DNA of 64,000 nt from Desulfuromonas acetoxidans DSM 684. Lineage in GTDB: Bacteria > Desulfobacterota > Desulfuromonadia > Desulfuromonadales > Desulfuromonadaceae. The notes beneath the pieces were generated by a model. It saw nothing but the letters and a program-made list of their open reading frames with translations. It was not told the DNA's origin and did no database searches. Shown piece by piece: positions 1 through 64,000 of this stretch. Made by a program: the position numbers and the translations under genes. The DNA is taken from the NCBI RefSeq assembly GCF_000167355.1, contig NZ_AAEW02000011.1, positions 1 through 64,000 on the forward strand, written 5' to 3'. Numbering within the stretch: position 1 is the stretch's first letter; the number at the start of each line of letters is the position of its first letter.

Positions 1-60
1 TTATTTATAACCCATTTTGTTTTCTAATCAACAACTCAACGATCAAGGAGAATTACCAAC

Positions 61-609
61 ATGAAAAAATGGGTTTGCACAGTATGCGGTTACATTCACG
101 AAGGTGAAACAGCTCCGGACAAATGTCCTCAATGTGGTGTTGGCGCGGACAAATTTGAAGAACAACAAAATACCGAGGGCTTGGCCTGGGCAGATGAACA
201 CCGCATTGGTGTTGCAAAAGATGTTGACCCTGAGATCCTCGAAGGTCTGCGCGCCAACTTTACCGGTGAGTGCACTGAAGTTGGCATGTATCTGGCCATG
301 AGCCGTCAAGCTGACCGCGAAGGCTACCCTGAAGTTGCTGAAGCATACAAACGTATTGCCTGGGAAGAAGCCGAACATGCGGCAAAATTCGCCGAACTGC
401 TTGGTGAAGTCGTGGTTGGCGATACCAAAACCAACTTGCAAATGCGTGTTGATGCCGAGCATGGCGCTTGTGCCGGCAAGAAAAAACTCGCCACTCGCGC
501 CAAAGAACTCAATCTTGACGCGATTCACGACACCGTTCACGAAATGTGCAAAGATGAAGCACGCCACGGCATGGCTTTCGCCGGCCTGCTTAAGCGATTC
601 TTCTCTTAA
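61..609 (+). CDS. Rubrerythrin-type peroxidase, rubredoxin domain first
   Basis: This 182-aa soluble protein has an N-terminal rubredoxin-like zinc/iron knuckle (CxxCGY near residues 6-11 and CPQCG near 22-26). A ferritin-like diiron four-helix domain follows, with the ExxH pairs EEAEH and DEARH visible. Rubredoxin-first order is typical of reverse rubrerythrins, which reduce hydrogen peroxide in anaerobes using electrons passed through the rubredoxin centre to the diiron site. The start is supported by AAGGAG about 10 bases upstream. A strong hairpin follows directly, so the gene looks monocistronic at its 3' end; its promoter may lie left of the window. Family assignment is firm; the exact electron donor is not visible. 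Confidence 0.93.
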
Positions 610-630
610 TAATTTCTTTTACCTTTAAAA

Positions 631-662
631 AACGCTGCCTGTTTCGGGCAGCGTTTTTTTTT
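631..662 (+). terminator. Rho-independent terminator after the rubrerythrin gene
   Basis: A 9-bp perfect stem (AACGCTGCC / GGCAGCGTT) with a 7-base loop is followed by a run of T. It separates the rubrerythrin gene from pfaD. Confidence 0.9.
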
Positions 663-762
663 GCCTTAAACGTCGGAAAGTGGCATAATTCCTCTTTTGC
701 AATGTTTCCCGAGAGACTCCAAATTTACACGTTATTTTCACGACGAAAGTTTTAAGATTATC

Positions 763-2388
763 ATGACTTATGAGCAATCTCCTTTAGGTCGTCTCATTCC
801 GTCTACAGATCAATCTCTGTCGACAGTGGACACATCGACCTTGCGTGAGGCACTAATGCGACTTGCCACGCCGGTCTGCATGACCAACGAGGGGGTAACC
901 ACTCAAGGTACGGTGTGTTTCGACCCTCAGTCCACTCAGGGCACCCCTTTAACCGGATTGGCCCTGCCCCTGCCACTTGAGCGGTGTGGCGATGCCGTTT
1001 TTTGTGCTGCCCATGGCCTGCGCTACCCGATGGTCGGTGGTTCCATGGCCAAAGGGATCAGTTCCGCTGCCATGGTGATTGAACTCGGCCAACATGGCAT
1101 GCTCGGTTTCTTTGGTTCTGCGGGCCTGCCACTTGAAACCGTGGATGCTACCATTACCCAGTTACAGCAAGCGCTTCCTGAAGGGCCGTTCGGGGTCAAC
1201 CTGATCCACAGCCCCAATGAACCAGATCTGGAAAATGCTCTGGTTGATCTGTATCTGAAACGCAACGTGCACCTCATTGAAGCCTCGGCGTTTTTATCTC
1301 TTAGTCCGGCTGTCGTGCGCTATCGTCTTCACGGCATTCACCGTGATGGCCAGGGAAATATTGTCACACCGAACCGAATTATTGCCAAGGTGTCCCGAGA
1401 GGAAGTTGCACGCCATTTCCTGTCGCCACCGCCACAGAAAATACTCGACGAACTGGTTGCTCAACATGTCATCACTGCCGAACAGGCTGCGCTGGCACGT
1501 CAGATCCCCATGGCCGAAGACGTGACGGCCGAAGCGGACTCCGGCGGTCATACCGACAACCGTCCAGCGTTGTCGTTATTCCCGACCATCTGTGCCCTAC
1601 GCGATACGCTCCATCAGGAGTTCGGTTATGCAACCAAACCACGTGTTGGTCTGGGCGGCGGCATTGCGACGCCGACTTCTGCCGCAGCAGCCATTGCCAT
1701 GGGCGCAGCTTATCTGGTCACCGGAACCGTTAACCAGGCATGCTGCGAATCCGGCACATCTGACATTGTTCGCCAGATGCTGGCCGAAGCCCGTCAGGCA
1801 GACATTGCCATGGCTCCAGCCGCAGATATGTTTGAGATGGGTGTTGATGTGCAGGTATTGAAACGGGGCACCATGTTTTCGATGCGTGCAGCCAAACTGT
1901 ATGAACTGTACAAACGTTATGCCAGCCTCGACCAATTGCCGGTTGACGAACGCGACAAACTTGAAAAAACTTTTTTCCGGGCGTCGCTCAACGATGTCTG
2001 GAACAGCACCCGGGAGTTTTTTCTCAAACGCGATCCACGCCAAGTTCAACGAGCCGAGCAAGACCCCAAACATTTGATGGCGTTAGTCTTCCGTTCTTAT
2101 CTCGGCCAGGCCACTCATTGGGCCAACGACGGTGACACCAGCCGTCGCATGGACTTTCAAATCTGGTGCGGCCCGTCCATGGGGGCTTTTAACGAATGGG
2201 TTCGCGGCAGCTTTCTCGAGCAACCACACCAACGGCGGGTGGTTTGCGTCAATCTCAACATTCTTTTCGGTGCGGCCGTTCTGACACGGGCCAATACCCT
2301 GCGTCGGCAAGGCGTTGTCCTCAACGAAGCCGACGTGCTGACCACACCATTAACCACTGAACAGATCAAGGAGTGCCTACGTGACTGA
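763..2388 (+). CDS. pfaD: PfaD-type FMN-dependent trans-acting enoyl reductase
   Basis: This 541-aa protein is a TIM-barrel flavoprotein of the PfaD / nitronate-monooxygenase-like family, the separate enoyl reductase that works with the Pfa polyunsaturated fatty acid or secondary lipid synthase. Features seen are the family N-terminal region, glycine-rich barrel stretches (GGSMAKGISS, GLGGGIATPTSAAAAIAMGA) and the C-terminal helical part. The frame is open from 697, but ATG 763 gives the usual N-terminus (MTYEQSPLG); no strong Shine-Dalgarno is visible for either start. The stop overlaps the GTG start of pfaA by 8 bases, so the two are translationally coupled. No pfaB or pfaC partner is present in the window. 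Confidence 0.9.
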   Translation: MTYEQSPLGRLIPSTDQSLSTVDTSTLREALMRLATPVCMTNEGVTTQGTVCFDPQSTQGTPLTGLALPLPLERCGDAVFCAAHGLRYPMVGGSMAKGISSAAMVIELGQHGMLGFFGSAGLPLETVDATITQLQQALPEGPFGVNLIHSPNEPDLENALVDLYLKRNVHLIEASAFLSLSPAVVRYRLHGIHRDGQGNIVTPNRIIAKVSREEVARHFLSPPPQKILDELVAQHVITAEQAALARQIPMAEDVTAEADSGGHTDNRPALSLFPTICALRDTLHQEFGYATKPRVGLGGGIATPTSAAAAIAMGAAYLVTGTVNQACCESGTSDIVRQMLAEARQADIAMAPAADMFEMGVDVQVLKRGTMFSMRAAKLYELYKRYASLDQLPVDERDKLEKTFFRASLNDVWNSTREFFLKRDPRQVQRAEQDPKHLMALVFRSYLGQATHWANDGDTSRRMDFQIWCGPSMGAFNEWVRGSFLEQPHQRRVVCVNLNILFGAAVLTRANTLRRQGVVLNEADVLTTPLTTEQIKECLRD

Positions 2389-5300
2389 TTCGGGTGCACA
2401 GACACAGACCACGGACAAGAACACCGCAGCCAAACCACTGGCTATTATCGGTATCGGCTGCCTGTTTCCTCAGGCCAATGGCAAAGACGCCTACTGGGCC
2501 AACATCAAAGGTGCGATTGACAGCATCACCGATGTTCCGGAAACCCACTGGCGCACTGCGGATCTTTACGATCCCGACCCGAAAACACCCGACCATACTT
2601 ACGGCAAACGGGGCGGTTTCCTTGACCCCATCGAATTCAACCCGATGGAATTCAGCATTCAGCCGAATATTCTTGAAGCCATTGACACCTCACAACTGCT
2701 TGGTCTGATTGCCGCGCGCGAAGCCTTGCGCGATGCCGGTTATGATCCGCAAAGCGATTTTGCCCGTGATCGCGTTAGTGTTCTTCTCGGTGTCACCGGT
2801 GCTCTGGAGATGGTGATCCCTCTCGGTGCCCGTCTCGGTCATCCCCAATGGCGCAAAGCACTCAAAGACGCCGGTGTCCCTGCTGATGTTGCTCAGGAGG
2901 TTGTTGAACGGATTGCTGACTCCTATGTGCCCTGGCAGGAGAACTCCTTCCCTGGCCTGCTTGGTAACGTGGTTGCCGGACGGATCAGCAAGCAGTTTGA
3001 CCTCGGCGGCACCAACACTGTTGTTGATGCAGCCTGTGGCAGCTCTTTGAGCGCCGTGCACATGGCCGCTATGGAATTGGCTTGTGGGCGTAGCGACATG
3101 GTCATCACCGGTGGCATTGACACGTTTAATGACATCTTCATGTACACCTGTTTCAGCAAAACCCCGGCGCTGTCACCGTCCAATCTGGTCCGCCCGTTTG
3201 ATCACCAGTCCGACGGCACCCTGATCGGTGAAGGTTTGGGATTGATTGCCCTCAAACGTCTGGAAGATGCCGAGCGCGACAACGATCATATTTACGCCGT
3301 TATCCGCGGTGTAGGCGCCGCCAGTGACGGCAAAGGTGGCGCTATTTACGAACCCAGTGCTTCTGGACAAAAACGCACCTTGATCGATGCATACCGCCAA
3401 TCCCAGGTTGATCCACGCACGATCAGCCTTCTCGAAGCGCATGGCACCGGCACCAAGGTCGGTGATGCCACCGAGATCAAAGCCCTGCGCGAGGTGTACG
3501 GCGAAAGTGATGGTGCCCCCTGGTGTGCTCTGGGGTCGGTCAAATCACAGATTGGCCACACCAAAGCCGCGGCCGGTTCCGCCGGTCTGATCAAAACAGC
3601 TTTGGCTCTGTATCACAAAATTCTGCCGCCCACCATTAATGTGGAGCAGCCGCAAACCGTCATCACTGAAGGGAACAGTCCGTTCTACGTCAACACGGTC
3701 ACCCGTCCCTGGCTGGCCAACCCGAATCATCCGCGGCGTGCCGCCGTGAGTGCTTTCGGCTTCGGCGGCAGTAACTTCCACTGCGTCCTTGAAGAGTACC
3801 TGAGCGAGCCGACCTGCTGCGATTTCAGTGACGCACCGCTGCTGTTTGCCCTATCCGGTCAGGACCGTTCCACATTGGAAACCGCCCTTGGTCAGCTTGC
3901 TTCAGCCCCTAAAGATGCTGTTCGTCGTCGGGCAGCGCAAAGCCGTCAGGCGTTCAATTCAAACGATCCACACCGTCTGCTGTTTGTCGTTGACAAGCCT
4001 GCTGATCTGCCTGGTGTCATCGACAAAGCGAAAAAGGTGTTAACCACACAAGCGCCCCTCAACGGCACCCCGCAGGGGATCTGGTATGGCCAGGGCCCGT
4101 CACAGGGAAAACTCGCCGTGCTGTTCCCCGGCCAGGGCGCCCAATACCTGCAGATGCTGGCCGACCTGTCGTGCCATGCACCACAACTTCTCGCCCAACT
4201 GCAGGATGGTGATGATGTACTGAGCCTCGACGATGGTACATCCCTGAGCAGCCTGATCTATCCTCACTCGTTGTTCAGCAGCGAGCAGCGCCAACAGGCC
4301 GAGCAGCGTTTGCAGGCAACACAACACGCCCAGCCTGCCATCGGCACGGTCAGCCTTGGTGCCTGGAACTATCTGCGCAACCATTACGGCCTTGAAGCTC
4401 AGGCGTTTGCCGGGCACAGCTATGGTGAATTGACGGCCCTGTGTGCGGCTGGCTGCTATGGCAGCGACGACCTGTTGCGCCTGTCTCGCTTGCGCGGCAC
4501 CCTGATGGCCGGTGACGGCAGCGATAAAGGCACCATGCTGGCCATTTCCGCACCCTTGGATGAGATCGAACAGATGATTCGCGAGGAGAATCTGTGTCTG
4601 GTACTGGCCAATCACAACACCCCGAATCAGGGCGTCCTTTCAGGAGAGCGTGAAGAGATTTCCCGCGCCGAAACATTGTGCAAACAACGCAAAATGCGTT
4701 GTACACCTCTCGATGTGGCGGCAGCATTCCACAGCCCATTGGTTGCGGCAGCGTCCAAACCGTTCCACAATGCGTTGCAGGAGATTGACGTCCAGGTGCC
4801 GCAGTGCGCCGTTTATGCCAATAAAACCGCTCTGACCTACCCTCAGGAACCCGGACAGATCACCACCCTTCTGGCTGAACAGATCGCCAGTCCAGTCAAG
4901 TTTGTCCGCCAGATTGAACAGATGTATGCCGATGGCTTCACCACTTTTTTCGAGGTCGGCCCTGGAGCCCGCCTGACCGGAATGGTGAAAAAGATTCTCG
5001 CCGACAAAGAGGTTCAGACCATTGCCTTGGACGCCTCCAATGGTAAACGCTCCGGCCTGAGCGATCTGGCCAAAGCCCTGGTGCAACTGGCGGCACTGGG
5101 TTGCCCTGTCGACCTGAGTCGTTGGGATGACCAGTTTGTTACCCGGATGGAGCAATTGCCGGAACCAAAACCGGCCAAAATGACGGTAACACTGACCGGG
5201 GCCAACTACGTGAAAGAGAAACCGGCACGCCCGGCCAGCAAACGTCATCTCGTTGATGCCGACCAGATTCCGACACCGACACCAGTCGCTCAGCCGACAA

Positions 5301-8300
5301 CGCAATCCGTCGTATCTCATGCCAGCAATGACGATGTTGCGGCACTGAAATCTCTGCAAGAGAACATGGCCGTTCTGCAACAGATGCAGGAAGATACCGC
5401 CCGACTCCATCAGAAGTTTCTTGAAGGTCAGGCCGCTGCCGTAGATACCATGCGCGTCCTGATGGATCAGCAACAACCGACGATGGCCGCAACACGCCCG
5501 TCTACGCCACCAGCAGCAGTACCCAAGGCCCCTCAAGCACCACGCATGACAGCGCCTCAGCCCTCTGCTGCTCGCCCCGTGTCTCAGCCCGCGCCCCAGC
5601 CAAACGCTGAACCGGGCAATAGCGTGCAAGACGCTCTGCTTGATGTTGTTGCCGAGAAGACCGGTTATCCGCAGGAGATGCTGGAACTCGAGATGAGTCT
5701 CGATGCCGACTTGGGCATTGACTCCATCAAGCGGGTTGAAATCCTTTCTGCCCTGCAGGAAGCGGTCCCCGGTTTGCCGGCGGTTCAGCCGGAACAACTC
5801 GGCAGCCTGGAAACATTGCGCCAGATCGTCGAAGCCCTGGGTGCGGTTGACCTGTCCGCGCCCCAAGTTGTGGCCTCAGCGACAGCTGCAGCTTCAGGCT
5901 CAGACACCAATGTTCAGGCCGCTCTGCTCGATGTTGTTGCTGAGAAGACCGGCTATCCGCAGGAGATGCTGGAACTCGATATGAGCCTTGATGCTGATCT
6001 GGGCATTGATTCGATTAAACGGGTTGAGATCCTTTCCGCGTTGCAGGAAGCGGTTCCCGGTCTTCCGGCGGTTCAACCGGAGCAACTCGGCAGCCTGGAA
6101 ACATTGCGCCAGATCGTCGAAGCCCTGGGTACGGTTGACCTGTCCGCGTCACCCGCAGCTTCAGGCTCAAACACCAATGTTCAAGACGCGCTGCTCGATG
6201 TTGTCGCCGAGAAAACCGGTTATCCGCAGGAGATGCTGGAACTCGATATGAGTCTCGATGCCGACCTGGGCATTGATTCGATTAAACGGGTTGAAATCCT
6301 CTCCGCGCTGCAGGAAGCGGTTCCCGGTTTGCCGGCGGTTCAGCCGGAACAACTCGGTAGCCTGGAAACATTGCGCCAGATCGTTGAAGCCCTGGGTAGC
6401 GTTGAGATCGCAGCCCCAACTGTGGCTGTTGTGGCCTCTGCGGTTTCTCAAACAGCGGGCACTCTCCAGACGGCGCTGCTTGATGTTGTGGCAGAAAAAA
6501 CCGGTTATCCGCAGGAGATGCTGGAACTGGACATGAGTCTCGATGCCGACCTGGGCATCGATTCGATTAAACGGGTTGAAATCCTATCTGCGTTGCAGGA
6601 AGCGGTCCCCGGTCTCCCTGCTGTCCAGCCCGAGCAACTGGGGAGCCTGGAAACGCTGCGTCAAATTGTCGACGCCTTAGGAGCAACAGATACACCACAA
6701 CCACCTGCTGCGATTGATCAAGCGCCTCCTTCGGCACCTTCCGCCAGCACAACAGCCAAGTCCGTTCAGGAGGCTCTAATTGCCGTTGTCGCTGACAAAA
6801 CCGGCTACCCGCAGGACATGCTCGAACTGGATATGAGCCTCGATGCCGATTTGGGGATTGATTCGATCAAGAGGGTCGAGATCCTCTCTGCGCTGCAGGA
6901 AGCGATCCCTGAACTTCCTGCCGTTCAACCGGAGCAACTCGGCAGTCTGGAAACCTTGCGTCAGATTGTTGAGGCGCTGACCCAACAGGCTCCCGGAGCT
7001 GAGGAACAAACAGCAATACAGACCCCGGTCGTCACGACGGAAACGCCTGCAGTTCCCTCCCCGTCTCAGGTCAGCTCGCAACCCGTCGCGCCTGCGACCG
7101 TGAAGGAACCTGATCCGAATGCAACGGTGCGCCGCGAAGTAATTCAACTCGATGTGGTCGGCCAACAACGCCAGCCATACACTCTGAGCACCAATGCTCC
7201 GCTGTGGTTGGTCGATGATTGCTCGTCTCTGGTGCCGACCCTGGCCTCCACATTGAAGGGCGAAGGCTATCCGGTCAAGATCGTCAGTCCGACCCAGACG
7301 GAAGTCCCGGATCAACTGGCCGGTCTGGTTATCATTGCTCCGGAAATCGGCACGGACAGTCACTTTCTCCGTGACGCCTTTTCCCTGGTCCAACGTTGTG
7401 CACCGGCTCTGAAAAAGCAATCTGCACAACAAAGCGCCTGCCTGGTCACCGTGTCACGCCTTGATGGCCAATGCGGGTTCGGCAGCCAGAGTCTATTGCG
7501 TGATCCATTGTCTGGAGCTCTGGCGGGCTTATGCAAAACCGCCCGTCTCGAATGGCCGGAACTCACGTGTAAGGCGATCGACGTCAGTGACACTTTGACG
7601 GACAAAGAGCTGAGCACAGCCTTGATTGACGAACTGCTCTTGACCGGGCCGATTGAAATCGGTATCAGTCGTGAGGGACTGACAACACCGGTTCTGGTTG
7701 ATGCACCTCTGCCTGAAGACAGCGACTCCATTCAAATGACAGGCGATGACATTGTTGTCATCAGTGGCGGTGCCCGCGGTGTAACGGCTGAGGTGGCCAC
7801 TCACCTGGCTCAGTGTGGGCAGCCAACCCTGCTGCTGCTTGGTCGCAGTGCATTGCCGGAAGTCGAGCCCGACTGGCTGGCGGCAGCGCGCACGGATGCG
7901 GACATCAAACGGACCTTGATGGAGCATGCCGAAGCACCGCTTAAACCACGCGAGCTCAATGATCAATGCACGCGGGTGCTGCAACAGCGCGAATTGACTG
8001 CCAACCTTGATCGGCTGCGTCAGGCCGGGTCCAAAGTGATCTACAAAGCTCTTGATATCCGCGACGAAAAAGCGGTCGCAGAGGCACTTGACGAAGCTCG
8101 TCAAGAGGGCACGGTTCGCGGCATTATTCACGGAGCCGGCGTTCTGGCAGATCGCAAAATCGAAGACAAAACCCTTGAGCAATTTGACCAGGTCTATTCC
8201 ACCAAAGTGGCCGGATTACAGGCTTTGCTGCATGCCAGCGCAAACGATCCGCTACGTTTTATTGTGATGTTCTCCTCATCAACCGGCCGTTTTGGTCGCG

Positions 8301-9484
8301 TTGGCCAAGTTGATTACGCCATGGCCAATGAGGTACTGAACAAAACAGCCCAGGCCCTGTCTCGCCAGAAAACAGACTGTCGCGTCCTGGCAATCAACTG
8401 GGGGCCATGGGACGGTGGTATGGTTACTCCGGCGCTGAAGAAACTCTTTGCTGATGAAGGCATTGAAGTGATCGATCTGGCTGCGGGTTCCCAATATCTG
8501 TTACAGGAGCTGACCCGCCAAGATGGTCAGGTCGAAATTGTCATCCTCGGTGAGCATAAAAAACCCAACGACCATGACCAACAGGATGCAGAGACTTCGG
8601 TTGATCTGAGCGCCAGCCCCATTACCGAATGCTATCCGGAGCTGGCGTTAACCCTCCAGATTACGCCTCAAACTATGGCTGTGTTACAGGATCATGTCAT
8701 CGATGGCATGGCGGTCGTGCCGACGGCTTTAATCATTGAATGGATGGCGCATGGGGCCATGCACAATTATCCCGGAATGCAGTTTATCGGCTTTGATAAC
8801 CTGCGCATTTTCAAAGGGATTCGCCTGACCGCGGATGAAGAATACGACGTGGAGTTGCGTAACCAGCAGGGCCGCTTTGAAGAGGACCTGATGCGTATTC
8901 CCATGCAGATTGTTGCGGCCAACTCCAAGCGGATTCACGCCAGTGGCGATATTCTACTGTCATCGTTCCGCGAACTGACCGCGCCAACCATCACACCGCT
9001 CTCAGTCGATACGGAGCGAGCGCAATCTCACGAGCAGATTTACGCTTCAGGCCAACTGTTCCACGGCGCGCTTTTGCAGGGGATTCAACAGATTACCGGT
9101 GAAGGGCCGGAAGGAATCGTGGGCGTTGCAGAATCGGCCCCCTCGCCGCAACAATGGATGGCATCACCGTTACGTTATGACTGGCTGACCGATCCGATGA
9201 TTCTTGACAGCAGCTTTCAGATGATGATTCTGTGGAGCTTTGCAGAGAAAAGTCAGGGGTCGTTACCCATGTTTGCCGGACGCTATCGCCAATATCGTGA
9301 ATCGTTCGGCACAACCCCGATTTATATTCAATGCCGCGTGGTCAAACAGAGCGGCCAGGTTGTCGAAGCCGATATTGACTTTATCGATGCGAACACGCGT
9401 GAGATCGTCGCTCGTCTTGAAGGCTATCAATGCACCATGACACCGACCCTGGAACAGGCCTTTGCCAACAACACCTTAGTCTAA
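2381..9484 (+). CDS. pfaA: PfaA-type polyketide/PUFA synthase, KS-AT-ACPx5-KR-DH
   Basis: This is a 2367-aa multidomain synthase. The ketosynthase spans roughly residues 18-475, with Cys219 (DAACGSS), His354 (EAHGTGT) and His393 (GHTKAAAG). The acyltransferase is around 570-880, with Ser680 in GHSYGE. After a Pro/Gln-rich linker come five near-identical acyl carrier domains, each with LGIDSIKR; the phosphopantetheine serines are 1115, 1211, 1300, 1395 and 1495. A ketoreductase follows (GGARGVT near 1795, Tyr1979), then a C-terminal hot-dog dehydratase-like domain. This order matches PfaA of iterative long-chain lipid synthases. Start: GTG 2381 with AAGGAG 7 bases upstream, inside the end of pfaD. 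The chain-length-factor/dehydratase partner (PfaC) and the PPTase are not in the window, so the product cannot be named. Confidence 0.93.
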   Translation: MTDSGAQTQTTDKNTAAKPLAIIGIGCLFPQANGKDAYWANIKGAIDSITDVPETHWRTADLYDPDPKTPDHTYGKRGGFLDPIEFNPMEFSIQPNILEAIDTSQLLGLIAAREALRDAGYDPQSDFARDRVSVLLGVTGALEMVIPLGARLGHPQWRKALKDAGVPADVAQEVVERIADSYVPWQENSFPGLLGNVVAGRISKQFDLGGTNTVVDAACGSSLSAVHMAAMELACGRSDMVITGGIDTFNDIFMYTCFSKTPALSPSNLVRPFDHQSDGTLIGEGLGLIALKRLEDAERDNDHIYAVIRGVGAASDGKGGAIYEPSASGQKRTLIDAYRQSQVDPRTISLLEAHGTGTKVGDATEIKALREVYGESDGAPWCALGSVKSQIGHTKAAAGSAGLIKTALALYHKILPPTINVEQPQTVITEGNSPFYVNTVTRPWLANPNHPRRAAVSAFGFGGSNFHCVLEEYLSEPTCCDFSDAPLLFALSGQDRSTLETALGQLASAPKDAVRRRAAQSRQAFNSNDPHRLLFVVDKPADLPGVIDKAKKVLTTQAPLNGTPQGIWYGQGPSQGKLAVLFPGQGAQYLQMLADLSCHAPQLLAQLQDGDDVLSLDDGTSLSSLIYPHSLFSSEQRQQAEQRLQATQHAQPAIGTVSLGAWNYLRNHYGLEAQAFAGHSYGELTALCAAGCYGSDDLLRLSRLRGTLMAGDGSDKGTMLAISAPLDEIEQMIREENLCLVLANHNTPNQGVLSGEREEISRAETLCKQRKMRCTPLDVAAAFHSPLVAAASKPFHNALQEIDVQVPQCAVYANKTALTYPQEPGQITTLLAEQIASPVKFVRQIEQMYADGFTTFFEVGPGARLTGMVKKILADKEVQTIALDASNGKRSGLSDLAKALVQLAALGCPVDLSRWDDQFVTRMEQLPEPKPAKMTVTLTGANYVKEKPARPASKRHLVDADQIPTPTPVAQPTTQSVVSHASNDDVAALKSLQENMAVLQQMQEDTARLHQKFLEGQAAAVDTMRVLMDQQQPTMAATRPSTPPAAVPKAPQAPRMTAPQPSAARPVSQPAPQPNAEPGNSVQDALLDVVAEKTGYPQEMLELEMSLDADLGIDSIKRVEILSALQEAVPGLPAVQPEQLGSLETLRQIVEALGAVDLSAPQVVASATAAASGSDTNVQAALLDVVAEKTGYPQEMLELDMSLDADLGIDSIKRVEILSALQEAVPGLPAVQPEQLGSLETLRQIVEALGTVDLSASPAASGSNTNVQDALLDVVAEKTGYPQEMLELDMSLDADLGIDSIKRVEILSALQEAVPGLPAVQPEQLGSLETLRQIVEALGSVEIAAPTVAVVASAVSQTAGTLQTALLDVVAEKTGYPQEMLELDMSLDADLGIDSIKRVEILSALQEAVPGLPAVQPEQLGSLETLRQIVDALGATDTPQPPAAIDQAPPSAPSASTTAKSVQEALIAVVADKTGYPQDMLELDMSLDADLGIDSIKRVEILSALQEAIPELPAVQPEQLGSLETLRQIVEALTQQAPGAEEQTAIQTPVVTTETPAVPSPSQVSSQPVAPATVKEPDPNATVRREVIQLDVVGQQRQPYTLSTNAPLWLVDDCSSLVPTLASTLKGEGYPVKIVSPTQTEVPDQLAGLVIIAPEIGTDSHFLRDAFSLVQRCAPALKKQSAQQSACLVTVSRLDGQCGFGSQSLLRDPLSGALAGLCKTARLEWPELTCKAIDVSDTLTDKELSTALIDELLLTGPIEIGISREGLTTPVLVDAPLPEDSDSIQMTGDDIVVISGGARGVTAEVATHLAQCGQPTLLLLGRSALPEVEPDWLAAARTDADIKRTLMEHAEAPLKPRELNDQCTRVLQQRELTANLDRLRQAGSKVIYKALDIRDEKAVAEALDEARQEGTVRGIIHGAGVLADRKIEDKTLEQFDQVYSTKVAGLQALLHASANDPLRFIVMFSSSTGRFGRVGQVDYAMANEVLNKTAQALSRQKTDCRVLAINWGPWDGGMVTPALKKLFADEGIEVIDLAAGSQYLLQELTRQDGQVEIVILGEHKKPNDHDQQDAETSVDLSASPITECYPELALTLQITPQTMAVLQDHVIDGMAVVPTALIIEWMAHGAMHNYPGMQFIGFDNLRIFKGIRLTADEEYDVELRNQQGRFEEDLMRIPMQIVAANSKRIHASGDILLSSFRELTAPTITPLSVDTERAQSHEQIYASGQLFHGALLQGIQQITGEGPEGIVGVAESAPSPQQWMASPLRYDWLTDPMILDSSFQMMILWSFAEKSQGSLPMFAGRYRQYRESFGTTPIYIQCRVVKQSGQVVEADIDFIDANTREIVARLEGYQCTMTPTLEQAFANNTLV
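5620..6990 (+). repeat. Five tandem acyl-carrier-protein coding repeats in pfaA
   Basis: Five units, spaced about 265-300 bp apart, encode nearly identical carrier domains (each contains SLDADLGIDSIKRVEIL). Units 1-4 are most alike and unit 5 is the most divergent (AIPELP instead of AVPGLP). The linkers are short and Ala/Ser/Pro-rich. In this family, carrier number affects product titre rather than chain length. The repeats are prone to recombination, so copy number could vary between strains. Confidence 0.92.
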
Positions 9485-9531
9485 CAAGCCTGAAAAACCC
9501 TCACATGGGACCTTTTCAACATCATCCTCAT

Positions 9532-9558
9532 ACAAAGCCCGGTTAAACCGGGCTTTGT
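9532..9558 (+). terminator. Hairpin after pfaA (possible terminator)
   Basis: A perfect 11-bp inverted repeat (ACAAAGCCCGG / CCGGGCTTTGT) has a 5-base loop. No T run follows, so it may act as a weak or factor-assisted terminator, or as an mRNA-end stabiliser. It lies just before the next gene. Confidence 0.55.
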
Positions 9559-9575
9559 GATTGAATGTCAGTGCT

Positions 9576-10433
9576 ATGAAAACATCTCATCGTTGCTTAC
9601 CGTGTTTTGTCGAACAAACCCTGAGTGTGTTGCGTATGACCGACGCATCACCGCAACAGACGGAAACCATTCTGCGTCAGGCTTTATCCCTGCTCAGCCA
9701 GATCGATTTCGATGCCACACCGCCGCAGACCGCCCGTCTGTTACACGCCCTGATTCGGGAAAAACTGGACAACCCGGATCCCTATGCCGATGAGAAAAGC
9801 CGCTATCAGACTCTGGCTCTGCAACTTTATCCAAAACTCGAACAACAGGTAAAAGAGAACACAGATCCGCTGCTAACCGCTTTAAAGCTGTCTATTGCCG
9901 GAAACAGCATTGATCATGGCGTGTATCACGCCATGGATGAGGCGCGCGCTCTGCAGGCGATTGACAGTGCCCTTCATCTGCCTCTGGTCGGTGATATTGA
10001 ACGACTACGCCATGATATTGCTTCTGCGGAATCGATTCTTTTTTTGGCTGACAATGCCGGTGAAATCGTCCTTGATCGCTTATTGATTGAGCAGTTGCCG
10101 TTGAATAAAACAACAGTGGTTGTTCGAGGAACTGCGATTATCAACGATGCCCTTTATGCAGAAGCCCGTGAGGCGGGTTTGACGCAGATTGTTCGCGTTC
10201 TCGACAATGGTGACAATACTCCCGGAACCGATCTGTCCTTGTGTCGGCCCGATGTACGAAAAGCTTTTGACAGTACTGATCTGATCCTGGCCAAGGGACA
10301 GGGAAATTACGAAACACTCAGTGAGATAGATGCCAATATCGTCTTCCTACTCAAAGCAAAATGCCCGGTTGTCGCAGAACACATCGGTTGCCAACTCAAC
10401 GATGCTCTAATCTTGCACCGTCTCCATTGTTAA
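9576..10433 (+). CDS. DUF89 family metal-dependent damage-control phosphatase
   Basis: This is a 285-aa cytoplasmic protein of the DUF89/ARMT1-like group. Visible family motifs are CLPC near the N-terminus, FLADNAGE (metal-binding Asp/Asn), KGQGNYE, and a C-terminal Lys/Cys segment (LLKAKCPVVAEHIG). DUF89 enzymes remove phosphate from damaged or excess phosphometabolites. The two-Cys prokaryotic subgroup is small, like this one, but its substrate is not known. The frame is open from TTG 9561; ATG 9576 is the better start. It lies behind pfaA after a hairpin, so co-regulation is uncertain. Confidence 0.8.
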   Translation: MKTSHRCLPCFVEQTLSVLRMTDASPQQTETILRQALSLLSQIDFDATPPQTARLLHALIREKLDNPDPYADEKSRYQTLALQLYPKLEQQVKENTDPLLTALKLSIAGNSIDHGVYHAMDEARALQAIDSALHLPLVGDIERLRHDIASAESILFLADNAGEIVLDRLLIEQLPLNKTTVVVRGTAIINDALYAEAREAGLTQIVRVLDNGDNTPGTDLSLCRPDVRKAFDSTDLILAKGQGNYETLSEIDANIVFLLKAKCPVVAEHIGCQLNDALILHRLHC

Positions 10434-10448
10434 ATCGTATTATCTATA

Positions 10449-10475
10449 TTGACAAAAATTAACCGCCTCTATAAT
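10449..10475 (+). promoter_or_regulatory. Sigma-70-type promoter of the riboswitch operon
   Basis: TTGACA (10449-10454) and TATAAT (10470-10475) are both perfect consensus hexamers. They are separated by 15 bases, shorter than the usual 17. Transcription would start about 10482, just before the riboswitch aptamer. Confidence 0.6.
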
Positions 10476-10499
10476 ATCCCCATCTCTATAAGAATCATT

Positions 10500-10578
10500 C
10501 ATGCAAGATAAAGGCAAAACCGAAGTAATTCGGTGACGCAAAGCCACGGGTCCATAACTGGATCGCCGGGTTGCTCAA
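10500..10578 (+). promoter_or_regulatory. GEMM-I (cyclic di-GMP-I class) riboswitch aptamer
   Basis: The leader contains the GEMM-I core: AAAGGCAAAACC, a short hairpin, GACGCAAAGCC, a second hairpin (GGGTCC...GGATC) and GCCGGGTTGC closing onto GCAA near 10503. Aligned to the Vibrio Vc2 aptamer, the base equivalent to ligand-contacting G20 is G, which favours c-di-GMP over the cGAMP-binding variants known from Geobacter. The stacking A47 is also kept. No clean terminator is visible between it and the kinase start at 10712, so control could be at translation or by an alternative structure. Confidence 0.85.
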
Positions 10579-10711
10579 CTGGTGGAGATCTCTCATCACC
10601 GTGATAAACAGACACTGATTTCAACGGCCGGCGTCCTGTTTCTTTCACCCGCCCTTTGCGACTTGCCCTATCAACGATACACACGTGTTACCTTTGACAG
10701 GAGCAGTGACC

Positions 10712-11794
10712 ATGCCTCTTCATCCATGTCGCGAAAATCACATCTGTCCGATCGGAAAAGGCGCCTGTCCTGGCGTGTGCATCTTTGCCGATATTTTTGA
10801 AGACATCAATCTGGGAATAATGGTCTTTGACCTGGAACATGAAAAAATTGCTTTTTTCAACCCTGCGGTCGAAAAACTGCTTACACCACAGCTCGACATT
10901 GAGGATTATCCGTCCCTCAAAGAACAACTGTTTAAAGACCTTGAGGCCGATATTCCGGTGACCGCACCCGTTTCATCGTCATTTCAATTCTATGACAAAG
11001 TACTCGGCTATTCGGTTTACCCGATTTCCGCTAACCGCTTTTTGTGGGTGTTTATTCAGGACATCACGGAAAAAATACGCCTGGAATCCATCGCTGATGC
11101 CGTGAACACCATGGATAATCTTGGTTATGTGTTTTCCGGGATTCGCCATGAAATCGGTAATCCGATCAATTCAGCCAAGATGGCTCTGAGTGTTCTCAAG
11201 GATAATTTTGCCACCTTTTCCAATGACACGGTTCTCGAATTTGTCGACCGTTCTCTGGACGAACTGAAGCGGGTGGAATTTCTGCTGAAAAGCTTACGTA
11301 ATATTAACATGTACGAAACCCCGGATCTTTCCCATATCAATCTGTCCCATTTCCTGGACAACTTTATCTCCTTGGCGTGGTCTGACTTCTCAGACAAGGG
11401 GATCTGCATCAATACCGATTTTCATCTTAAGGCCAAATGGGCCTTTGTCGATCCACGTCCTTTACAACAGGTGCTGTTAAATATTTTCACCAATGCTGCC
11501 GATGCCCTTGAAAACAGGGAGCCCAAAACCATTGAGCTGTGTACCCGCCTCAATCACGGTTTTATCTGGATTCATATTACCGATTCAGGGTGCGGTATTG
11601 CTGAAAAAGAGCTCAACAATCTGTTCAAACCATTCTTTACCCTCAAACCACAGGGCACCGGACTGGGCCTGGTTATTTGTCGCAAAATGCTGGCGCGGAT
11701 GAACTGCACCATCGAAATCACCAGTGAAGAAAACATCGGGACCACCGTGTCAATTTCAATTCCGGAGGGTTGCAGTGACACCTTGCTCGGCTAA
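10712..11794 (+). CDS. Soluble PAS-like sensor histidine kinase with N-terminal Cys cluster
   Basis: This 360-aa protein has no membrane segment. The N-terminus carries four cysteines in 18 residues (C6, C12, C19, C23), which could bind a metal or an Fe-S cluster. A PAS-like domain follows (about 28-130), then a dimerisation/phosphoacceptor helix with His146 (IRHEIGNP). The ATPase domain shows an N box (NIFTNAADAL), G1 (DSGCGIAEKE) and G2 (GTGLGLVICRKML). ATG 10712 is preferred over GTG 10685 because AGGAG lies just upstream. It overlaps the following regulator gene by 20 bases, so the two form a pair, and it lies behind the riboswitch. The signal sensed is unknown. Confidence 0.88.
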   Translation: MPLHPCRENHICPIGKGACPGVCIFADIFEDINLGIMVFDLEHEKIAFFNPAVEKLLTPQLDIEDYPSLKEQLFKDLEADIPVTAPVSSSFQFYDKVLGYSVYPISANRFLWVFIQDITEKIRLESIADAVNTMDNLGYVFSGIRHEIGNPINSAKMALSVLKDNFATFSNDTVLEFVDRSLDELKRVEFLLKSLRNINMYETPDLSHINLSHFLDNFISLAWSDFSDKGICINTDFHLKAKWAFVDPRPLQQVLLNIFTNAADALENREPKTIELCTRLNHGFIWIHITDSGCGIAEKELNNLFKPFFTLKPQGTGLGLVICRKMLARMNCTIEITSEENIGTTVSISIPEGCSDTLLG

Positions 11795-13124
11795 AAAAAA
11801 TCTGTTGATCATTGATGATGACGAATTGTTCTGTGATGCGGTGAAAATCGGCCTACACAGTGCCGACCTGGCCATTCACGTTGCCCACAAGGGACAGGAT
11901 GGTTTGGCGTTCTGTAAAAAGAACCATGTGGATGTCATCCTGTTGGACCAAAAATTACCCGACGGAGAAGGACGCAACTTCTGCCCGCAATTGCTTCAGG
12001 TCAACGATCAGGTCAAAATCATTTTCATCACAGCCTACCCCAGCTTTGACAATGCCGTCAGGGGAATACAGGTCGGAGCGCATGACTACCTGTCTAAACC
12101 ATTTGAGCTGGAGGAACTTCGTCTGACCATTGACCAGATGTTTCACACCCAGAAGCTGGAAAAAAACGTTGCCCTGCAACATTACAAGCGCCATCGTGAG
12201 CACAGTGATACCGTTCTGATCAGCCACGGCGGTTTAAACGACACCCAGGATGTTGTCCATCGAGCCGCGCAGAGTCAGGCGCCGGTCATCATTACCGGAG
12301 AAACCGGCACTGGAAAGAATGTTGTCGCCAAATACATCCACTTTCACAGTCAACGTAGCGATAACGGTTTTCTCAATATCAATTGTGCAGCCCTGCCGGA
12401 AAACCTCATTGAGGCGGAACTGTTCGGCACCACCAAAGGAGCGTTTACCGGTGCAACCGAAACCCGCAAAGGGATTTTTGAAATAGCCGATGGCGGCACT
12501 TTGCTGCTTGATGAAATCGGCGAAATGCCTCTACACCTGCAAACCAAGTTGCTGAGCGTTCTCGAAGAGGGGCAGATCAGGAAACTGGGCAGCCACAGTG
12601 TTAAACCGGTAGATGTGCGGATTATCGCCGCCACCAACCGTGATCTTGAGCAGGCGGTCAAAGAGAATCGTTTTCGTGAAGACCTCTATTTTCGCCTGAA
12701 TGTCTTGCGTATTCATGTGCCGCCGTTACGCCAACGACAACAGGATATCCCTGATCTTTGCCGTCATTTTTTGCAGAAAATCCCTGATGCGACCCACATG
12801 GTTCTCCCCGAACAGGAACTCGATCAATTGTGCCACTACCATTGGCCGGGCAATGTCCGTGAACTGAAAAACATCATTGAGCGGGCCGTCATCTTCCAGC
12901 GTCAGGGGACCATCTATCCTTCACAACTTCTTCAGACCACCCAGGAGAGTTCAGCACCCTCTTCGGCTGCTGTCCATCTGTCTCTGGAAGATGTGACCCG
13001 GCGCCATATTCTCCAGGTACTTGATGCCCATCAGGGCAACCAGACACAAACCGCCACCGTTCTCGGCATCTCTTTATCAACGTTAAAGCGCCGTTTGAAG
13101 CAGTACGACACCCGTTCAAACTGA
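11775..13124 (+). CDS. NtrC-family sigma-54-dependent response regulator
   Basis: This 449-aa protein has a receiver domain with phosphoacceptor Asp58 (VILLDQKLPD). The AAA+ domain has Walker A GETGTGKN, the sigma-54 contact loop GAFTGA (residues 222-227) and a Walker B region (LLLDEIGEMP). A C-terminal Fis-type helix-turn-helix follows (QTATVLGISLSTLKRRL). GTG 11775 is chosen because GGAGGG lies 6 bases upstream and the receiver starts right after; a longer frame opens at 11724. It is translationally coupled to the kinase. Its likely target is the sigma-54 promoter at 13234-13249, 110 bp past its own stop. Confidence 0.92.
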   Translation: MTPCSAKKNLLIIDDDELFCDAVKIGLHSADLAIHVAHKGQDGLAFCKKNHVDVILLDQKLPDGEGRNFCPQLLQVNDQVKIIFITAYPSFDNAVRGIQVGAHDYLSKPFELEELRLTIDQMFHTQKLEKNVALQHYKRHREHSDTVLISHGGLNDTQDVVHRAAQSQAPVIITGETGTGKNVVAKYIHFHSQRSDNGFLNINCAALPENLIEAELFGTTKGAFTGATETRKGIFEIADGGTLLLDEIGEMPLHLQTKLLSVLEEGQIRKLGSHSVKPVDVRIIAATNRDLEQAVKENRFREDLYFRLNVLRIHVPPLRQRQQDIPDLCRHFLQKIPDATHMVLPEQELDQLCHYHWPGNVRELKNIIERAVIFQRQGTIYPSQLLQTTQESSAPSSAAVHLSLEDVTRRHILQVLDAHQGNQTQTATVLGISLSTLKRRLKQYDTRSN

Positions 13125-13144
13125 CCTACCCGTTCAAACTGACC
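13111..13144 (+). promoter_or_regulatory. Tandem 16-bp direct repeat, candidate enhancer site
   Basis: CCCGTTCAAACTGACC occurs twice, at 13111-13126 and 13129-13144, separated by 2 bases. The first copy overlaps the end of the sigma-54 activator gene. The pair lies 90-123 bp upstream of the -24 element, a normal distance for an NtrC-type enhancer. An 18-bp period is not a whole number of helical turns, and a simple local duplication is the alternative explanation. Confidence 0.5.
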
Positions 13145-13233
13145 CAGTCACTCTGATCTTCCTGGGTTCCCCGTAGACCCATCTAAGTCCATAACTACCT
13201 ATTATTAAAAGACTAAATAGCGATTAACGCTTA

Positions 13234-13249
13234 TGGCACAGCGGTTGCT
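13234..13249 (+). promoter_or_regulatory. Sigma-54 (-24/-12) promoter
   Basis: TGGCAC-N5-TTGCT matches the sigma-54 consensus exactly, with correct spacing. It lies 37 bases before the ATG of the PATAN-Roadblock protein, on the same strand and next to an NtrC-type activator gene. Confidence 0.9.
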
Positions 13250-13285
13250 CTACTTTGAGGTCAAACTCAAACCGTAGAGGAGCCC

Positions 13286-14467
13286 ATGAAACAGATCCTC
13301 ATCGTTGACGATGAAAAGAAATTTCTGCTCAGCCTGACCGAAGGACTCAAATCACGCCTCAATGACGTCAAGGTCTTTACCGCCCACAACGGTAAAGAGG
13401 CGCTGGAGGTTTTAAAGTTCACGACCGTCGATCTGTTGGTCACGGATCTGAAGATGCCGATCATGGATGGCTTTGAATTATTGGCCATCATGAGCACGCA
13501 TTTCGCATCAACACCGGTCATTGTAATGACCGCATTCGGCACGCCACACATTGAAAAACACATCCGTCAATTCGGCTCCGTCCAATATCTGGAAAAGCCT
13601 ACAGAACTTGCTGTCATGGCCAACAAAATCCGCCAGACATTGGCAGATAAAGCGCAGGGTTTTATCCAGGGGATCACCTTGCCCACTTTTGCCCAGCTCA
13701 TGGAACTGGAAAAGAAAAGCTGCACATTGCGGATCAAACAGGGCGACAAGATCGGCCAGCTCTATTTTTATCAAGGCGATCTGGTTGATGCCACGTGCAA
13801 TGGCCAAAACGGTGATGAAGCGGCCTATGCCATTTTCAGCTGGAAGGATGTCGTGATCGAGATGCAACCCGCCGACCGCCAACGTCACCGTTGTATCACC
13901 ACCAAGTTAAGCCACATTCTGCTTGATGCGTTGCGTCAGGAAGATGAGAAACAGACACCTCAAAAGGAACAAACTAACGATAGCGTCGCGTTGGACCCAT
14001 GCGGACCACAACCCGACACAATCCCCGGTAACCAACCGGACTCTAACACCCCAACCAAGGAGATCAATATCATGACTGTTCAAGAAAAACTCAAAGAATT
14101 CAATCAAGTTGACGGATTTGCCGGTGTCGGCGTTTTCACACCCTCCGGAGAATCACTGGCACTGCTGACCTCGGAAGCCAAAGGCAACATGAAGGAAGTT
14201 GGTGTTCTGGCCAACAATCTGCTGATGACCGCACAAAAAGCCACCATGGAAATGGGTATCGGTCTGGGGCAACTGGTTCATATCGAATCTGAGCATGCCC
14301 ATATCTTTGCCTGTTGCTTCAACGAAGGCAGTGACCCGTTAAAATCACAGCCGGGGAAAGCCCACATTCACCTGGTTCTGGTGCTAACGTCGGATTCAGG
14401 CGTCGGCATGGCTAAACTAAAAATCGAAAAATTGACCAAAGTGATCGCTGAAGATTTCCGCATCTGA
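13286..14467 (+). CDS. Receiver-PATAN(DUF4388)-Roadblock/LC7 protein
   Basis: This 393-aa protein has an N-terminal CheY-like receiver (VDDE; Asp54 in LVTDLKMP). A DUF4388/PATAN domain follows at about residues 125-220 (LPTFAQLMELEKKS, GQLYFYQGDLVDA). After a Thr/Pro/Asn-rich linker (about 225-260) comes a C-terminal Roadblock/LC7-like domain (263-393). PATAN and Roadblock domains in related bacteria connect phosphorelays with small GTPases or polarity and gliding systems; no partner GTPase is present here. AGAGGAG precedes ATG 13286 and a sigma-54 promoter lies upstream. An in-frame ATG at 14072 with its own AAGGAG could also make the Roadblock domain alone. Confidence 0.88.
   Translation: MKQILIVDDEKKFLLSLTEGLKSRLNDVKVFTAHNGKEALEVLKFTTVDLLVTDLKMPIMDGFELLAIMSTHFASTPVIVMTAFGTPHIEKHIRQFGSVQYLEKPTELAVMANKIRQTLADKAQGFIQGITLPTFAQLMELEKKSCTLRIKQGDKIGQLYFYQGDLVDATCNGQNGDEAAYAIFSWKDVVIEMQPADRQRHRCITTKLSHILLDALRQEDEKQTPQKEQTNDSVALDPCGPQPDTIPGNQPDSNTPTKEINIMTVQEKLKEFNQVDGFAGVGVFTPSGESLALLTSEAKGNMKEVGVLANNLLMTAQKATMEMGIGLGQLVHIESEHAHIFACCFNEGSDPLKSQPGKAHIHLVLVLTSDSGVGMAKLKIEKLTKVIAEDFRI
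14057..14074 (+). promoter_or_regulatory. Internal ribosome binding site and start for a free Roadblock domain
   Basis: AAGGAG followed 9 bases later by ATG 14072 sits in frame inside the receiver-PATAN-Roadblock gene, exactly at the start of the Roadblock domain (MTVQEKL). Initiation here would give a separate 131-aa protein ending at 14467. Confidence 0.55.
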
Positions 14468-14488
14468 TCTAACAGAACATCAGCGAAA

Positions 14489-14523
14489 AAGGCCACAGTG
14501 CAAATCGTTGCATCTGTGGCCTT
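14489..14523. terminator. Bidirectional terminator between convergent genes
   Basis: A perfect 10-bp stem (AAGGCCACAG / CTGTGGCCTT) is flanked by A-rich sequence on the left and T-rich sequence on the right. It lies between the convergent Roadblock and esterase genes, so it can serve both. Confidence 0.8.
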
Positions 14524-14552
14524 AATTCATTTTTACTCTCTTCAAACAACCG

Positions 14553-15179
14553 TTAAAAAGCTCCTTCCCGCTCCAGGACCGAATAGATCTCTTCGGCCAT
14601 CACCCGATAACCACGGGCATTGAGGTGGATGGTGTCCGATTTATACGATGGTGTACGCAACAGATCAGAGATCATATCATCAATCAACACCACCTGATAC
14701 TCTTCCGCCAGTTCCCGGTACAGCGGGGCCTGTTCAGAAAACAGATTTTTTTCGGGAACCGCGATTAACACCACTTGCACACCCTGGTTCTGGGCATATT
14801 CGATCATAGTGGCGAGATGATTCCGGGTTTGAGTCAGGTTATGATTGCGCAGAATGTCATTGCCGCCTTCAAGCAAAATCAGCAACTCCGGTTCCGTATC
14901 GGCCAGAACCTCCGGCAGCCTCTTAGCCCCCTCGGCTGTGGTTTCTCCTGAGATCCCGGCATTGATCACCTGACGCCCGGTAAGCTGTTGCAACACGCTG
15001 GGGTAACTGTCGGAACGATTGGCGCCAACCCCGACAGTCAGACTGTCACCAAAAGCCACAATCACCCCGTCTGGTGAAACTTCAGAAAGATGAGAGCGTT
15101 GACAGCCCGACAGCAGACTAAGGGTCATCACCACCCCCAACAACCATGTCACAGTATGTCGCTTCACATTCAACCTCAT
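14553..15179 (-). CDS. SGNH/GDSL esterase lipoprotein (TesA-like)
   Basis: This 208-aa protein begins with a lipoprotein signal peptide (LLSGC lipobox near residue 26) and is probably anchored on the periplasmic side. The SGNH blocks are all present: block I FGDSLTVG, block II Gly in NAGISGETT, block III GGND, block V DTIHLN with catalytic Asp/His. The family hydrolyses acyl esters and thioesters (TesA, arylesterase). It lies alone on the minus strand, convergent with the Roadblock gene and divergent from the nuclease gene. The substrate is unknown. Confidence 0.9.
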   Translation of the reverse strand: MRLNVKRHTVTWLLGVVMTLSLLSGCQRSHLSEVSPDGVIVAFGDSLTVGVGANRSDSYPSVLQQLTGRQVINAGISGETTAEGAKRLPEVLADTEPELLILLEGGNDILRNHNLTQTRNHLATMIEYAQNQGVQVVLIAVPEKNLFSEQAPLYRELAEEYQVVLIDDMISDLLRTPSYKSDTIHLNARGYRVMAEEIYSVLEREGAF

Positions 15180-15322
15180 AATTTCAGTTGTCTTTTCAAT
15201 TTAACCACCATGCTACGGCGCTTTTCGCGACAGGTCAACATTACAAAAACATAACAAACTATTCGCACCAAACGGTCGACAAGAAACTCACGGTTTTTCG
15301 GTTATTTTTACGGAGTCACATT

Positions 15323-15805
15323 TTGAAAAAAATGATACTAATTCTAATTTTCATTGCAGTGGCTTTGCTGCCAATGTTCTCATTTGCAGCATCGTCTATC
15401 GTTGTTGAAAACATTGACCGCCAACATACCCTGACAATTGTGATCGATGGTTTTCACCGTAAACAGGTACGTCTCTACGGCATTGACATTCCGGATGAAG
15501 ACCAACCTTTTGGCGTTGCCGCAACTCACCGTTTGAAACAGCTCACCCGCCAGCCGTTTCAGCTCAAAACCATTCGTCAGGATGAACAGGGCCGAGCCAT
15601 TGCCCTGCTTACCCTCACATCTGGCCATTCAATCAATGGACAAATGGTTGCTCAAGGTTATGCGTGGGTGGATAACAAGCAGTACCGCAAAGAGATCTGT
15701 TCGGAGTGGCTGGATGCACAGATTGACGCCAAGCAGAAAAAGATCGGACTGTGGTCACAACACAATCCGCTCCCGCCCTGGCAATGGCGCAAGAAACAAC
15801 ACTGA
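15323..15805 (+). CDS. Secreted thermonuclease (SNase-like)
   Basis: This 160-aa protein has a signal peptide (MKKM start, hydrophobic core, FSFA) and a staphylococcal-nuclease fold: VRLYGIDIPDEDQPFG, GRAIALLTL, then the GYAWVDNKQYR and KKIGLW segments. Such enzymes cut DNA and RNA outside the cytoplasm. TTG 15323 is chosen as start because CGGAG lies 7 bases upstream and it gives a proper MKK signal peptide; a longer frame from 15188 has no Shine-Dalgarno and adds unrelated residues. The usual catalytic Arg/Glu layout is only partly evident by eye. Confidence 0.82.
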   Translation: MKKMILILIFIAVALLPMFSFAASSIVVENIDRQHTLTIVIDGFHRKQVRLYGIDIPDEDQPFGVAATHRLKQLTRQPFQLKTIRQDEQGRAIALLTLTSGHSINGQMVAQGYAWVDNKQYRKEICSEWLDAQIDAKQKKIGLWSQHNPLPPWQWRKKQH

Positions 15806-15896
15806 TCCGACTCAAAACATGCCGCTGTGCGGGCATTATTCTCCAGGATAAAAAAGACCTTGCCCTTGCGCTACCACTCCGATTAGAGTAGCAATC

Positions 15897-16334
15897 ATGA
15901 CCGTGCGCAAAAGCTACAAACATATTTTTTCCACCCTGTGCCTGATCCTCATGCTGTTTATCTGTCAGACGAACATTTACGGCTTCGTCTGGTGTTTTTG
16001 CGATCAGGACAACACCAAACTTGAGCAGCTTCATTTTGGTTGTAACCAGCAATGCGCATCAGAACAGAACAATCAGGCTGACGATCATCAGTCTCACCAT
16101 ATCGCCCAGGAAGACCATACCGGCCCATGCCTGGACCTCTTAACCTCCGGCAGTTATACCTCCCGTCAGCGTCATGATCTCTTTAAACAATCGATTACGC
16201 CACTGATCCTTCCGACGGCTCCGGTTGTTAAAATGGTGAAAGAACCCGCCGGCCTTCCGCAGCTCACCCAGCTTGACAAGCCACGTGTTTCTCAACACAT
16301 CCTTCATCACCGCACCATCGTGTTACGTCATTAA
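15897..16334 (+). CDS. Exported Cys/His-rich protein ahead of czc efflux genes
   Basis: This 145-aa protein has an N-terminal hydrophobic signal (FSTLCLILMLFICQ). The mature part is rich in Cys and His (CFC, HFGC, QQC, DDHQSHH, CLDLL). No family is recognised with certainty. Its place just before a CzcCBA-type operon, with export and metal-ligand residues, is like the small periplasmic CzcI-type proteins that accompany such pumps. A role in periplasmic metal binding or sensing is inference. A MITE-like repeat lies between it and the pump genes, so it may not share their transcript. Confidence 0.55.
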   Translation: MTVRKSYKHIFSTLCLILMLFICQTNIYGFVWCFCDQDNTKLEQLHFGCNQQCASEQNNQADDHQSHHIAQEDHTGPCLDLLTSGSYTSRQRHDLFKQSITPLILPTAPVVKMVKEPAGLPQLTQLDKPRVSQHILHHRTIVLRH

Positions 16335-16350
16335 ACACTCCTGAAACGCC

Positions 16351-16516
16351 CTAGTACTCTGGCAACACTAAATCTTCGGATTTGGCTTCGCTTCGCACCA
16401 TTCCCACTGCGTTGCAAAATCTTGTAGTGAGTGGCCACTTCGTCGATTTCGCGCCTTGTGTGAATGACACGATGCTGTGCCATTCACTCGAATTTTCAGC
16501 ATTGACAGAGCACTAG
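16351..16516. repeat. 166-bp MITE-like element with imperfect terminal inverted repeats
   Basis: The left end CTAGTACTCTGGCAACACTA and the inverted right end CTAGTGCTCTGTCAATGCTG match at 15 of 20 positions. Similarity continues for about ten more bases. No coding capacity is seen. TA-containing outer bases suggest mobilisation in trans by an IS630/Tc1-type transposase. The gap 16335-16626 holds nothing else recognisable apart from the ribosome binding site of the next gene. Confidence 0.6.
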
Positions 16517-16626
16517 TTAGATCATCGCCCGCACAATCGACAGCACAATTGCGTCTATGACGCTTGTGTTTGCACCACCACCTGCGGACCGTAAACACAA
16601 CAAGTATTCAATGATGGAGGTGTACG

Positions 16627-18030
16627 ATGCCCTGTACGGCAAAGTCCCTTAGCAGGCAGCTGAAAAACAGCCTGTGGAACCGATGGACGGGACGTTTTCA
16701 ACATCCTGTTAAATCGCTGTGGCTGGTTTCTGGCGTTTTAGCGACACTGCTGTGTCTGCCGACGTTGGGAATGACGTTTCCCTCTGAACAGAAACACCCA
16801 CAGGCGCACAATAAATCGGTTCAACGCTCTATAACCCTGGAGCAAGCCACTCTTTTAGCACTTAAAAATAATGCCGGCCTCAAAGCAAGCTACCATGAAG
16901 GTCTGGCGATCGAAGCCGAAGGCCGACAACGTTCTGTGCTGCCAAATCCCGAAATTGCCCTCGAATTCGAAGAGTTCGCCGGTAGCGGAGAGCATTCCGG
17001 CAGTGAGGCGATGCAAACCTCATTGACCATCAGTCAGCGCATTGAACTTGGCCACAAACGTGCCCGCCACCAACAGGTTGCCGTGCGCAAAAACGATGTC
17101 ACAGCCGCTCAACAAGCATTACAGGCGACGGAAGTCATCCGCCAAACCCGGCAGTTTTATCGTCACGCCCTCGTCGCGCGCGAACAATTGCGTCAGGCGA
17201 ATAAAAATGTGGTTCAGTGCCAAACCCTGATCACCAGTATTGAAGAATCGATCCGGGCCGGCAAAAAAGCCCCAATTGAAGCCCAGCGCATCATGCCACT
17301 TCAGGCGCAAGCACAATTACGCCTGCTCGCTGCCCAGACCACACTGAAAGCCAGCCGACAACAATTGTGCTCGATGTGGCAGGGCCGCGAAGAAGAGCTG
17401 GGTGTTCTGGACGGGTCATTGAGCGACATTCAGCATCTTCCCGGTCTCGCGGAGTTACACAACCAAATCGACCAGACCACAACAGTGCGACTGGCCCGGA
17501 AAAACCATCACCTCAAACAGGCCCGATTCGAACTTGAACAGGCCAATAGAATTCAGGATGTCACACTGTCTGTCGGCGTCAAACACGACAGTTCAACAGA
17601 AGACACTGCACTGATCGCAGGCCTTTCCGTACCATTCCCCCTGTTTGACCGCAACAGCGGCAACATTGACGCGGCCCGGAACCGCACCGATCAAGCAGAA
17701 CAAGCGCTGCTGCAAGCCCGACAAACGGTCTGGCAGAAGCTTATTGAAAGTCATCGACTGGCATCCATTGCCCAACAGGAGATCGTCACCTTTGAGCAGC
17801 AGTTATTACCCACGGCTCAAGCGGTATTTGAGTCGGTAACGTTTGGCTACAACCAGGGCAAATACACTGTTTTGGATGTTCTGGATGCGCAAAACCGTCT
17901 GATGAAAAGTCAAGATCGTTACCTGAACGTCCTTGCCGATTATCACAGCAGTCTCACCAACCTGGAAGCTCTGTTTGATTTTCAACTCACTAAAACAACA
18001 GCAGCTTTTGCTGATCCTGATGAGGAATAA
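16627..18030 (+). CDS. CzcC/CusC-type outer membrane channel of metal efflux pump
   Basis: This 467-aa TolC-fold outer membrane factor has repeated long helices (LEQATLLALKNNAGLKA, VALRKN-type heptads, VFESVTFGYNQGKYTVLDVLDAQ). It forms the outer duct for the adaptor and pump encoded immediately after it. GGAGG precedes ATG 16627. Oddity: the first 25 or so residues (RQLKNSLWNRWTGRFQHP) are encoded by a copy of a dispersed repeat also seen at 29308-29460, and the hydrophobic export signal (LWLVSGVLATLLCLPTLG) only starts near residue 36. The repeat seems to have replaced or extended the original N-terminus. Confidence 0.87.
   Translation: MPCTAKSLSRQLKNSLWNRWTGRFQHPVKSLWLVSGVLATLLCLPTLGMTFPSEQKHPQAHNKSVQRSITLEQATLLALKNNAGLKASYHEGLAIEAEGRQRSVLPNPEIALEFEEFAGSGEHSGSEAMQTSLTISQRIELGHKRARHQQVAVRKNDVTAAQQALQATEVIRQTRQFYRHALVAREQLRQANKNVVQCQTLITSIEESIRAGKKAPIEAQRIMPLQAQAQLRLLAAQTTLKASRQQLCSMWQGREEELGVLDGSLSDIQHLPGLAELHNQIDQTTTVRLARKNHHLKQARFELEQANRIQDVTLSVGVKHDSSTEDTALIAGLSVPFPLFDRNSGNIDAARNRTDQAEQALLQARQTVWQKLIESHRLASIAQQEIVTFEQQLLPTAQAVFESVTFGYNQGKYTVLDVLDAQNRLMKSQDRYLNVLADYHSSLTNLEALFDFQLTKTTAAFADPDEE
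16649..16712 (+). repeat. Short copy of a dispersed palindromic repeat inside the CzcC-type gene
   Basis: GCAGGCAGCTGAAAAACAGC, then CCTGTGGAACCGATGGACGG and TTTTCAACATCCTGTTAA, match the left and right parts of the repeat at 29308-29460. The middle is missing. The element is translated as part of the outer membrane protein. Confidence 0.65.
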
Positions 18031-18033
18031 AAA

Positions 18034-19374
18034 ATGACGAAGAACTGGAAAAACAGTCTGGCTTTAACAGCGATCACCCTGCTGTCAGTCGGCATGATGA
18101 CATCACCCATTCAATCGGCAACACATGACCATGCTCACGAACAGGAGCATGTTGAAACAACCCACGATGATCACGGTCACGAAGCGGATGAACATGAAGG
18201 CCATAATCACGGCAGTGCCACCGACTACTGTCCGGAGCATCAGATGCTGGAAAAGGTCGATGCCCTGTGTCAGGCCGGTCATATTGGCGATTTGCCTTTG
18301 GGCCAAGGGATGATGGTTCGGCTGTACGATGAAAATGTTGCCGCAAAAACCGGCATCGTCACCGCCCGTCCGCAGCCCATTCACAGCCTGGGAGGTGAAA
18401 CCTTTCTCGGCCAGGTGGCCCTCAACCGCAATCGACTGGCAAAGATCACTTCCCCGGCTCCGGGTCTGGTGACAACCGTCCATGTCCAACCGGGAACACA
18501 GGTCTCACAGGGACAAGCCCTGCTGACCGTGGACATTCCCCAACTGGCCACACTGAAAAGTGACTATCTTGCCGCCCAGGCCAGAGTTGAGCAAAGCCGC
18601 ACCCACTATGAACGGGAACAACTCCTGCTCGAAAAAGGGATCACCTCAAAACATGAATTTCAGCAGGCACGCAGTCTGGCGCTTCAGGCCGGAAGTGATG
18701 CCGACCGCTATCATCAGCAATTGCTCAACACCGGTCTGACCAGTGACGAGATCAACCAACTTATGGAACAGCGCCACACCGAAACACGCATCACCTTGCG
18801 GGCGCCATTTGCCGGTACCGTCACGGATGTGGCCACCGCTCAAGGGGAGCGGATCAGCGATCAAACGGCCGTCATTACTCTGGCCAACCTCGACACCCTG
18901 TGGCTAGAAGTCGCTGTCCCGGAAACACAGCTTCAGCACCTGCACGCCGGAGCGCCGGTTCAGGCACGTTTTGCCGCTCTGCCCGGCAGAGTTTTTACCG
19001 GCAAGCTGTTTTTTCTCGGCACACAAATTGACCCGCGCAGCCGCATGCTAACGGCCCTGGCTGAAATTGACAACACAACCCACCTGCTCAAGGCCGGTCT
19101 CTACGGTGATGTGGCTCTGGTCGCAGAAGAGTCAGAACAGGAGCTGGCCATTGATGCCAATGCCGTTCAGATGCTGAATAACACACCCTATGTGTTTATT
19201 GCCCATGAAGACGATCTGTTTGAAATCCGCCGGGTTGAGATTGGCACCCGCACCAATCATCTGGTTGCCGTGACTGGTATCAACGCCGACGACGCCATTG
19301 TCGTGCAACAGGGCTATGCACTTAAATCAGAAGTGCTCAAAGCCAGTCTCGGCGCCTCCTGCGCGGATCACTAG
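18034..19374 (+). CDS. CzcB/CusB-type periplasmic adaptor with His-rich N-terminus
   Basis: This 446-aa membrane fusion protein has a signal segment (about 9-28). A long His/Asp/Glu-rich stretch follows (residues 30-65, many HDH and HGH pairs) with a CPEH...C pair. Then come the barrel-sandwich/lipoyl, alpha-hairpin (about 165-245) and beta-barrel domains. It links the inner-membrane pump to the outer-membrane channel, and the His-rich region probably binds periplasmic Zn2+ or similar ions. It starts 3 bases after the channel gene with GAGG upstream, so the genes form one operon. Confidence 0.88.
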   Translation: MTKNWKNSLALTAITLLSVGMMTSPIQSATHDHAHEQEHVETTHDDHGHEADEHEGHNHGSATDYCPEHQMLEKVDALCQAGHIGDLPLGQGMMVRLYDENVAAKTGIVTARPQPIHSLGGETFLGQVALNRNRLAKITSPAPGLVTTVHVQPGTQVSQGQALLTVDIPQLATLKSDYLAAQARVEQSRTHYEREQLLLEKGITSKHEFQQARSLALQAGSDADRYHQQLLNTGLTSDEINQLMEQRHTETRITLRAPFAGTVTDVATAQGERISDQTAVITLANLDTLWLEVAVPETQLQHLHAGAPVQARFAALPGRVFTGKLFFLGTQIDPRSRMLTALAEIDNTTHLLKAGLYGDVALVAEESEQELAIDANAVQMLNNTPYVFIAHEDDLFEIRRVEIGTRTNHLVAVTGINADDAIVVQQGYALKSEVLKASLGASCADH

Positions 19375-19384
19375 GGGGGCGCTG

Positions 19385-22300
19385 ATGTTCAATAAACTGA
19401 TTGAAATCTCCCTGCGTAATCGTCTGGTGGTCGCCCTGCTGTTTGCCGTGGCCTTTGCCAGTGGCAGCGTGGCTTTGCTTAATCTGCCCATCGATGCATT
19501 TCCCGACACCACGCCGGTTCAGGTACAGATCAACACCATTGCTCCGGCCCTCGGACCGGAAGAGATCGAAAAGCAGCTTTCGTTACCCGTTGAACTGGCG
19601 GTGTCCGGCCTGCCGGGGCTGGTGCATGTCCGATCCATTTCAAAATTCGGCCTGTCACAGGTGGTGGCCATTTTTGAAGATGAGATGGCGATTCTCGACT
19701 CGCGCCAATTGATCATGGAACGCCTCGCCTCTGTGCAGTTACCGGAAGGGATCGACCCACCGGAACTGGGGCCGATCTCCACCGGGCTCGGCGAAGTGTT
19801 TCACTACATGCTGCGCTCCGACAATCCCGAACGCACCCTGGCAGACCTGCGCACGTTGCACGACTGGGTGATCAAGCCTCAGTTGCGCAAAGTGCCCGGT
19901 GTTGCCGAGATCAACTCCTGGGGTGGCAAAGAGAAGCAGTATCACGTCATTGTGTCGCCGACATCCCTGATAAAATACGGTCTGACCTATGACGATGTGG
20001 CCACCGCCCTGCGCGACAACAACGCCAATGTCGGTGGTGGTCAGGTTGAAACCGGCGGCCAAACGCTGCTGGTTCATGGCCTCGGTCGGGTCAGCAACAC
20101 CGAGGAAATTGGTGCAATCGTCATTGATGCCGTTGATGGTGTGCCGATCCGCATCAGCGATGTCGCCAAGGTCGCCATCGATCATGAGCTGCGTCGTGGT
20201 GCCGTCTCGGCCGGTGGCCGTGGGGAAGCGGTGATGGGTCTGGGCTTTATGCTCATGGGCGAGAACAGTCGCGACGTTACCCTGGCACTGAAACAGGCGC
20301 TGGACACGGTGGCCCAATCCCTGCCCGACGACGTTATTCTCGAAACCGTCTATGACCGCACCGAGTTGATTGATCAGGTCATAGCCACGGTGGAACACAA
20401 TCTGATCGCCGGAGCGATTCTGGTGATTGCCGTGCTCTTTTTGCTACTCGGCAATCTGCGCGCCGGCCTGCTCGTCGCTGCGACCATCCCCATGGCCATG
20501 CTATTTGCCGCGCTGGGCATGCAATCGCTCGGCATTACTGCCAGCCTACTGTCTCTCGGTGCCATTGATTTCGGCATTCTCGTTGACGGTTCATTGGTCA
20601 TGACCGAAGCCAACCTGCGTCGTTTGACCGCGCGTCAGATCGAGCTTAATCGCACCCTGACCGCCGGGGAACGCTTTGCCGTCATCCTCGAATCCAGCCG
20701 CGATGTGGTGCGGCCGATTATCTTCGGCATGGCGATTATCATCATCGTCTTTCTACCGGTGCTGACCCTGGAAGGGATTGAAGGCAAGATGTTCAGTCCC
20801 ATGGCCCTCACCTTCATTGTCGCGCTGGTTGGTGCTTTGCTGGTTGCTGTATTTCTGACGCCGGTCTTGTCTTTTGCCTTTCTGCCGCGCACGTTCAAGC
20901 CACGCACGCGGGCGATGACACAACGGATGAAAGACCTATACGCCAGCCTGCTTTGCCACGCCCTACACTGGCGTAAAGCCTTTTTCAGCGTGGTGGTGCT
21001 GGTGTTCCTTGCCACCATGGCCATCTCATTTCGCCTCGGCGGTGAATTTTTACCCAAGATGTCGGAAGGCTCCCTCGTCGTCAGTGTTGTCCGCCTTGCC
21101 GGTGTGTCCATCGAGGAATCCATCGCCTACAACACCCGCATGGAGCAACTGCTGATCGACGAGTTCCCCAATGAAGTGCGAACGGTATGGAGCCGCATCG
21201 GCAGCGCTGAAGTTGCGACTGATCCGATGGGCACCGAACTAACCGACATGTTCCTTGCCCTGACGCCCAAAGAACAATGGACACGAGCGTCCAGCCAGCA
21301 TGAGCTGACAACGCAGGTTGAGCAGGCCTTGCACGGACTGCCCGGAATCCGCAGCGTCTTGACCCAACCCATTGAACTGCGGGTCAATGAAATGATCTCC
21401 GGCATTCGCGGTGATGTCGGCATTAAGATCTACGGCGAGGATTTTGACACCCTGGTGGAACTCGGGGAACAGGTCGAGCACGTCATGACCACCATCCCCG
21501 GTGCCGCCGATGTCGCCGTTGAGCAGATCACCGGCCAACCCACCCTGCAGATTGAAGTGGATCGTCAGGCGTTGGCCCGTTACGGGGTTGCTGCCAAAGA
21601 TGTGCTGGATATTGTCAGTGCCATCGGCACGCCGAAAGTTGGTGAAGTTTATGAGGGGGAACGCTCGTTTCCCCTGGTTCTGCGCGTGCCCGACCAATTG
21701 CGTCATGATCCGGTCGCTCTGGCCAACACCCTGATTCCCACCCGAACCGGAGCAGTGCTGCCGTTGAAGCAACTGGCCACTCTGAGCGTGGTTGACCGCC
21801 CTTCCACCATCAACCGCGAATGGGGACGTCGTTTACTTAAAGTGCAGGTCAATGTCCGCGACCGTGACATTGCCAGCTTTGTCGATGAAGCCCGAGCACG
21901 CATCTCAGATGAGATTATCTTACCCGACGGCTACCTGATTGAATGGGGCGGCCAGTTTGAGAACCTTGAGCGTTCTCAACAACGGCTGATGATTGTCGTG
22001 CCCATCACCTTGCTGCTGATTTTCATCCTGCTCTATTTCAGCCTCAAGCGATTCAGCGATGTGCTGATTATTTATACGGGGATTCCGCTGGCCGCCATCG
22101 GTGGTGTGATCATGCTCTATGGTCGCGGTATTCCGTTCAGTGTCAGTGCAGCCATCGGTTTCATTGCTTTGTCCGGCATTGCCGTACTCAACGGCCAGGT
22201 GCTCATCGCAGCCATCCGCAGTATGATCAATGACGGCATGGCACTGCGTCAGGCCGTGGTTGCCGCATCACGCCAACGGCTGATTCCGGTGTTGGCCACA

Positions 22301-22489
22301 GCGATTACTGATGCGGTCGGCTTTTTACCCATGGCTCTGTCGGTGGGCGTCGGTGCTGAAGTTCAACGCCCTCTGGCCAGTGTTGTGGTTGGCGGAGTGC
22401 TCACGTCAACAGTGCTGACACTGTTTGTGTTACCGAGCCTGTATCTGATCATCCATGAACGATCGGCCCGAAAAATAGAGACAGAATAA
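19385..22489 (+). CDS. czcA: CzcA-type heavy-metal RND efflux pump
   Basis: This 1034-aa inner membrane protein has twelve predicted TM segments and two large periplasmic loops. The TM4 signature AIDFGILVDG is of the Czc-like (divalent Co/Zn/Cd) type and differs from the Cus (Cu/Ag) motif. It uses the proton gradient to drive metal out through the adaptor and channel. ATG 19385 (GGGGGGC upstream) is chosen over an earlier in-frame start inside the adaptor gene. A terminator follows at 22514. Zn/Co/Cd specificity is inferred from the motif and the His-rich adaptor. Confidence 0.9.
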   Translation: MFNKLIEISLRNRLVVALLFAVAFASGSVALLNLPIDAFPDTTPVQVQINTIAPALGPEEIEKQLSLPVELAVSGLPGLVHVRSISKFGLSQVVAIFEDEMAILDSRQLIMERLASVQLPEGIDPPELGPISTGLGEVFHYMLRSDNPERTLADLRTLHDWVIKPQLRKVPGVAEINSWGGKEKQYHVIVSPTSLIKYGLTYDDVATALRDNNANVGGGQVETGGQTLLVHGLGRVSNTEEIGAIVIDAVDGVPIRISDVAKVAIDHELRRGAVSAGGRGEAVMGLGFMLMGENSRDVTLALKQALDTVAQSLPDDVILETVYDRTELIDQVIATVEHNLIAGAILVIAVLFLLLGNLRAGLLVAATIPMAMLFAALGMQSLGITASLLSLGAIDFGILVDGSLVMTEANLRRLTARQIELNRTLTAGERFAVILESSRDVVRPIIFGMAIIIIVFLPVLTLEGIEGKMFSPMALTFIVALVGALLVAVFLTPVLSFAFLPRTFKPRTRAMTQRMKDLYASLLCHALHWRKAFFSVVVLVFLATMAISFRLGGEFLPKMSEGSLVVSVVRLAGVSIEESIAYNTRMEQLLIDEFPNEVRTVWSRIGSAEVATDPMGTELTDMFLALTPKEQWTRASSQHELTTQVEQALHGLPGIRSVLTQPIELRVNEMISGIRGDVGIKIYGEDFDTLVELGEQVEHVMTTIPGAADVAVEQITGQPTLQIEVDRQALARYGVAAKDVLDIVSAIGTPKVGEVYEGERSFPLVLRVPDQLRHDPVALANTLIPTRTGAVLPLKQLATLSVVDRPSTINREWGRRLLKVQVNVRDRDIASFVDEARARISDEIILPDGYLIEWGGQFENLERSQQRLMIVVPITLLLIFILLYFSLKRFSDVLIIYTGIPLAAIGGVIMLYGRGIPFSVSAAIGFIALSGIAVLNGQVLIAAIRSMINDGMALRQAVVAASRQRLIPVLATAITDAVGFLPMALSVGVGAEVQRPLASVVVGGVLTSTVLTLFVLPSLYLIIHERSARKIETE

Positions 22490-22513
22490 AAACAACCTAC
22501 CCATTAACGACTC

Positions 22514-22550
22514 ACAAAAGGTCTCTCGGAGTTTCCAGGAGACCTTTTGT
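22514..22550. terminator. Terminator after the czc operon
   Basis: A 12-bp stem (ACAAAAGGTCTC / GAGACCTTTTGT) is followed by ATTTTATC. It lies between convergent operons. The rest of the gap to 22822 contains no gene or repeat that I can support. Confidence 0.8.
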
Positions 22551-22822
22551 ATTTTATCGGTAACGCCTTATCATTCCAAACATGGAATATACGGCGTGGA
22601 ATCGACGTCTTTCCACATCTACCTATAAGGGCTGGCACAAACATTTCCCATTGATGTGCAGCCTGTTTTTCACCTCAACGCGTGATGACAGTCAGTACGA
22701 TATCTGGAAGTTGAATCTGTAGGTAGAAAAGACGAGAAAGAAACAAGCCAGGCAGCAACATCACGATTCCCGGCTCTTTTAACAGAGAGGATGGCAAAAG
22801 ATCGCACTCATGGAAACTCTTA

Positions 22823-23380
22823 TCACGGCTTTGTCATCTCAACAAGCCGGTCCAAAAGAGCAAAATAGTCCTCAGAACTAATCGCTCCCATAAGGTTGGC
22901 CGACCAGACACCGTCAAACGCATAACGGGCAATATGCAGAGCTGGATCCTGATCTGTCTCCTGATGAGACGCCAGACGGCCGTGAATCCATTCGTTCCAC
23001 AAAACTCTGAATTGCGGTTCGGTCAGGGCACAGAGTGAGAAGGCTTTCCACACATCCGCTTCCCGTTGCGGAGCGATATTTTGAAGAGCCACCATGATAT
23101 AGGCGCGAGTAAAGCGTCCATACGCCACGGGATCCTGCTCAAGCGCCTGGTCAATTTCCTCGTCCAACTTTGTGAGAAAATCCTTGAAGACCGATTCAAT
23201 CAGTTGCCGTTTATCACTGAAATGGTGAAAAAGTCCACCTTTTGTCACCCCGGCGGCGTCGGCGACAGCCTGAATGGTCAGGCCTCCCGGTCCCTGTTCA
23301 GCGGCAATGCGTGCCGCACATTCGATCAGCTTACTGCGGACTTTTTCAGGTTGTTTTTTGCGTCTAGACGGGGTGGTCAT
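22823..23380 (-). CDS. TetR-family repressor of the efflux operon
   Basis: This 185-aa protein has the TetR N-terminal helix-turn-helix (GGLTIQAVADAAGVTKGGLFHHF, residues about 32-55) and an all-helical ligand-binding C-terminus. It is the last gene of the minus-strand efflux operon, 3 bases after the pump fusion gene. The likely operator is the perfect palindrome at 29156-29177 in front of the first gene, giving autoregulation together with the pump. The ligand is unknown, probably a toxic amphiphile. Confidence 0.9.
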   Translation of the reverse strand: MTTPSRRKKQPEKVRSKLIECAARIAAEQGPGGLTIQAVADAAGVTKGGLFHHFSDKRQLIESVFKDFLTKLDEEIDQALEQDPVAYGRFTRAYIMVALQNIAPQREADVWKAFSLCALTEPQFRVLWNEWIHGRLASHQETDQDPALHIARYAFDGVWSANLMGAISSEDYFALLDRLVEMTKP

Positions 23381-23383
23381 TAT

Positions 23384-26300
23384 TTACCTCATTTCCATCT
23401 CTTGTAACGCTTCCATCGGCGTCCAACCGCCGCCCATAGCGCGATAGAGACGCACGATATTTTGGCTGACGGCACCTTCACTGACAACTCGTTGCTCCTG
23501 AAAGGAGAGTAACGAGCGTTGCGCATCAAGCACAGCATTGAAGTCGGTCAGCCCGTTACGATATTGGTCTTTGGCCAAGAACTCGGCTGTTTGTGCTGCG
23601 GTCACGGCACGATTCAGCGCAACATAACGCTCCTGCTCTTTGCGGTAATCCATCAGTGCATTACGCACCTCTTCCACTGCGGTCAGCACGGCGGATTCAT
23701 AGGCTTGTAAATATTGTTCGCGAACTGCTTGCTGAACCTTGATGTTGTTGCGGATGGAGCCAAAGTAAAAGATCGGCCATTGCACCCCGGGGATAATGCT
23801 GTAGCGTTCACTTTCCGAGGTCAGCAAATCCGAGGTGTTGAGAGATTCGAGACCAATGGAACCGGTCAGGGTAAAGCGTGGGTAGAGATCAGCCGTAGCC
23901 ACACCTATCCTTGCGGTCTGAGCGGCGAGCTGACGTTCGGCACGCTGAACATCCGGACGGCGACGAAGCAGATCCGCAGGAATGCCTTCAACCTCCACCG
24001 TGGAACGGGGAATTTGACTCAAAGGTTCCAACGCCACGCTACCCGGTAAGACCCCGATCAGCACGCACAGTGCATTGTAGGCGGATTCCACCTTAGCTTC
24101 GAGGGTGGGAATGGATGAACGGGTACTTTCCAAATTGTAGGTGGCCTGCTGCAGAGCCAGGTCATTGTCCAGTCCCGCCTGCCTGCGGTCAGCGAGAATG
24201 GCATGGGTTTCCTGCTGGATGGCCAGATTGTCGCGCGCCACGACCAGTTGATATTGCACGGTGCGCAATGCGATATAAGCCAAAGCGGTCTCAGCGGCAA
24301 CAGAAACCTGCACATCGCCTAGATCGATCAACATGGATTGCCAATCGGCATTGGCTGCTTCAACACTGCGGCGGGTGCCTCCAAACACGTCGATCTCCCA
24401 TGCCGCATTCACACCGGTATCATACAAAGTCGATTCACCGGCATTCTCAGATGCATTCTCAGACGTTTTGCTGCGCGAAACCGAACCGAGCGCGTCCAAT
24501 GTCGGCCACAAGGCGGCTTTGCTACGAGCCAGCGTCGCACGCGCTTCGCGCACCCGTGCCACTGCCGTTTTCAAATCACGGTTGTTGGCCAGTGCCTGCT
24601 GCACCAGTTCAGTCAACAGTGGATCATTAAACTGGGTCCACCAGTCACCAACATCCACTGCTTGTTCGAAAGCACCTTCAATCACGACAGGATCAGGACG
24701 TTGATAATCAGGCCCGACTGTTATGCACCCGTTCATGATAAACGGCAGGATCATCAGCACCAGGGTGGTCAGATGAGAGCGACTGTGGCGCAAACGGAAC
24801 GCATGGCCTTTCTCCCGCCAGGTCTGAAACATCACGTAGAGTGCCGGCACCAGAACAATGCCGACCAGCGTCGCGGCAACCATCCCGAAAAATACCGTCG
24901 TGCCGATGGAACGGCGGCTGGCAGACCCGGCACCAGAGGCAAACACCATGGGCAGCACACCGAGGATAAAGGTAAACGCGGTCATCAGCACGGCTCGAAA
25001 GCGCTGTCCGGCCCCTTCGGATGCGGCTTCAAGGATTGACAGCCCCTCTTCACGTTGGGTTTTGGAAAATTCAACAATGAGTATGGCGTTTTTACTGGCC
25101 AGACCAACCAGAAGAATAATACCGAGCTGGGCATAGATACTCAGTGGCAAACTGACCGCGATCAACCCGGCCAACGCACCAAAGATGGCAACGGCGGTTG
25201 ATACGATAACCGGCAGTGGAATAATCCAGCTTTCATATTGCGCGACCAGAAACAGATAACCAAACAGCACGGCCATCAGCAACAGAACATAAGTGCCACC
25301 GGAAGAACGCGCCTCCTGATAGCTCAGGCTCGACCAGTCAAAGGTGTAGCCACGCGGCAAATTCTGTTGCGCAACGGCGGCGACCTTAGCCATTGCATCG
25401 CCACTGCTGGTTGACGGCATGGCAACGGCGTTGATGCTGGCCGATGTAAACTTGTTGTAGCGCTCGATATTTCGCGGTGCCTGCATGGTATCTATGGTGA
25501 CCAGACTGCGCAACGGCACCATGGCACCGGTGGTGCTCTGCACATAGATGCCCTCAAGGGCATCGACATTGTTGCGAAACGGCCAGTCCGCCTGAATCAC
25601 AACCTTATTGACCTGACCGGCAAAGTTGACATCATTGACATACAACGAGCCAAAATAATTTTGCAGCACACCAAACAAACGATTGACATCGACATTCATC
25701 AAGGCCGCTTTGACCCGATCCACCTCAAGATGCAGGTGCGGCGTGTTGGACGAATAGGTACTGAACGCCATCATGATCTCCGGCGCCATGTTCAGTTGCA
25801 TGAGAAAGCTGTTTAACACCGCCTGCAGTTTCTGTGGATCGTCTTCTTCCGTGGACAGTAACCGGATATCCATACCGCCGCTAACACCGAGGCCCATGAT
25901 GGCCGGTGGCGTAAACAGATTGATTTGGGCACTCGGCACAGCCGCCACGCGCCCCTGAAGCTTTTGTTGAATGGCAGAAATCGTCAAATCCGCGGAATCG
26001 CGCTTGGCCCAGTTTTCCAAGCCGACTAGAAAAAAGGCAACATTTTCACCGGAGCCTCCCATCATGCTGAAACCGGTGATCTGCATAACAAAATTAACGC
26101 CTTCCTCATCTTTCAACGGCGACACCACCTCATCCAAAACCCGGCTGGTTCGACCAAGACTGGCCCCTTCGGGCAACTGCAACATGCCGAAAATAATCCC
26201 CTGATCTTCATCGGGCAAAAAGGTGGTTGAACTGTGCGAAAACAGAAAATAACTGCCGCCGATGGCTCCGAGCAGAATGAGTGCCGTCACCACCAGTCGA

Positions 26301-27895
26301 CGGGCAATTCCCAGACTGAGCGCTACATAATGGCCACGCAACCGTCCCAGGGTCGTGTTAAACCATTTCAACGGTCCATGCTCTTTAGGAGGAACAATAC
26401 TGAGCATCGTGGCGCACAACGCCGGACTGAGGGTTAAAGCGTTCACGGTTGAAAAAAGGACGGCGGCGGAAATGGCAACGGAAAACTGCTGATAGATTTT
26501 ACCGGTAATGCCTTCCATGAAGCCCACCGGGACAAAGATCGCCAGCAAAACCAGTGTCGTGGCGATAACCGCGCCACTGACTTGCTCCATGGTCTTAATC
26601 GTCGCCTCTTTGGGACTGAGCCCTTCGCGGGTCATCAATTCCATGACCCGTTCGACAACGACAATCGCATCATCCACCACCAGTCCAATCGCCAGCACAA
26701 GACCAAACAGCGTGAGGATGTTAATACTGTAACCCAGCACACTCAGCACCATAAAGGTGGCGCACAACGACACCGGAATCGTCAACGCAGGAATCAGGGT
26801 AGCACGCCAATTCTGCAAGAAGACATAACACACCAGAACGACCAGAAAGAAGGTCAAGCCCAGCGTGGTGGCAATCTCCCAGATACTGGTACGGACGAAT
26901 TCCGTCGCATCATAGGGCAACACAAGTTCCAGCCCTTCGGGAAACTGGGCTTTCAAATGCTCCAGCTCGCTGCGCACCGCATCCATGGTATCAAGAGCGT
27001 TCGAGCCCGGCGTACGGTTCAAGCCCATGGCCACACAATTGTCGCCATTGTATTTGGCGTTATACAGGTATTGATCGGCGCCCTTTTCCACACGGGCAAC
27101 ATCTTTGAGATAGACCACAGCACCATCGGCAGCGGTGCGAATCACGATATCAGCAAACGCGTCCGGATCATTGAGGCGGCCCTCGGTTTTCAAGCTATAC
27201 ACCAGTTTGGACGAACCATCACCCGGTGTTGCTCCAAGTGAACCAATGGATGCCTGGAGATTTTGAGCCCTGATGGCTGAGGCAACATCTTCCGGGCTGA
27301 GGTTTAGAGCCGCAAGACGATCAGCATCCATCCACACACGCATGCTGTATTGAGCGCCCCACACCTGAGCACGGCTGACACCCGCGATACGCTCCAGCGC
27401 CGGCTTGATGATCTTTGACGCATAGTCACTCAGGTAAAGATCATCCAGGCTGCCGTCCGTTGAACGCAGCAGCATAAACCCCAGCATGTCACTAGATTCC
27501 GTCTCAACGGTCACCCCCTGCTGAGTAACTTCACTTGGTAACAGCGGCTCAGCCTGGGCAACACGGTTCTGTACCTTGACCTGCGCCATGTCGGTATCCG
27601 TACCAACCTCAAACGAGATGGTGAGCTGATAACTGCCTGTGTTATCCGAACTCGACGACATGTAGATCATGTTTTCAACGCCGTTAACCGCATCTTCAAT
27701 CGGGCTGGCCACCGTCGCCGCCAGCACTTCGGCACTGGCACCGGGATAACTGGCCCGAACATTGACCTGCGGTGGTGTCACTTGCGGATACTGGGCAATT
27801 GGCAGAGCAAAAACCGAAAGAATGCCCGCCAGCATCAACACGATGGAAACAACACCCGCCAGACGGGGACGTTCGATAAAAACGCGAGAGATCAT
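23384..27895 (-). CDS. Fusion of HAE1-type RND efflux pump and NodT/OprM-type outer membrane factor
   Basis: This is a single 1503-aa frame. Residues 1 to about 1035 form a complete AcrB/MexF-like RND pump ([10 protein letters not shown] start, TM4 Asp pair in [16 protein letters not shown], final TM near [19 protein letters not shown]). Residues about 1042-1062 ([19 protein letters not shown]) are a lipoprotein signal peptide with lipobox Cys1057. Residues 1057-1503 form a full OprM/NodT outer membrane factor ([26 protein letters not shown]). In most bacteria these are two genes. No stop codon and no good internal ribosome site is seen at the junction. The start overlaps the adaptor gene by 4 bases (ATGA). 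Confidence 0.88.
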
Positions 27896-29046
27896 TGTGC
27901 CCCCTCTTGCAGAGTCACTTGGGCCGTGACACCCGGCTGCACCTTCAGCAAGCCTTCGATCACAACACGATCCCCCTCCTTAAGGCCTGAAAGCACCTCC
28001 CGGTCGCGACCGAGGGTTTTCCCCAGGGTGACACGTGCCACGCTCAACAAGCCGTTGTCATCCGCCGTCAGCACATAATCCCCTTGCGCATCAACCAGCA
28101 ATGCCTGTTGCGGCACACTCAACCCCATGGGCCGCTGCGTTTTTTCGAGGAAAATATTGACATAACTACCGGGAATCAGAAGTCCGTCAGGATTGTCAAA
28201 CTGAAACCGCAAAGCAATGGTGCCGGTTTGTGCGTTCATTTCGTTATCAGCAAACGCCTTGCTGCCAACCCCGTCATAAAGCGTCTTGTTCGGCAAAAGC
28301 ACCTTGGCGGCATAATCATCAGCCGTGCCAGACACTTCACGCTGGCGTAGTGAGACATACGAACGATCCGTCATGGAAAAAACCACCCGGATGGGATCCA
28401 TCTGAACAATTTTGGCCAGCTCACCCGATGCCGGGGTGACATAATTGCCTTTGGTCACCAACGCCGCACCAATGCGACCACTGATCGGCGCATGAATCTC
28501 ACAAAAGCTTAGATCAAGCTTTGCCAGATTCAGGGTGGCGTGCGCCTGCTGCACAGCCGCGCGAGCCTGTTGTTCAGCGCTCTCCGCCGTATCAAAATCC
28601 GTTTGTGAAATACTTCGTTCACTGGCCGCGCGCAACCGATTCAGATATTTTGTTGCCCGTTCCAGCTCAGCACGCGCCTGGGCCAATTCCGCCTGGCGCA
28701 CCTCAACAGTGGCCTGGTAACGCCGCTTATCAATGGTGAACAGCAGCTCACCCTGCTTAACAAGATCCCCCTCCTTAAAACGAACCTCATTGAGATAACC
28801 GGAAACTTCAGGCTTTACCACCACATCCTGAATCGACTCCACCATGGCGATATATTTATCCTGCGTATCTAAAGGCGTCATACCAATCACCTGCGCCACC
28901 ACTTTGGGCTGCGGCCTTTGACCGCCGGCCATCGGTGCTTGCAGAACCTGCCCCGGCCCCATCAGGCTATGGGCAAAAAATCCCGCTGCCACAGCAACTG
29001 CGATGCCAATCAAATAGCTCAATGTCTTTGCGGCATTGTTCTTCAT
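27892..29046 (-). CDS. AcrA/MexE-type periplasmic adaptor of RND efflux system
   Basis: This 384-aa membrane fusion protein has an N-terminal hydrophobic anchor ([16 protein letters not shown]). Lipoyl halves flank an alpha hairpin ([36 protein letters not shown]), followed by a beta-barrel domain. It couples the pump to the outer membrane factor. ATG 29046 is preferred, with AAGGAG about 11 bases upstream; the frame is open from 29106. It is the first gene of the adaptor / pump-channel fusion / TetR operon. Confidence 0.9.
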
Positions 29047-29155
29047 AAAATGAACAGCTCCTTCAAATAAAAATATCAACACGCTCCGCCGGAATTGGCC
29101 TTTCAAATCGACCGCGGGTATGGTGATAAACGCCCTGCCCCCGCTTTTCGCATCA

Positions 29156-29177
29156 ACATACCGACCATACGGTATGT
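29156..29177. promoter_or_regulatory. Palindromic TetR operator upstream of the efflux operon
   Basis: Perfect 8-bp half sites ACATACCG and CGGTATGT with a 6-base spacer form a 22-bp site typical of TetR-family operators. It lies 110 bases upstream of the adaptor gene and is the natural target of the TetR protein encoded at the end of the same operon. Confidence 0.8.
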
Positions 29178-29307
29178 TTTCAACTTAAAATAGCCTGTCG
29201 GAAAATGTTTTTTTGCCGACAAACAACGGTTGGCAACTGTCATCCCTGTTGCTATCAGACAAAAGCTGTTACTCATAAAGGATTAAAAATACGATGATTT
29301 CACCTGA

Positions 29308-29460
29308 CAGGCTGTTGAAAAACAGCCTGCGGAGCCCATGGACGAGCGACCAACATCAAGGACCGTTTTTCACGTCCTTGATGTTGTCAGTAAGACGGAA
29401 ATTGCATTTTCGGCTTGCGCCGCTAAAAAAAACCGGATGGTTTTTTTTCAACACCCTGCT
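29308..29460. repeat. Dispersed repeat with inverted ends (fuller copy)
   Basis: The left end CAGGCTGTTGAAAAACAGCC and the right end TTTTTTTTCAACACCCTGCT are inverted relatives (AGCAGGNTGTTGAAAAA). The interior holds another palindrome (ATCAAGGACCG...CGTCCTTGAT) and an A-rich/T-rich pair. No protein is encoded. A deleted copy lies at 16649-16712. The gap 29047-29539 contains only this repeat, the TetR operator and a terminator-like hairpin. Confidence 0.65.
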
Positions 29461-29499
29461 AAAAAAGCCACAAAAATTTGGATGTTCACGATCCCAATG

Positions 29500-29535
29500 A
29501 AAAAGATAGGCTGACCTCTACGTTGATAAGGTCAG
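29500..29535 (-). terminator. Terminator-like hairpin for the small minus-strand genes
   Basis: On the minus strand CTGACCT/AGGTCAG form a stem followed by CTATCTTTTTC, just after the stop of the 65-aa gene. It is short but well placed. Confidence 0.5.
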
Positions 29536-29539
29536 TGGA

Positions 29540-29737
29540 CTATTCTCTGTCAGAGCACAACGGCTCAAAAGCCAAACGTTCGTGCCGCAGCAACCGCAAC
29601 ACCCGCCGATACGCCAGATACGATCCATAATCGGACCAGTAGATGGAGAAATGGCCGTGCGATCGTGCCTTACGGTACGACTCCCGAGCAGTCCAGGCAT
29701 TTCGAATAGTGACGCAATAGGCAAAGGTTTTTTTCAT
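29540..29737 (-). CDS. Small basic hypothetical protein
   Basis: This 65-aa protein is rich in Arg and Tyr. ATG 29737 is preceded by GAGGT about 10 bases upstream; the frame is open further, to 29788. It lies 7 bases after the AlpA-like gene and is probably co-transcribed with it. No family is recognised. Its place next to an excisionase-like gene and opposite a phage-type repressor suggests a mobile-element remnant. Confidence 0.45.
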   Translation of the reverse strand: MKKTFAYCVTIRNAWTARESYRKARSHGHFSIYWSDYGSYLAYRRVLRLLRHERLAFEPLCSDRE

Positions 29738-29744
29738 AGCACCA

Positions 29745-29975
29745 CTACCTCGCAGAATCACGTCGATAATGCTTATTGCGCCAGGCAATCACTTCGTCCC
29801 TCACCCAATGCAGTTTCCCCTTTCTTGCTGGATGGCCGATGGCTACAGGAAAATTCGGCAGGGTTTTGATCTCGGTCATAAAGGTGTGATAGCTGCAGCG
29901 AAACACCTGAGTCGCCAATTCATCCGCCGTCAATAGATCACTCTCCAATTCACCGGGTGAGTTTTTCCTGTCCAT
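29745..29975 (-). CDS. AlpA/excisionase-like DNA-binding protein
   Basis: This 76-aa protein has a short winged helix-turn-helix of the AlpA/MerR type (LLTADELATQVFRCSYHTF, then a wing and HWVRDEVIAWRNKHY). Such proteins act as excisionases or transcription factors of integrated elements. It is transcribed away from the repressor gene at 30066, a layout like a phage lysogeny switch, but no integrase is found nearby. Confidence 0.6.
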   Translation of the reverse strand: MDRKNSPGELESDLLTADELATQVFRCSYHTFMTEIKTLPNFPVAIGHPARKGKLHWVRDEVIAWRNKHYRRDSAR

Positions 29976-30065
29976 CCCCCCTCCTCTTTTGTGCTACTAT
30001 TTTGTTTCTTTTGCTTTTGTTTGCTTTTTTTAAAATATAACAATTAATAACACTGAGTGATATCT

Positions 30066-30446
30066 ATGTCAAATGAAAAATCACGCCGTGATATTGGCTT
30101 ACGTTTGAAAGAAGCCAGAAACACCTTGGCAATGACGCAGACAGCCTTTTCCGAGCCGCTAGGAGTCAGACAAAGCCATATCAGCGGCATTGAAAAAGGG
30201 GAAAGAGAGCCTTCCGACACCCTGATTCTTTTAATGGAATATCACTATGGAATAAGCCGCACATGGATCAAACATGGTGAAGGCTCGATGTTGCTGGATA
30301 AAAAGCACGATGACATAAACCTGCCCCAAGAGCAGCAACGGTTGCTGAATGCTTACAGTGTTGCCGAAGATTCCATCAAATATGCCGCATTGACCATGCT
30401 GGAAAATTCAGCGGAAAAATCACAATCAGCGAAAAAGCACAAATAA
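30066..30446 (+). CDS. XRE-family repressor-like protein
   Basis: This 126-aa protein has an N-terminal lambda-type helix-turn-helix (LKEARNTLAMTQTAFSEPLG, VRQSHISGIEKGERE) and a charged C-terminus without a peptidase domain. ATG 30066 is preferred over the start at 30057. It is divergent from the AlpA-like gene, with an AT-rich 90-bp control region between them. It is probably the regulator of a lost prophage or integrative element; an antitoxin role is less likely because no toxin is adjacent. Confidence 0.7.
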   Translation: MSNEKSRRDIGLRLKEARNTLAMTQTAFSEPLGVRQSHISGIEKGEREPSDTLILLMEYHYGISRTWIKHGEGSMLLDKKHDDINLPQEQQRLLNAYSVAEDSIKYAALTMLENSAEKSQSAKKHK

Positions 30447-30470
30447 GCGGAACCGGTGGCATAAACGGTG

Positions 30471-30480
30471 CCCCCCCCCC
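30471..30480. other. C10 homopolymer tract
   Basis: Ten consecutive C lie between the XRE gene and its terminator, outside any coding frame. It is a mutation-prone site and also a common place for sequencing errors. Confidence 0.7.
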
Positions 30481-30499
30481 TGATCGGTAAAAGGATTGC

Positions 30500-30543
30500 A
30501 ACGTAAAAAGGACTGAGCCTCAAGGATCAGTCCTTTTTACGTT
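30500..30543. terminator. Strong bidirectional terminator
   Basis: A perfect 17-bp inverted repeat (AACGTAAAAAGGACTGA / TCAGTCCTTTTTACGTT) has a 10-base loop, with T5 within the stem. It sits between the convergent XRE gene and the broken DUF4019 gene. Confidence 0.88.
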
Positions 30544-30561
30544 GAACATTCTGCGTGTGAA

Positions 30562-30982
30562 CTACCGAACGTAATAGCCTGAAACGCGCCACTTACCATC
30601 GTTTTCAAGCATGGGAGTGATTGTTTCTAGTGAGTTTTTCTTATTTTCGAACTCTGTTGTAAATTGGATCACCACGTAGTCACCGTCGGGTGCACCGGGC
30701 AATGATTTTGTGTAGTTCCGTCCTTTTATTTCTCGCTTGAGCAGCGCGCCGAAAAGAGGATGCATTTGTTCAAGTTGCGCGATCCACTGCTGTTTTTGAA
30801 ACCTGTGCTTTAAAAAGTTTCGAAGTGGCCTCCCAACTTTCACCATAGTGCCCGGAATCAACAAGTTGCAGAAAGCTTTTTGCCGAAGAAATGGCCGCAG
30901 CTTCTTGCGACTGATTCGCGAATAACACGTGTGGTGCCACGAGCATAATTACGACTGCTGCAATAACGGAAAAAACTTTCAA
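30562..30982 (-). pseudogene. Frameshifted DUF4019 exported protein
   Basis: Two minus-strand frames join into one DUF4019-like protein of about 139 aa: a signal peptide (MKVFSVIAAVVIMLVAPHVLFA), then AAAISSAKSFLQLVDSGHYGESWEATSKLF (given here as two family segments, up to about residue 55). After the break it continues as QQWIAQLEQMHPLFG to GKWRVSGYYVR. The frame is lost at the T5 run 30793-30797 (A5 on the coding strand); removing one base restores it. The start is probably TTG 30982 with an AGGGGG-type ribosome site. It could be a true pseudogene or a sequencing error in a homopolymer. Confidence 0.75.
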
Positions 30983-31241
30983 AAGAGCCCCCTTCTTATC
31001 AATTTTGCCTGTTTTGGTTAAGCCTCGGACATTCTGCTTCAGCAAGAGACGATCAAAGTCCAAAGATTTCCATCTGCTGAAGTGTAGCAAAAACCCATCG
31101 GAGAACAAAATATCTTGGATAAAAAAAACCAAACAAAGTAACCTTGAGCCGTGTCCCTGATAGAAATGCACACGATCAAAGCTCAGGGGCAATTTTTCGT
31201 TGTTCACATTGAGAACGGCCCCTGCCTCACAGAGAGAAATC

Positions 31242-32015
31242 ATGAAAAACAACCTGACAAACTACGCCATTGTCTTCGGTACAATAATCGCTCTTCTCCT
31301 CTGTGCCTGTTCCAAGGAGGACGAGAAAACACCGCTTATGGTCTATGCCGCCGCAGGAACGGCTCCGGCCATGAAAGAGATCGGAGCCGCGTTTACAGCG
31401 CAAACCGGTATCCCCGTTGTGTTTAATTTTGCCAATGCCGGATTCCTTGCTCGCCAGATCTGTCATGAAGACAAAGCCCATGTGTTCTTTTCCGCCAATG
31501 AAAAGTGGATGGACTATGTTGAACAGGCGGGTCGAATCGTGCCGTCGTCCCGACAGATTCTACTTCAGGATGTGATGGTGGTCGTTGTTCCCAAAGGGAA
31601 AAATCTTGCCGTTGACTTAACCAAACCGCGCCGAGAACAGACCTTTGACGGATGGTTTGTCATCGGCGACCAGACGACGCCATTAGGAATCTATGCCAAA
31701 CAAGCTCTGACACAACTCGATTGGTGGGAAACCTTGAAGGCGCATCGTGTTGAAGCAACCACCGTCACCGCTGTTCTCAATTACGTGGTTTTGGATGAAG
31801 TTGATGCGGGAATCGTGTTTCGTTCCGTGGCATCCTGCTCGGCGGACAAGGTGGAGATTGTCGCAAAAATGCCCGAAGAGCTGCATAAACCGATACGCTT
31901 TCCTGTTGCGGCATGTAAGAACAGCCACCCAGCCACACAGCAATTTTTACGTTTTTTAAAAAGTGATGTGGCTGGCGAGACCTTCAAAAACTATGGATGG
32001 ACTCTTCATCAATAA
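31242..32015 (+). CDS. ModA-like substrate-binding lipoprotein (molybdate/tungstate type)
   Basis: This 257-aa lipoprotein (signal ending LLLCAC) has the ModA-like type II periplasmic binding fold: VYAAAGTAPAMKEIGAAF, VVFNFANAGFLARQI, VFFSANEKWMDYVEQAG and DEVDAGIVFRSVA. The family binds oxyanions such as molybdate. No ModB permease, ModC ATPase or ModE site is in the window, so it is an orphan binding protein, working with a distant permease or as a sensor. ATG 31242 starts the signal peptide; an upstream in-frame start is less likely. Confidence 0.82.
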   Translation: MKNNLTNYAIVFGTIIALLLCACSKEDEKTPLMVYAAAGTAPAMKEIGAAFTAQTGIPVVFNFANAGFLARQICHEDKAHVFFSANEKWMDYVEQAGRIVPSSRQILLQDVMVVVVPKGKNLAVDLTKPRREQTFDGWFVIGDQTTPLGIYAKQALTQLDWWETLKAHRVEATTVTAVLNYVVLDEVDAGIVFRSVASCSADKVEIVAKMPEELHKPIRFPVAACKNSHPATQQFLRFLKSDVAGETFKNYGWTLHQ

Positions 32016-32153
32016 AGAGTGTCGGTCCTCATTTGAGCCTGTATCTCTTGGCGCATGAACGCGTCACACGTAAAAAAGCCAGGGCATAGAGCGCGAGAAA
32101 TATTTGCCATAACCTTCTGGGGCCGTTCTTGATCACATTATGAGAACAGCTCC

Positions 32154-32260
32154 GAATGGCACTAGTTTAAGCACTTTCGTAGCAAACTCGCGACTGTCCC
32201 AACCCCTATCTGGGGCAGCCCCGGTTTTTCTGCTCCTTCCCCCTTAAACGAGTGCCATTC
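32154..32260. repeat. 107-bp MITE-like element
   Basis: The left end GAATGGCACTAGTTTAAG and the inverted right end GAATGGCACTCGTTTAAG differ at one of 18 positions. The inside has a small GC-rich hairpin (CTGGGGCAGCCCCGG). AGAACAGCT occurs directly after the right end and 2 bases before the left end, so it may be a 9-bp target duplication. No coding capacity. The rest of 32016-32520 shows no gene or RNA that I recognise. Confidence 0.65.
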
Positions 32261-32520
32261 AGAACAGCTTCCCAATCTCCTTTTACCTGACAGTCTATTT
32301 TTGCAGGAACAAAACCACGCCTTAAATCATTCCACAATAGCTTTTTTCTCATCATCAATGATATGATTATTAATTAACACTAGACAGCACGTTAGCTCTG
32401 GCGCTAATGTTGTGTTTGCAAGTAAAACACCCATGTCTACACCACCAGTCGCTCTGGACTCTTTTACGAGATACGCCGTAGGCAGGTTGACAAGGAAATC
32501 TTAACCAGACAGGGTTTTAA

Positions 32521-33630
32521 ATGTACGAAGACATCCTCAGCATCCCAACGTCTCAATTATTTGAACGATACAGACGTGAAAACCAAGGGATCATCCTTGG
32601 ATTTACAGCCGGATGGTTATCCGCATTTTTAGATGGAAATCCTTTGCGGGCCTTGCCGGGTTATATTAAGCAATATCGTTCTAATGCCTTGGACGTTCTG
32701 GAAAATTCTTCTGAAAAAGCACAAATCCCGTATGGCAACAAACTGGAAGCCCTGAACGTATTATTTCTGACCATTGCACCGGAAATCCGTCTGATCGAAA
32801 ACGGACCTCAGCTTCTGCGCTATGCTTTTATGCCTCTTGATCAGCTTACGGCTGAGGATCAAGCCTTGATGGACTTGGAGTTAAAATCATTGGACTATGA
32901 AAGTTTCGCCTCCGATGACGAACGCCTCAGATTTGTCGATACCTGTGCATTGATTCTGGAAAAAATCATAACAAGTTTCGAAGTCGCTGATCGATGGCCC
33001 GGGCATCCAGCTCAGCAGCTCACGTTTAAAGAAGCTGGCAAAGCGTGGGATGAAGCCCACCCCACCAACAAAAAATGGAGCCATAAAAAATCGGACAGGT
33101 TATGGCGCCACCGGTTGTTTGAGGTTGATATTTACCAGTCAAAGAATCAGATCATTGACAGTCTGACGGGCCTTATTGAAAAAGCTCAGGACGAGGTAGG
33201 GATCAAGGATGGCTTCAACGACAAGAGTCCTGAACAGACGCCGTCAGAAGAAAATCCCATCGATATTGATGATAAATTGCTGGCCTTTTATATCGTTTAT
33301 TTTCTGGGTTGGAACTTCAATTTGGAAAACATGGATTTTCTGCGCAGCGTCTCGGTTTTTCTCGCCATCAAAAAGTTATTAAACCGACTCATCATTGGTG
33401 AACACGGAGATCTGGGAGATATTAAGAAGAAAATCATCAACGCGGAAAATGACAATCGCCCTCATGACGCCGCAGACATTCTCATACAATGGATGGAAGA
33501 CGATCCACAGGTCTATGACAATTGGCGTTCCGTGAGAATCCAGATCGAGAGAAGGCAGAAAGAAGCACAGAATGCTTTAGACGCAATCAAAGAAGGACTG
33601 CAGGTCGATGAAAGTTGGCGTCTTGATTAA
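32521..33630 (+). CDS. Hypothetical protein, unknown family
   Basis: This is a 369-aa soluble protein with no signal peptide or membrane segment. It is mostly helical, with Trp-rich spots (GWLSAFLDG, YFLGWNF), an acidic Pro/Glu linker near residues 235-255, and a C-terminal charged helix (IQIERRQKEAQNALDAIKEG). I do not recognise a domain. No clear Shine-Dalgarno precedes ATG 32521. It stands alone between a MITE-like element and a convergent lipocalin gene, in a stretch that is poorer in GC than its surroundings, so recent acquisition is possible. Confidence 0.6.
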   Translation: MYEDILSIPTSQLFERYRRENQGIILGFTAGWLSAFLDGNPLRALPGYIKQYRSNALDVLENSSEKAQIPYGNKLEALNVLFLTIAPEIRLIENGPQLLRYAFMPLDQLTAEDQALMDLELKSLDYESFASDDERLRFVDTCALILEKIITSFEVADRWPGHPAQQLTFKEAGKAWDEAHPTNKKWSHKKSDRLWRHRLFEVDIYQSKNQIIDSLTGLIEKAQDEVGIKDGFNDKSPEQTPSEENPIDIDDKLLAFYIVYFLGWNFNLENMDFLRSVSVFLAIKKLLNRLIIGEHGDLGDIKKKIINAENDNRPHDAADILIQWMEDDPQVYDNWRSVRIQIERRQKEAQNALDAIKEGLQVDESWRLD

Positions 33631-33681
33631 TACAGTTGTATTTCACATAGTTCGGGCAGGTGTGAACTCCGTATCGAATTT

Positions 33682-34212
33682 TTAACTTGAGCCACCTGTG
33701 TGCTCAACAAAAATCAGTTCGCTTGTGTCGAATCCAAGGCCTTCGGCTTTAATTTTAAACTCTTCAATTAATTGCTGTGACACTTCCGGCGTTCGAGAGA
33801 GTAACCACAAATAAGAATAATCAGGACCACAAACAAATGAATATTGATAGCCCGCACGATCAATATCAAAAACAATATAGGAACCATAAAATGGTCCAAA
33901 GAAGGATACTTTAAGATATCCTGTAGTTTCGCCTTCGACAAAGTAAGCCTTGCCCTTTGCCTCTTTCCATTGATTGTTTTTCGACGAATATCCTCGATTT
34001 ACGACCGCCACTCCACCACCGTCACGCAGACGGTATTCGGCCGTTACTCTTTCCAGACCACGCTCAAAAGAATGACCTAATCTTGCTATTTCATACCATT
34101 TCCCCAAATAGCGATTTAACTCAAAGTTATCTACCGGAGTGACTTTCGCCGGCACTCCAGTACAACCTGAAAAGAGCAATGAAAGGAGTGCAGGTATCAG
34201 AACCTTGATCAT
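33682..34212 (-). CDS. blc: Bacterial lipocalin (Blc-like) lipoprotein
   Basis: This 176-aa lipoprotein has signal LLFSGC followed by a lipocalin barrel: the GxW motif in YLGKWYEIARL, SFERGLERVTAEYRL, and the late FVCGPDYSYLWLLSRTP strand. Blc-type lipocalins are attached to the outer membrane and bind fatty acids or lysophospholipids during envelope stress. The length is typical. It is separated from the autotransporter gene by 56 bases and could share its transcript. Confidence 0.92.
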   Translation of the reverse strand: MIKVLIPALLSLLFSGCTGVPAKVTPVDNFELNRYLGKWYEIARLGHSFERGLERVTAEYRLRDGGGVAVVNRGYSSKNNQWKEAKGKAYFVEGETTGYLKVSFFGPFYGSYIVFDIDRAGYQYSFVCGPDYSYLWLLSRTPEVSQQLIEEFKIKAEGLGFDTSELIFVEHTGGSS

Positions 34213-34268
34213 TCAACAGCCCTTTATAAAAAACGAACCCAGCCAAACCGTGACATGGACGAAATAGA

Positions 34269-37265
34269 TCAAAACAACCACTCCAATCCCAAGCTGAACT
34301 GACCTGTGCGGTATCCGCCACTTTCCTGAACCGTTCGCTGATAACCCAGCCGGGTCGTGATGCCATTGGTGAACGCAGCATTGACAAACAGGCTCAGCTC
34401 CACACCATCATCGGCACCATCACGACCATCAATGCGGAAGCTCTCTCCACTGTCGATAAAAGCCGCTTCCGACTGCTCGCCATCTGCATTAAAAGCATGG
34501 TGCCACACCGCACCCAATTGCGTCAGCAAGGTCACCTCTTCATGGCGATAGCTATGTTCAATCTTAAAACCGGTCACGCTGCGCAGAAGCTCTGAGTCTT
34601 TGTCCGATATCCGCAAGGATGCACTTTGTGCTCTTTGCTCCGTGAAACCATCCTCCTGCATCCACAGATATTCAAGTCCGACAGTGGGCACAATATTCCA
34701 GGACGCCATGGTGACGCGATAGCCGCTATTGACGTGAATTGCACCGTGGCTGGCATCGTGTTCACTTTCGGCCTCACGACCGAGAAAGGCAATGGCACGT
34801 TTGGTGTCAATACTGTCGGTGCCGATGCCAACAGCTGTTTGAGCAAACCAGCCACCTTGACTGTTCGGATTGTCCCAGTGACTGTAGAGATAGCCGTCCC
34901 ATGACAGGCGGTCTGCCGTCGAAGCACCATCCAGCTCATGCAGATCACTGTTGGTGTAGGCTCCGGCCATACCGACCAGCAGCGCAGGCGTAACCTGCTG
35001 TTCAACGCCCATCATGATGCCGGTGGTTTTGGCGCGAAAGGCCGGGCTTTGGGCAACGTCGTCATAGCGAGCATTGTCGCCGACCATCCGCACCCACACA
35101 CGCTGCTGCTTGGATTGGGGCTGATCGGTTCCAAGGCGCTGTAACAGCTGTGTGTTTCGTTGATGGATGGCATCAAGTGTGGCAGCGGTTACAGACGTGT
35201 GGATGCGCGGCGTCAGGTCATCCATGGCTGTGTGCAGATCGGACAAGGAAAGACTATCGAGGGTGTTAAGGATGACGGCTTCATCACCGCTAGCGGTCGG
35301 ACGCTGACCATCCAGCGCTTGGGCAAGACCGACCTGTTCGGCAGTTGCAGCCAGTGACGCGTAAGTGTTGCGCTCGATGTCGAGAGCAAGGCTGTTAGCC
35401 AGACTCTCGTTAAGGACAGCGCTAAACACGGCCGGATTCCACAGCCCATCAAAGGTGCCTTGCAGCGTTCCGGCCTCAAGGATGGTGTAGTGTCCGCTGG
35501 TCAAGTAACCGGAAGGAAGCAGCGCCAGTGTGCCGCCCTGCAGATCGGCGGTGCCGGTAACACGCAGCAGGTCAGAAGAGCCGTCGCCGGCTTCGATTTC
35601 AAGTACGGCGCCGGATTCCTGGGTATAATCACCATCGATGGTCAGAGTTCCGATGGAGTTGCCGGGCGCAACAGCACCTTGGTTGATGACCGGGCCATAG
35701 ATGGTGCCGGTGCCTTTGAGGGTGCCCTGCTCGCAAATGGTCAGGGCTTCAAAATCGGCATGACCATTCAAGCTCAGTTCTCCAGACCCCAGATAGCCCA
35801 GCCAATTGCCGACGATGTCATCATCAAAACGAAAGTGGAAATCCGAGTCCAGCCCGACGGTAGAGCCTTCTTCATCAATCACATAACCAAACCGAACCAC
35901 CGCAGGATAGCCCTCGGCGATCAGATCACCATCGATCTGGCAGCCACTCCCGAGAAAGAGTCTATTGAACATCCTAAAATACACAGCTGTATCAGCAGTG
36001 ATTGTGGCTTCAGACAAAACAATGTCGTTTGTTTGGTTCGGCACATAGATCCCAACAGCACTCTCTCCTTGCACAAGAATCTCTCCACGAACAGAAATCC
36101 GGTTATCACAACCATCAAGGTACAAAGCGGTGGAGTGATCGCCTGTCGCTGTCAGGCTTCCGGTCAGATCAAGAACATTATTCTCGCCGACCAAACGCAC
36201 TGTATCGGAGAAATCACCGCGCGACTCTAAAGCGCCTTTTTGGACGATGCGATTTCCATCACCATTGACATAAAAGGCGTAGGTATAATCGTAATCGGTC
36301 AGAAAATCGTCATTTTCTTCAATAGTGGCATCATCACGGTAATAGGTCGCGCCAAAGGCGTTGTAGAAATCCATATTGATTCCCCAGCCCAGATCACGCA
36401 ACACATCGAGTAATAGCTTATTCGGGGCGCGAGTCACCTTACCTTCATGTCCAAACCAAGACATCAGTTCCCCATCGGGGCCAGTATGAATCAGGCTACT
36501 GCCAGATTTGAATTGATCTTCAAGTGTTGTAATTGGCATCTGCCCACCATAGGTGGAATTGGCATACTCACCCAACCAAAGCAGTGTTCCTTCCGGGCCA
36601 ATGACGGTCAACGCTTCCGGTGTGCCAAAGGTTCCAGCTTGCGGACGATTGCCGTCAACATCCTCAATCAGTGAGTCCCAGCGGCTCAGCGCTAGAAAGC
36701 CAAGTTCTTCCGAATAGCCGGAAGTGATTCCCAAACCATGAAAAATTTCATGGATGACAACGCTGGAAAAATCGCTTTGATTGCCAGGCAAACCATCGTC
36801 AAAATAATACGACTCATTTACATTGTATCGAATCAGAACATCCGCTGCTTGCGGGAAATAATCGGTTGTGTCACCATCACGCCAAGCGGCTCCGGCCGTG
36901 CTCACCCCTTGTCCGGCATCAAGATCAGTCAGTGCTGTTGTGTAAGCACCACCGAGGTTGTCTTCAGGAAGATCATCGCGCCAGGCCATGGCAATGCGGA
37001 TGGTACGACCCGGTTGATTGGTGATGGTGCTATTCAGAACCTCCAGACTGCGAATAACAGCGTCTTTCTGTTCCGCGCTCCAGGCGGTTGTCCCAGTGAA
37101 CATGTCCGGATCGTCAAACTGGATAAATTTACCACCAATCGCCGAGTCACCGGGGCCGAGAAATTCAATCTGGAATACGCCGACCTCGACAATGTCACTG
37201 GCCTGTAACGGCTGAGCAAAGAGGATTGCAACACAGAGAACAGCAAGGAGAAAATATCGCGTCAT
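34269..37265 (-). CDS. Autotransporter with HExxH metalloprotease-like passenger
   Basis: This protein of about 998 aa has a signal peptide (MTRYFLLAVLCVAILFAQPLQA). Its N-terminal domain carries HEIFHGLG (His172, Glu173, His176), a zinc-protease motif. A beta-helix-like region follows (about 320-640) with the passenger repeat APGNSIGTLTIDGDYTQ, then a C-terminal 12-strand autotransporter barrel (about 710-998) ending in Phe. It should be exported by the type V route and display or release a protease-like domain. The third zinc ligand of metzincins (HExxHxxGxxH) is absent at the usual spot, so activity is unproven. ATG 37265 is chosen over TTG 37271 because AAAGG lies 8 bases upstream of it. 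Confidence 0.85.
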   Translation of the reverse strand: MTRYFLLAVLCVAILFAQPLQASDIVEVGVFQIEFLGPGDSAIGGKFIQFDDPDMFTGTTAWSAEQKDAVIRSLEVLNSTITNQPGRTIRIAMAWRDDLPEDNLGGAYTTALTDLDAGQGVSTAGAAWRDGDTTDYFPQAADVLIRYNVNESYYFDDGLPGNQSDFSSVVIHEIFHGLGITSGYSEELGFLALSRWDSLIEDVDGNRPQAGTFGTPEALTVIGPEGTLLWLGEYANSTYGGQMPITTLEDQFKSGSSLIHTGPDGELMSWFGHEGKVTRAPNKLLLDVLRDLGWGINMDFYNAFGATYYRDDATIEENDDFLTDYDYTYAFYVNGDGNRIVQKGALESRGDFSDTVRLVGENNVLDLTGSLTATGDHSTALYLDGCDNRISVRGEILVQGESAVGIYVPNQTNDIVLSEATITADTAVYFRMFNRLFLGSGCQIDGDLIAEGYPAVVRFGYVIDEEGSTVGLDSDFHFRFDDDIVGNWLGYLGSGELSLNGHADFEALTICEQGTLKGTGTIYGPVINQGAVAPGNSIGTLTIDGDYTQESGAVLEIEAGDGSSDLLRVTGTADLQGGTLALLPSGYLTSGHYTILEAGTLQGTFDGLWNPAVFSAVLNESLANSLALDIERNTYASLAATAEQVGLAQALDGQRPTASGDEAVILNTLDSLSLSDLHTAMDDLTPRIHTSVTAATLDAIHQRNTQLLQRLGTDQPQSKQQRVWVRMVGDNARYDDVAQSPAFRAKTTGIMMGVEQQVTPALLVGMAGAYTNSDLHELDGASTADRLSWDGYLYSHWDNPNSQGGWFAQTAVGIGTDSIDTKRAIAFLGREAESEHDASHGAIHVNSGYRVTMASWNIVPTVGLEYLWMQEDGFTEQRAQSASLRISDKDSELLRSVTGFKIEHSYRHEEVTLLTQLGAVWHHAFNADGEQSEAAFIDSGESFRIDGRDGADDGVELSLFVNAAFTNGITTRLGYQRTVQESGGYRTGQFSLGLEWLF

Positions 37266-37369
37266 CGACAAAACCTTTTACCTGAAAGAGGTAAGATTAC
37301 GTGAACAGCTGACGAGTTATTCACGATTTTACACTTCATAATGAAGCGAGCAGCAAGGATTGTCCAAGA

Positions 37370-37412
37370 AAAAAACAAAAAAGGGTTAGTCGATATCACG
37401 ACTAACCCTTTG
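37370..37412 (-). terminator. Terminator downstream of tRNA-Gly
   Basis: On the minus strand a 13-bp stem (AAAGGGTTAGTCG / CGACTAACCCTTT) is followed by TTTGTTTTTTT, directly after the tRNA gene. Confidence 0.88.
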
Positions 37413-37419
37413 ACTTTAT

Positions 37420-37494
<75 letters not shown>

Positions 37495-37532
37495 AGTGCG
37501 AGGGCGAGTATAGGAGATTGGCGGAGCAACTG

Positions 37533-38801
37533 TCAATGGCTTTCACACCACTGAATCAGATAATTTTCAGCCTGTTGCAGCGTGGCGATGGTCCCTTTCA
37601 ATTCAGCCTGACGCAACTTTTTCAATAGCTTGCCCAGGGCTTGACCAGAACAGTCTGGACAGAGTTCCTGCAAACGCGCACCACTGACCAACGGACGAAC
37701 CCGACCGTTAACAAGTAACTCGTCGCAAAGAGCATAGAGACGTTGCCAGCAGGTGAGCATTACTTCCCTTCTTTCCATGACACCGAGCAAAAGCAAGGCT
37801 TCCGGTAGTGGTGCCCGCAGATCTTCCAACCACAACAGACGCACTCGATCTGGAGTAACTTGATGATGAATCATCGTGGTATCAGCTCGGCAAAACCGAT
37901 GAACAAATGTCGCAAGACGGGCACCTTTTCGGCTCATTTTCACCCGCGACAAAAGTTCATCCAGCTTAGAGGTATCTTCTGTTAACAGACTAAAGTAATG
38001 GCATAGTTTAACAAATGAATCAAAGTTGAATTCATCGCATAAATCGTGGAAAAACGCTTTTTCAGCCTGCGGGAAGAAGCGTCTCAGGCGTGCCCGATCA
38101 ACAGATGGAAAATTCCGATCATTATCTAGTTCCGGAAAGCCAACTGCTTGCGCAAGACCACTTTGATGAAACAGATGCAGCGCGTGCTGTGGGGATGGCT
38201 GAGCCAACAGAACAGCCAGCTCCTGACGAATTCGCTCCCCGGCAACGTGAACCAGTTGCGGTGCTTCATTTTGACAATGCTGCCAGGTGGTTTGATCAAT
38301 AGACAAACCAAATTGTGCACAATGACGCAACCCTTTAAGCATACGTAAAGGGTCATCTGAAAAACTTTGTTCACTGCACTCCCGCAGCAGACGATTTTCA
38401 AGATCAGACTGACCTGACAACGGATCAACCCACTGTGTCAGGTCATCCACAGAGCAGGCTATCGCATTGATGGTGAAGTCGCGCAGGCGCAAATCTTCAT
38501 CAAGGGTGTCGGCACGAAATGGTGCAAAATCATATTGCAGGGCGGTATTGCCCTCATTGACGATAACGCGGCTGTAAAGACGCTGTTGGTCAAGCCAGAA
38601 CCAATGGCCAGACTGCTGCTTGGAAAAAGCTTGAGCAATGGGCGTAGGATCACCGGGCGTGATCAGATCGATATCTTGACAGGCATGACCGAGCAGAGCA
38701 TCACGCAACGCCCCACCGACCACATAGATCGGCAGGGCGTGGTGTTGACTCAGATGTTGCAGTGTAGCCAGATGAGGAATGGATGGAGTTCTAAACGACA
38801 T
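37533..38801 (-). CDS. tRNA nucleotidyltransferase / poly(A) polymerase family protein
   Basis: This 422-aa class II nucleotidyltransferase has GGALRDALLG, the DIDLIT metal-binding Asp pair, RDFTINAIA, and the nucleotide-specifying helix region (DDPLRMLKGLRHCAQFG). A C-terminal helical body follows. It adds CCA, or in split systems only CC or A, to tRNA 3' ends. Which activity it has cannot be told by eye, and some related delta-proteobacteria are known to have split enzymes. It lies 38 bases upstream of the tRNA-Gly gene on the same strand. Confidence 0.85.
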   Translation of the reverse strand: MSFRTPSIPHLATLQHLSQHHALPIYVVGGALRDALLGHACQDIDLITPGDPTPIAQAFSKQQSGHWFWLDQQRLYSRVIVNEGNTALQYDFAPFRADTLDEDLRLRDFTINAIACSVDDLTQWVDPLSGQSDLENRLLRECSEQSFSDDPLRMLKGLRHCAQFGLSIDQTTWQHCQNEAPQLVHVAGERIRQELAVLLAQPSPQHALHLFHQSGLAQAVGFPELDNDRNFPSVDRARLRRFFPQAEKAFFHDLCDEFNFDSFVKLCHYFSLLTEDTSKLDELLSRVKMSRKGARLATFVHRFCRADTTMIHHQVTPDRVRLLWLEDLRAPLPEALLLLGVMERREVMLTCWQRLYALCDELLVNGRVRPLVSGARLQELCPDCSGQALGKLLKKLRQAELKGTIATLQQAENYLIQWCESH

Positions 38802-38832
38802 CGGTTCTCTTTATTCTGGCGAGACAGCCAAA

Positions 38833-39711
38833 TCAGGCAATCTCAATGTCTGCTTTTTCTTTCATCTCTTCCACCCAGGCTTGCAGCAGGATGGCACCTT
38901 TTTGATCCTTGATGAAAGATTCAATCTGCGGAGCAACTTCTTCAAGGGTCAAGGACTCGGGATCTTTACGCTCGGTAACGAGAATGAGGTGATAGCCGAA
39001 CTGTGTTTCGACAATATCACTGATCTGGCCGGGTTCAAGTGAAAACGCCGCCTGATCAAATTCTTTGACCATGGAACCGGGACCAAAGAAACCGAGATCA
39101 CCGCCTTTGTCCTTGCTCGGGCAGGCGGAGTGCTGGCGGGCCAGATCGCCGAATTGGGCGGCATCTCCGGTCACCTCATTTTTAAGTTCTTCGATCTTCT
39201 TTTGCGCTTCTTCACGGTTGTCTTCAGTGACTTTGATGAGGATATGACTGGCGCGAACCTGACCCGGTTTCTTCATTTTATCCGGATTTTCATCGTAAAA
39301 AGCCTTCACTTCTTCGGCTGCCGGAGACGGGGCATCAGCGAGTTTCTTTTCAGTCATCATCTTGACGGAAAGATCCTGACGCAGCATGCGGTAGTAACTG
39401 TCCTGATCAATGCCGGCTTTTTCCAGCGTGGCGAAAAATTCCTCTTCGCTGGGAAAGTTGGCCATTACTTTGTCCATTTCAGCCTTGATCTGCTCGTCGG
39501 TGGCAATGGCTCCTTGCGCCAGAGCGGTCTGAAAAATAAGCTCACGGGCAATGATCTGCTCAACCGCCAGGCCTTGAACTTGCTCGATCTCCTCTTCGCT
39601 GAGTTGATCAGCCGTCTTACGGTACAACTCCATGGAATAACTCTGCATGGCGTTAACAAAATCAAACTGGCTGATGGGGGTACCGTTTACGGTAATGTTT
39701 TGTTCCTGCAC
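38833..39711 (-). CDS. Parvulin-type peptidyl-prolyl isomerase
   Basis: This 292-aa protein has an N-terminal SurA-like helical domain (about 1-130) and a parvulin domain (about 140-250: RASHILIKV, FGDLARQHSACPSKDKGGDLGFF, FGYHLILV). No signal peptide is seen, so it is either cytoplasmic or exported by an unseen route. It assists folding by cis-trans isomerisation of proline bonds. It is between the nucleotidyltransferase gene (31 bases) and rsmA (54 bases) in the same minus-strand run. Confidence 0.88.
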   Translation of the reverse strand: MQEQNITVNGTPISQFDFVNAMQSYSMELYRKTADQLSEEEIEQVQGLAVEQIIARELIFQTALAQGAIATDEQIKAEMDKVMANFPSEEEFFATLEKAGIDQDSYYRMLRQDLSVKMMTEKKLADAPSPAAEEVKAFYDENPDKMKKPGQVRASHILIKVTEDNREEAQKKIEELKNEVTGDAAQFGDLARQHSACPSKDKGGDLGFFGPGSMVKEFDQAAFSLEPGQISDIVETQFGYHLILVTERKDPESLTLEEVAPQIESFIKDQKGAILLQAWVEEMKEKADIEIA

Positions 39712-39765
39712 GTAATTCTCCTTGTGGGTTTATGTGAGGCGCTATGCGACGCCTCTTGCTCGTGA

Positions 39766-40557
39766 TCAAATATTTTGCAGCCCATGGGCCAACTGGGCAA
39801 ACTCTTCAATCGTGAACGTTTCACCACGTCGACCGAAATCCAAACCGGTTTCAGCAGTGACCTTCTCAAGTTGCTCCGCAGTGAATCCTGCAGCAACAAG
39901 ACAGTTGCGCAATGTCTTGCGCCGCTGGGCAAACGAGGCTTTGACCACCCGGGTGAAAAAGGCCGGATCATCCACCTGAGCCCTGGGTTGTTCACGCTGC
40001 TTAAAGCACAAAACCTCCGACATCACCTTGGGTTGCGGAAAAAAAGCGGTCGGTGGCACCAGCGCAACACGGCTGACATCGAACCACAGCTGGCACAACA
40101 CTGTCAAGGCGCCGTAGTCTTTACTGCTCGGCTCGGCGCGTAATCGATCACCAACCTCTTTTTGAAACATCAGAACCATGCGCTCTATCAGGTGGCGATG
40201 TTCGATCATTTTAAACAGAATCTGACTGGAGATATTGTAGGGAAGATTCGCCACCAGTTTATAGGGCGGATCAAGAAGAATCGCTGACCAGTCAAGACGC
40301 AACGCATCGCCGACATGCACGGTCAAGTGCTGTTCGGGGCGAGCCTGAAAGAATGTGGCCAGATCGCGGTCAATTTCAATGATGTCAAGACTGGCAACCC
40401 GACCGATCATCTGATCGGTCAGAGCGCCCTGCCCTGGTCCGATTTCGAGCACGTGATCATCGCCGGTCAGTTCTGCAGCGGCTATTGTCGCGGCAATGAC
40501 GTTTTTATCTTTGAGAAAATTTTGTCCAAAACGCTTACGGGGGCGGTGGCTAGCCAT
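39766..40557 (-). CDS. rsmA: 16S rRNA (A1518/A1519-N6)-dimethyltransferase RsmA
   Basis: This 263-aa SAM-dependent enzyme has the KsgA motifs RFGQNFLKD, EIGPGQGALT and NLPYNISSQ (NLPY catalytic loop), with a normal length. It dimethylates two adjacent adenines in the 3' hairpin of 16S rRNA during 30S maturation. ATG 40557 (MASHRPRKRFG) gives the family N-terminus; four extra codons are possible upstream. Its start overlaps the end of the DUF2062 gene by 8 bases, suggesting coupling. Confidence 0.95.
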   Translation of the reverse strand: MASHRPRKRFGQNFLKDKNVIAATIAAAELTGDDHVLEIGPGQGALTDQMIGRVASLDIIEIDRDLATFFQARPEQHLTVHVGDALRLDWSAILLDPPYKLVANLPYNISSQILFKMIEHRHLIERMVLMFQKEVGDRLRAEPSSKDYGALTVLCQLWFDVSRVALVPPTAFFPQPKVMSEVLCFKQREQPRAQVDDPAFFTRVVKASFAQRRKTLRNCLVAAGFTAEQLEKVTAETGLDFGRRGETFTIEEFAQLAHGLQNI

Positions 40558-41062
40558 CCAGGTCACCATGCTTTCGTTGATGCTTTCGTTGAAAAGGACG
40601 CGGCCAGCGCGGAATACGACAGGTCTTCAATGTGGGAACCATGCGCAACACCATGGCATAACTGACAGCCCCAAGCAATATGCCGTAGATGAGACTGCCA
40701 AGGCACATGGGAATCATCAGTTCGTAGCCGAAATGTTGGATGGTTTCTACGGTCATCATGGCAGGAAGCTTTAAATGGGGCATACCGAGGATAAAGCGGC
40801 CCGTCTCATACTCTGCGGCATAAATAAACGGCGCGGTCACCGGGTTGCTGATCCACACACCAATGACGGCAGCCAGTTTGTTTTCACGCAGTAACATGGC
40901 GAAAAAGACCGCCAGAATCATCTGAAAACCCAGGGTCGGCGTCATGCCGATAAAGATACCGAGGGCAAAGCCCTTAGCGATTTCGTCAGGTTGGCCGCGC
41001 AGGCGAAGAAACCGCAGCAGCAGCAATTTTGCTTGTCGAATAAACCCCCAACGCCGCCACAT
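40550..41062 (-). CDS. DUF2062 membrane protein
   Basis: This 170-aa inner-membrane protein has the DUF2062 signature (GFALGIFIGMTPTLGFQMILA, given as its family core) and PVTAPFIYAAEYETG, with about three hydrophobic segments. The C-terminus is very basic. Its function is not established. It sits 5 bases after tsaD and overlaps rsmA, so it belongs to the tRNA/rRNA maturation run. Confidence 0.85.
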   Translation of the reverse strand: MWRRWGFIRQAKLLLLRFLRLRGQPDEIAKGFALGIFIGMTPTLGFQMILAVFFAMLLRENKLAAVIGVWISNPVTAPFIYAAEYETGRFILGMPHLKLPAMMTVETIQHFGYELMIPMCLGSLIYGILLGAVSYAMVLRMVPTLKTCRIPRWPRPFQRKHQRKHGDLDG

Positions 41063-41067
41063 ACCCG

Positions 41068-42111
41068 TTACCCGTGTTTTTCCCCGTTAAGAAACTCCGT
41101 CACCCTGACCTGTTCCAGTGGCCAGTTGGAGCGGGCGTTGAGATCAAGATCAGCCCGACAACCTTTACTCAGGTAATAATCACCGGCCACGGCAAGCATA
41201 GCAGCGTTGTCAGCACACAGCAGCGGTGCCGGAAAGAATACCTCAACAGCGTTTTTTTCAGCCATCTGGCCAAAGCGCTTGCGCAGTCCGCTGTTACAGG
41301 CCACACCGCCGGCAACAACAATCCGAGACAGGCCATACTCTTTGGCAGCTTTAAAAGCTTTTTTACTCAGGACATCAACCACGGCTTCTTGAAACCCAGC
41401 AGCCAGGTCTTGCAACAGTTGCCCTTCGAGTGGCTCATCGAGCTTTTTGATCTGAGTGAGGACAGCGGTCTTGATGCCGCTAAAGCTGAAATCGAAACCG
41501 GGTCGGTGCAACATGGGGCGTGGAAACTCAAAGCGGCAGGCATCACCCTGTTGCGCCAGTTTGTCGATCAGAGCCCCTCCGGGATAGGACAGGCCGGACA
41601 TTTTGGCCACCTTGTCAAAAGCCTCCCCCGCTGCATCATCAAGGGTGCGACCAAGCAAAGTGTATTGGCCAATCCCATCCACTTGATACAAATGGGTATG
41701 ACCACCGGATACAGCCAGGGCCAGGTAGGGAAATGCAATGGGCTGTTCAAGTAACGGGGCAAGGATGTGTCCCTCAATATGGTGGACACCGACCAAAGGA
41801 ACATCAAGACTGTAAGCCAACGCCTTGGCAGTCGACAAACCGACCAGCAAGGCACCGATCAAACCGGGGCCGCTGGTGACAGCGACCCCGTCAATATCTT
41901 CAAGGGATACCCCGGCCTGGCTCAGGGCTTGATCAATCACGACCGGACAAGCTTCAAGATGTTTGCGTGCTGCAAGTTCCGGCACCACACCGCCATATTG
42001 GGCATGGACATCCACCTGTGAGGCAATAATGTTGCTCAATACCCGGCGTCCGTCGCGGACAACCGCAGCGGAAGTTTCATCACAGGAAGACTCAATGGCT
42101 AGAACGAGCAT
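41068..42111 (-). CDS. tsaD: tRNA N6-threonylcarbamoyladenosine transferase TsaD
   Basis: This 347-aa Kae1/TsaD protein begins LAIESSCDETSAAVV. It has the metal-binding HHIEGH and the ASKHA-fold segments AVSGGHTHLY and VAGGVACNSGLR. With TsaB, TsaC and TsaE it attaches threonylcarbamoyl to A37 of ANN-decoding tRNAs. Length and motifs are complete. Partners are not in the window. Confidence 0.95.
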   Translation of the reverse strand: MLVLAIESSCDETSAAVVRDGRRVLSNIIASQVDVHAQYGGVVPELAARKHLEACPVVIDQALSQAGVSLEDIDGVAVTSGPGLIGALLVGLSTAKALAYSLDVPLVGVHHIEGHILAPLLEQPIAFPYLALAVSGGHTHLYQVDGIGQYTLLGRTLDDAAGEAFDKVAKMSGLSYPGGALIDKLAQQGDACRFEFPRPMLHRPGFDFSFSGIKTAVLTQIKKLDEPLEGQLLQDLAAGFQEAVVDVLSKKAFKAAKEYGLSRIVVAGGVACNSGLRKRFGQMAEKNAVEVFFPAPLLCADNAAMLAVAGDYYLSKGCRADLDLNARSNWPLEQVRVTEFLNGEKHG

Positions 42112-42179
42112 GTGTTTCTTTCGCGTGTGTGCGTTCTTGCAAAAAAAAGCGATCTTTGCCTTTCTGCAAGAGGCTCTTG

Positions 42180-43499
42180 TTACAGCAGATTGGCGGCGAG
42201 CTCTGCCAACCCGGACCGCTCTCCATGGGTCAGGGTCACATGTCCGGCAATGGTTTGATCCTTAAATTTCTCAACAATATAGGCCAAACCGTTACTCGAC
42301 GCATCCACATATGGATTGTCAATTTGATACGGGTCGCCGGTCAGAACAATTTTGGTGCCCTCCCCGGCTCGGGTGATAATGGTTTTTATTTCGTGCGGTG
42401 TCAAGTTTTGTGCTTCATCAACGATCATATATTGGTTGGGAATCGACCGACCGCGAATATAAGTCAGTGGTTCGATCTCCATCAGTCCCATATCCACAAG
42501 TTCCCGATAACCGCGTTTGCGTTTACCGCGTTCTTCAACGGAACTGAGCAACAACTCCACGTTATCAAAGATCGGTTGCATCCATGGTGCCAGCTTTTCT
42601 TCCACATCTCCGGGCAGAAAACCGAGATCGCGTCCCATTGGGAACACCGGGCGAGAGACCAATAAACGGTTGTAATGGCCGTCGTCTGCAGCTTTTTGCA
42701 AACCGGCGGCAATGGCGAGCAAGGTCTTGCCGGTACCGGCTTTTCCGACCAGGGTCACCAGTTGGATATTCGTATCAAGGAGCAGATCAAAGGCAAAATT
42801 CTGTTCGCGATTGCGGCTGGTGATTCCCCACACGCCCTCTTTAGGTATTTTGATCAAAGGCACACAGCGATTTGAAGCCTGATCATAGCGAGCCAACGCT
42901 GTGTGCGAGGTGTTGGTTTCATCGATCAGGGTAATGCACTGATTGGGTTTGAAATCCTGATCCGGTAGTTCAACATAGCCCTGACCGTAAAAACGGTCTA
43001 TCTCGGCCATGCTGACGTGCAGTTCGCAGGTTCCCGAATACAGCTCATCAATGGACACTTTGTCGTTCTGATAATCCTGAGCAACCAGTCCGAGGGCATT
43101 GGCTTTGATCCGCAGGTTGGTATCTTTGGTAACAAAGATCACTTTGTTTTCGGTTTTTTCTTGCAAGGACACCGCCACGGCCAGAATGCGGTTATCTCCT
43201 CGTTCAATACGTAATTCCGGTGGCAACAGCCGGGCATGGTCATCGGTAAATAAAATGACAGTCAGCTTGCCGCCACTCTCCAACTCAACGCCTTGAGTCA
43301 AGCTGCCCTGATTGCGCAGCGCATCAAGCATCCGCGAAACATGACGGGCGTTACGACCGATTTCGTTCAGGTCTTTTTTGAAGGTGTCGATCTCTTCGAT
43401 AACCGTAATGGGAATGACAACATCATTGTCCTCAAACTTTAATAACGCCTGAGGATCATGCAACAGAACATTGGTATCGAGAACATACTTTTTCGGCAT
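42180..43499 (-). CDS. PIN-PhoH fusion ATPase (YlaK-like)
   Basis: This 439-aa protein has an N-terminal PIN ribonuclease-like domain (YVLDTNVLLHDP, residues 1 to about 140) and a C-terminal PhoH helicase-like ATPase (GKAGTGKTLLAIAAG; ITRAGEGTKIVLTGD). The PIN-PhoH arrangement resembles RNA unwinding/cleaving modules. ATG 43499 (MPKKYVLDTN) is chosen over GTG 43511; GAGGT is unusually close (about 5 bases). It lies between the cysteine desulfurase gene and tsaD on the same strand. Confidence 0.9.
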   Translation of the reverse strand: MPKKYVLDTNVLLHDPQALLKFEDNDVVIPITVIEEIDTFKKDLNEIGRNARHVSRMLDALRNQGSLTQGVELESGGKLTVILFTDDHARLLPPELRIERGDNRILAVAVSLQEKTENKVIFVTKDTNLRIKANALGLVAQDYQNDKVSIDELYSGTCELHVSMAEIDRFYGQGYVELPDQDFKPNQCITLIDETNTSHTALARYDQASNRCVPLIKIPKEGVWGITSRNREQNFAFDLLLDTNIQLVTLVGKAGTGKTLLAIAAGLQKAADDGHYNRLLVSRPVFPMGRDLGFLPGDVEEKLAPWMQPIFDNVELLLSSVEERGKRKRGYRELVDMGLMEIEPLTYIRGRSIPNQYMIVDEAQNLTPHEIKTIITRAGEGTKIVLTGDPYQIDNPYVDASSNGLAYIVEKFKDQTIAGHVTLTHGERSGLAELAANLL

Positions 43500-43542
43500 A
43501 CGACCTCGCACTAAGGGGTAATGGAAGGATCTTGCTCCAGGC

Positions 43543-44706
43543 TTACGATGCGTCAGCGATTTCGCGCACGGCTTCGATCAGCCGCTCAATGTGTTGTTCG
43601 GTGTTAAAAAAACCGGGACTGACTCGAACGGTTCCCAAGGGGAAACTGCCTATGGTTTTGTGGGCTTCCGGAGCGCAATGCAATCCGACACGGACCGCTA
43701 TTGCAAAATCACGATCCAGGATGAAACCCATCTCAGCCGGATCGCATCCAGACAGGGTAAACGACACCACTGTCGCGTTTTCCGGTCCATAGAGTGTGAT
43801 ACCGGAGATCTCGCCAAGACCTTGACGAAGACGTTGCGCCAGCAGAAATTCATGCCGATGCACCTGGCCCAACCCTTGCGCCATGAGAAAATCGATTCCT
43901 GCGGTCAACGCCGCTAATGCCGGCGTATTTAATGTGCCGCTTTCAAAACGTTCCGGCATCTGTTCCGGTTGTTCAAGATGACTGGACAAGGTGCCGGTGC
44001 CGCCATAGACGAGCGGTTTTAAGGTAATGTCGGGACCAACATAAAGAAAACCGGTCCCCTGGGGACCAAACAGGGATTTATGGCCGGGCGCCGCCAACAG
44101 GTCAATGGCCATGCCCTGAACATCAATAGGATACACACCTGCACTCTGCGCGGCATCGACCATAAACAGAATCCCCTGCTCGCGACACCAGGGGCCAATG
44201 GCGTCTATCGGCTGCACGGTGCCGGTAACATTGGAGCAGTGATTGATAACCACCAGTTTTGGTTTGGCTCCGGCGGAGCAGACCTGTTGCACCTGTTCAC
44301 AGGTGATCTGGCCCGCTGTATCACCCTGCACTTTGTCAACGATCACTCCCCTCTCTTTAAGGGCGTGAAGAGGGCGGGCGACGGCATTGTGCTCCATGGA
44401 TGTGGTGACGACACGATCTCCCGATTCCAGAAGACCAAACAACGCCTGATTGATGGCCGAAGTGGCATTGCCGGTAAAAACAACACGGGAGCAATCGGCA
44501 ATGGCAAAAAGGGAGGCAACAGCAAGGCGTGCCTTAAGGACAAGTTGTGCAGCCTGATTGGCAAGGGAATAGCTGCCCCGACCCGGGTTAGCACCACAGG
44601 TGCGGCTGATATGATCAAGAGTCTGATAAACCGATTCGGGTTTGGGGAAACTTGTAGCGGAATTGTCCAGATAGATGATGGACTCGTCGTTATGGGCTGA
44701 GGTCAC
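43543..44706 (-). CDS. Cysteine desulfurase family protein (class V aminotransferase)
   Basis: This 387-aa PLP enzyme has IYLDNSATSFPKPE, GNATSAINQALFG, the PLP lysine in APGHKSLFGPQGTG, SGTLNTPALAAL and a catalytic Cys in RVGLHCAPEAH. It belongs to the SufS-like group that removes sulfur (or selenium) from cysteine to make alanine. GTG 44706 with GGGGGA just upstream starts directly before the family N-terminus; the upstream open frame (to 44889) is unlikely to be translated. No iron-sulfur scaffold gene is adjacent. Confidence 0.88.
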   Translation of the reverse strand: MTSAHNDESIIYLDNSATSFPKPESVYQTLDHISRTCGANPGRGSYSLANQAAQLVLKARLAVASLFAIADCSRVVFTGNATSAINQALFGLLESGDRVVTTSMEHNAVARPLHALKERGVIVDKVQGDTAGQITCEQVQQVCSAGAKPKLVVINHCSNVTGTVQPIDAIGPWCREQGILFMVDAAQSAGVYPIDVQGMAIDLLAAPGHKSLFGPQGTGFLYVGPDITLKPLVYGGTGTLSSHLEQPEQMPERFESGTLNTPALAALTAGIDFLMAQGLGQVHRHEFLLAQRLRQGLGEISGITLYGPENATVVSFTLSGCDPAEMGFILDRDFAIAVRVGLHCAPEAHKTIGSFPLGTVRVSPGFFNTEQHIERLIEAVREIADAS

Positions 44707-44911
44707 TCTTCCCCCTGGTATATGAGTTTTTTGCCCTCCCCAACTATGAAAAGTCCTAAACAAACATCTCGATTTATAGAAAATTCCATAATGGTAATTT
44801 ACGTGTAGGGCTACGTTTTCATTGAAAACTACCATCAAGAGAGTGCAAAGGCAAGCGATTCTCCACCCGTGTTTTTCACAAACAGGCACCTAACATTAAG
44901 CTTGTTGACAC

Positions 44912-44958
44912 ACACGATATATTGTGTTTTAAATCCTCTTCAACACTCCATGTGGTAC
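44912..44958 (+). promoter_or_regulatory. Tandem NrdR-like boxes upstream of nrdJ
   Basis: Box 1 ACACGATATATTGTGT (44912-44927) differs from the NrdR consensus ACACWATATATWGTGT at one position. Box 2 ACACTCCATGTGGTAC (44943-44958) is weaker. They are 31 bp apart, the whole-turn spacing known for NrdR operator pairs. NrdR would repress nrdJ when dATP is high. Confidence 0.7.
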
Positions 44959-44989
44959 AAAAATCAACATTCAGCAAAGGATCCCCTAC

Positions 44990-47206
44990 ATGTCAAAATC
45001 CGCTAAAAACACGACTTTACCGCTTACCAACAACGCCTTGACGGTACTGGAACGTCGCTATCTTAAACGCGACGAAAAAGGTCGCGCACTGGAAACTCCG
45101 GCGAATATGTTTGAACGTGTCGCCAATGCGATCGCCGAGGCAGAAAAAAAATTCGACAAAAAAGCGGACACGAAAAAAGTTGCAGCGGAATTTTACGACA
45201 TGATTACCAACCTGGAATTTTTGCCCAACTCACCGACGCTGATGAATGCCGGTCGTGAATTGGGTCAATTATCGGCATGTTTCGTCCTGCCGGTTGCGGA
45301 TTCCATGGAAAGCATTTTCGAAGCCATCAAAAACACCGCCCTAATCCACAAAAGTGGCGGCGGCACCGGTTTTTCCTTCAGCCGTATCCGTCCGGCTAAT
45401 GATGTCGTGCTGTCGACCAAAGGCGTGTCTTCCGGTCCGTTGTCATTTATGAAAGTGTTTGATGCTGCCACTGAAACCATCAAGCAAGGCGGTACTCGCC
45501 GTGGTGCCAACATGGGTATTCTGCGTGTCGACCATCCCGACATCATGGATTTCATCATGTGCAAGCGTGATCAGACCGTGCTGACCAACTTCAACATCTC
45601 CGTCGGCCTGACCGAAGAATTCATGGAAGCGGTTAAGACTGACGGCGAGTATGACATCATCAACCCGCGCACCGGTGAGGTGTGTGACAAGATGTCCGCA
45701 GCTAAAGTGTTTGACCATATCGTTGATCTGGCCTGGAACAATGGCGAGCCGGGGATCATCTTCCTCGACCGTCTCAATCGTGACAACCCGACACCGCACA
45801 TCGGAGAGATTGAAAGTACCAACCCGTGCGGTGAGCAACCCCTGTTGCCCTACGAATCATGCAACCTGGGGTCAATCAACCTCAACCGGATGGTCAAAGA
45901 CGGTCAGGTCGATTGGGACAAACTGCGTAAAACAGTGCAGAAGTCCGTCCGTTTTCTCGACAATGTCATTGAAGTCAACAACTACCCGATTCCGGAAATT
46001 ACCGAAATGTCTCTGGCCAACCGCAAGATCGGTCTCGGCATCATGGGGTGGGCAGACATGCTGATTCGGGTCGGTATCTCGTATTGTGATCAGGAAGCTG
46101 CTGAGCTGGCAGCCAAGCTGATGAAGTTCATCAACGATGAAGCCCATCAAGCCTCACGCGATCTGGCTAAAGAACGTGGTGCCTTCCCTAACTTTGAAGG
46201 CAGTATTTTCGAGCAACGCCAGGAGCCGAAAATCCGCAACGCCACCTGTACCACCATTGCTCCGACCGGCACCATCTCCATCATTGCCAACAGCTCCAGC
46301 GGCATTGAACCGCTGTTTGCCGTATCCTATGTGCGTCAGGTCATGGACAACGATATTCTGGTTGAGGTGAACCCGCTGTTTGAAGAAGTCGCCAAAGAAC
46401 GTGGCTTCTACTCGCCGGAACTGATGAAGCTGATCGCTGAAAAAGGCACCATTCAGGATTTTGACCAAATTCCGGAAGATGTGCGCCGTGTGTTTGTTAC
46501 CGCTCACGACATCACTCCGGAAGAGCATATCCGCATGCAGTCGGCGTTCCAGAAATACACGGACAACGCGGTCTCCAAAACGGTTAACTTCTGCAACAGC
46601 GCCAACCGCGACGATGTGGCTCAGGTCTATCAGATGGCATACGAAAGCGGCTGTAAAGGCGTGACCATCTATCGTGACGGTTCACGTGATGCTCAAGTGC
46701 TGTCGGTCAAAAAAGAGGAGAAAAACGAATCCACGGTACCGATGGAGAGCAAAAAAGCAACACGCAAGCGCGATCGCCCGCGCACTCTCGATGGTGCCAC
46801 CTACCAGATGGAAACGGGCTGCGGACCGCTTTATGTCACCATCAATGAAGACAAGCATGGTCTGTTCGAAGTTTTCACCACCATGGGTAAGGCCGGTGGT
46901 TGTGCGGCATCACAGTGTGAGGCGTTGGGGCGTCTGGTCTCCCTGGCGTGGCGTAGTGGTGTTCAGGCGCGCCAATCGGTGAAGCAACTGATCGGCATCT
47001 CCTGTCATAAGCCTTCCGGTTTCGGTAACAACCGCATCACCTCTTGCGCCGATGCACTGGCTAAGGCGATTCAGATGCACATGCAGCAGGAAGTGGAAGA
47101 AAGCCATCAGCAGAATGGCGGTGCCTGCCCCGAGTGTGGTGGCCCGGTTGAGCATGAAGGTGGCTGTTGTGTGTGCCACGCTTGTGGCTATTCCGAATGC
47201 GCTTAG
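44990..47206 (+). CDS. nrdJ: Adenosylcobalamin-dependent (class II) ribonucleotide reductase
   Basis: This 738-aa enzyme makes deoxyribonucleotides using a B12-derived radical, so it needs no oxygen. Visible segments are LEFLPNSPTLMNAGR, KSGGGTGFSFSRIRP, the active-site loop NPCGEQPLLPYESCNLG, and a C-terminal zinc-ribbon-like tail with two CxxC pairs (CPECGG, CHACGYSEC) that may pass reducing equivalents. The length is typical for NrdJ of this group. Upstream are NrdR-like boxes; GCAAAGGATC precedes the ATG. A terminator follows at 47286. Confidence 0.95.
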   Translation: MSKSAKNTTLPLTNNALTVLERRYLKRDEKGRALETPANMFERVANAIAEAEKKFDKKADTKKVAAEFYDMITNLEFLPNSPTLMNAGRELGQLSACFVLPVADSMESIFEAIKNTALIHKSGGGTGFSFSRIRPANDVVLSTKGVSSGPLSFMKVFDAATETIKQGGTRRGANMGILRVDHPDIMDFIMCKRDQTVLTNFNISVGLTEEFMEAVKTDGEYDIINPRTGEVCDKMSAAKVFDHIVDLAWNNGEPGIIFLDRLNRDNPTPHIGEIESTNPCGEQPLLPYESCNLGSINLNRMVKDGQVDWDKLRKTVQKSVRFLDNVIEVNNYPIPEITEMSLANRKIGLGIMGWADMLIRVGISYCDQEAAELAAKLMKFINDEAHQASRDLAKERGAFPNFEGSIFEQRQEPKIRNATCTTIAPTGTISIIANSSSGIEPLFAVSYVRQVMDNDILVEVNPLFEEVAKERGFYSPELMKLIAEKGTIQDFDQIPEDVRRVFVTAHDITPEEHIRMQSAFQKYTDNAVSKTVNFCNSANRDDVAQVYQMAYESGCKGVTIYRDGSRDAQVLSVKKEEKNESTVPMESKKATRKRDRPRTLDGATYQMETGCGPLYVTINEDKHGLFEVFTTMGKAGGCAASQCEALGRLVSLAWRSGVQARQSVKQLIGISCHKPSGFGNNRITSCADALAKAIQMHMQQEVEESHQQNGGACPECGGPVEHEGGCCVCHACGYSECA

Positions 47207-47285
47207 CAATCGGTTAGCGATCAAGAGTTTCTGCAAAAAAGGCCACGTGAAAACGTGGCCCGACTATCCCCTTAAATGGAATGTG

Positions 47286-47316
47286 GCAGGAAGGTATCCC
47301 CTTCCTGCTTTTTTTA
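47286..47316 (+). terminator. Terminator after nrdJ
   Basis: A 9-bp perfect stem (GCAGGAAGG / CCTTCCTGC) with a loop of about 5 bases is followed by T7ATTTT. A second hairpin without a T run (GGCCACGT-GAAA-ACGTGGCC) lies at 47241-47260. The remaining gap to the IS3 element holds only an inverted repeat at 47471-47498 (ATCCTTTTGA / TCAAAAGGAT). Confidence 0.9.
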
Positions 47317-47572
47317 TTTTCGCGACAAAATGTTTTTCCCGCGATAGTAGGCCTTGCCACGTTTTATCGTTTCACCGTGCATACCAGCTCCGAACACACC
47401 CATAATTCGTATGAAACCACAATAAACACGCTGAAAGTCAAAACCGCCGGGTTTCGCCCCGGCAGGCGACATCCTTTTGATTTGCCGCTCAAAAGGATTG
47501 TAGTGGTCTACTAAACTTGGACACCCACAAAGGTGGTAACATCCACCTAAACGAGAAAGGGGTCTAAGGACT

Positions 47573-47875
47573 ATGGGAAGAAAAATATTCACAAATGAAT
47601 TCAAGGTAGAATGTGCCAGCCTTGTTTTGGATCAGGGATACAGTGTCCCAGATGCTGCCCGAGTTATGGATGTTGGAGAAACGGCCATGCGTCGTTGGGT
47701 AAAGCAGCTCAAACAGGAACGAGCTGGGACGACACCGGAAACTCCAGCCCTTACAGAGGACAAAAAGCGTATCCAGGAACTCGAAGCCCATATTCGTCGT
47801 CTGGAGAAAGAGAAGCAAATCCTAAAAAAGGCTACCGCTCTCTTAATGTCGGAAGACAAGCTTCGTTTGAGTTGA
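47573..47875 (+). CDS. IS3-family transposase OrfA
   Basis: This 100-aa protein has a helix-turn-helix (FKVECASLVLDQGYSVPDAARVM region, residues about 8-40) and a leucine-zipper-like coiled coil (RIQELEAHIRRLEKEKQIL). It binds the IS ends and regulates transposition. AGAAAGGGG lies upstream of ATG 47573. The slippery stretch A6G at 47824-47830 allows a -1 shift into orfB. Confidence 0.92.
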   Translation: MGRKIFTNEFKVECASLVLDQGYSVPDAARVMDVGETAMRRWVKQLKQERAGTTPETPALTEDKKRIQELEAHIRRLEKEKQILKKATALLMSEDKLRLS

Positions 47876-48729
47876 TCAGTACATTGAGAGAGCATGACTG
47901 CGTTTGTGTCCTTTGCCGTCTTTTTGATGTTTCGCGTTCTAGCTACTATGCCTATTTGAATCGTCGAGCTCATCCAGATACTGAACGCATCAAGTTACGT
48001 ATTCGGATCAAGGAGTTGTTCAATAAAAGTCGTTATTCAGCTGGAAGCCGCAGTCTTACCAACATGTTACGCAGTGAAGGCATCACCATAGGACGTTTCA
48101 AAGTACGTCGTCTGATGCGTGAGGCGAGCTTATTCAGTAAACAACCTAAACCACGTTTGTACAGAGTTGCCAAAGTAGAACATCCAAAGATTCCGAACCT
48201 GTTGAATCGGGATTTTGATGCGAAGAGGAAAAACCAGACATGGTGTAGTGATATTACCTATGTTCGAGTTGGAAAACGTTGGATTTATGTCGCTGCGGTA
48301 TTAGATCTTTACACTCGGCGCGTTGTTGGGTTGAGCTTATCAGAAAACTGTGACGCACAACTTGCAGTTAACGCTATCAAAAACGCTTATCGGACAAGGA
48401 AAAAGCCAACTGGGGTTTTGGTTCACACAGACCAGGGACAACAATATGGCAGTGATTTGTTCTGTCGCCAGCTTCGATGCTATCAGATGAAACAGAGCAT
48501 GAGTCGGCGAGGAAATTGCTGGGATAATGCACCAATGGAGCGTTTGTTTCGCAGTTACAAAAGCGAATGGATGCCAAAAGGTGGCTATCAAACGTTTGCA
48601 GAAGCACAGCTCGACATAGAGCACTATTTTATGAACTATTACAACTGGAGCAGACCTCATCAAAGAAATAAAGGAATGGCTCCGGCTGTAGCTGAAAAAG
48701 AACTTATATCTGTGTCCAAAAATAGTTGA
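47824..48729 (+). CDS. IS3-family transposase OrfB (made by -1 frameshift)
   Basis: This frame of about 300 codons, entered at the A6G slippery site, encodes the rve/DDE integrase part: DITYV (first Asp), VHTDQGQQYGS (second Asp) and the Glu in MERLFRSYKSEW. The HTH-21-like N-terminal region (SRSSYYAYLNRR) is also present. The OrfAB fusion is the active transposase in this family. The frame is intact to its stop, a few bases inside the right end. Confidence 0.92.
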   Translation, partial: KKGYRSLNVGRQASFELISTLREHDCVCVLCRLFDVSRSSYYAYLNRRAHPDTERIKLRIRIKELFNKSRYSAGSRSLTNMLRSEGITIGRFKVRRLMREASLFSKQPKPRLYRVAKVEHPKIPNLLNRDFDAKRKNQTWCSDITYVRVGKRWIYVAAVLDLYTRRVVGLSLSENCDAQLAVNAIKNAYRTRKKPTGVLVHTDQGQQYGSDLFCRQLRCYQMKQSMSRRGNCWDNAPMERLFRSYKSEWMPKGGYQTFAEAQLDIEHYFMNYYNWSRPHQRNKGMAPAVAEKELISVSKNS

Positions 48730-48763
48730 CCACTACATATGCAAAAACCGGCTGAACTTCTCC

Positions 48764-48770
48764 TGAACCT
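48764..48770. repeat. Target-site duplication, left copy (TGAACCT)
   Basis: TGAACCT directly precedes the TGT left end of the Mu-like element. The same 7 bases directly follow its right end. Confidence 0.85.
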
Positions 48771-48981
48771 TGTGGGGAGACACTTGGTATTGCAAATAAG
48801 ACAGTATAGGTGGGAATGGATGGGCAAGGATGGTTAATGCTGGGATTTTGGGGTTTAGATGGATATTTACAGGTTGGAAAATCCTGGATACTTTAAACTT
48901 TAGAAATTCAAAATTTAACAAATAAATAAGTTATAGACATTTGAATTTGAAAATTTCCCCACCCGGCAAAAGAGATTAAAA

Positions 48982-49698
48982 CTATTCGCCAGTTGACTTA
49001 GATTCCATTTTCTTTATTTCCCCTCGAAGGTATTCGATCATTTCATCTCTGTTATGACGAGGGTGTGGCTGAACAATGTTGCCAAACTTTTCTTCTAGCA
49101 AGTTATACCAATATTGATCTTTTAAAAATTCGGTTTTTTCTTCAGGTAAACTCGTAAGGTCTATTAATTTTCCTATTGTCTCATCACGGTAAGGCACGAA
49201 AAATTGTGAAATATATCCGTCGAGGATGCTCTTCACAACGTGAGGATATACGCCTTTTTTCTTCACGGAAGTCTTCAATATATCAAGATAAACTCTTGAC
49301 AAGATCTCTGGAGGATACAGGTCCTCTGGCTCATCTTCTATTTGAATTGAAACTGCAATAACTGTATTTATAAATAATTCTTCAACATCAATAACGCTAT
49401 TATTGAAAACTCCTTCAAATACACTGTTCTTCCCATTAGTCATGGGCCCTTCTCCAGTCGCAAGCCACTGAACAGTGACATTTGAAGCATCTGCTAAGGC
49501 AATTAAAACGGGCCTGGTAGGTTCACTTTTCCCAGATAAATATCTCCTGATTACTCCCTCAGATACACCACTTATAGACGAAAACGCACGAATACTTTTG
49601 TCACCAATTCCCATTTTCAATCTATCAGGAAATTGTCCGTTTCCACCATCTTGAATTGGACGATCTTCGCCACCTTGGATGTCTTTTGATTTTCTCAA
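48982..49698 (-). CDS. Phage-type transcriptional repressor
   Basis: This 238-aa protein has an N-terminal helix-turn-helix (about residues 30-85: FSSISGVSEGVIRRYLSGKS, LADASNVTVQWLATGEGPM) and a long charged C-terminus without the Ser-Lys peptidase motif of S24 repressors. It is leftmost and divergent from ner and the transposase genes, the position of the c repressor in Mu. It should hold the element silent. Lack of an S24 domain suggests RecA-independent induction. Confidence 0.78.
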   Translation of the reverse strand: MRKSKDIQGGEDRPIQDGGNGQFPDRLKMGIGDKSIRAFSSISGVSEGVIRRYLSGKSEPTRPVLIALADASNVTVQWLATGEGPMTNGKNSVFEGVFNNSVIDVEELFINTVIAVSIQIEDEPEDLYPPEILSRVYLDILKTSVKKKGVYPHVVKSILDGYISQFFVPYRDETIGKLIDLTSLPEEKTEFLKDQYWYNLLEEKFGNIVQPHPRHNRDEMIEYLRGEIKKMESKSTGE

Positions 49699-49723
49699 GA
49701 AATCACCTATAAATTAATAGTTT

Positions 49724-49775
49724 GCGCAATATGATAGTAAATTGACAATCAGACGCGCAATTTATGATTGACAAT
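49724..49775. promoter_or_regulatory. Operator/promoter region between repressor and ner
   Basis: Paired direct repeats GCGCAAT (49724-49730, 49755-49761) and ATTGACAAT (49741-49749, 49767-49775) interleave in the divergent intergenic region. The two TTGACA cores could be -35 elements for the early rightward promoter. These are the likely binding sites of the repressor and Ner. Confidence 0.6.
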
Positions 49776-49866
49776 GCGTTACATGTGTCGCACCATGACT
49801 GCATCAAAGTTTGTATTCCCATGTTCAAAAAAAAGCCAGGTGGTGCTGGCTCGTTAGGAACGCGTT

Positions 49867-50157
49867 ATGAAAAATACTGAGAAAAAAAGTTCCTTTCCTA
49901 GTGATTGGCATCCGGCTGATATTAAAGCCGCTCTTGAGAAAAAAGGCTTTTCACTGTCTCGCATAGCCAGAGAACATGGCTATGCGCCAACATCTCCAAG
50001 CAATGTTTTTCGGAGACGTTGGGCTGCTATGGAGAAAATCATTGCAAACATTGTAGGGGTTTCTCCACACATAATATGGCCATCAAGATATTCGGATGAT
50101 AGTTCTCCTTATCGCTTTGTAAGAGTAGCAAGAGCGAAAAGGAGGTGCAATGACTAA
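49867..50157 (+). CDS. ner: Ner-like DNA-binding regulator
   Basis: This 96-aa protein matches the Ner/Nlp family: DWHPADIKAALEKKGFSLSR, an alternative-sigma-like helix-turn-helix, and HIIWPSRY near the end. In Mu, Ner turns down both the early and the repressor promoters. Its C-terminus overlaps the next gene by 8 bases, and ATG 49867 is preceded by a TTAGGAACG stretch. Confidence 0.9.
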   Translation: MKNTEKKSSFPSDWHPADIKAALEKKGFSLSRIAREHGYAPTSPSNVFRRRWAAMEKIIANIVGVSPHIIWPSRYSDDSSPYRFVRVARAKRRCND

Positions 50158-50623
50158 ACGGCATGTCCCCGTAGACGATGGCCAGTTATCCCTTCTTGAC
50201 CTCATAAAAGAATCTGAGGAACTTCGTCGAAGCACGCCAAGTGAAGGGTCGATGAATATTCATTCTCGATTCTGTCACGTTTTAACGCAAGCAATAAAAG
50301 ATTCAGGATATTCAAGATTCGAAATCGCTGGCCGAATGTCTCATTTGCTTGGGATTGAAATAACCAAGTTCATGATTGATTCATGGACTAGTGAATCAAA
50401 AGAAGGTCATCGCATACCAGCTGAGTATCTCCCCGCCTTTTGCTCCGCTACAGAGAGCCGAGAATCAATCCAAATACTCTCAGAACTTGGAGGGATGTTT
50501 TGCTTGCCTGGGCCAGAAGCTCTTAGAGCTGAGATACATAAGCTCTCGGAAGAAGAAAAGCAAATTCGTATAGAGAAACGCAAGCGTGAACAGTTCCTCA
50601 AAGAAATGGAGGGGCGACGCTAA
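50150..50623 (+). CDS. Hypothetical early protein of the Mu-like element
   Basis: This 157-aa soluble protein starts inside the end of ner (AAGGAGG upstream). It has a helical DNA-binding-like stretch (HVLTQAIKDSGYSRFEIAGR), a central region and a highly charged C-terminal helix (KLSEEEKQIRIEKRKREQF). I do not recognise the family. Proteins of this size commonly sit between ner and A in transposable phages. It may be an early regulator. Confidence 0.6.
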   Translation: MTKRHVPVDDGQLSLLDLIKESEELRRSTPSEGSMNIHSRFCHVLTQAIKDSGYSRFEIAGRMSHLLGIEITKFMIDSWTSESKEGHRIPAEYLPAFCSATESRESIQILSELGGMFCLPGPEALRAEIHKLSEEEKQIRIEKRKREQFLKEMEGRR

Positions 50624-50640
50624 GCGGAGCCAGCGAACAC

Positions 50641-52551
50641 ATGGGAAATACTTTAGCCAATTCCGGTTGGGGAACCGCAAAAGAATATTGTGAAGAAGGT
50701 CTTCCAGGTCTGCCAACGACTGAAAGACGTTGTTTGGACCGTTTGGGGAAGTTTGCAGAAAGTTTCGCTAACAAGTCCCGTCAACGTAACGGCTCTAAGG
50801 CAACTGAATTCCACTACTCGATACTCCCGCCCAAGTCACAGGCTCCATTGGCACAGAGATATCCCGAATTATTCGTTAGCCGTCAGTTTCAGCCAAATCA
50901 AAATAATTCTGAACACGAAAGTAGAGACATTCTTTGGGACTATTACAGCCGTAAAACAGACAAGGCTAAAGCGGCAGCTCAAGTTCGTCTTGAGGCAGTG
51001 CAAATGTGTACCACATTACTTTCTAATGGATGGAAGAAAACAGAAGCCAAAGAGCAGGTTGTTGAAGTCTTTAAAGGAAGAACAAAGGTCAGTTTTCATA
51101 CTCTTGGGAATTGGCTGAAAAAAATTAACGGTGTTGATCAAGCAGACTGGTTGCCCGCTCTGGTTGATGGATATACCGGACGCCAAACGGATTCAAAAGT
51201 CAGCCCTGAAGCGTGGGATTACATCAAGGCAGATTATTTGCGTCGCGAAAGGCCAACCTGGTCAAGTTGTTACGAGCGCCTTGAACGTGCAGGCGCGAAG
51301 CCTGGATGGGTGATCCCCAGTTCCAAGACGCTCCAAAGAAAACTGAACAAAGAGATCCATCCGGATTTGATCACGCTACTTCGTGATGGTGAAGATGCCT
51401 ATAAAAAGACACTGCCAGCGCAAGAGCGGGATCGCTCCGTTTTCCATGCTTTGGAAGCGGTAAATGGAGATGGCTACACCTTCTTTAAATATGTCCGCTT
51501 TGAATCTGGAGAAGTCTGCCGTCCTGTTTGCTGGTTCTGGCAAGACATCTATTCCGGCAAGCTCCTCGCCTGGCGGGTTGACGTTTCTGAAAACAAGGAC
51601 TCAATTCGTCTTTCAATCGGTGACCTGGTTGAAAACTATGGCATTCCGAAAAAGTTCTGGCTCGATAACACCCGTGCTGCAGCTAATAAAGATGTGACCG
51701 GAGGTGTCAAAAACCGCTACCGCTTTAAGGTCTCAGAAGATGAGCCTTTGGGGCTCATTCCTCAGCTGGGCGCTGAAGTCCATTGGGCAACCCCTGCTCA
51801 TGGTCAGGCAAAGCCTGTTGAGCGTGCCTTTGGTATCGGCGGCATCGGTGAATATACCGATAAACACCCGAGTTTTTCAGGGCGCGGCACTAAGGGAACC
51901 CCCATCCCCATAGCAGAATTCGAAGAAATTCTCACAGCAGAAGTTGCGGCCTTCAACGCCAGACTTGGCCGTCGAACAAAGATCTGCAATGGAAGAAGCT
52001 GTGATCAAGTCTTCAATGAATCGTACGAGGTCAGCCGGATAAAAAAAGCAACAAAGGAACAGCGATCCCTGTGGCTATTGTCACCAGAACCGGTTACGGC
52101 CAACAAAAACAACGGCTCGATCAAGATCATGGATAACCGGTACTGGTGCGAAGAGTTGTCCCATTACAAGGGGCAAAAACTTGTTGCCCGTTTCGATCCG
52201 GCAAATATGCATGGTGAGGTCCTGGTTTACACCTTGGATGGGCGAAGGGTTGCTGAAGCTGAATGTGTTCTGGCTGCTGGCTTCAATGATCGTGAAGCAG
52301 CAAGAGAGGTTGCTAAGCAAAAACGCAGACGCAAAAAAGCATTACGAGAAGCTGAAAAGGCTGAGCTTCGAATTTCAGCCAGAGAGGCATCAAAAAGTCT
52401 GCCGCAAGTTGAATCACCAAAGCCTCTTGAAGCGAAAATTGTTGAAGCCGTGTTCGAGAAAAAGAAATTTGAGCAAGGCTTGTCGGATAGCGGTGACCGG
52501 TTTGATCGCGCCGTTGCCATGATGAAACCGGCAAAGAAGAGCTTGCTATAA
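50641..52551 (+). CDS. MuA-type DDE transposase
   Basis: This 636-aa protein has N-terminal end-binding helix-turn-helix domains (about 90-250, with the MuA-like TWSSCYERLERAGAKPGWVI) and a catalytic RNase-H core. The catalytic residues are Asp277 (AVNGDGYTFF), Asp342 (LDNTRAAANK) and Glu394 (GQAKPVERAFG). A beta-barrel domain and a basic C-terminal tail follow, which in Mu contacts MuB. The D-D-E spacing (65 and 52 residues) is close to Mu. It cuts and joins the element ends. The frame is intact, so transposition capacity may remain. Confidence 0.95.
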   Translation: MGNTLANSGWGTAKEYCEEGLPGLPTTERRCLDRLGKFAESFANKSRQRNGSKATEFHYSILPPKSQAPLAQRYPELFVSRQFQPNQNNSEHESRDILWDYYSRKTDKAKAAAQVRLEAVQMCTTLLSNGWKKTEAKEQVVEVFKGRTKVSFHTLGNWLKKINGVDQADWLPALVDGYTGRQTDSKVSPEAWDYIKADYLRRERPTWSSCYERLERAGAKPGWVIPSSKTLQRKLNKEIHPDLITLLRDGEDAYKKTLPAQERDRSVFHALEAVNGDGYTFFKYVRFESGEVCRPVCWFWQDIYSGKLLAWRVDVSENKDSIRLSIGDLVENYGIPKKFWLDNTRAAANKDVTGGVKNRYRFKVSEDEPLGLIPQLGAEVHWATPAHGQAKPVERAFGIGGIGEYTDKHPSFSGRGTKGTPIPIAEFEEILTAEVAAFNARLGRRTKICNGRSCDQVFNESYEVSRIKKATKEQRSLWLLSPEPVTANKNNGSIKIMDNRYWCEELSHYKGQKLVARFDPANMHGEVLVYTLDGRRVAEAECVLAAGFNDREAAREVAKQKRRRKKALREAEKAELRISAREASKSLPQVESPKPLEAKIVEAVFEKKKFEQGLSDSGDRFDRAVAMMKPAKKSLL

Positions 52552-52559
52552 AAAAGTAA

Positions 52560-52608
52560 TGCCCGGTTGGGGTCGCATCCCACCGGGCACTAGGTGACGA
52601 AGTCACCT
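52560..52608 (+). promoter_or_regulatory. Two intercistronic hairpins between the MuA- and MuB-type genes
   Basis: TGCCCGGT/ACCGGGCA (52560-52567 with 52582-52589) encloses a GGG/CCC inner stem. AGGTGAC-GAA-GTCACCT (52592-52608) follows at once. There is no T run. They may adjust relative expression of the two proteins or protect the mRNA. Confidence 0.55.
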
Positions 52609-52635
52609 CAAACTGAATCTATTGGAGGTTAACAG

Positions 52636-53616
52636 ATGGATAATTCAGCAGCAACAGTTTTAAGTCCTGACTTTGGTAACGAGGCAGAACTGCAGCCTTC
52701 AGTTAAGACGCAAATTCAACAAGTTTTGGACAACGAAGAAATCAAGCAATCCCAAATCGCACGCGAAGCGGGACTGACGGCTCCTGTGCTGTCGAGTTGG
52801 TTAAAAGGCAATTATAAGGGCGATAACAAAGCCGTTGAAGCCAAATTAAATCAATGGTTGGCAGCCAGAGGTCGGAAGGCAGAAGTTTCTATGGTGTTTC
52901 CCAAAGCCCCAGAATGGATTGACACTCCAACCGCTAAAAAGGTCACAAGCGTCCTGACCTATGCACAGCTCGCTGGTGATATCGCTGTGATCTACGGAGG
53001 TGCAGGCTTGGGAAAAACTTGCACATTAAAAGCATACGCAGAGCAAAGCCCTAATGTCTGGGTTGTCACGATGAGTCCGGCACACGGTGGTGTTGCCTCA
53101 ACCTTGGAGGAGATTGCTGAGGTGTTGGGGCTGCGTGGAATTCCAGGGCGTGCCGTTCGATTGCAACGAGAACTGGTAAGGAAGCTCAGTGGCACCGGAG
53201 GGTTGCTTGTTATCGACGAAGCTCAGCACCTAAATGTTAATTCCCTGGAAGCCATTCGATCTTTACACGATGCCACAGGGGTTGGGCTTGCACTGGTCGG
53301 AAATGAATCTGTCTATGCCCGTCTGACTGGCGGTTCACGATCAGCCACCTTTGCCCAGCTTTTTTCAAGGTTGGGAAAACGGCTGAGATTGAATAAGCCA
53401 CGCAAAGAAGATGTGGTCGCAGTGGCCAACAGTTTCTCAGTTGCTGGTGACCAGGAGCAGAAGGCTCTTTACGAAATATCTCAGAAGCCAGGTGCCCTTC
53501 GCGGCGTGGTCAAGACCCTACGTTTGGCAACCATGTTTGCCGCTGGTGATAACGAAGCAGTTCAGCTGGAGCATATCCGGGCAGCTTGGCACGACTTAGG
53601 GGGCGCGAATTCATGA
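52636..53616 (+). CDS. MuB-type AAA+ transposition target-selection ATPase
   Basis: This 326-aa protein has an N-terminal helix-turn-helix (IKQSQIAREAGLTAPVLSSWLKG) as in MuB. An AAA+ domain follows with Walker A GGAGLGKT (residues 121-128) and Walker B LLVIDEAQHL, then a C-terminal DNA-binding helical domain. It forms ATP-dependent filaments on target DNA, gives target immunity and stimulates MuA. GGAGG precedes ATG 52636. Its stop overlaps the next start (ATGA). Confidence 0.95.
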   Translation: MDNSAATVLSPDFGNEAELQPSVKTQIQQVLDNEEIKQSQIAREAGLTAPVLSSWLKGNYKGDNKAVEAKLNQWLAARGRKAEVSMVFPKAPEWIDTPTAKKVTSVLTYAQLAGDIAVIYGGAGLGKTCTLKAYAEQSPNVWVVTMSPAHGGVASTLEEIAEVLGLRGIPGRAVRLQRELVRKLSGTGGLLVIDEAQHLNVNSLEAIRSLHDATGVGLALVGNESVYARLTGGSRSATFAQLFSRLGKRLRLNKPRKEDVVAVANSFSVAGDQEQKALYEISQKPGALRGVVKTLRLATMFAAGDNEAVQLEHIRAAWHDLGGANS

Positions 53617-53891
53617 GCTTCGACAGGAATAAAGCGGAGAAACAGGCCTGTGGTATCTACTGCGAGCTCTCGAAACTGCGTTCGATGTTGAGAGCACTTG
53701 AGTTAGCCGCTTGGGGTGAAGATGGTCGACCATCGGATGGAGGAGATCCTATCGACTGGATTGATGTCATCGAATTGGTCAAAAGAGATGTAACGGAGAT
53801 CGCCCAGAAAGCTGAAGACATGGAGCACTATATTCGTCATGGAGAAGAGCGAAAACAAGCTGAGTGTCCATTGACTGAAAAGGCAGCGTAG
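53613..53891 (+). CDS. Small hypothetical phage protein
   Basis: This 92-aa helical protein has a central DGGDPIDWIDVIELVK segment and an acidic C-terminus. ATG 53613 overlaps the MuB stop by 4 bases, so it is coupled to MuB. An earlier in-frame start (53586) would overlap more and is less likely. No family is recognised. Confidence 0.6.
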   Translation: MSFDRNKAEKQACGIYCELSKLRSMLRALELAAWGEDGRPSDGGDPIDWIDVIELVKRDVTEIAQKAEDMEHYIRHGEERKQAECPLTEKAA

Positions 53892-53935
53892 CAAGGTGTT
53901 GCTTTGAACATTGCACAAACAATCAGGAGGTCGGC

Positions 53936-54394
53936 ATGAGAACAAAACAGGAGATCAGGCCCATCACGAAACAGCAGGTCAAGATGATCCATACACTTAA
54001 AGAGGCTCTTGGACTCAATGAGTCGATCTACCGTGGCACCTTATATGACGCCTTTGGTGTAACCAGCAGCAAAGAGCTAAATGAAACTCAAGCCTGTGGC
54101 GTTATTGATTGTTTTAAGAAGGAAGCTATCAAGGCTGGAATCTGGGAACAAGAACATGACTACTCCAGCTTTGGCAACCGCCCGGACCATGCAACACCGA
54201 AGCAGCTCAAGTACATCTGCTGCTTGTGGAATCAGGTCTCACGAGTCCAACCGGATCGCCGCGATGCTGCTCTGAGAAAGTTTCTCATGCGTCAGGCCGG
54301 AGTCGCGGATCTACGCTTTCTTAAGCGTTCATCTGCCACCAAAGTAATCTCGGCGCTCAAGGCCATGAAGACACAAGCCGGGAGTGTGCATTGA
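53936..54394 (+). CDS. Mu gp16/GemA-like protein (DUF1018)
   Basis: This 152-aa protein has the family pattern: an N-terminal KMIHTLKEALGL helix, YRGTLYDAFGVTSSKELNE, a middle ATPKQLKYICCLW segment, and a C-terminal LRFLKRSSATKVISALKAM. Gp16/GemA-like proteins are conserved middle-early genes of Mu relatives, linked with modulation of host gene expression. AGGAGG lies 6 bases before ATG 53936. Confidence 0.85.
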   Translation: MRTKQEIRPITKQQVKMIHTLKEALGLNESIYRGTLYDAFGVTSSKELNETQACGVIDCFKKEAIKAGIWEQEHDYSSFGNRPDHATPKQLKYICCLWNQVSRVQPDRRDAALRKFLMRQAGVADLRFLKRSSATKVISALKAMKTQAGSVH

Positions 54395-54648
54395 TGCCTG
54401 AACCTGTTTGCGGCCATTGCCGGGCCAAACGCCCCAATCTGCATTGCTTTCACGAGAATGCGTACAAGGGCAAGTTTCAGGTTGTGCGCTGTCTGCTGTG
54501 TGGCTGGCAGATCAGCCGTTATGTTCCTTCGAAAAAGTATAACGCGGCATGGCGCAGACAGCTTTTGCTGACCTTCAGAGCCGAAATGGAAGAAAGCCGT
54601 CAGGAGGCTTCTGAATTCACAGACCTTTGGCGAGGTAGGCATTTTTAA
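54394..54648 (+). CDS. Small zinc-ribbon protein
   Basis: This 84-aa protein has CGHC and CLLC pairs (about residues 6-9 and 30-33) forming a likely zinc ribbon, plus a basic C-terminal half. It starts on the stop of the gp16-like gene (TGATG overlap). It is probably nucleic-acid binding; its role is unknown. Confidence 0.65.
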   Translation: MPEPVCGHCRAKRPNLHCFHENAYKGKFQVVRCLLCGWQISRYVPSKKYNAAWRRQLLLTFRAEMEESRQEASEFTDLWRGRHF

Positions 54649-54734
54649 AGATCGTCGAACACAGGCGAATTTAAACGGGGTTTAAACACCATTATGATTG
54701 GTGGTTGTGATCTGAAAAAAGAAAGGAACGCTGT

Positions 54735-57645
54735 ATGCCTGGAAATAAAGGGAAAGACCTCAAACTGAGAGCAACTCTCTCAACAGAAGATGTCAAAAGA
54801 GGAACGGAACAAATAAAGGCTGACTTGGCCAAGCTGAAAACAACAGCCACAGGCTGGACCGAACAGCTTACACAGGCAAGTAAAGCGTTGGATGTGCGAC
54901 CTCTACAGCAAATCAATCTTGAAGCGCGCAAACTCCAGCGGCAATACGAGATCCTCAAAAACTCCGGTGGACTAACCGGACGGGAACTGAGCCAGGCTGC
55001 AGAAAATCTTAAACGAAAGACTGCTGAACTCTATAGCCAACAAAAAAAGATGAACGCCTCTTTGGAGAGTGGCCAACAAATCACAGGCCGAATGGCAGGT
55101 AGTGTCAAGAATCTTGTTGCCGCCTATGTCGGACTTCGGACCATCACCGGACTTTATTCAACGATATCAACTGCCAGCAGAGACGCAGAGCAGGCCCAGT
55201 TCAATTTGACCTCAAGTGTACAGGCTGCAAGTCGAGAATTTGAAAACACGGGTGGACTGGATGCCTGGCAGTCGAAAATCAAAGAGCTTTCTGCCGATTT
55301 ACGGATTTATTCTGAATCCGATGTTGCTAACGCAGCCGCACGAACCATTGATATGACGAAGCGTCTCGGCCTGAGCGCTGAGCAAATGAATATCCTCATC
55401 CAGCGTACGGCGGATTTGTCGGCAGGAAAAACAGATCTCGAAGGTGGTATCGAACGCGTCACAGCGGCACTGCGTGGTGAGGCGGAAGCATCGGAATACT
55501 TGGGTCTTACGCTTAACGAAACATACGTCAAGTCTTGGTATGAAGCCAATAATGCCAGCGGAAAAGCATGGAAAACGCTTACAGACATCGAGAAGGCACA
55601 GATTCGTTACAACGTTCTCCTGGAACAATCCGACGCCATCCAAGGCCGTGCCGCAGCGAGTTCAAATACCTACAACGGTGCTCTGCAATTGGTTCAGGCC
55701 AGTGTGCACAACGCGGTCGCCAACAACGAAGACTTAACTGAAGCGATGACAGGAGTAGCCAATATCATCAGCGAAAATGCTGACGAGATCGGAGAATTCG
55801 CAACGGAAATTGCCACGGCTATTGGTGATGTCATTGAGTTTACAATCGAAAACAAAGAGCTTGTCACAGCACTTATTGGTGCAGGTGGATTGGTTTTCGC
55901 TTTGGGAAAGACGGCAAAAACGATCAAAACCGTTAGCACCATTATGAAAGATATGTCGATGGCCAAGACACCAGAGTTGTTGAGCTCTGGAATGGCGAAT
56001 AGCCGTTTGCCTAAGCTCAATAATGCCCTTGGTAAAGCAGGTTTGGCCGGAGCTCTCTTTTCTGTTGGATATGCAATTGGTGAGGCACTCCCCTTCATGA
56101 CCGAGAGTGAAAAGATCATGGAATCCACGCTTCCGTTGATCGACGAATACGCCGATCTTCATGCTGCCGTTGCTGAGAAAATCCAGCAGATCAGTCGAGA
56201 AACGGGAATCCTGATTGAAAATGAGGAACATCTCTACCAATTAGAGAAAGACGGCGTCCTTGTTTACAACGAGAAGGTAGGAGCTTATGAGGCGGTTACT
56301 GAATCTACCCGCCAGATGACCGCAGCGGAAAAAGCATTACAAGAACAGCGGGTTGAATCCTTTGCTTCAATTGCCACATATGTTGACGAAGTTCAGAAAA
56401 AATACGGGGATCTTAGTGTTGAGGCTTTTGAGGCTTCACGAAAACAGAGTGTGCTGAATGAAGCTTTGGCAAACAGCAAAAATCCGGTCGAAGCGGCAAA
56501 GCAGAACGTTGACAAGCTTGCAGAGACCTATGTCGAAGCCAAAGACGCTTCTTGATCAACTGAATAAGGGTGAAGAAGGCTACGAGGATGCTCTTAAGAA
56601 AAAACTCAGTGCTGAAAAGTCCTACCTGGATAGTGTCGAACAGTTGAAATCCCGCCAACTTGATGCCGTTGAAACCTCTTTGGATAACGAAGAACAGGCC
56701 CTCAAGAATTCTCTCGACCAGCGCCTGATCACCCTGGAAGAAGAACTTCAAGATGAATTGCTTACTAAGAAAGAATTCGACTACGAAAAAGCCAAAGCTG
56801 AGCAACAACACGCCGAGCAGGTTCTGTCGATCCGTCGCCGCATGTACGACGAGGCGGCCCGTCTTTACGGCAAAGACAGCCAGGAAGCCATCGAAGCGCA
56901 TAACGATGTCATTGCCGCTGAAAATGATTTGGCCAAAGCCACCAATGGGACCGACTCCGCGTTTGATCGGCTCCATGAAAAAATCAAGCGAACTGGTGAA
57001 GAAGGCGAACGCTCAGGAAAACGGGCCGCTCAAGGAATGCGTGATATCGGACATGCGGCCAAAGAGGCCAGTAAAGAAGTGGAGAAACTCACCCACAACC
57101 AGAAGATGGCCGCTGAATCGGCAGAGCGCCGTGAAAAACGAGAGCAACAGTTTCGCGATGGCCTTGGTGGCGTTGCCATCACTGGCGCGAATGCTGCCGA
57201 GGTCATGGGTGGTTGGAACCTGTCCAGCATTGGCAAAGAATACGCTGACGCTATGAATACAGCACGAAATTACGATGGTGGGTTCAAAAGTTATTTCAAA
57301 AACTATTATCGCGATATGGCTGCAGGAATGCAGGAAGCTGCTGTAGCCAGCGTCAAAAACGCCTTAGCCGATGCCGCCAGCTATGATGATCTACAACAGC
57401 AAGCAAAGCAGATCACCGGTGAGTTGCGCCTGATGGCTGATCAGGCGGGAAAAGTTATGACCGAAGGCCAAGTTCAGGCGGTTGCTGCCGAAGTTGCCAA
57501 CGCAATGGGTCTAAAAAGTCCAGCGAAGCAGATGACAGTTAAGCTCCAAGGCCCAAGCGGAGCCACTGTACCAATATCAATGCATGAAAATGACGCGGGT
57601 CGATTTATTCAGCAGCTCGAAGATTCTGGGATGGTGACGAAATAG
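54735..57645 (+). pseudogene. Frameshifted phage tail tape-measure protein
   Basis: Two frames (54735-56555, 606 aa; then about 56536-57645, 369 aa) join into one protein of about 969 aa. It has long helical/coiled-coil stretches, two hydrophobic segments (LVTALIGAGGLVFALG; AGLAGALFSVGYAIGEALPF) and a tape-measure-like C-terminus (PVSM-type strand, GRFIQQLEDSGM). The frame breaks in GCTTCTTGA at 56547-56555; removing one T restores ...EAKDA-LDQLNKGEE. In a phage this protein sets tail length. No other tail gene is present, so it is either a decaying relic or, less likely, a reused scaffold. No A/T slippery heptamer is seen at the break. Confidence 0.78.
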
Positions 57646-57649
57646 AGGG

Positions 57650-57830
57650 ACAAGGCCGGGACGGCTCACATCCCGACGCGTTATTCACTTCATGACAGGG
57701 TGGCCCCCCTGGTGAATAACGCTCCCTGAAGAGACTGACACATGGTGGGGCCTCCCATTCCGATAAATCGGCAACCCCACATAGCGCTCCTTACCAGAGG
57801 TAAGTGCTACGGCCGGGAGAATATCACCGC
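57650..57830 (+). ncRNA. Structured non-coding segment with four hairpins
   Basis: Between the tape-measure gene and the 99-aa gene are four successive hairpins. They are CGGGA/TCCCG (57657-57675); an 11-bp GCGTTATTCAC/GTGAATAACGC stem (57678-57722) with inner CAGGG/CCCTG; GTGGGG/CCCCAC (57745-57780) with inner CCGAT/ATCGG; and CTTACC/GGTAAG (57790-57804). No T run ends it. It could be a phage RNA, an mRNA leader or a protein-binding array. Confidence 0.5.
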
Positions 57831-57872
57831 GTCACATGCGTTAACCAATAATAACACAGAAAAGGAGTTTTT

Positions 57873-58172
57873 ATGACAGTAGTAACCAAGTTTGATGAGA
57901 AAAATCTGCAGTTGGAAGAACAGCGGTTTCGCGTTCTGGAGAGCTTGGATAAATTCCGTCAACTCGTTGGAGTTGACGAGGCAAAGTTTACCGACAGCTT
58001 AAAGGGAGCATTCGGTGTGAATTCGGCGCACAAGCTGAACTGGGATCAGATCGGCATAGCCTTTTCGGTGCTCGAAAAAATTCATTCTGATGGTGGTACT
58101 GATTTTTGTGAAGCCTCTTTTTCAGAAGCAAGTCAACCTGGATTCTCAGCTGACCTAACACTCAAAGTTTAA
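57873..58172 (+). CDS. Hypothetical protein of the Mu-like element (99 aa)
   Basis: This soluble, acidic protein has helices FRVLESLDKFRQLVGVDEAK and HKLNWDQIGIAFSVLEKIHS. AAAGGAG lies 6-7 bases before ATG 57873. The following coiled-coil gene starts 23 bases after its stop, so the two form a pair. No family is recognised. Codon use and AT content are like the other genes of the element. Confidence 0.6.
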   Translation: MTVVTKFDEKNLQLEEQRFRVLESLDKFRQLVGVDEAKFTDSLKGAFGVNSAHKLNWDQIGIAFSVLEKIHSDGGTDFCEASFSEASQPGFSADLTLKV

Positions 58173-58195
58173 CCGACAACGAAAGGAAAAGCCCA

Positions 58196-59260
58196 ATGGC
58201 CAACAAGCAAGTTGAGGGAAAAGACGTGGAAACCACCATTCAGGAAAAAATTGATCAGCGCCATCAGTTTTTAAATGGATTAGCTCAGGCTGAATCTGAC
58301 TTCAGAACCGCTGAAAAACCAGTACAAGAATTGCGGGAAAAACTCTCCCAGACTCAGCATCTCCTGAGCGATAAAACAGCGCAAAGAGGAGCTGTCGTTT
58401 CCCACGCAATAAAACAAACCAATGCCAAGCTTGAGGAAGAAATAAAAGGTCTGATGGCACAGAAAGCAGAGATTGAAAGTGAAATTTCGAAGCTGCTTCC
58501 TAATTACGAAGAAAAAAAAGAGCGTGTTGACAACATGAGACTGGAAGCGCGTAGTGGCATGTCCGTTACCACGGATGATTTGGTGTATTTCCGGCAAAAA
58601 ATCTCATCGAAGACCGCGCAGATCGAGAAAATTGAGACCGCGATTGAAGAAAATAAAGTCCTGATGAAAACGGAAAACAAAGCTCTGGAAAAACATCAGG
58701 AACTTTGCGAACAAAAGGAAAACCTCTTGGCCAGTCTCGCCATGAATCAAGGAGATGCCAAGTCTCTCGATGCCGTCAATGAGCAATTGGCTGAAATTGA
58801 AAAACAAATTGAGTCCCAACAAGAGGAATCCATGGCCTATGCCAATGGAAAAGCTCAAACCATCTCCGGTTTGAGGCGGATGCTCGATATTGAGCAAACA
58901 GAGCGAGACAGGCTTGAGGTTCTTTTTGCTGACCTGGTGAACTATCACCTCCTTTGGCGTGCTGAGCAAATCGGTGCTGAATACGTCAAAGCAGCCCAGA
59001 TCGTTGAAGAGAGCTATAAAAATCTCTTCGGCATCGAAGTGGCTCTTGAAGCCATCAATCGTCGGAAGGATCGCCCTTCAATTCTTGACCATTCCTGCCA
59101 GCAATTGCGATTGCCGGGTTTCCTTATTAAGGGTTGCGAAGCTAAAGCTGGAACTGAAGGCCTCCTCTTCAGCTTTGAAAATGGAGGAGACTTTATCGAC
59201 AAGGCTGCTGCTGCCGAAGTTGAACGCTTAGCTGAACTGGGAGTTTGTCAACTTCAATAA
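58196..59260 (+). CDS. Hypothetical coiled-coil protein of the Mu-like element
   Basis: This 354-aa protein has long coiled coil from about residue 20 to 240 (heptad-rich Glu/Lys/Leu/Gln segments such as KISSKTAQIEKIETAIEENK) and a compact C-terminal domain (AEYVKAAQIVEESYKNLFGI; LPGFLIKGCEAKAGTE). No signal peptide or membrane helix. AAAGGAAAAG precedes the ATG. It could be structural, an assembly chaperone or an effector; the sequence does not decide. It lies between two structured non-coding segments. Confidence 0.6.
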   Translation: MANKQVEGKDVETTIQEKIDQRHQFLNGLAQAESDFRTAEKPVQELREKLSQTQHLLSDKTAQRGAVVSHAIKQTNAKLEEEIKGLMAQKAEIESEISKLLPNYEEKKERVDNMRLEARSGMSVTTDDLVYFRQKISSKTAQIEKIETAIEENKVLMKTENKALEKHQELCEQKENLLASLAMNQGDAKSLDAVNEQLAEIEKQIESQQEESMAYANGKAQTISGLRRMLDIEQTERDRLEVLFADLVNYHLLWRAEQIGAEYVKAAQIVEESYKNLFGIEVALEAINRRKDRPSILDHSCQQLRLPGFLIKGCEAKAGTEGLLFSFENGGDFIDKAAAAEVERLAELGVCQLQ

Positions 59261-59264
59261 GAAG

Positions 59265-59415
59265 AGCAGGTACCATTTCGAGCTAGGCAGACCATAGAAA
59301 CGGTATCCAGGACTGATTGCATTTTGTCATCAATCAGTCTGAGTGAGTGGAGATGGTCTGTCATGGAACTGGCGAGAGTCCACAGCTACGGCTGCCCCCT
59401 CTCGCCATTTTTTTA
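59265..59415 (+). ncRNA. Structured RNA segment ending in a rho-independent terminator
   Basis: CAGACCAT (59288-59295) pairs with ATGGTCTG (59353-59360), enclosing an inner stem GACTGATTG/CAATCAGTC. Next, GGCGAGAG...CTCTCGCC (about 59372-59406, with inner CAGC/GCTG) leads into T8. The layout, a folded domain followed by a terminator before the HTH-Mor-transposase genes, fits a small RNA or an attenuating leader. Confidence 0.55.
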
Positions 59416-59435
59416 ACTATCCACATGGAGTAGCC

Positions 59436-59723
59436 ATGACAAAGCGGGAAGCAGAAAGAAAACTGCGGAAATTGATTGAAGTTGCAGACCTGCCAGTACG
59501 ACCAAGCTACACGCCGGGTGAAGTGCAGACGCTAATAGGCGTTAAAAGTGAGAAAACCTTACGGCGCATGATCGTAGAACACGAGGTGGATCCAGAGACC
59601 GGGCAGCCAAAGAAACCATATACCCTGGCCAGTATTACATTGAGAAATGAACGTCGGATCACATTCCCAGATCTGGTTGACTGGCTGCTTCGCAACTCTA
59701 CATATGAGCGGCTTTATTCCTGA
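59436..59723 (+). CDS. Small HTH (MerR/AlpA-like) protein
   Basis: This 95-aa protein has a basic N-terminal helix (TKREAERKLRKLIEVADL) and a short winged-helix-like fold (YTPGEVQTLIGVKSEKTLRRM; RRITFPDLVDWLLRNS). ATG 59436 has GGAG about 8 bases upstream; the upstream open frame from 59343 runs through the terminator and is rejected. It is likely a DNA-binding regulator ahead of Mor. Confidence 0.65.
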   Translation: MTKREAERKLRKLIEVADLPVRPSYTPGEVQTLIGVKSEKTLRRMIVEHEVDPETGQPKKPYTLASITLRNERRITFPDLVDWLLRNSTYERLYS

Positions 59724-59763
59724 TACGAGACGAAAAACGTAGACCAGAATAGGAGACAATTAT

Positions 59764-60087
59764 ATGGCAAAGAAAAGACCTGGTGTTGAATTTTTGCTCA
59801 AGATGGCAACGACTATTCAAAGAGAGTTGGAAGGAGTCGGGATCAAATCGAAAGAGGCTCGTGAGGCAGCCCTGAAGGCTGTTGAGGTGGTTCGACAGGA
59901 TAATGGCGGTACAGAAGTTTATATTCCAAAAGGAATGGCCTTAACTCTCAGCCAGAGAGATTGGGAACTATGGAATGAATTCGATGGTTCAAATCATAGT
60001 TTTCTAGCCAGGAAATATAAACTTACGATTCGACAAATTTATCGGATTGTTGAGCGCTGCAGAGAAGAAGGTGTTTGGGGCGGCTAG
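59764..60087 (+). CDS. Mor-family transcription activator
   Basis: This 107-aa protein matches the Mor/C family of Mu: NGGTEVYIPKG beta strand, LSQRDWELWNEFDGSN, and the helix-turn-helix FLARKYKLTIRQIYRIVERCR. In Mu, Mor switches on the middle promoter and C the late promoters. AGGAGAC lies 9 bases before the ATG. Finding Mor close to the right end, after a tail gene, is not the Mu order (Mor precedes the late genes) and points to rearrangement or large deletion. Confidence 0.9.
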   Translation: MAKKRPGVEFLLKMATTIQRELEGVGIKSKEAREAALKAVEVVRQDNGGTEVYIPKGMALTLSQRDWELWNEFDGSNHSFLARKYKLTIRQIYRIVERCREEGVWGG

Positions 60088-60159
60088 AACCATAGGGTGA
60101 AAATGACCTCCTGTTCGCTACAATGTAAGAATGAGGCCCACGAAAACAGGGAGGTTGTT

Positions 60160-61779
60160 ATGGCTGAGGATATTAAAGAATATCTGGTCTTCCAAACGTT
60201 ACGGGATGTCCCAGTTTATAATCGCATCAGAGCTCAAAACCGCTATGCAGTCATCAAGGCCTTTGAAAAATTTCTACGCAAGGAAAGGCAGAGGCTCAAG
60301 AAAGATTTCCGCATAAAAGCGGCACAAATCAAGTTTGCGGAAGAATCCGGTATCAGCCTTAGGACGCTATATCGATGGATCAAGGCCCACAGGAAGAAAG
60401 GATTGCGTGGGCTGGTACCAAACTTTGGGAAGCTGAAGAAAGATGAAAAAAACAGGAAGGCAATAACTGCTCTTGTGCCGGATCCAGGGAAAACCCTGTC
60501 AGCAAAAATAGAAATCAATCTCAAAAATCCTTTATTGGCTCTGCACCAGATCAATTTAATTGTCCAAATGAATCCTGTCTTTACGGCTGAAGTAAAAGAA
60601 TATTCTAACAAGATAACTGAGGTAATTGGCATTGCCGATGGTGGCAACCTTATTCTGAAATTGCCCAGACGGCTTACCGAGGACGAGAAGAACACACTGA
60701 ATGGACACTTGCTTGGAACCCACCGTAATTGTTGTGCCAAGGCCCTTGGTCTACTTCTTATGAATGAGGGATGCTCTCTCCAGGAACTCATGTTGAAAAC
60801 CCAACGTTCAAGGAGAACAATTTTTCGATGGCATGAAAGGTTTGAGAAGGAAGGAATTTCTATCGTCAAGGTTAAATACGAGTCTCAGGCAATGATTGAG
60901 AAGAGGAACTTGGAGAGGGTTAGAGTTGTCGATATCCTCCATTCACCACCAATGACCTTTGACATCAATCGCTCTAACTGGACGTTGCCATCCATCATTC
61001 AGGCATATGAAAAGCTTTACGGCGAACACCTTGCAAAAGGAGCTTTAAAGCGAGTTATTAAGGACGCTCGTTATACATGGAAGCGTGCTAGAACAATGCT
61101 GACCAGCAATGATCCGCTTTACCGCCAGAAGGTGAAAACACTTATCACTGTCTTGCATTGCTTGACGCCCAATGATGCCTTTTTCTTCATCGACGAAGCT
61201 GGGCCTTGGAAAGTGAAAAAATATGGTGGAAAAGTCTTAACTGCACCAGATCAGGTTAGAACTATTCCAGAGTACCAACCAGACAAAGGGGCTGTCTATT
61301 TGATCGCCGCTTTGGAGGCCCAGACAAACCAAGTGATTTATCAGTACATCAAGGGTAAGACGGCCTCAGCTATTGTTGCGTTGCTTCAGGAGCTTCATGA
61401 ACGCTACAGCGCTTATTCTCGCCTCTGCCTGACATGGGACTCGCTTTCAAGCCACAGCGCTAAAGAGGTCAACGAGTGGATTGAAACGGCAAACGCGAAT
61501 TCAAAACGGGACTCTACCCCGAAGGTAAACGTTTACCCGTTACCATCTAATGCCCAGTTCCTCAATGTTGTTGAATCAACCTTCAGGAATATTAGAAAGG
61601 CCGTCATATACAATAGTGATTATCAATCAGTTGAAGAGATGCAGAGAGCAATCTCCAGGTATCTCAACGAGAGAAACGCGTATTTCCTTGAGAATCCAAG
61701 GCGCGCCGGAAATAAGATATGGGACAAAGAGCTGTTCACGCCGGACGATCTCCCTGGAGGCCTGTTCCGGAGGATGTGA
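60160..61779 (+). CDS. Enlarged IS630-superfamily transposase with two N-terminal HTH regions
   Basis: This 539-aa protein has a C-terminal DDE_3-type core: Asp345 (FFFIDEAGPW), Asp427 (LTWDSLSSHS) and Glu472 (LNVVESTFRNIRK). Typical IS630 transposases are about 340 aa; here an extra N-terminal region carries FAEESGISLRTLYRWIKAHR and a second LMLKTQRSRRTIFRWHERF helix-turn-helix. ATG 60160 with GGGAGG 6 bases upstream is preferred; the frame opens at 60097. It follows Mor closely and precedes a small partner gene. It may be cargo, or a separate transposon nested inside the Mu-like element. Confidence 0.85.
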   Translation: MAEDIKEYLVFQTLRDVPVYNRIRAQNRYAVIKAFEKFLRKERQRLKKDFRIKAAQIKFAEESGISLRTLYRWIKAHRKKGLRGLVPNFGKLKKDEKNRKAITALVPDPGKTLSAKIEINLKNPLLALHQINLIVQMNPVFTAEVKEYSNKITEVIGIADGGNLILKLPRRLTEDEKNTLNGHLLGTHRNCCAKALGLLLMNEGCSLQELMLKTQRSRRTIFRWHERFEKEGISIVKVKYESQAMIEKRNLERVRVVDILHSPPMTFDINRSNWTLPSIIQAYEKLYGEHLAKGALKRVIKDARYTWKRARTMLTSNDPLYRQKVKTLITVLHCLTPNDAFFFIDEAGPWKVKKYGGKVLTAPDQVRTIPEYQPDKGAVYLIAALEAQTNQVIYQYIKGKTASAIVALLQELHERYSAYSRLCLTWDSLSSHSAKEVNEWIETANANSKRDSTPKVNVYPLPSNAQFLNVVESTFRNIRKAVIYNSDYQSVEEMQRAISRYLNERNAYFLENPRRAGNKIWDKELFTPDDLPGGLFRRM

Positions 61780-61816
61780 ATGAGATCTCTATGTTCAAAC
61801 AACCATGAGGCTAAAA

Positions 61817-62164
61817 ATGAAGAATAGATATGAAGTTGAAGGCAAGATAAGAAATTTACTTGGCACGGTGACACCATATGAATCCTTATCGATCTTAAAC
61901 GATATGTCGAAAGAAATACTGAGATCGGTTGGGGAGAGTGGCCCACTCGCTGGAATTCCTGTCTATCCGAGAATTCTAAACCGTAAGGGATCTAAGAGCA
62001 TAATTGACAAGGATCCAGAGATGAAAAAATATATACTTGGCTTAACTGAAACAACGACAATTGCAGCTCTCAGAAATAAATTGATCAGTTTATTTGGGAA
62101 AGAACGAGTGCCTTCAAAAAGCGCTCTGCATAGGTATTTGGCAAAGCTTGAAGGGAGAGCTTAA
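61817..62164 (+). CDS. Small protein paired with the IS630-type transposase
   Basis: This 115-aa protein starts at ATG 61817 with GAGG upstream (ATG 61805 also possible). It ends with a helix-turn-helix-like segment (TTTIAALRNKLISLFGKERV, SKSALHRYLAKL). It lies 37 bases after the transposase stop and is the last gene before the right end. It probably binds DNA, perhaps the element end. The family is not recognised. Confidence 0.6.
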   Translation: MKNRYEVEGKIRNLLGTVTPYESLSILNDMSKEILRSVGESGPLAGIPVYPRILNRKGSKSIIDKDPEMKKYILGLTETTTIAALRNKLISLFGKERVPSKSALHRYLAKLEGRA

Positions 62165-62260
62165 ACTGGCCATTTTAAAGGTCTTAAAAGGCCATTTTAT
62201 GACCGGTTCAAATTTTCAATTTTAAGTGTCCAAATTTTGCGTTTTAAGTGTCCGCGTACA
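62165..62260. repeat. Right end of the Mu-like element with iterated binding-site-like repeats
   Basis: TTTTAAGTGTCC occurs twice, 22 bases apart, next to the terminus (62219-62253). GGCCATTTTA is also repeated further inside (62168-62201). Such iterated sequences are expected where a transposase binds several end sites. The terminus is CGCGTACA. Confidence 0.7.
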
Positions 62261-62267
62261 TGAACCT
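62261..62267. repeat. Target-site duplication, right copy (TGAACCT)
   Basis: It matches the 7 bases directly left of the element at 48764-48770. From here to 62551 there is no gene; a GGGTGGG/CCCACCC hairpin at 62422-62441 is the only clear structure. Confidence 0.85.
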
Positions 62268-62551
62268 AGATCAACCGACAATGAGTCTGTTTCCGTTATG
62301 CTTAACGAATTCGGCTTGCCTCCCTTTAGCTCGGCAAATCGTGCAACTCATCATTTTTGACATAAAACAGTTGATAACTGTCTAAAGCCGCGATCTATAT
62401 CTTTTGTCGCACCAACCTAACGGGTGGGACGGTGCCCACCCTTCAGCGAGTTATCTTGCAACCAAGCTCTGCCATTCAGCAGCGCCGAGAGCAATCAATG
62501 AACGTCAGAGCGATGAGCATACAGAAAATTCTCAATTGAAATTTAGCCGCC

Positions 62552-63706
62552 CTACTTTTCTTGTTGCGCAGTGATCAACTCCCGCGCAATCACCAACCGT
62601 TGAATCTCAGCCGTTCCTTCACCGATATCACACAATTTGGCATCGCGGTAAAACCGCTCAACACAACTGTTTTTCAGGTAACCGTAACCGCCTTGCAATT
62701 GAACAGCGCGCTCAGCGCTCTTGACCGCCATCTCCCCGGCAAACAGTTTGGCTTTTGCCGCAGCGGTTCCGCAGGTTTGTCCGTCGTCACACAACTGGGC
62801 GGCTCGCGCCGTCAGCAGCCAAGCCGCATCATAATGGGTGGCCATATCGGCCATGGGCCACTGCACCGCCTGAAACGTGTTGATCGGCGTGCCGAACTGC
62901 TGTCGGCGTGCTGTATGACGCTGCGATTCCTCCAGACAACCGCGCATAATGCCACAGGCCAGGGCGGCAATCGTCACCCGACCATGGTCGAGCAGACTAA
63001 ACGCGGCTGAAAGTGCCCGGTGTTCCTCACCCAGGAGTTGCTCTTCGGCGAGCTGCACCTGATCAAAATGGACTGCCGTGGTATTGGAGCTGCGACAGCC
63101 CAATTTCTCTAGAGGGGCGGACGGCGTTACTCCCGGTGTATCACGCTCCACCAGATAAGCGCTGATCGCAGACTTCTTATGCTCGCCACTGCGTGCCATG
63201 ACCACGTAAAGCCCGGCCACCGATCCCTGAGTGACAAACATTTTACGACCATTAAGCTGCCAGCCGTCCCCGTTTCGCTGGGCACGGGTCTTAATGGAGA
63301 CCGCATCACTGCCACTGCCCGCTTCAGCCAATGCCCAGGCCCCAAGAGGCTCACCTTTAGCCAGGCCAGGAAGATAGCGGTTTTTCTGGGCTTCAGAGCC
63401 AAAACGTTGCACATGATCGCACACCAGACTATGTGCAGCCAGAGTCAAAGCCATGCCGGCATCGTAACGCGCCACCCCTTCAATAATCAGTGCCATCTCC
63501 AGGAGAGACTTCCCCAAACCGCCCCATTGCTTATCAACACAGATCCCCAGCAAACCATGTTCGGCTAAGGCGTGAACATGCTCCATGGGAAAGCGATTTT
63601 CCCGATCCCACTCGGCGGCATAGGGCTTCACATGGGCCACCGCCAGTTGGCGGATTTTATCGATCAGCGGATGATGTTGTGTTGCATTCAGAGTTTTAAT
63701 CATCAC
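62552..63706 (-). CDS. Acyl-CoA dehydrogenase
   Basis: This 384-aa FAD enzyme shows the full family pattern: an N-terminal helical domain, LAEAGSGSDAVSIKTRA (substrate/FAD region), GRKMFVTQGSVAG, and the C-terminal QLQGGYGYLKNSCVERFYRDAKL with EGTAEIQRLVIARELI. It oxidises an acyl-CoA to the 2-enoyl-CoA and passes electrons to ETF. The chain-length class is not evident. Its start overlaps the thioesterase stop by 4 bases (ATGA), suggesting a fatty-acid or aromatic/branched-acid degradation operon reaching beyond the window. Confidence 0.92.
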   Translation of the reverse strand: MMIKTLNATQHHPLIDKIRQLAVAHVKPYAAEWDRENRFPMEHVHALAEHGLLGICVDKQWGGLGKSLLEMALIIEGVARYDAGMALTLAAHSLVCDHVQRFGSEAQKNRYLPGLAKGEPLGAWALAEAGSGSDAVSIKTRAQRNGDGWQLNGRKMFVTQGSVAGLYVVMARSGEHKKSAISAYLVERDTPGVTPSAPLEKLGCRSSNTTAVHFDQVQLAEEQLLGEEHRALSAAFSLLDHGRVTIAALACGIMRGCLEESQRHTARRQQFGTPINTFQAVQWPMADMATHYDAAWLLTARAAQLCDDGQTCGTAAAKAKLFAGEMAVKSAERAVQLQGGYGYLKNSCVERFYRDAKLCDIGEGTAEIQRLVIARELITAQQEK

Positions 63707-64000
63707 GATTCCTGCTCCTGCAAAAGTTGCGTCACACGCTCAAAAAAGGTCTCATCCAAGGCACGAGGCTGTTTATCCGGCCCCACGATCAGATGGCGGC
63801 TGCTGCCCTGAACAATCACTTCTTCATCACGTAAAATCCGGTACGAAAATTCAATCAACCGTTTTTTCAGGCGCTGCAACGAGGTTTCAACGATCAACCG
63901 ATCTTCATAAAACGCCGGTGCCAGATAGCGTAGCGACAGATCTGCCACCACCACAAAATATCCCATCTTTTCCCACGTACTGTATGGGGTACCAATCTGA
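63703..64000 (-). CDS. Acyl-CoA thioesterase (YbgC/4HBT-like), partial
   Basis: The C-terminal 98 codons of a hot-dog thioesterase are present (FVVVADLSLRYLAPAFYEDR and IEFSYRIL). The frame stays open upstream of Met at 63966 to the window edge (GTPYSTWEKMGY), so the start lies to the right of the window and the Asp-containing catalytic segment is not included. It hydrolyses acyl-CoA thioesters. It is coupled to the acyl-CoA dehydrogenase gene. Confidence 0.85.
   Translation of the reverse strand, partial: QIGTPYSTWEKMGYFVVVADLSLRYLAPAFYEDRLIVETSLQRLKKRLIEFSYRILRDEEVIVQGSSRHLIVGPDKQPRALDETFFERVTQLLQEQES

Follow-up and report, generated by a model that had tools for sequence, protein, structure and literature searches.

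The window analysed here, a 64,000 nucleotide stretch of the Desulfuromonas acetoxidans DSM 684 genome, has on its minus strand a single open reading frame of 1503 codons, which begins with ATG at position 27895 and runs without an internal stop codon to position 23384 (Table 1). The preliminary description had given these coordinates, with the strand unstated, to a complete HAE1-type RND pump joined in frame to a complete outer membrane factor (OMF) of the NodT/OprM type, and full-length profile matches to both halves bear it out. In the pump half, the Pfam domain ACR_tran covers residues 2-1023 (profile positions 1-1020 of 1021, 1025 bits), TIGR00915 scores 1099 bits against a cut-off of 940 and NF000282 scores 1233, just below its cut-off of 1250. 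This half also matches the chains of the solved AcrB, MexB and CmeB structures. With hydropathy cut-offs of our own, 12 segments were called ahead of the one at the joint, with large gaps at residues 31-346 and 545-869, in keeping with the 12 transmembrane segments and pair of large periplasmic loops of an HAE1 pump. In the OMF half, the NCBIfam profile TIGR01845 (outer_NodT) covers residues 1052-1490 (profile positions 5-460 of 460, 336 bits, cut-off 210), and Pfam OEP matches in two stretches. A single-sequence AlphaFold model of the OMF (pLDDT 52) was discarded in favour of one based on a 42-sequence alignment (pLDDT 85.8, pTM 0.79), for which the top Foldseek match is OprN (5iuy, TM 0.86, 37% identity), with CusC and OprM also found.

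Table 1. Features of the fused gene, its joint and its immediate neighbours in the window.
Feature	Position	Strand	Basis
TetR-type regulator, directly downstream of the fused gene	22823..23380	-	TetR_N and TetR_C_28
Fused gene, HAE1-type RND pump and NodT-type OMF, 1503 aa	23384..27895	-	Reading frame and profile matches
OMF moiety, predicted mature residues 1057-1503	23387..24727	-	TIGR01845 full length, AlphaFold model, Foldseek
Lipobox M-N-G-C, residues 1054-1057	24725..24736	-	Invariant in 4/4 orthologues
Hydrophobic core of the putative internal signal, residues 1042-1053	24737..24772	-	Hydrophobic in all 4 orthologues despite sequence drift
Basic cytoplasmic pump tail, residues 1027-1041, putative n-region of the internal signal	24773..24817	-	Alignment by eye
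In-frame TTG codon 1035, rival start leaving a basic n-region before the core	24791..24793	-	Shine-Dalgarno pairing
RND pump moiety, residues 1-1026	24818..27895	-	ACR_tran, RND_permease_1/TIGR00915, AcrB/MexB/CmeB chain matches, hydropathy
Periplasmic adaptor RND_mfp	27892..29106	-	TIGR01730; 4-base overlap with the start of the fused gene

The start of the adaptor upstream is likely the ATG of MKNN, which lies 20 codons inside the listed ORF. Other genes of the window include a second RND system (16627-22489, plus strand) with separate genes for OMF, adaptor and a CusA/CzcA-type pump, which lies on the opposite strand 0.9 kb past the 3′ end of the fused gene. There is also a polyketide-synthase-like protein of 2367 aa (697-9484, plus strand) with KS, AT, carrier protein and KR domains; the protein ahead of it matches NMO and FabD_helical_ins, and we take the locus to resemble those of polyunsaturated fatty acid synthases. 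An autotransporter of 1000 aa (34269-37271, minus strand) has its PF03797 beta-domain at residues 725-978.

The basic stretch, hydrophobic core and lipobox cysteine at residue 1057 that had been reported at the joint are all present, and the 12 hydropathy segments ahead of it are consistent with the proposed cytoplasmic C-terminus of the pump and an in-to-out orientation of the joint segment. Cleavage is proposed to fall between G1056 and C1057. The usual lipobox of signal peptidase II (SPII) substrates is [LVI][ASTVI][GAS]C, from which MNGC departs at both -3 and -2, with n-region and core in place. This core pattern is found in 40 of 54 NodT lipobox segments, and those of the window clade are not among the 40. 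Asparagine at -2 occurs in five of the 54, three of them from the window clade and the other two from unfused NodT OMFs (L212 and L220), both with the lipobox LNGC. The gene for signal peptidase II, LspA, is encoded elsewhere in the same genome.

A search for the same fusion in relatives, proposed as a check on the first interpretation, found the fused frame in four of ten genomes of the genus, each verified from stop to stop as were all the fusions counted here as examined. Three of these four are assemblies of one or two contigs, and the frame is free of stop codons in all of them. A frameshift or assembly error was rejected, as the same frame is present in four assemblies from two clades. 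The fusions of G000 and G009 are near-identical and those of G007 and G008 are 89% identical to them, so that the window-type fusion is known from few sequences, effectively three distinct ones. Between the two clades, fourfold sites are about 60% identical and the proteins 89%, with dN/dS of 0.05-0.07 for the pump and 0.08-0.10 for the OMF; from these ratios both halves are judged to be kept by purifying selection. The gene order adaptor-fusion-regulator is also found in G007, G008 and G009, where adaptor and regulator were recognised from position and sequence, without a profile. At the joint, M1054, N1055, G1056 and C1057 are invariant in all four orthologues, and L009 and L011 have different residues, all still hydrophobic, at six of the 12 core positions. 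Retention of the Cys and Gly of the lipobox in 4/4, beside a drifting core, argues for an internal lipoprotein signal. G008 also carries an unfused paralogue (L019/L204) 49% identical to the window pump, with pump and OMF of 1058 and 491 aa in the same frame and one TAG between them.

In relatives from the order that lack the fusion, a basic tail REKGSAWRARR or similar and then a stop codon close the pump, and the OMF, with an n-region of its own, begins at an ATG that overlaps the pump end or lies near it. When these are aligned by eye with the fusion, the basic tail passes directly into the 12-residue hydrophobic core. On this alignment the OMF is seen to have lost its own start and n-region, for which the pump tail is the apparent replacement. 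At 17 loci, picked by similarity and not at random, pump and OMF lie in the same frame with a stop codon between them, and fusion therefore needs little.

Eight HAE1-NodT fusions were found, four of them from the window clade, and all eight have a hydrophobic core and a lipobox Cys, with one to eight K/R in the 14 residues ahead of the core. Two others come from the same phylum as the window, L203 (G311), with the joint end LLAGC and one K/R in these 14 residues, and L202 (G242), with ITGGC and five. The remaining two come from the class of Flammeovirga (Bacteroidota), namely L238 (G186), with LLGSC and eight K/R before the core, and L239 (G179), with VFYGC and five. Each of the four has both domains in one frame, 1521-1552 aa long. 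G278, from the genus of G311, has an unfused pump 87% identical to that of G311, and the G311 and G242 joints are of unequal length, which suggests more than one HAE1-NodT fusion event. The phylum-wide NodT search gave at least two fusions among the matches listed. A candidate in G232 (open frame 1117) was rejected as a fusion. HAE1 fusions look rare elsewhere: the class of Paraburkholderia (75 genomes) gave 30 HAE1 matches, none of them in a frame longer than 1111 aa, and in 60 genomes of the class of Flammeovirga two of 48 HAE1 matches were fused.

A survey of the same 60 genomes for CusA gave 63 matches (E ≤ 1e-250), 37 of them in frames reported as at least 1435 aa. The 30 of these long frames that were examined are all single-frame CusA-OMF fusions with both Pfam domains, at a median pairwise identity of 0.49, and for CusA the RND-OMF fusion architecture is common in Bacteroidota. 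The joint has a hydrophobic core in all 30, preceded in 29 by two or more K/R within 12 residues, the exception being L192, which has none. The joints have the appearance of signal peptidase I (SPI) signals, and 29 of the 30 have glutamine at +1 of a permitted site after the core (against 10/30 for F and N, which come next in frequency). Under the same site rule, control windows from mature OMF bodies have Q at +1 in 19 of 90; as the (-3,-1) rule is lenient and the CusA-OMF sequences are related, these counts are to be read as a strong tendency and not as a probability. In an independent alignment of the CusA-OMF fusions the +1 Q forms a nearly invariant column. Cleaved SPI substrates of Bacteroidetes have glutamine at +1, on average 71% across species (PMC5837995, partial text); the words efflux, TolC and CusA do not occur in the main text of that source. 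The CusA-OMF joints, as sequences, match this Q-rule, and Q+1 may be taken as a mark of cleavage since there is no reason why an uncut linker should follow it.

A third set of fusions joins RND_permease_2 pumps to TolC-type channels. Among 136 genomes of the order, five full-length examples were found (G008, G071, G074, G107, G108) together with a sixth match, L145, truncated at a contig end. The joints have SPI-type signals, and at sites chosen by eye four of the five fit the (-3,-1) rule, Ala occupying -1 and a small or aliphatic residue -3; in the remaining one, -3 is Trp. The example in G008 (L136:2642-7102, plus strand) is a second, unrelated RND-OMF fusion beside the window-type one of that genome. 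Its full-length relatives, 55-71% identical to it, are found in the four other genomes, from three other genera of the order. Joining an RND pump to an OMF is a recurrent architecture, and the window gene is not the sole case of it.

The reading best suited to these observations, to which we would give a probability of about three in four, is that the fused gene codes for an RND-OMF polyprotein which SPII is predicted to cut into a pump and a lipidated channel. Comparative evidence favours what the preliminary description had proposed, an internal lipoprotein signal in the right orientation, cleavage by SPII and two products; across the fusions the type of signal fits the channel, with a lipobox where the channel is NodT-type and an SPI-type site where it is TolC-type. 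Residues 1-1026 would form an AcrB-like pump of 12 helices in the inner membrane, its C-terminus in the cytoplasm. The basic tail and the short hydrophobic core would act as an internal lipoprotein signal to carry the OMF across the membrane, where Cys1057 would be lipidated by prolipoprotein diacylglyceryl transferase and LspA would cut before it. After the cut, the used signal would remain on the inner-membrane pump as a 13th helix at its C-terminus, and the channel, now a lipoprotein, would be delivered to the outer membrane. The adaptor for the pump would be supplied by the overlapping upstream gene, with the TetR gene behind, and the set would presumably serve in efflux. Tripartite efflux pumps need as many pump as channel protomers, located in two different membranes. 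With one message the two halves would presumably be made in equal amounts, and such a 1:1 ratio of pump to channel would fit the 3:3 stoichiometry of these assemblies. Points that count against SPII include the atypical N at -2 and the charge-free stretch of 21 residues at the joint, which is long enough for a transmembrane helix and could stay as one. We claim that the OMF of the window would work like an SPII substrate, as a candidate and not a proven member of that group.

The channel could instead be made separately as a pre-lipoprotein, by internal initiation near the joint at TTG codon 1035, with the fused chain as a by-product. This codon is conserved in 4/4 and lies within a 23-base block that is unchanged among three sequences, a start there would give a plausible lipoprotein signal, and 23 of 30 Bacteroidota joints have some in-frame ATG, GTG or TTG after TM12 and ahead of the core. 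However, Shine-Dalgarno pairing at TTG1035 is weak, at -3.2 to -4.1 kcal/mol against -7.7 to -11.1 kcal/mol at the pump start; for the window itself the values are -3.2 and -11.1 kcal/mol, and the codon ranks 57th of 146 in-frame start-like codons. Three other invariant runs in the gene are as long as the 23-base one and two are longer, and by eye the block can be aligned with the C-terminal pump tail found in unfused relatives; on these two grounds it was rejected as a mark of an internal start site. An ATG within the tail opens an 11-codon reading with better pairing (-7.4, and -4.3 in L011), which was rejected as it lies outside the OMF frame and ends at TGA. Moreover, an internal start would leave no unfused pump, as the halves have no stop codon between them. 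In the Bacteroidota, seven of 30 joints lack ATG, GTG and TTG over the whole stretch after TM12 (18 of 30 if counting begins about 9 residues after TM12), and elsewhere the position of the codon varies. Internal initiation cannot make the channels of those seven because they have no in-frame start codon there. For the window gene we regard it as unlikely.

A chain that is never cut, with the joint as a 13th transmembrane helix tethering pump and channel, is in our estimate very improbable. The 21-residue stretch could span the membrane, and a single uncut chain would likewise fix the ratio at 1:1. Such a chain would have no reason to preserve a lipobox, SPI sites or the Q+1 of the Bacteroidota. 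The N-terminal Cys of CusC is located at the outer membrane (PMC3017539, partial text) and OprM is likewise lipidated (PMC4486845, partial text), whereas the uncut chain would hold its Cys a full periplasm away from the CusC position. A non-functional or decaying fusion, tolerated thanks to the other RND systems of a genome with several other ACR_tran genes, is scarcely credible given dN/dS of 0.05-0.10 in both halves, the lack of stops in four genomes and the conserved order of adaptor, fusion and regulator.

Processing of an RND-OMF fusion through an internal signal was not described in the mainly open-access literature searched. In the portions covered of PMC8277102 (first 300,000 characters), PMC4446572, PMC11213822 and PMC12817139 there is likewise no RND-OMF fusion or processed internal signal. 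In the papers searched it appears undescribed that the joints of such fusions resemble, in sequence, working signal peptides of the type fitting each channel.

If cleavage is true, routine cutting of one chain would be a simple way of fixing stoichiometry and co-localising synthesis, and many 'fusion proteins' of Bacteroidota in the databases may really be two proteins. It would also mean that signals within multi-spanning membrane proteins are open to processing by LspA and signal peptidase I; we know of no precedent for LspA cutting at a signal still attached to a protein of 12 helices. We lean towards regarding the RND-OMF fusions as a recurrent, unrecognised class of polyproteins, with type I signals before TolC-like and type II before NodT channels, and the window gene as probably among the first polyproteins matured by SPII.

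Both halves of the window protein are full-length members of known families, the HAE1 pumps (AcrB, MexB, CmeB) and the OMFs (OprM, OprN, CusC), with an adaptor gene directly upstream. In those systems pump and OMF have separate genes, whereas in the window they share one frame without a stop codon. As a single chain with ACR_tran followed by OEP and a signal-like joint between them, it has the same layout as the CusA-OMF fusions of Bacteroidota, single frames with TIGR00914 and OEP in which an RND pump is likewise followed by an OMF after a signal-peptide-like joint. The latter differ in having a pump of another family, a TolC-like channel and an SPI-type site with Q+1 instead of a lipobox. 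A further parallel is the FbcH (cytochrome b/c1) polyprotein of Bradyrhizobium, one chain that an internal signal peptide divides into an inner-membrane part and an exported one. FbcH is cut by signal peptidase I and belongs to a respiratory complex with both products in the inner membrane, whereas the window protein has a predicted type II signal and a product that would be bound for the outer membrane.
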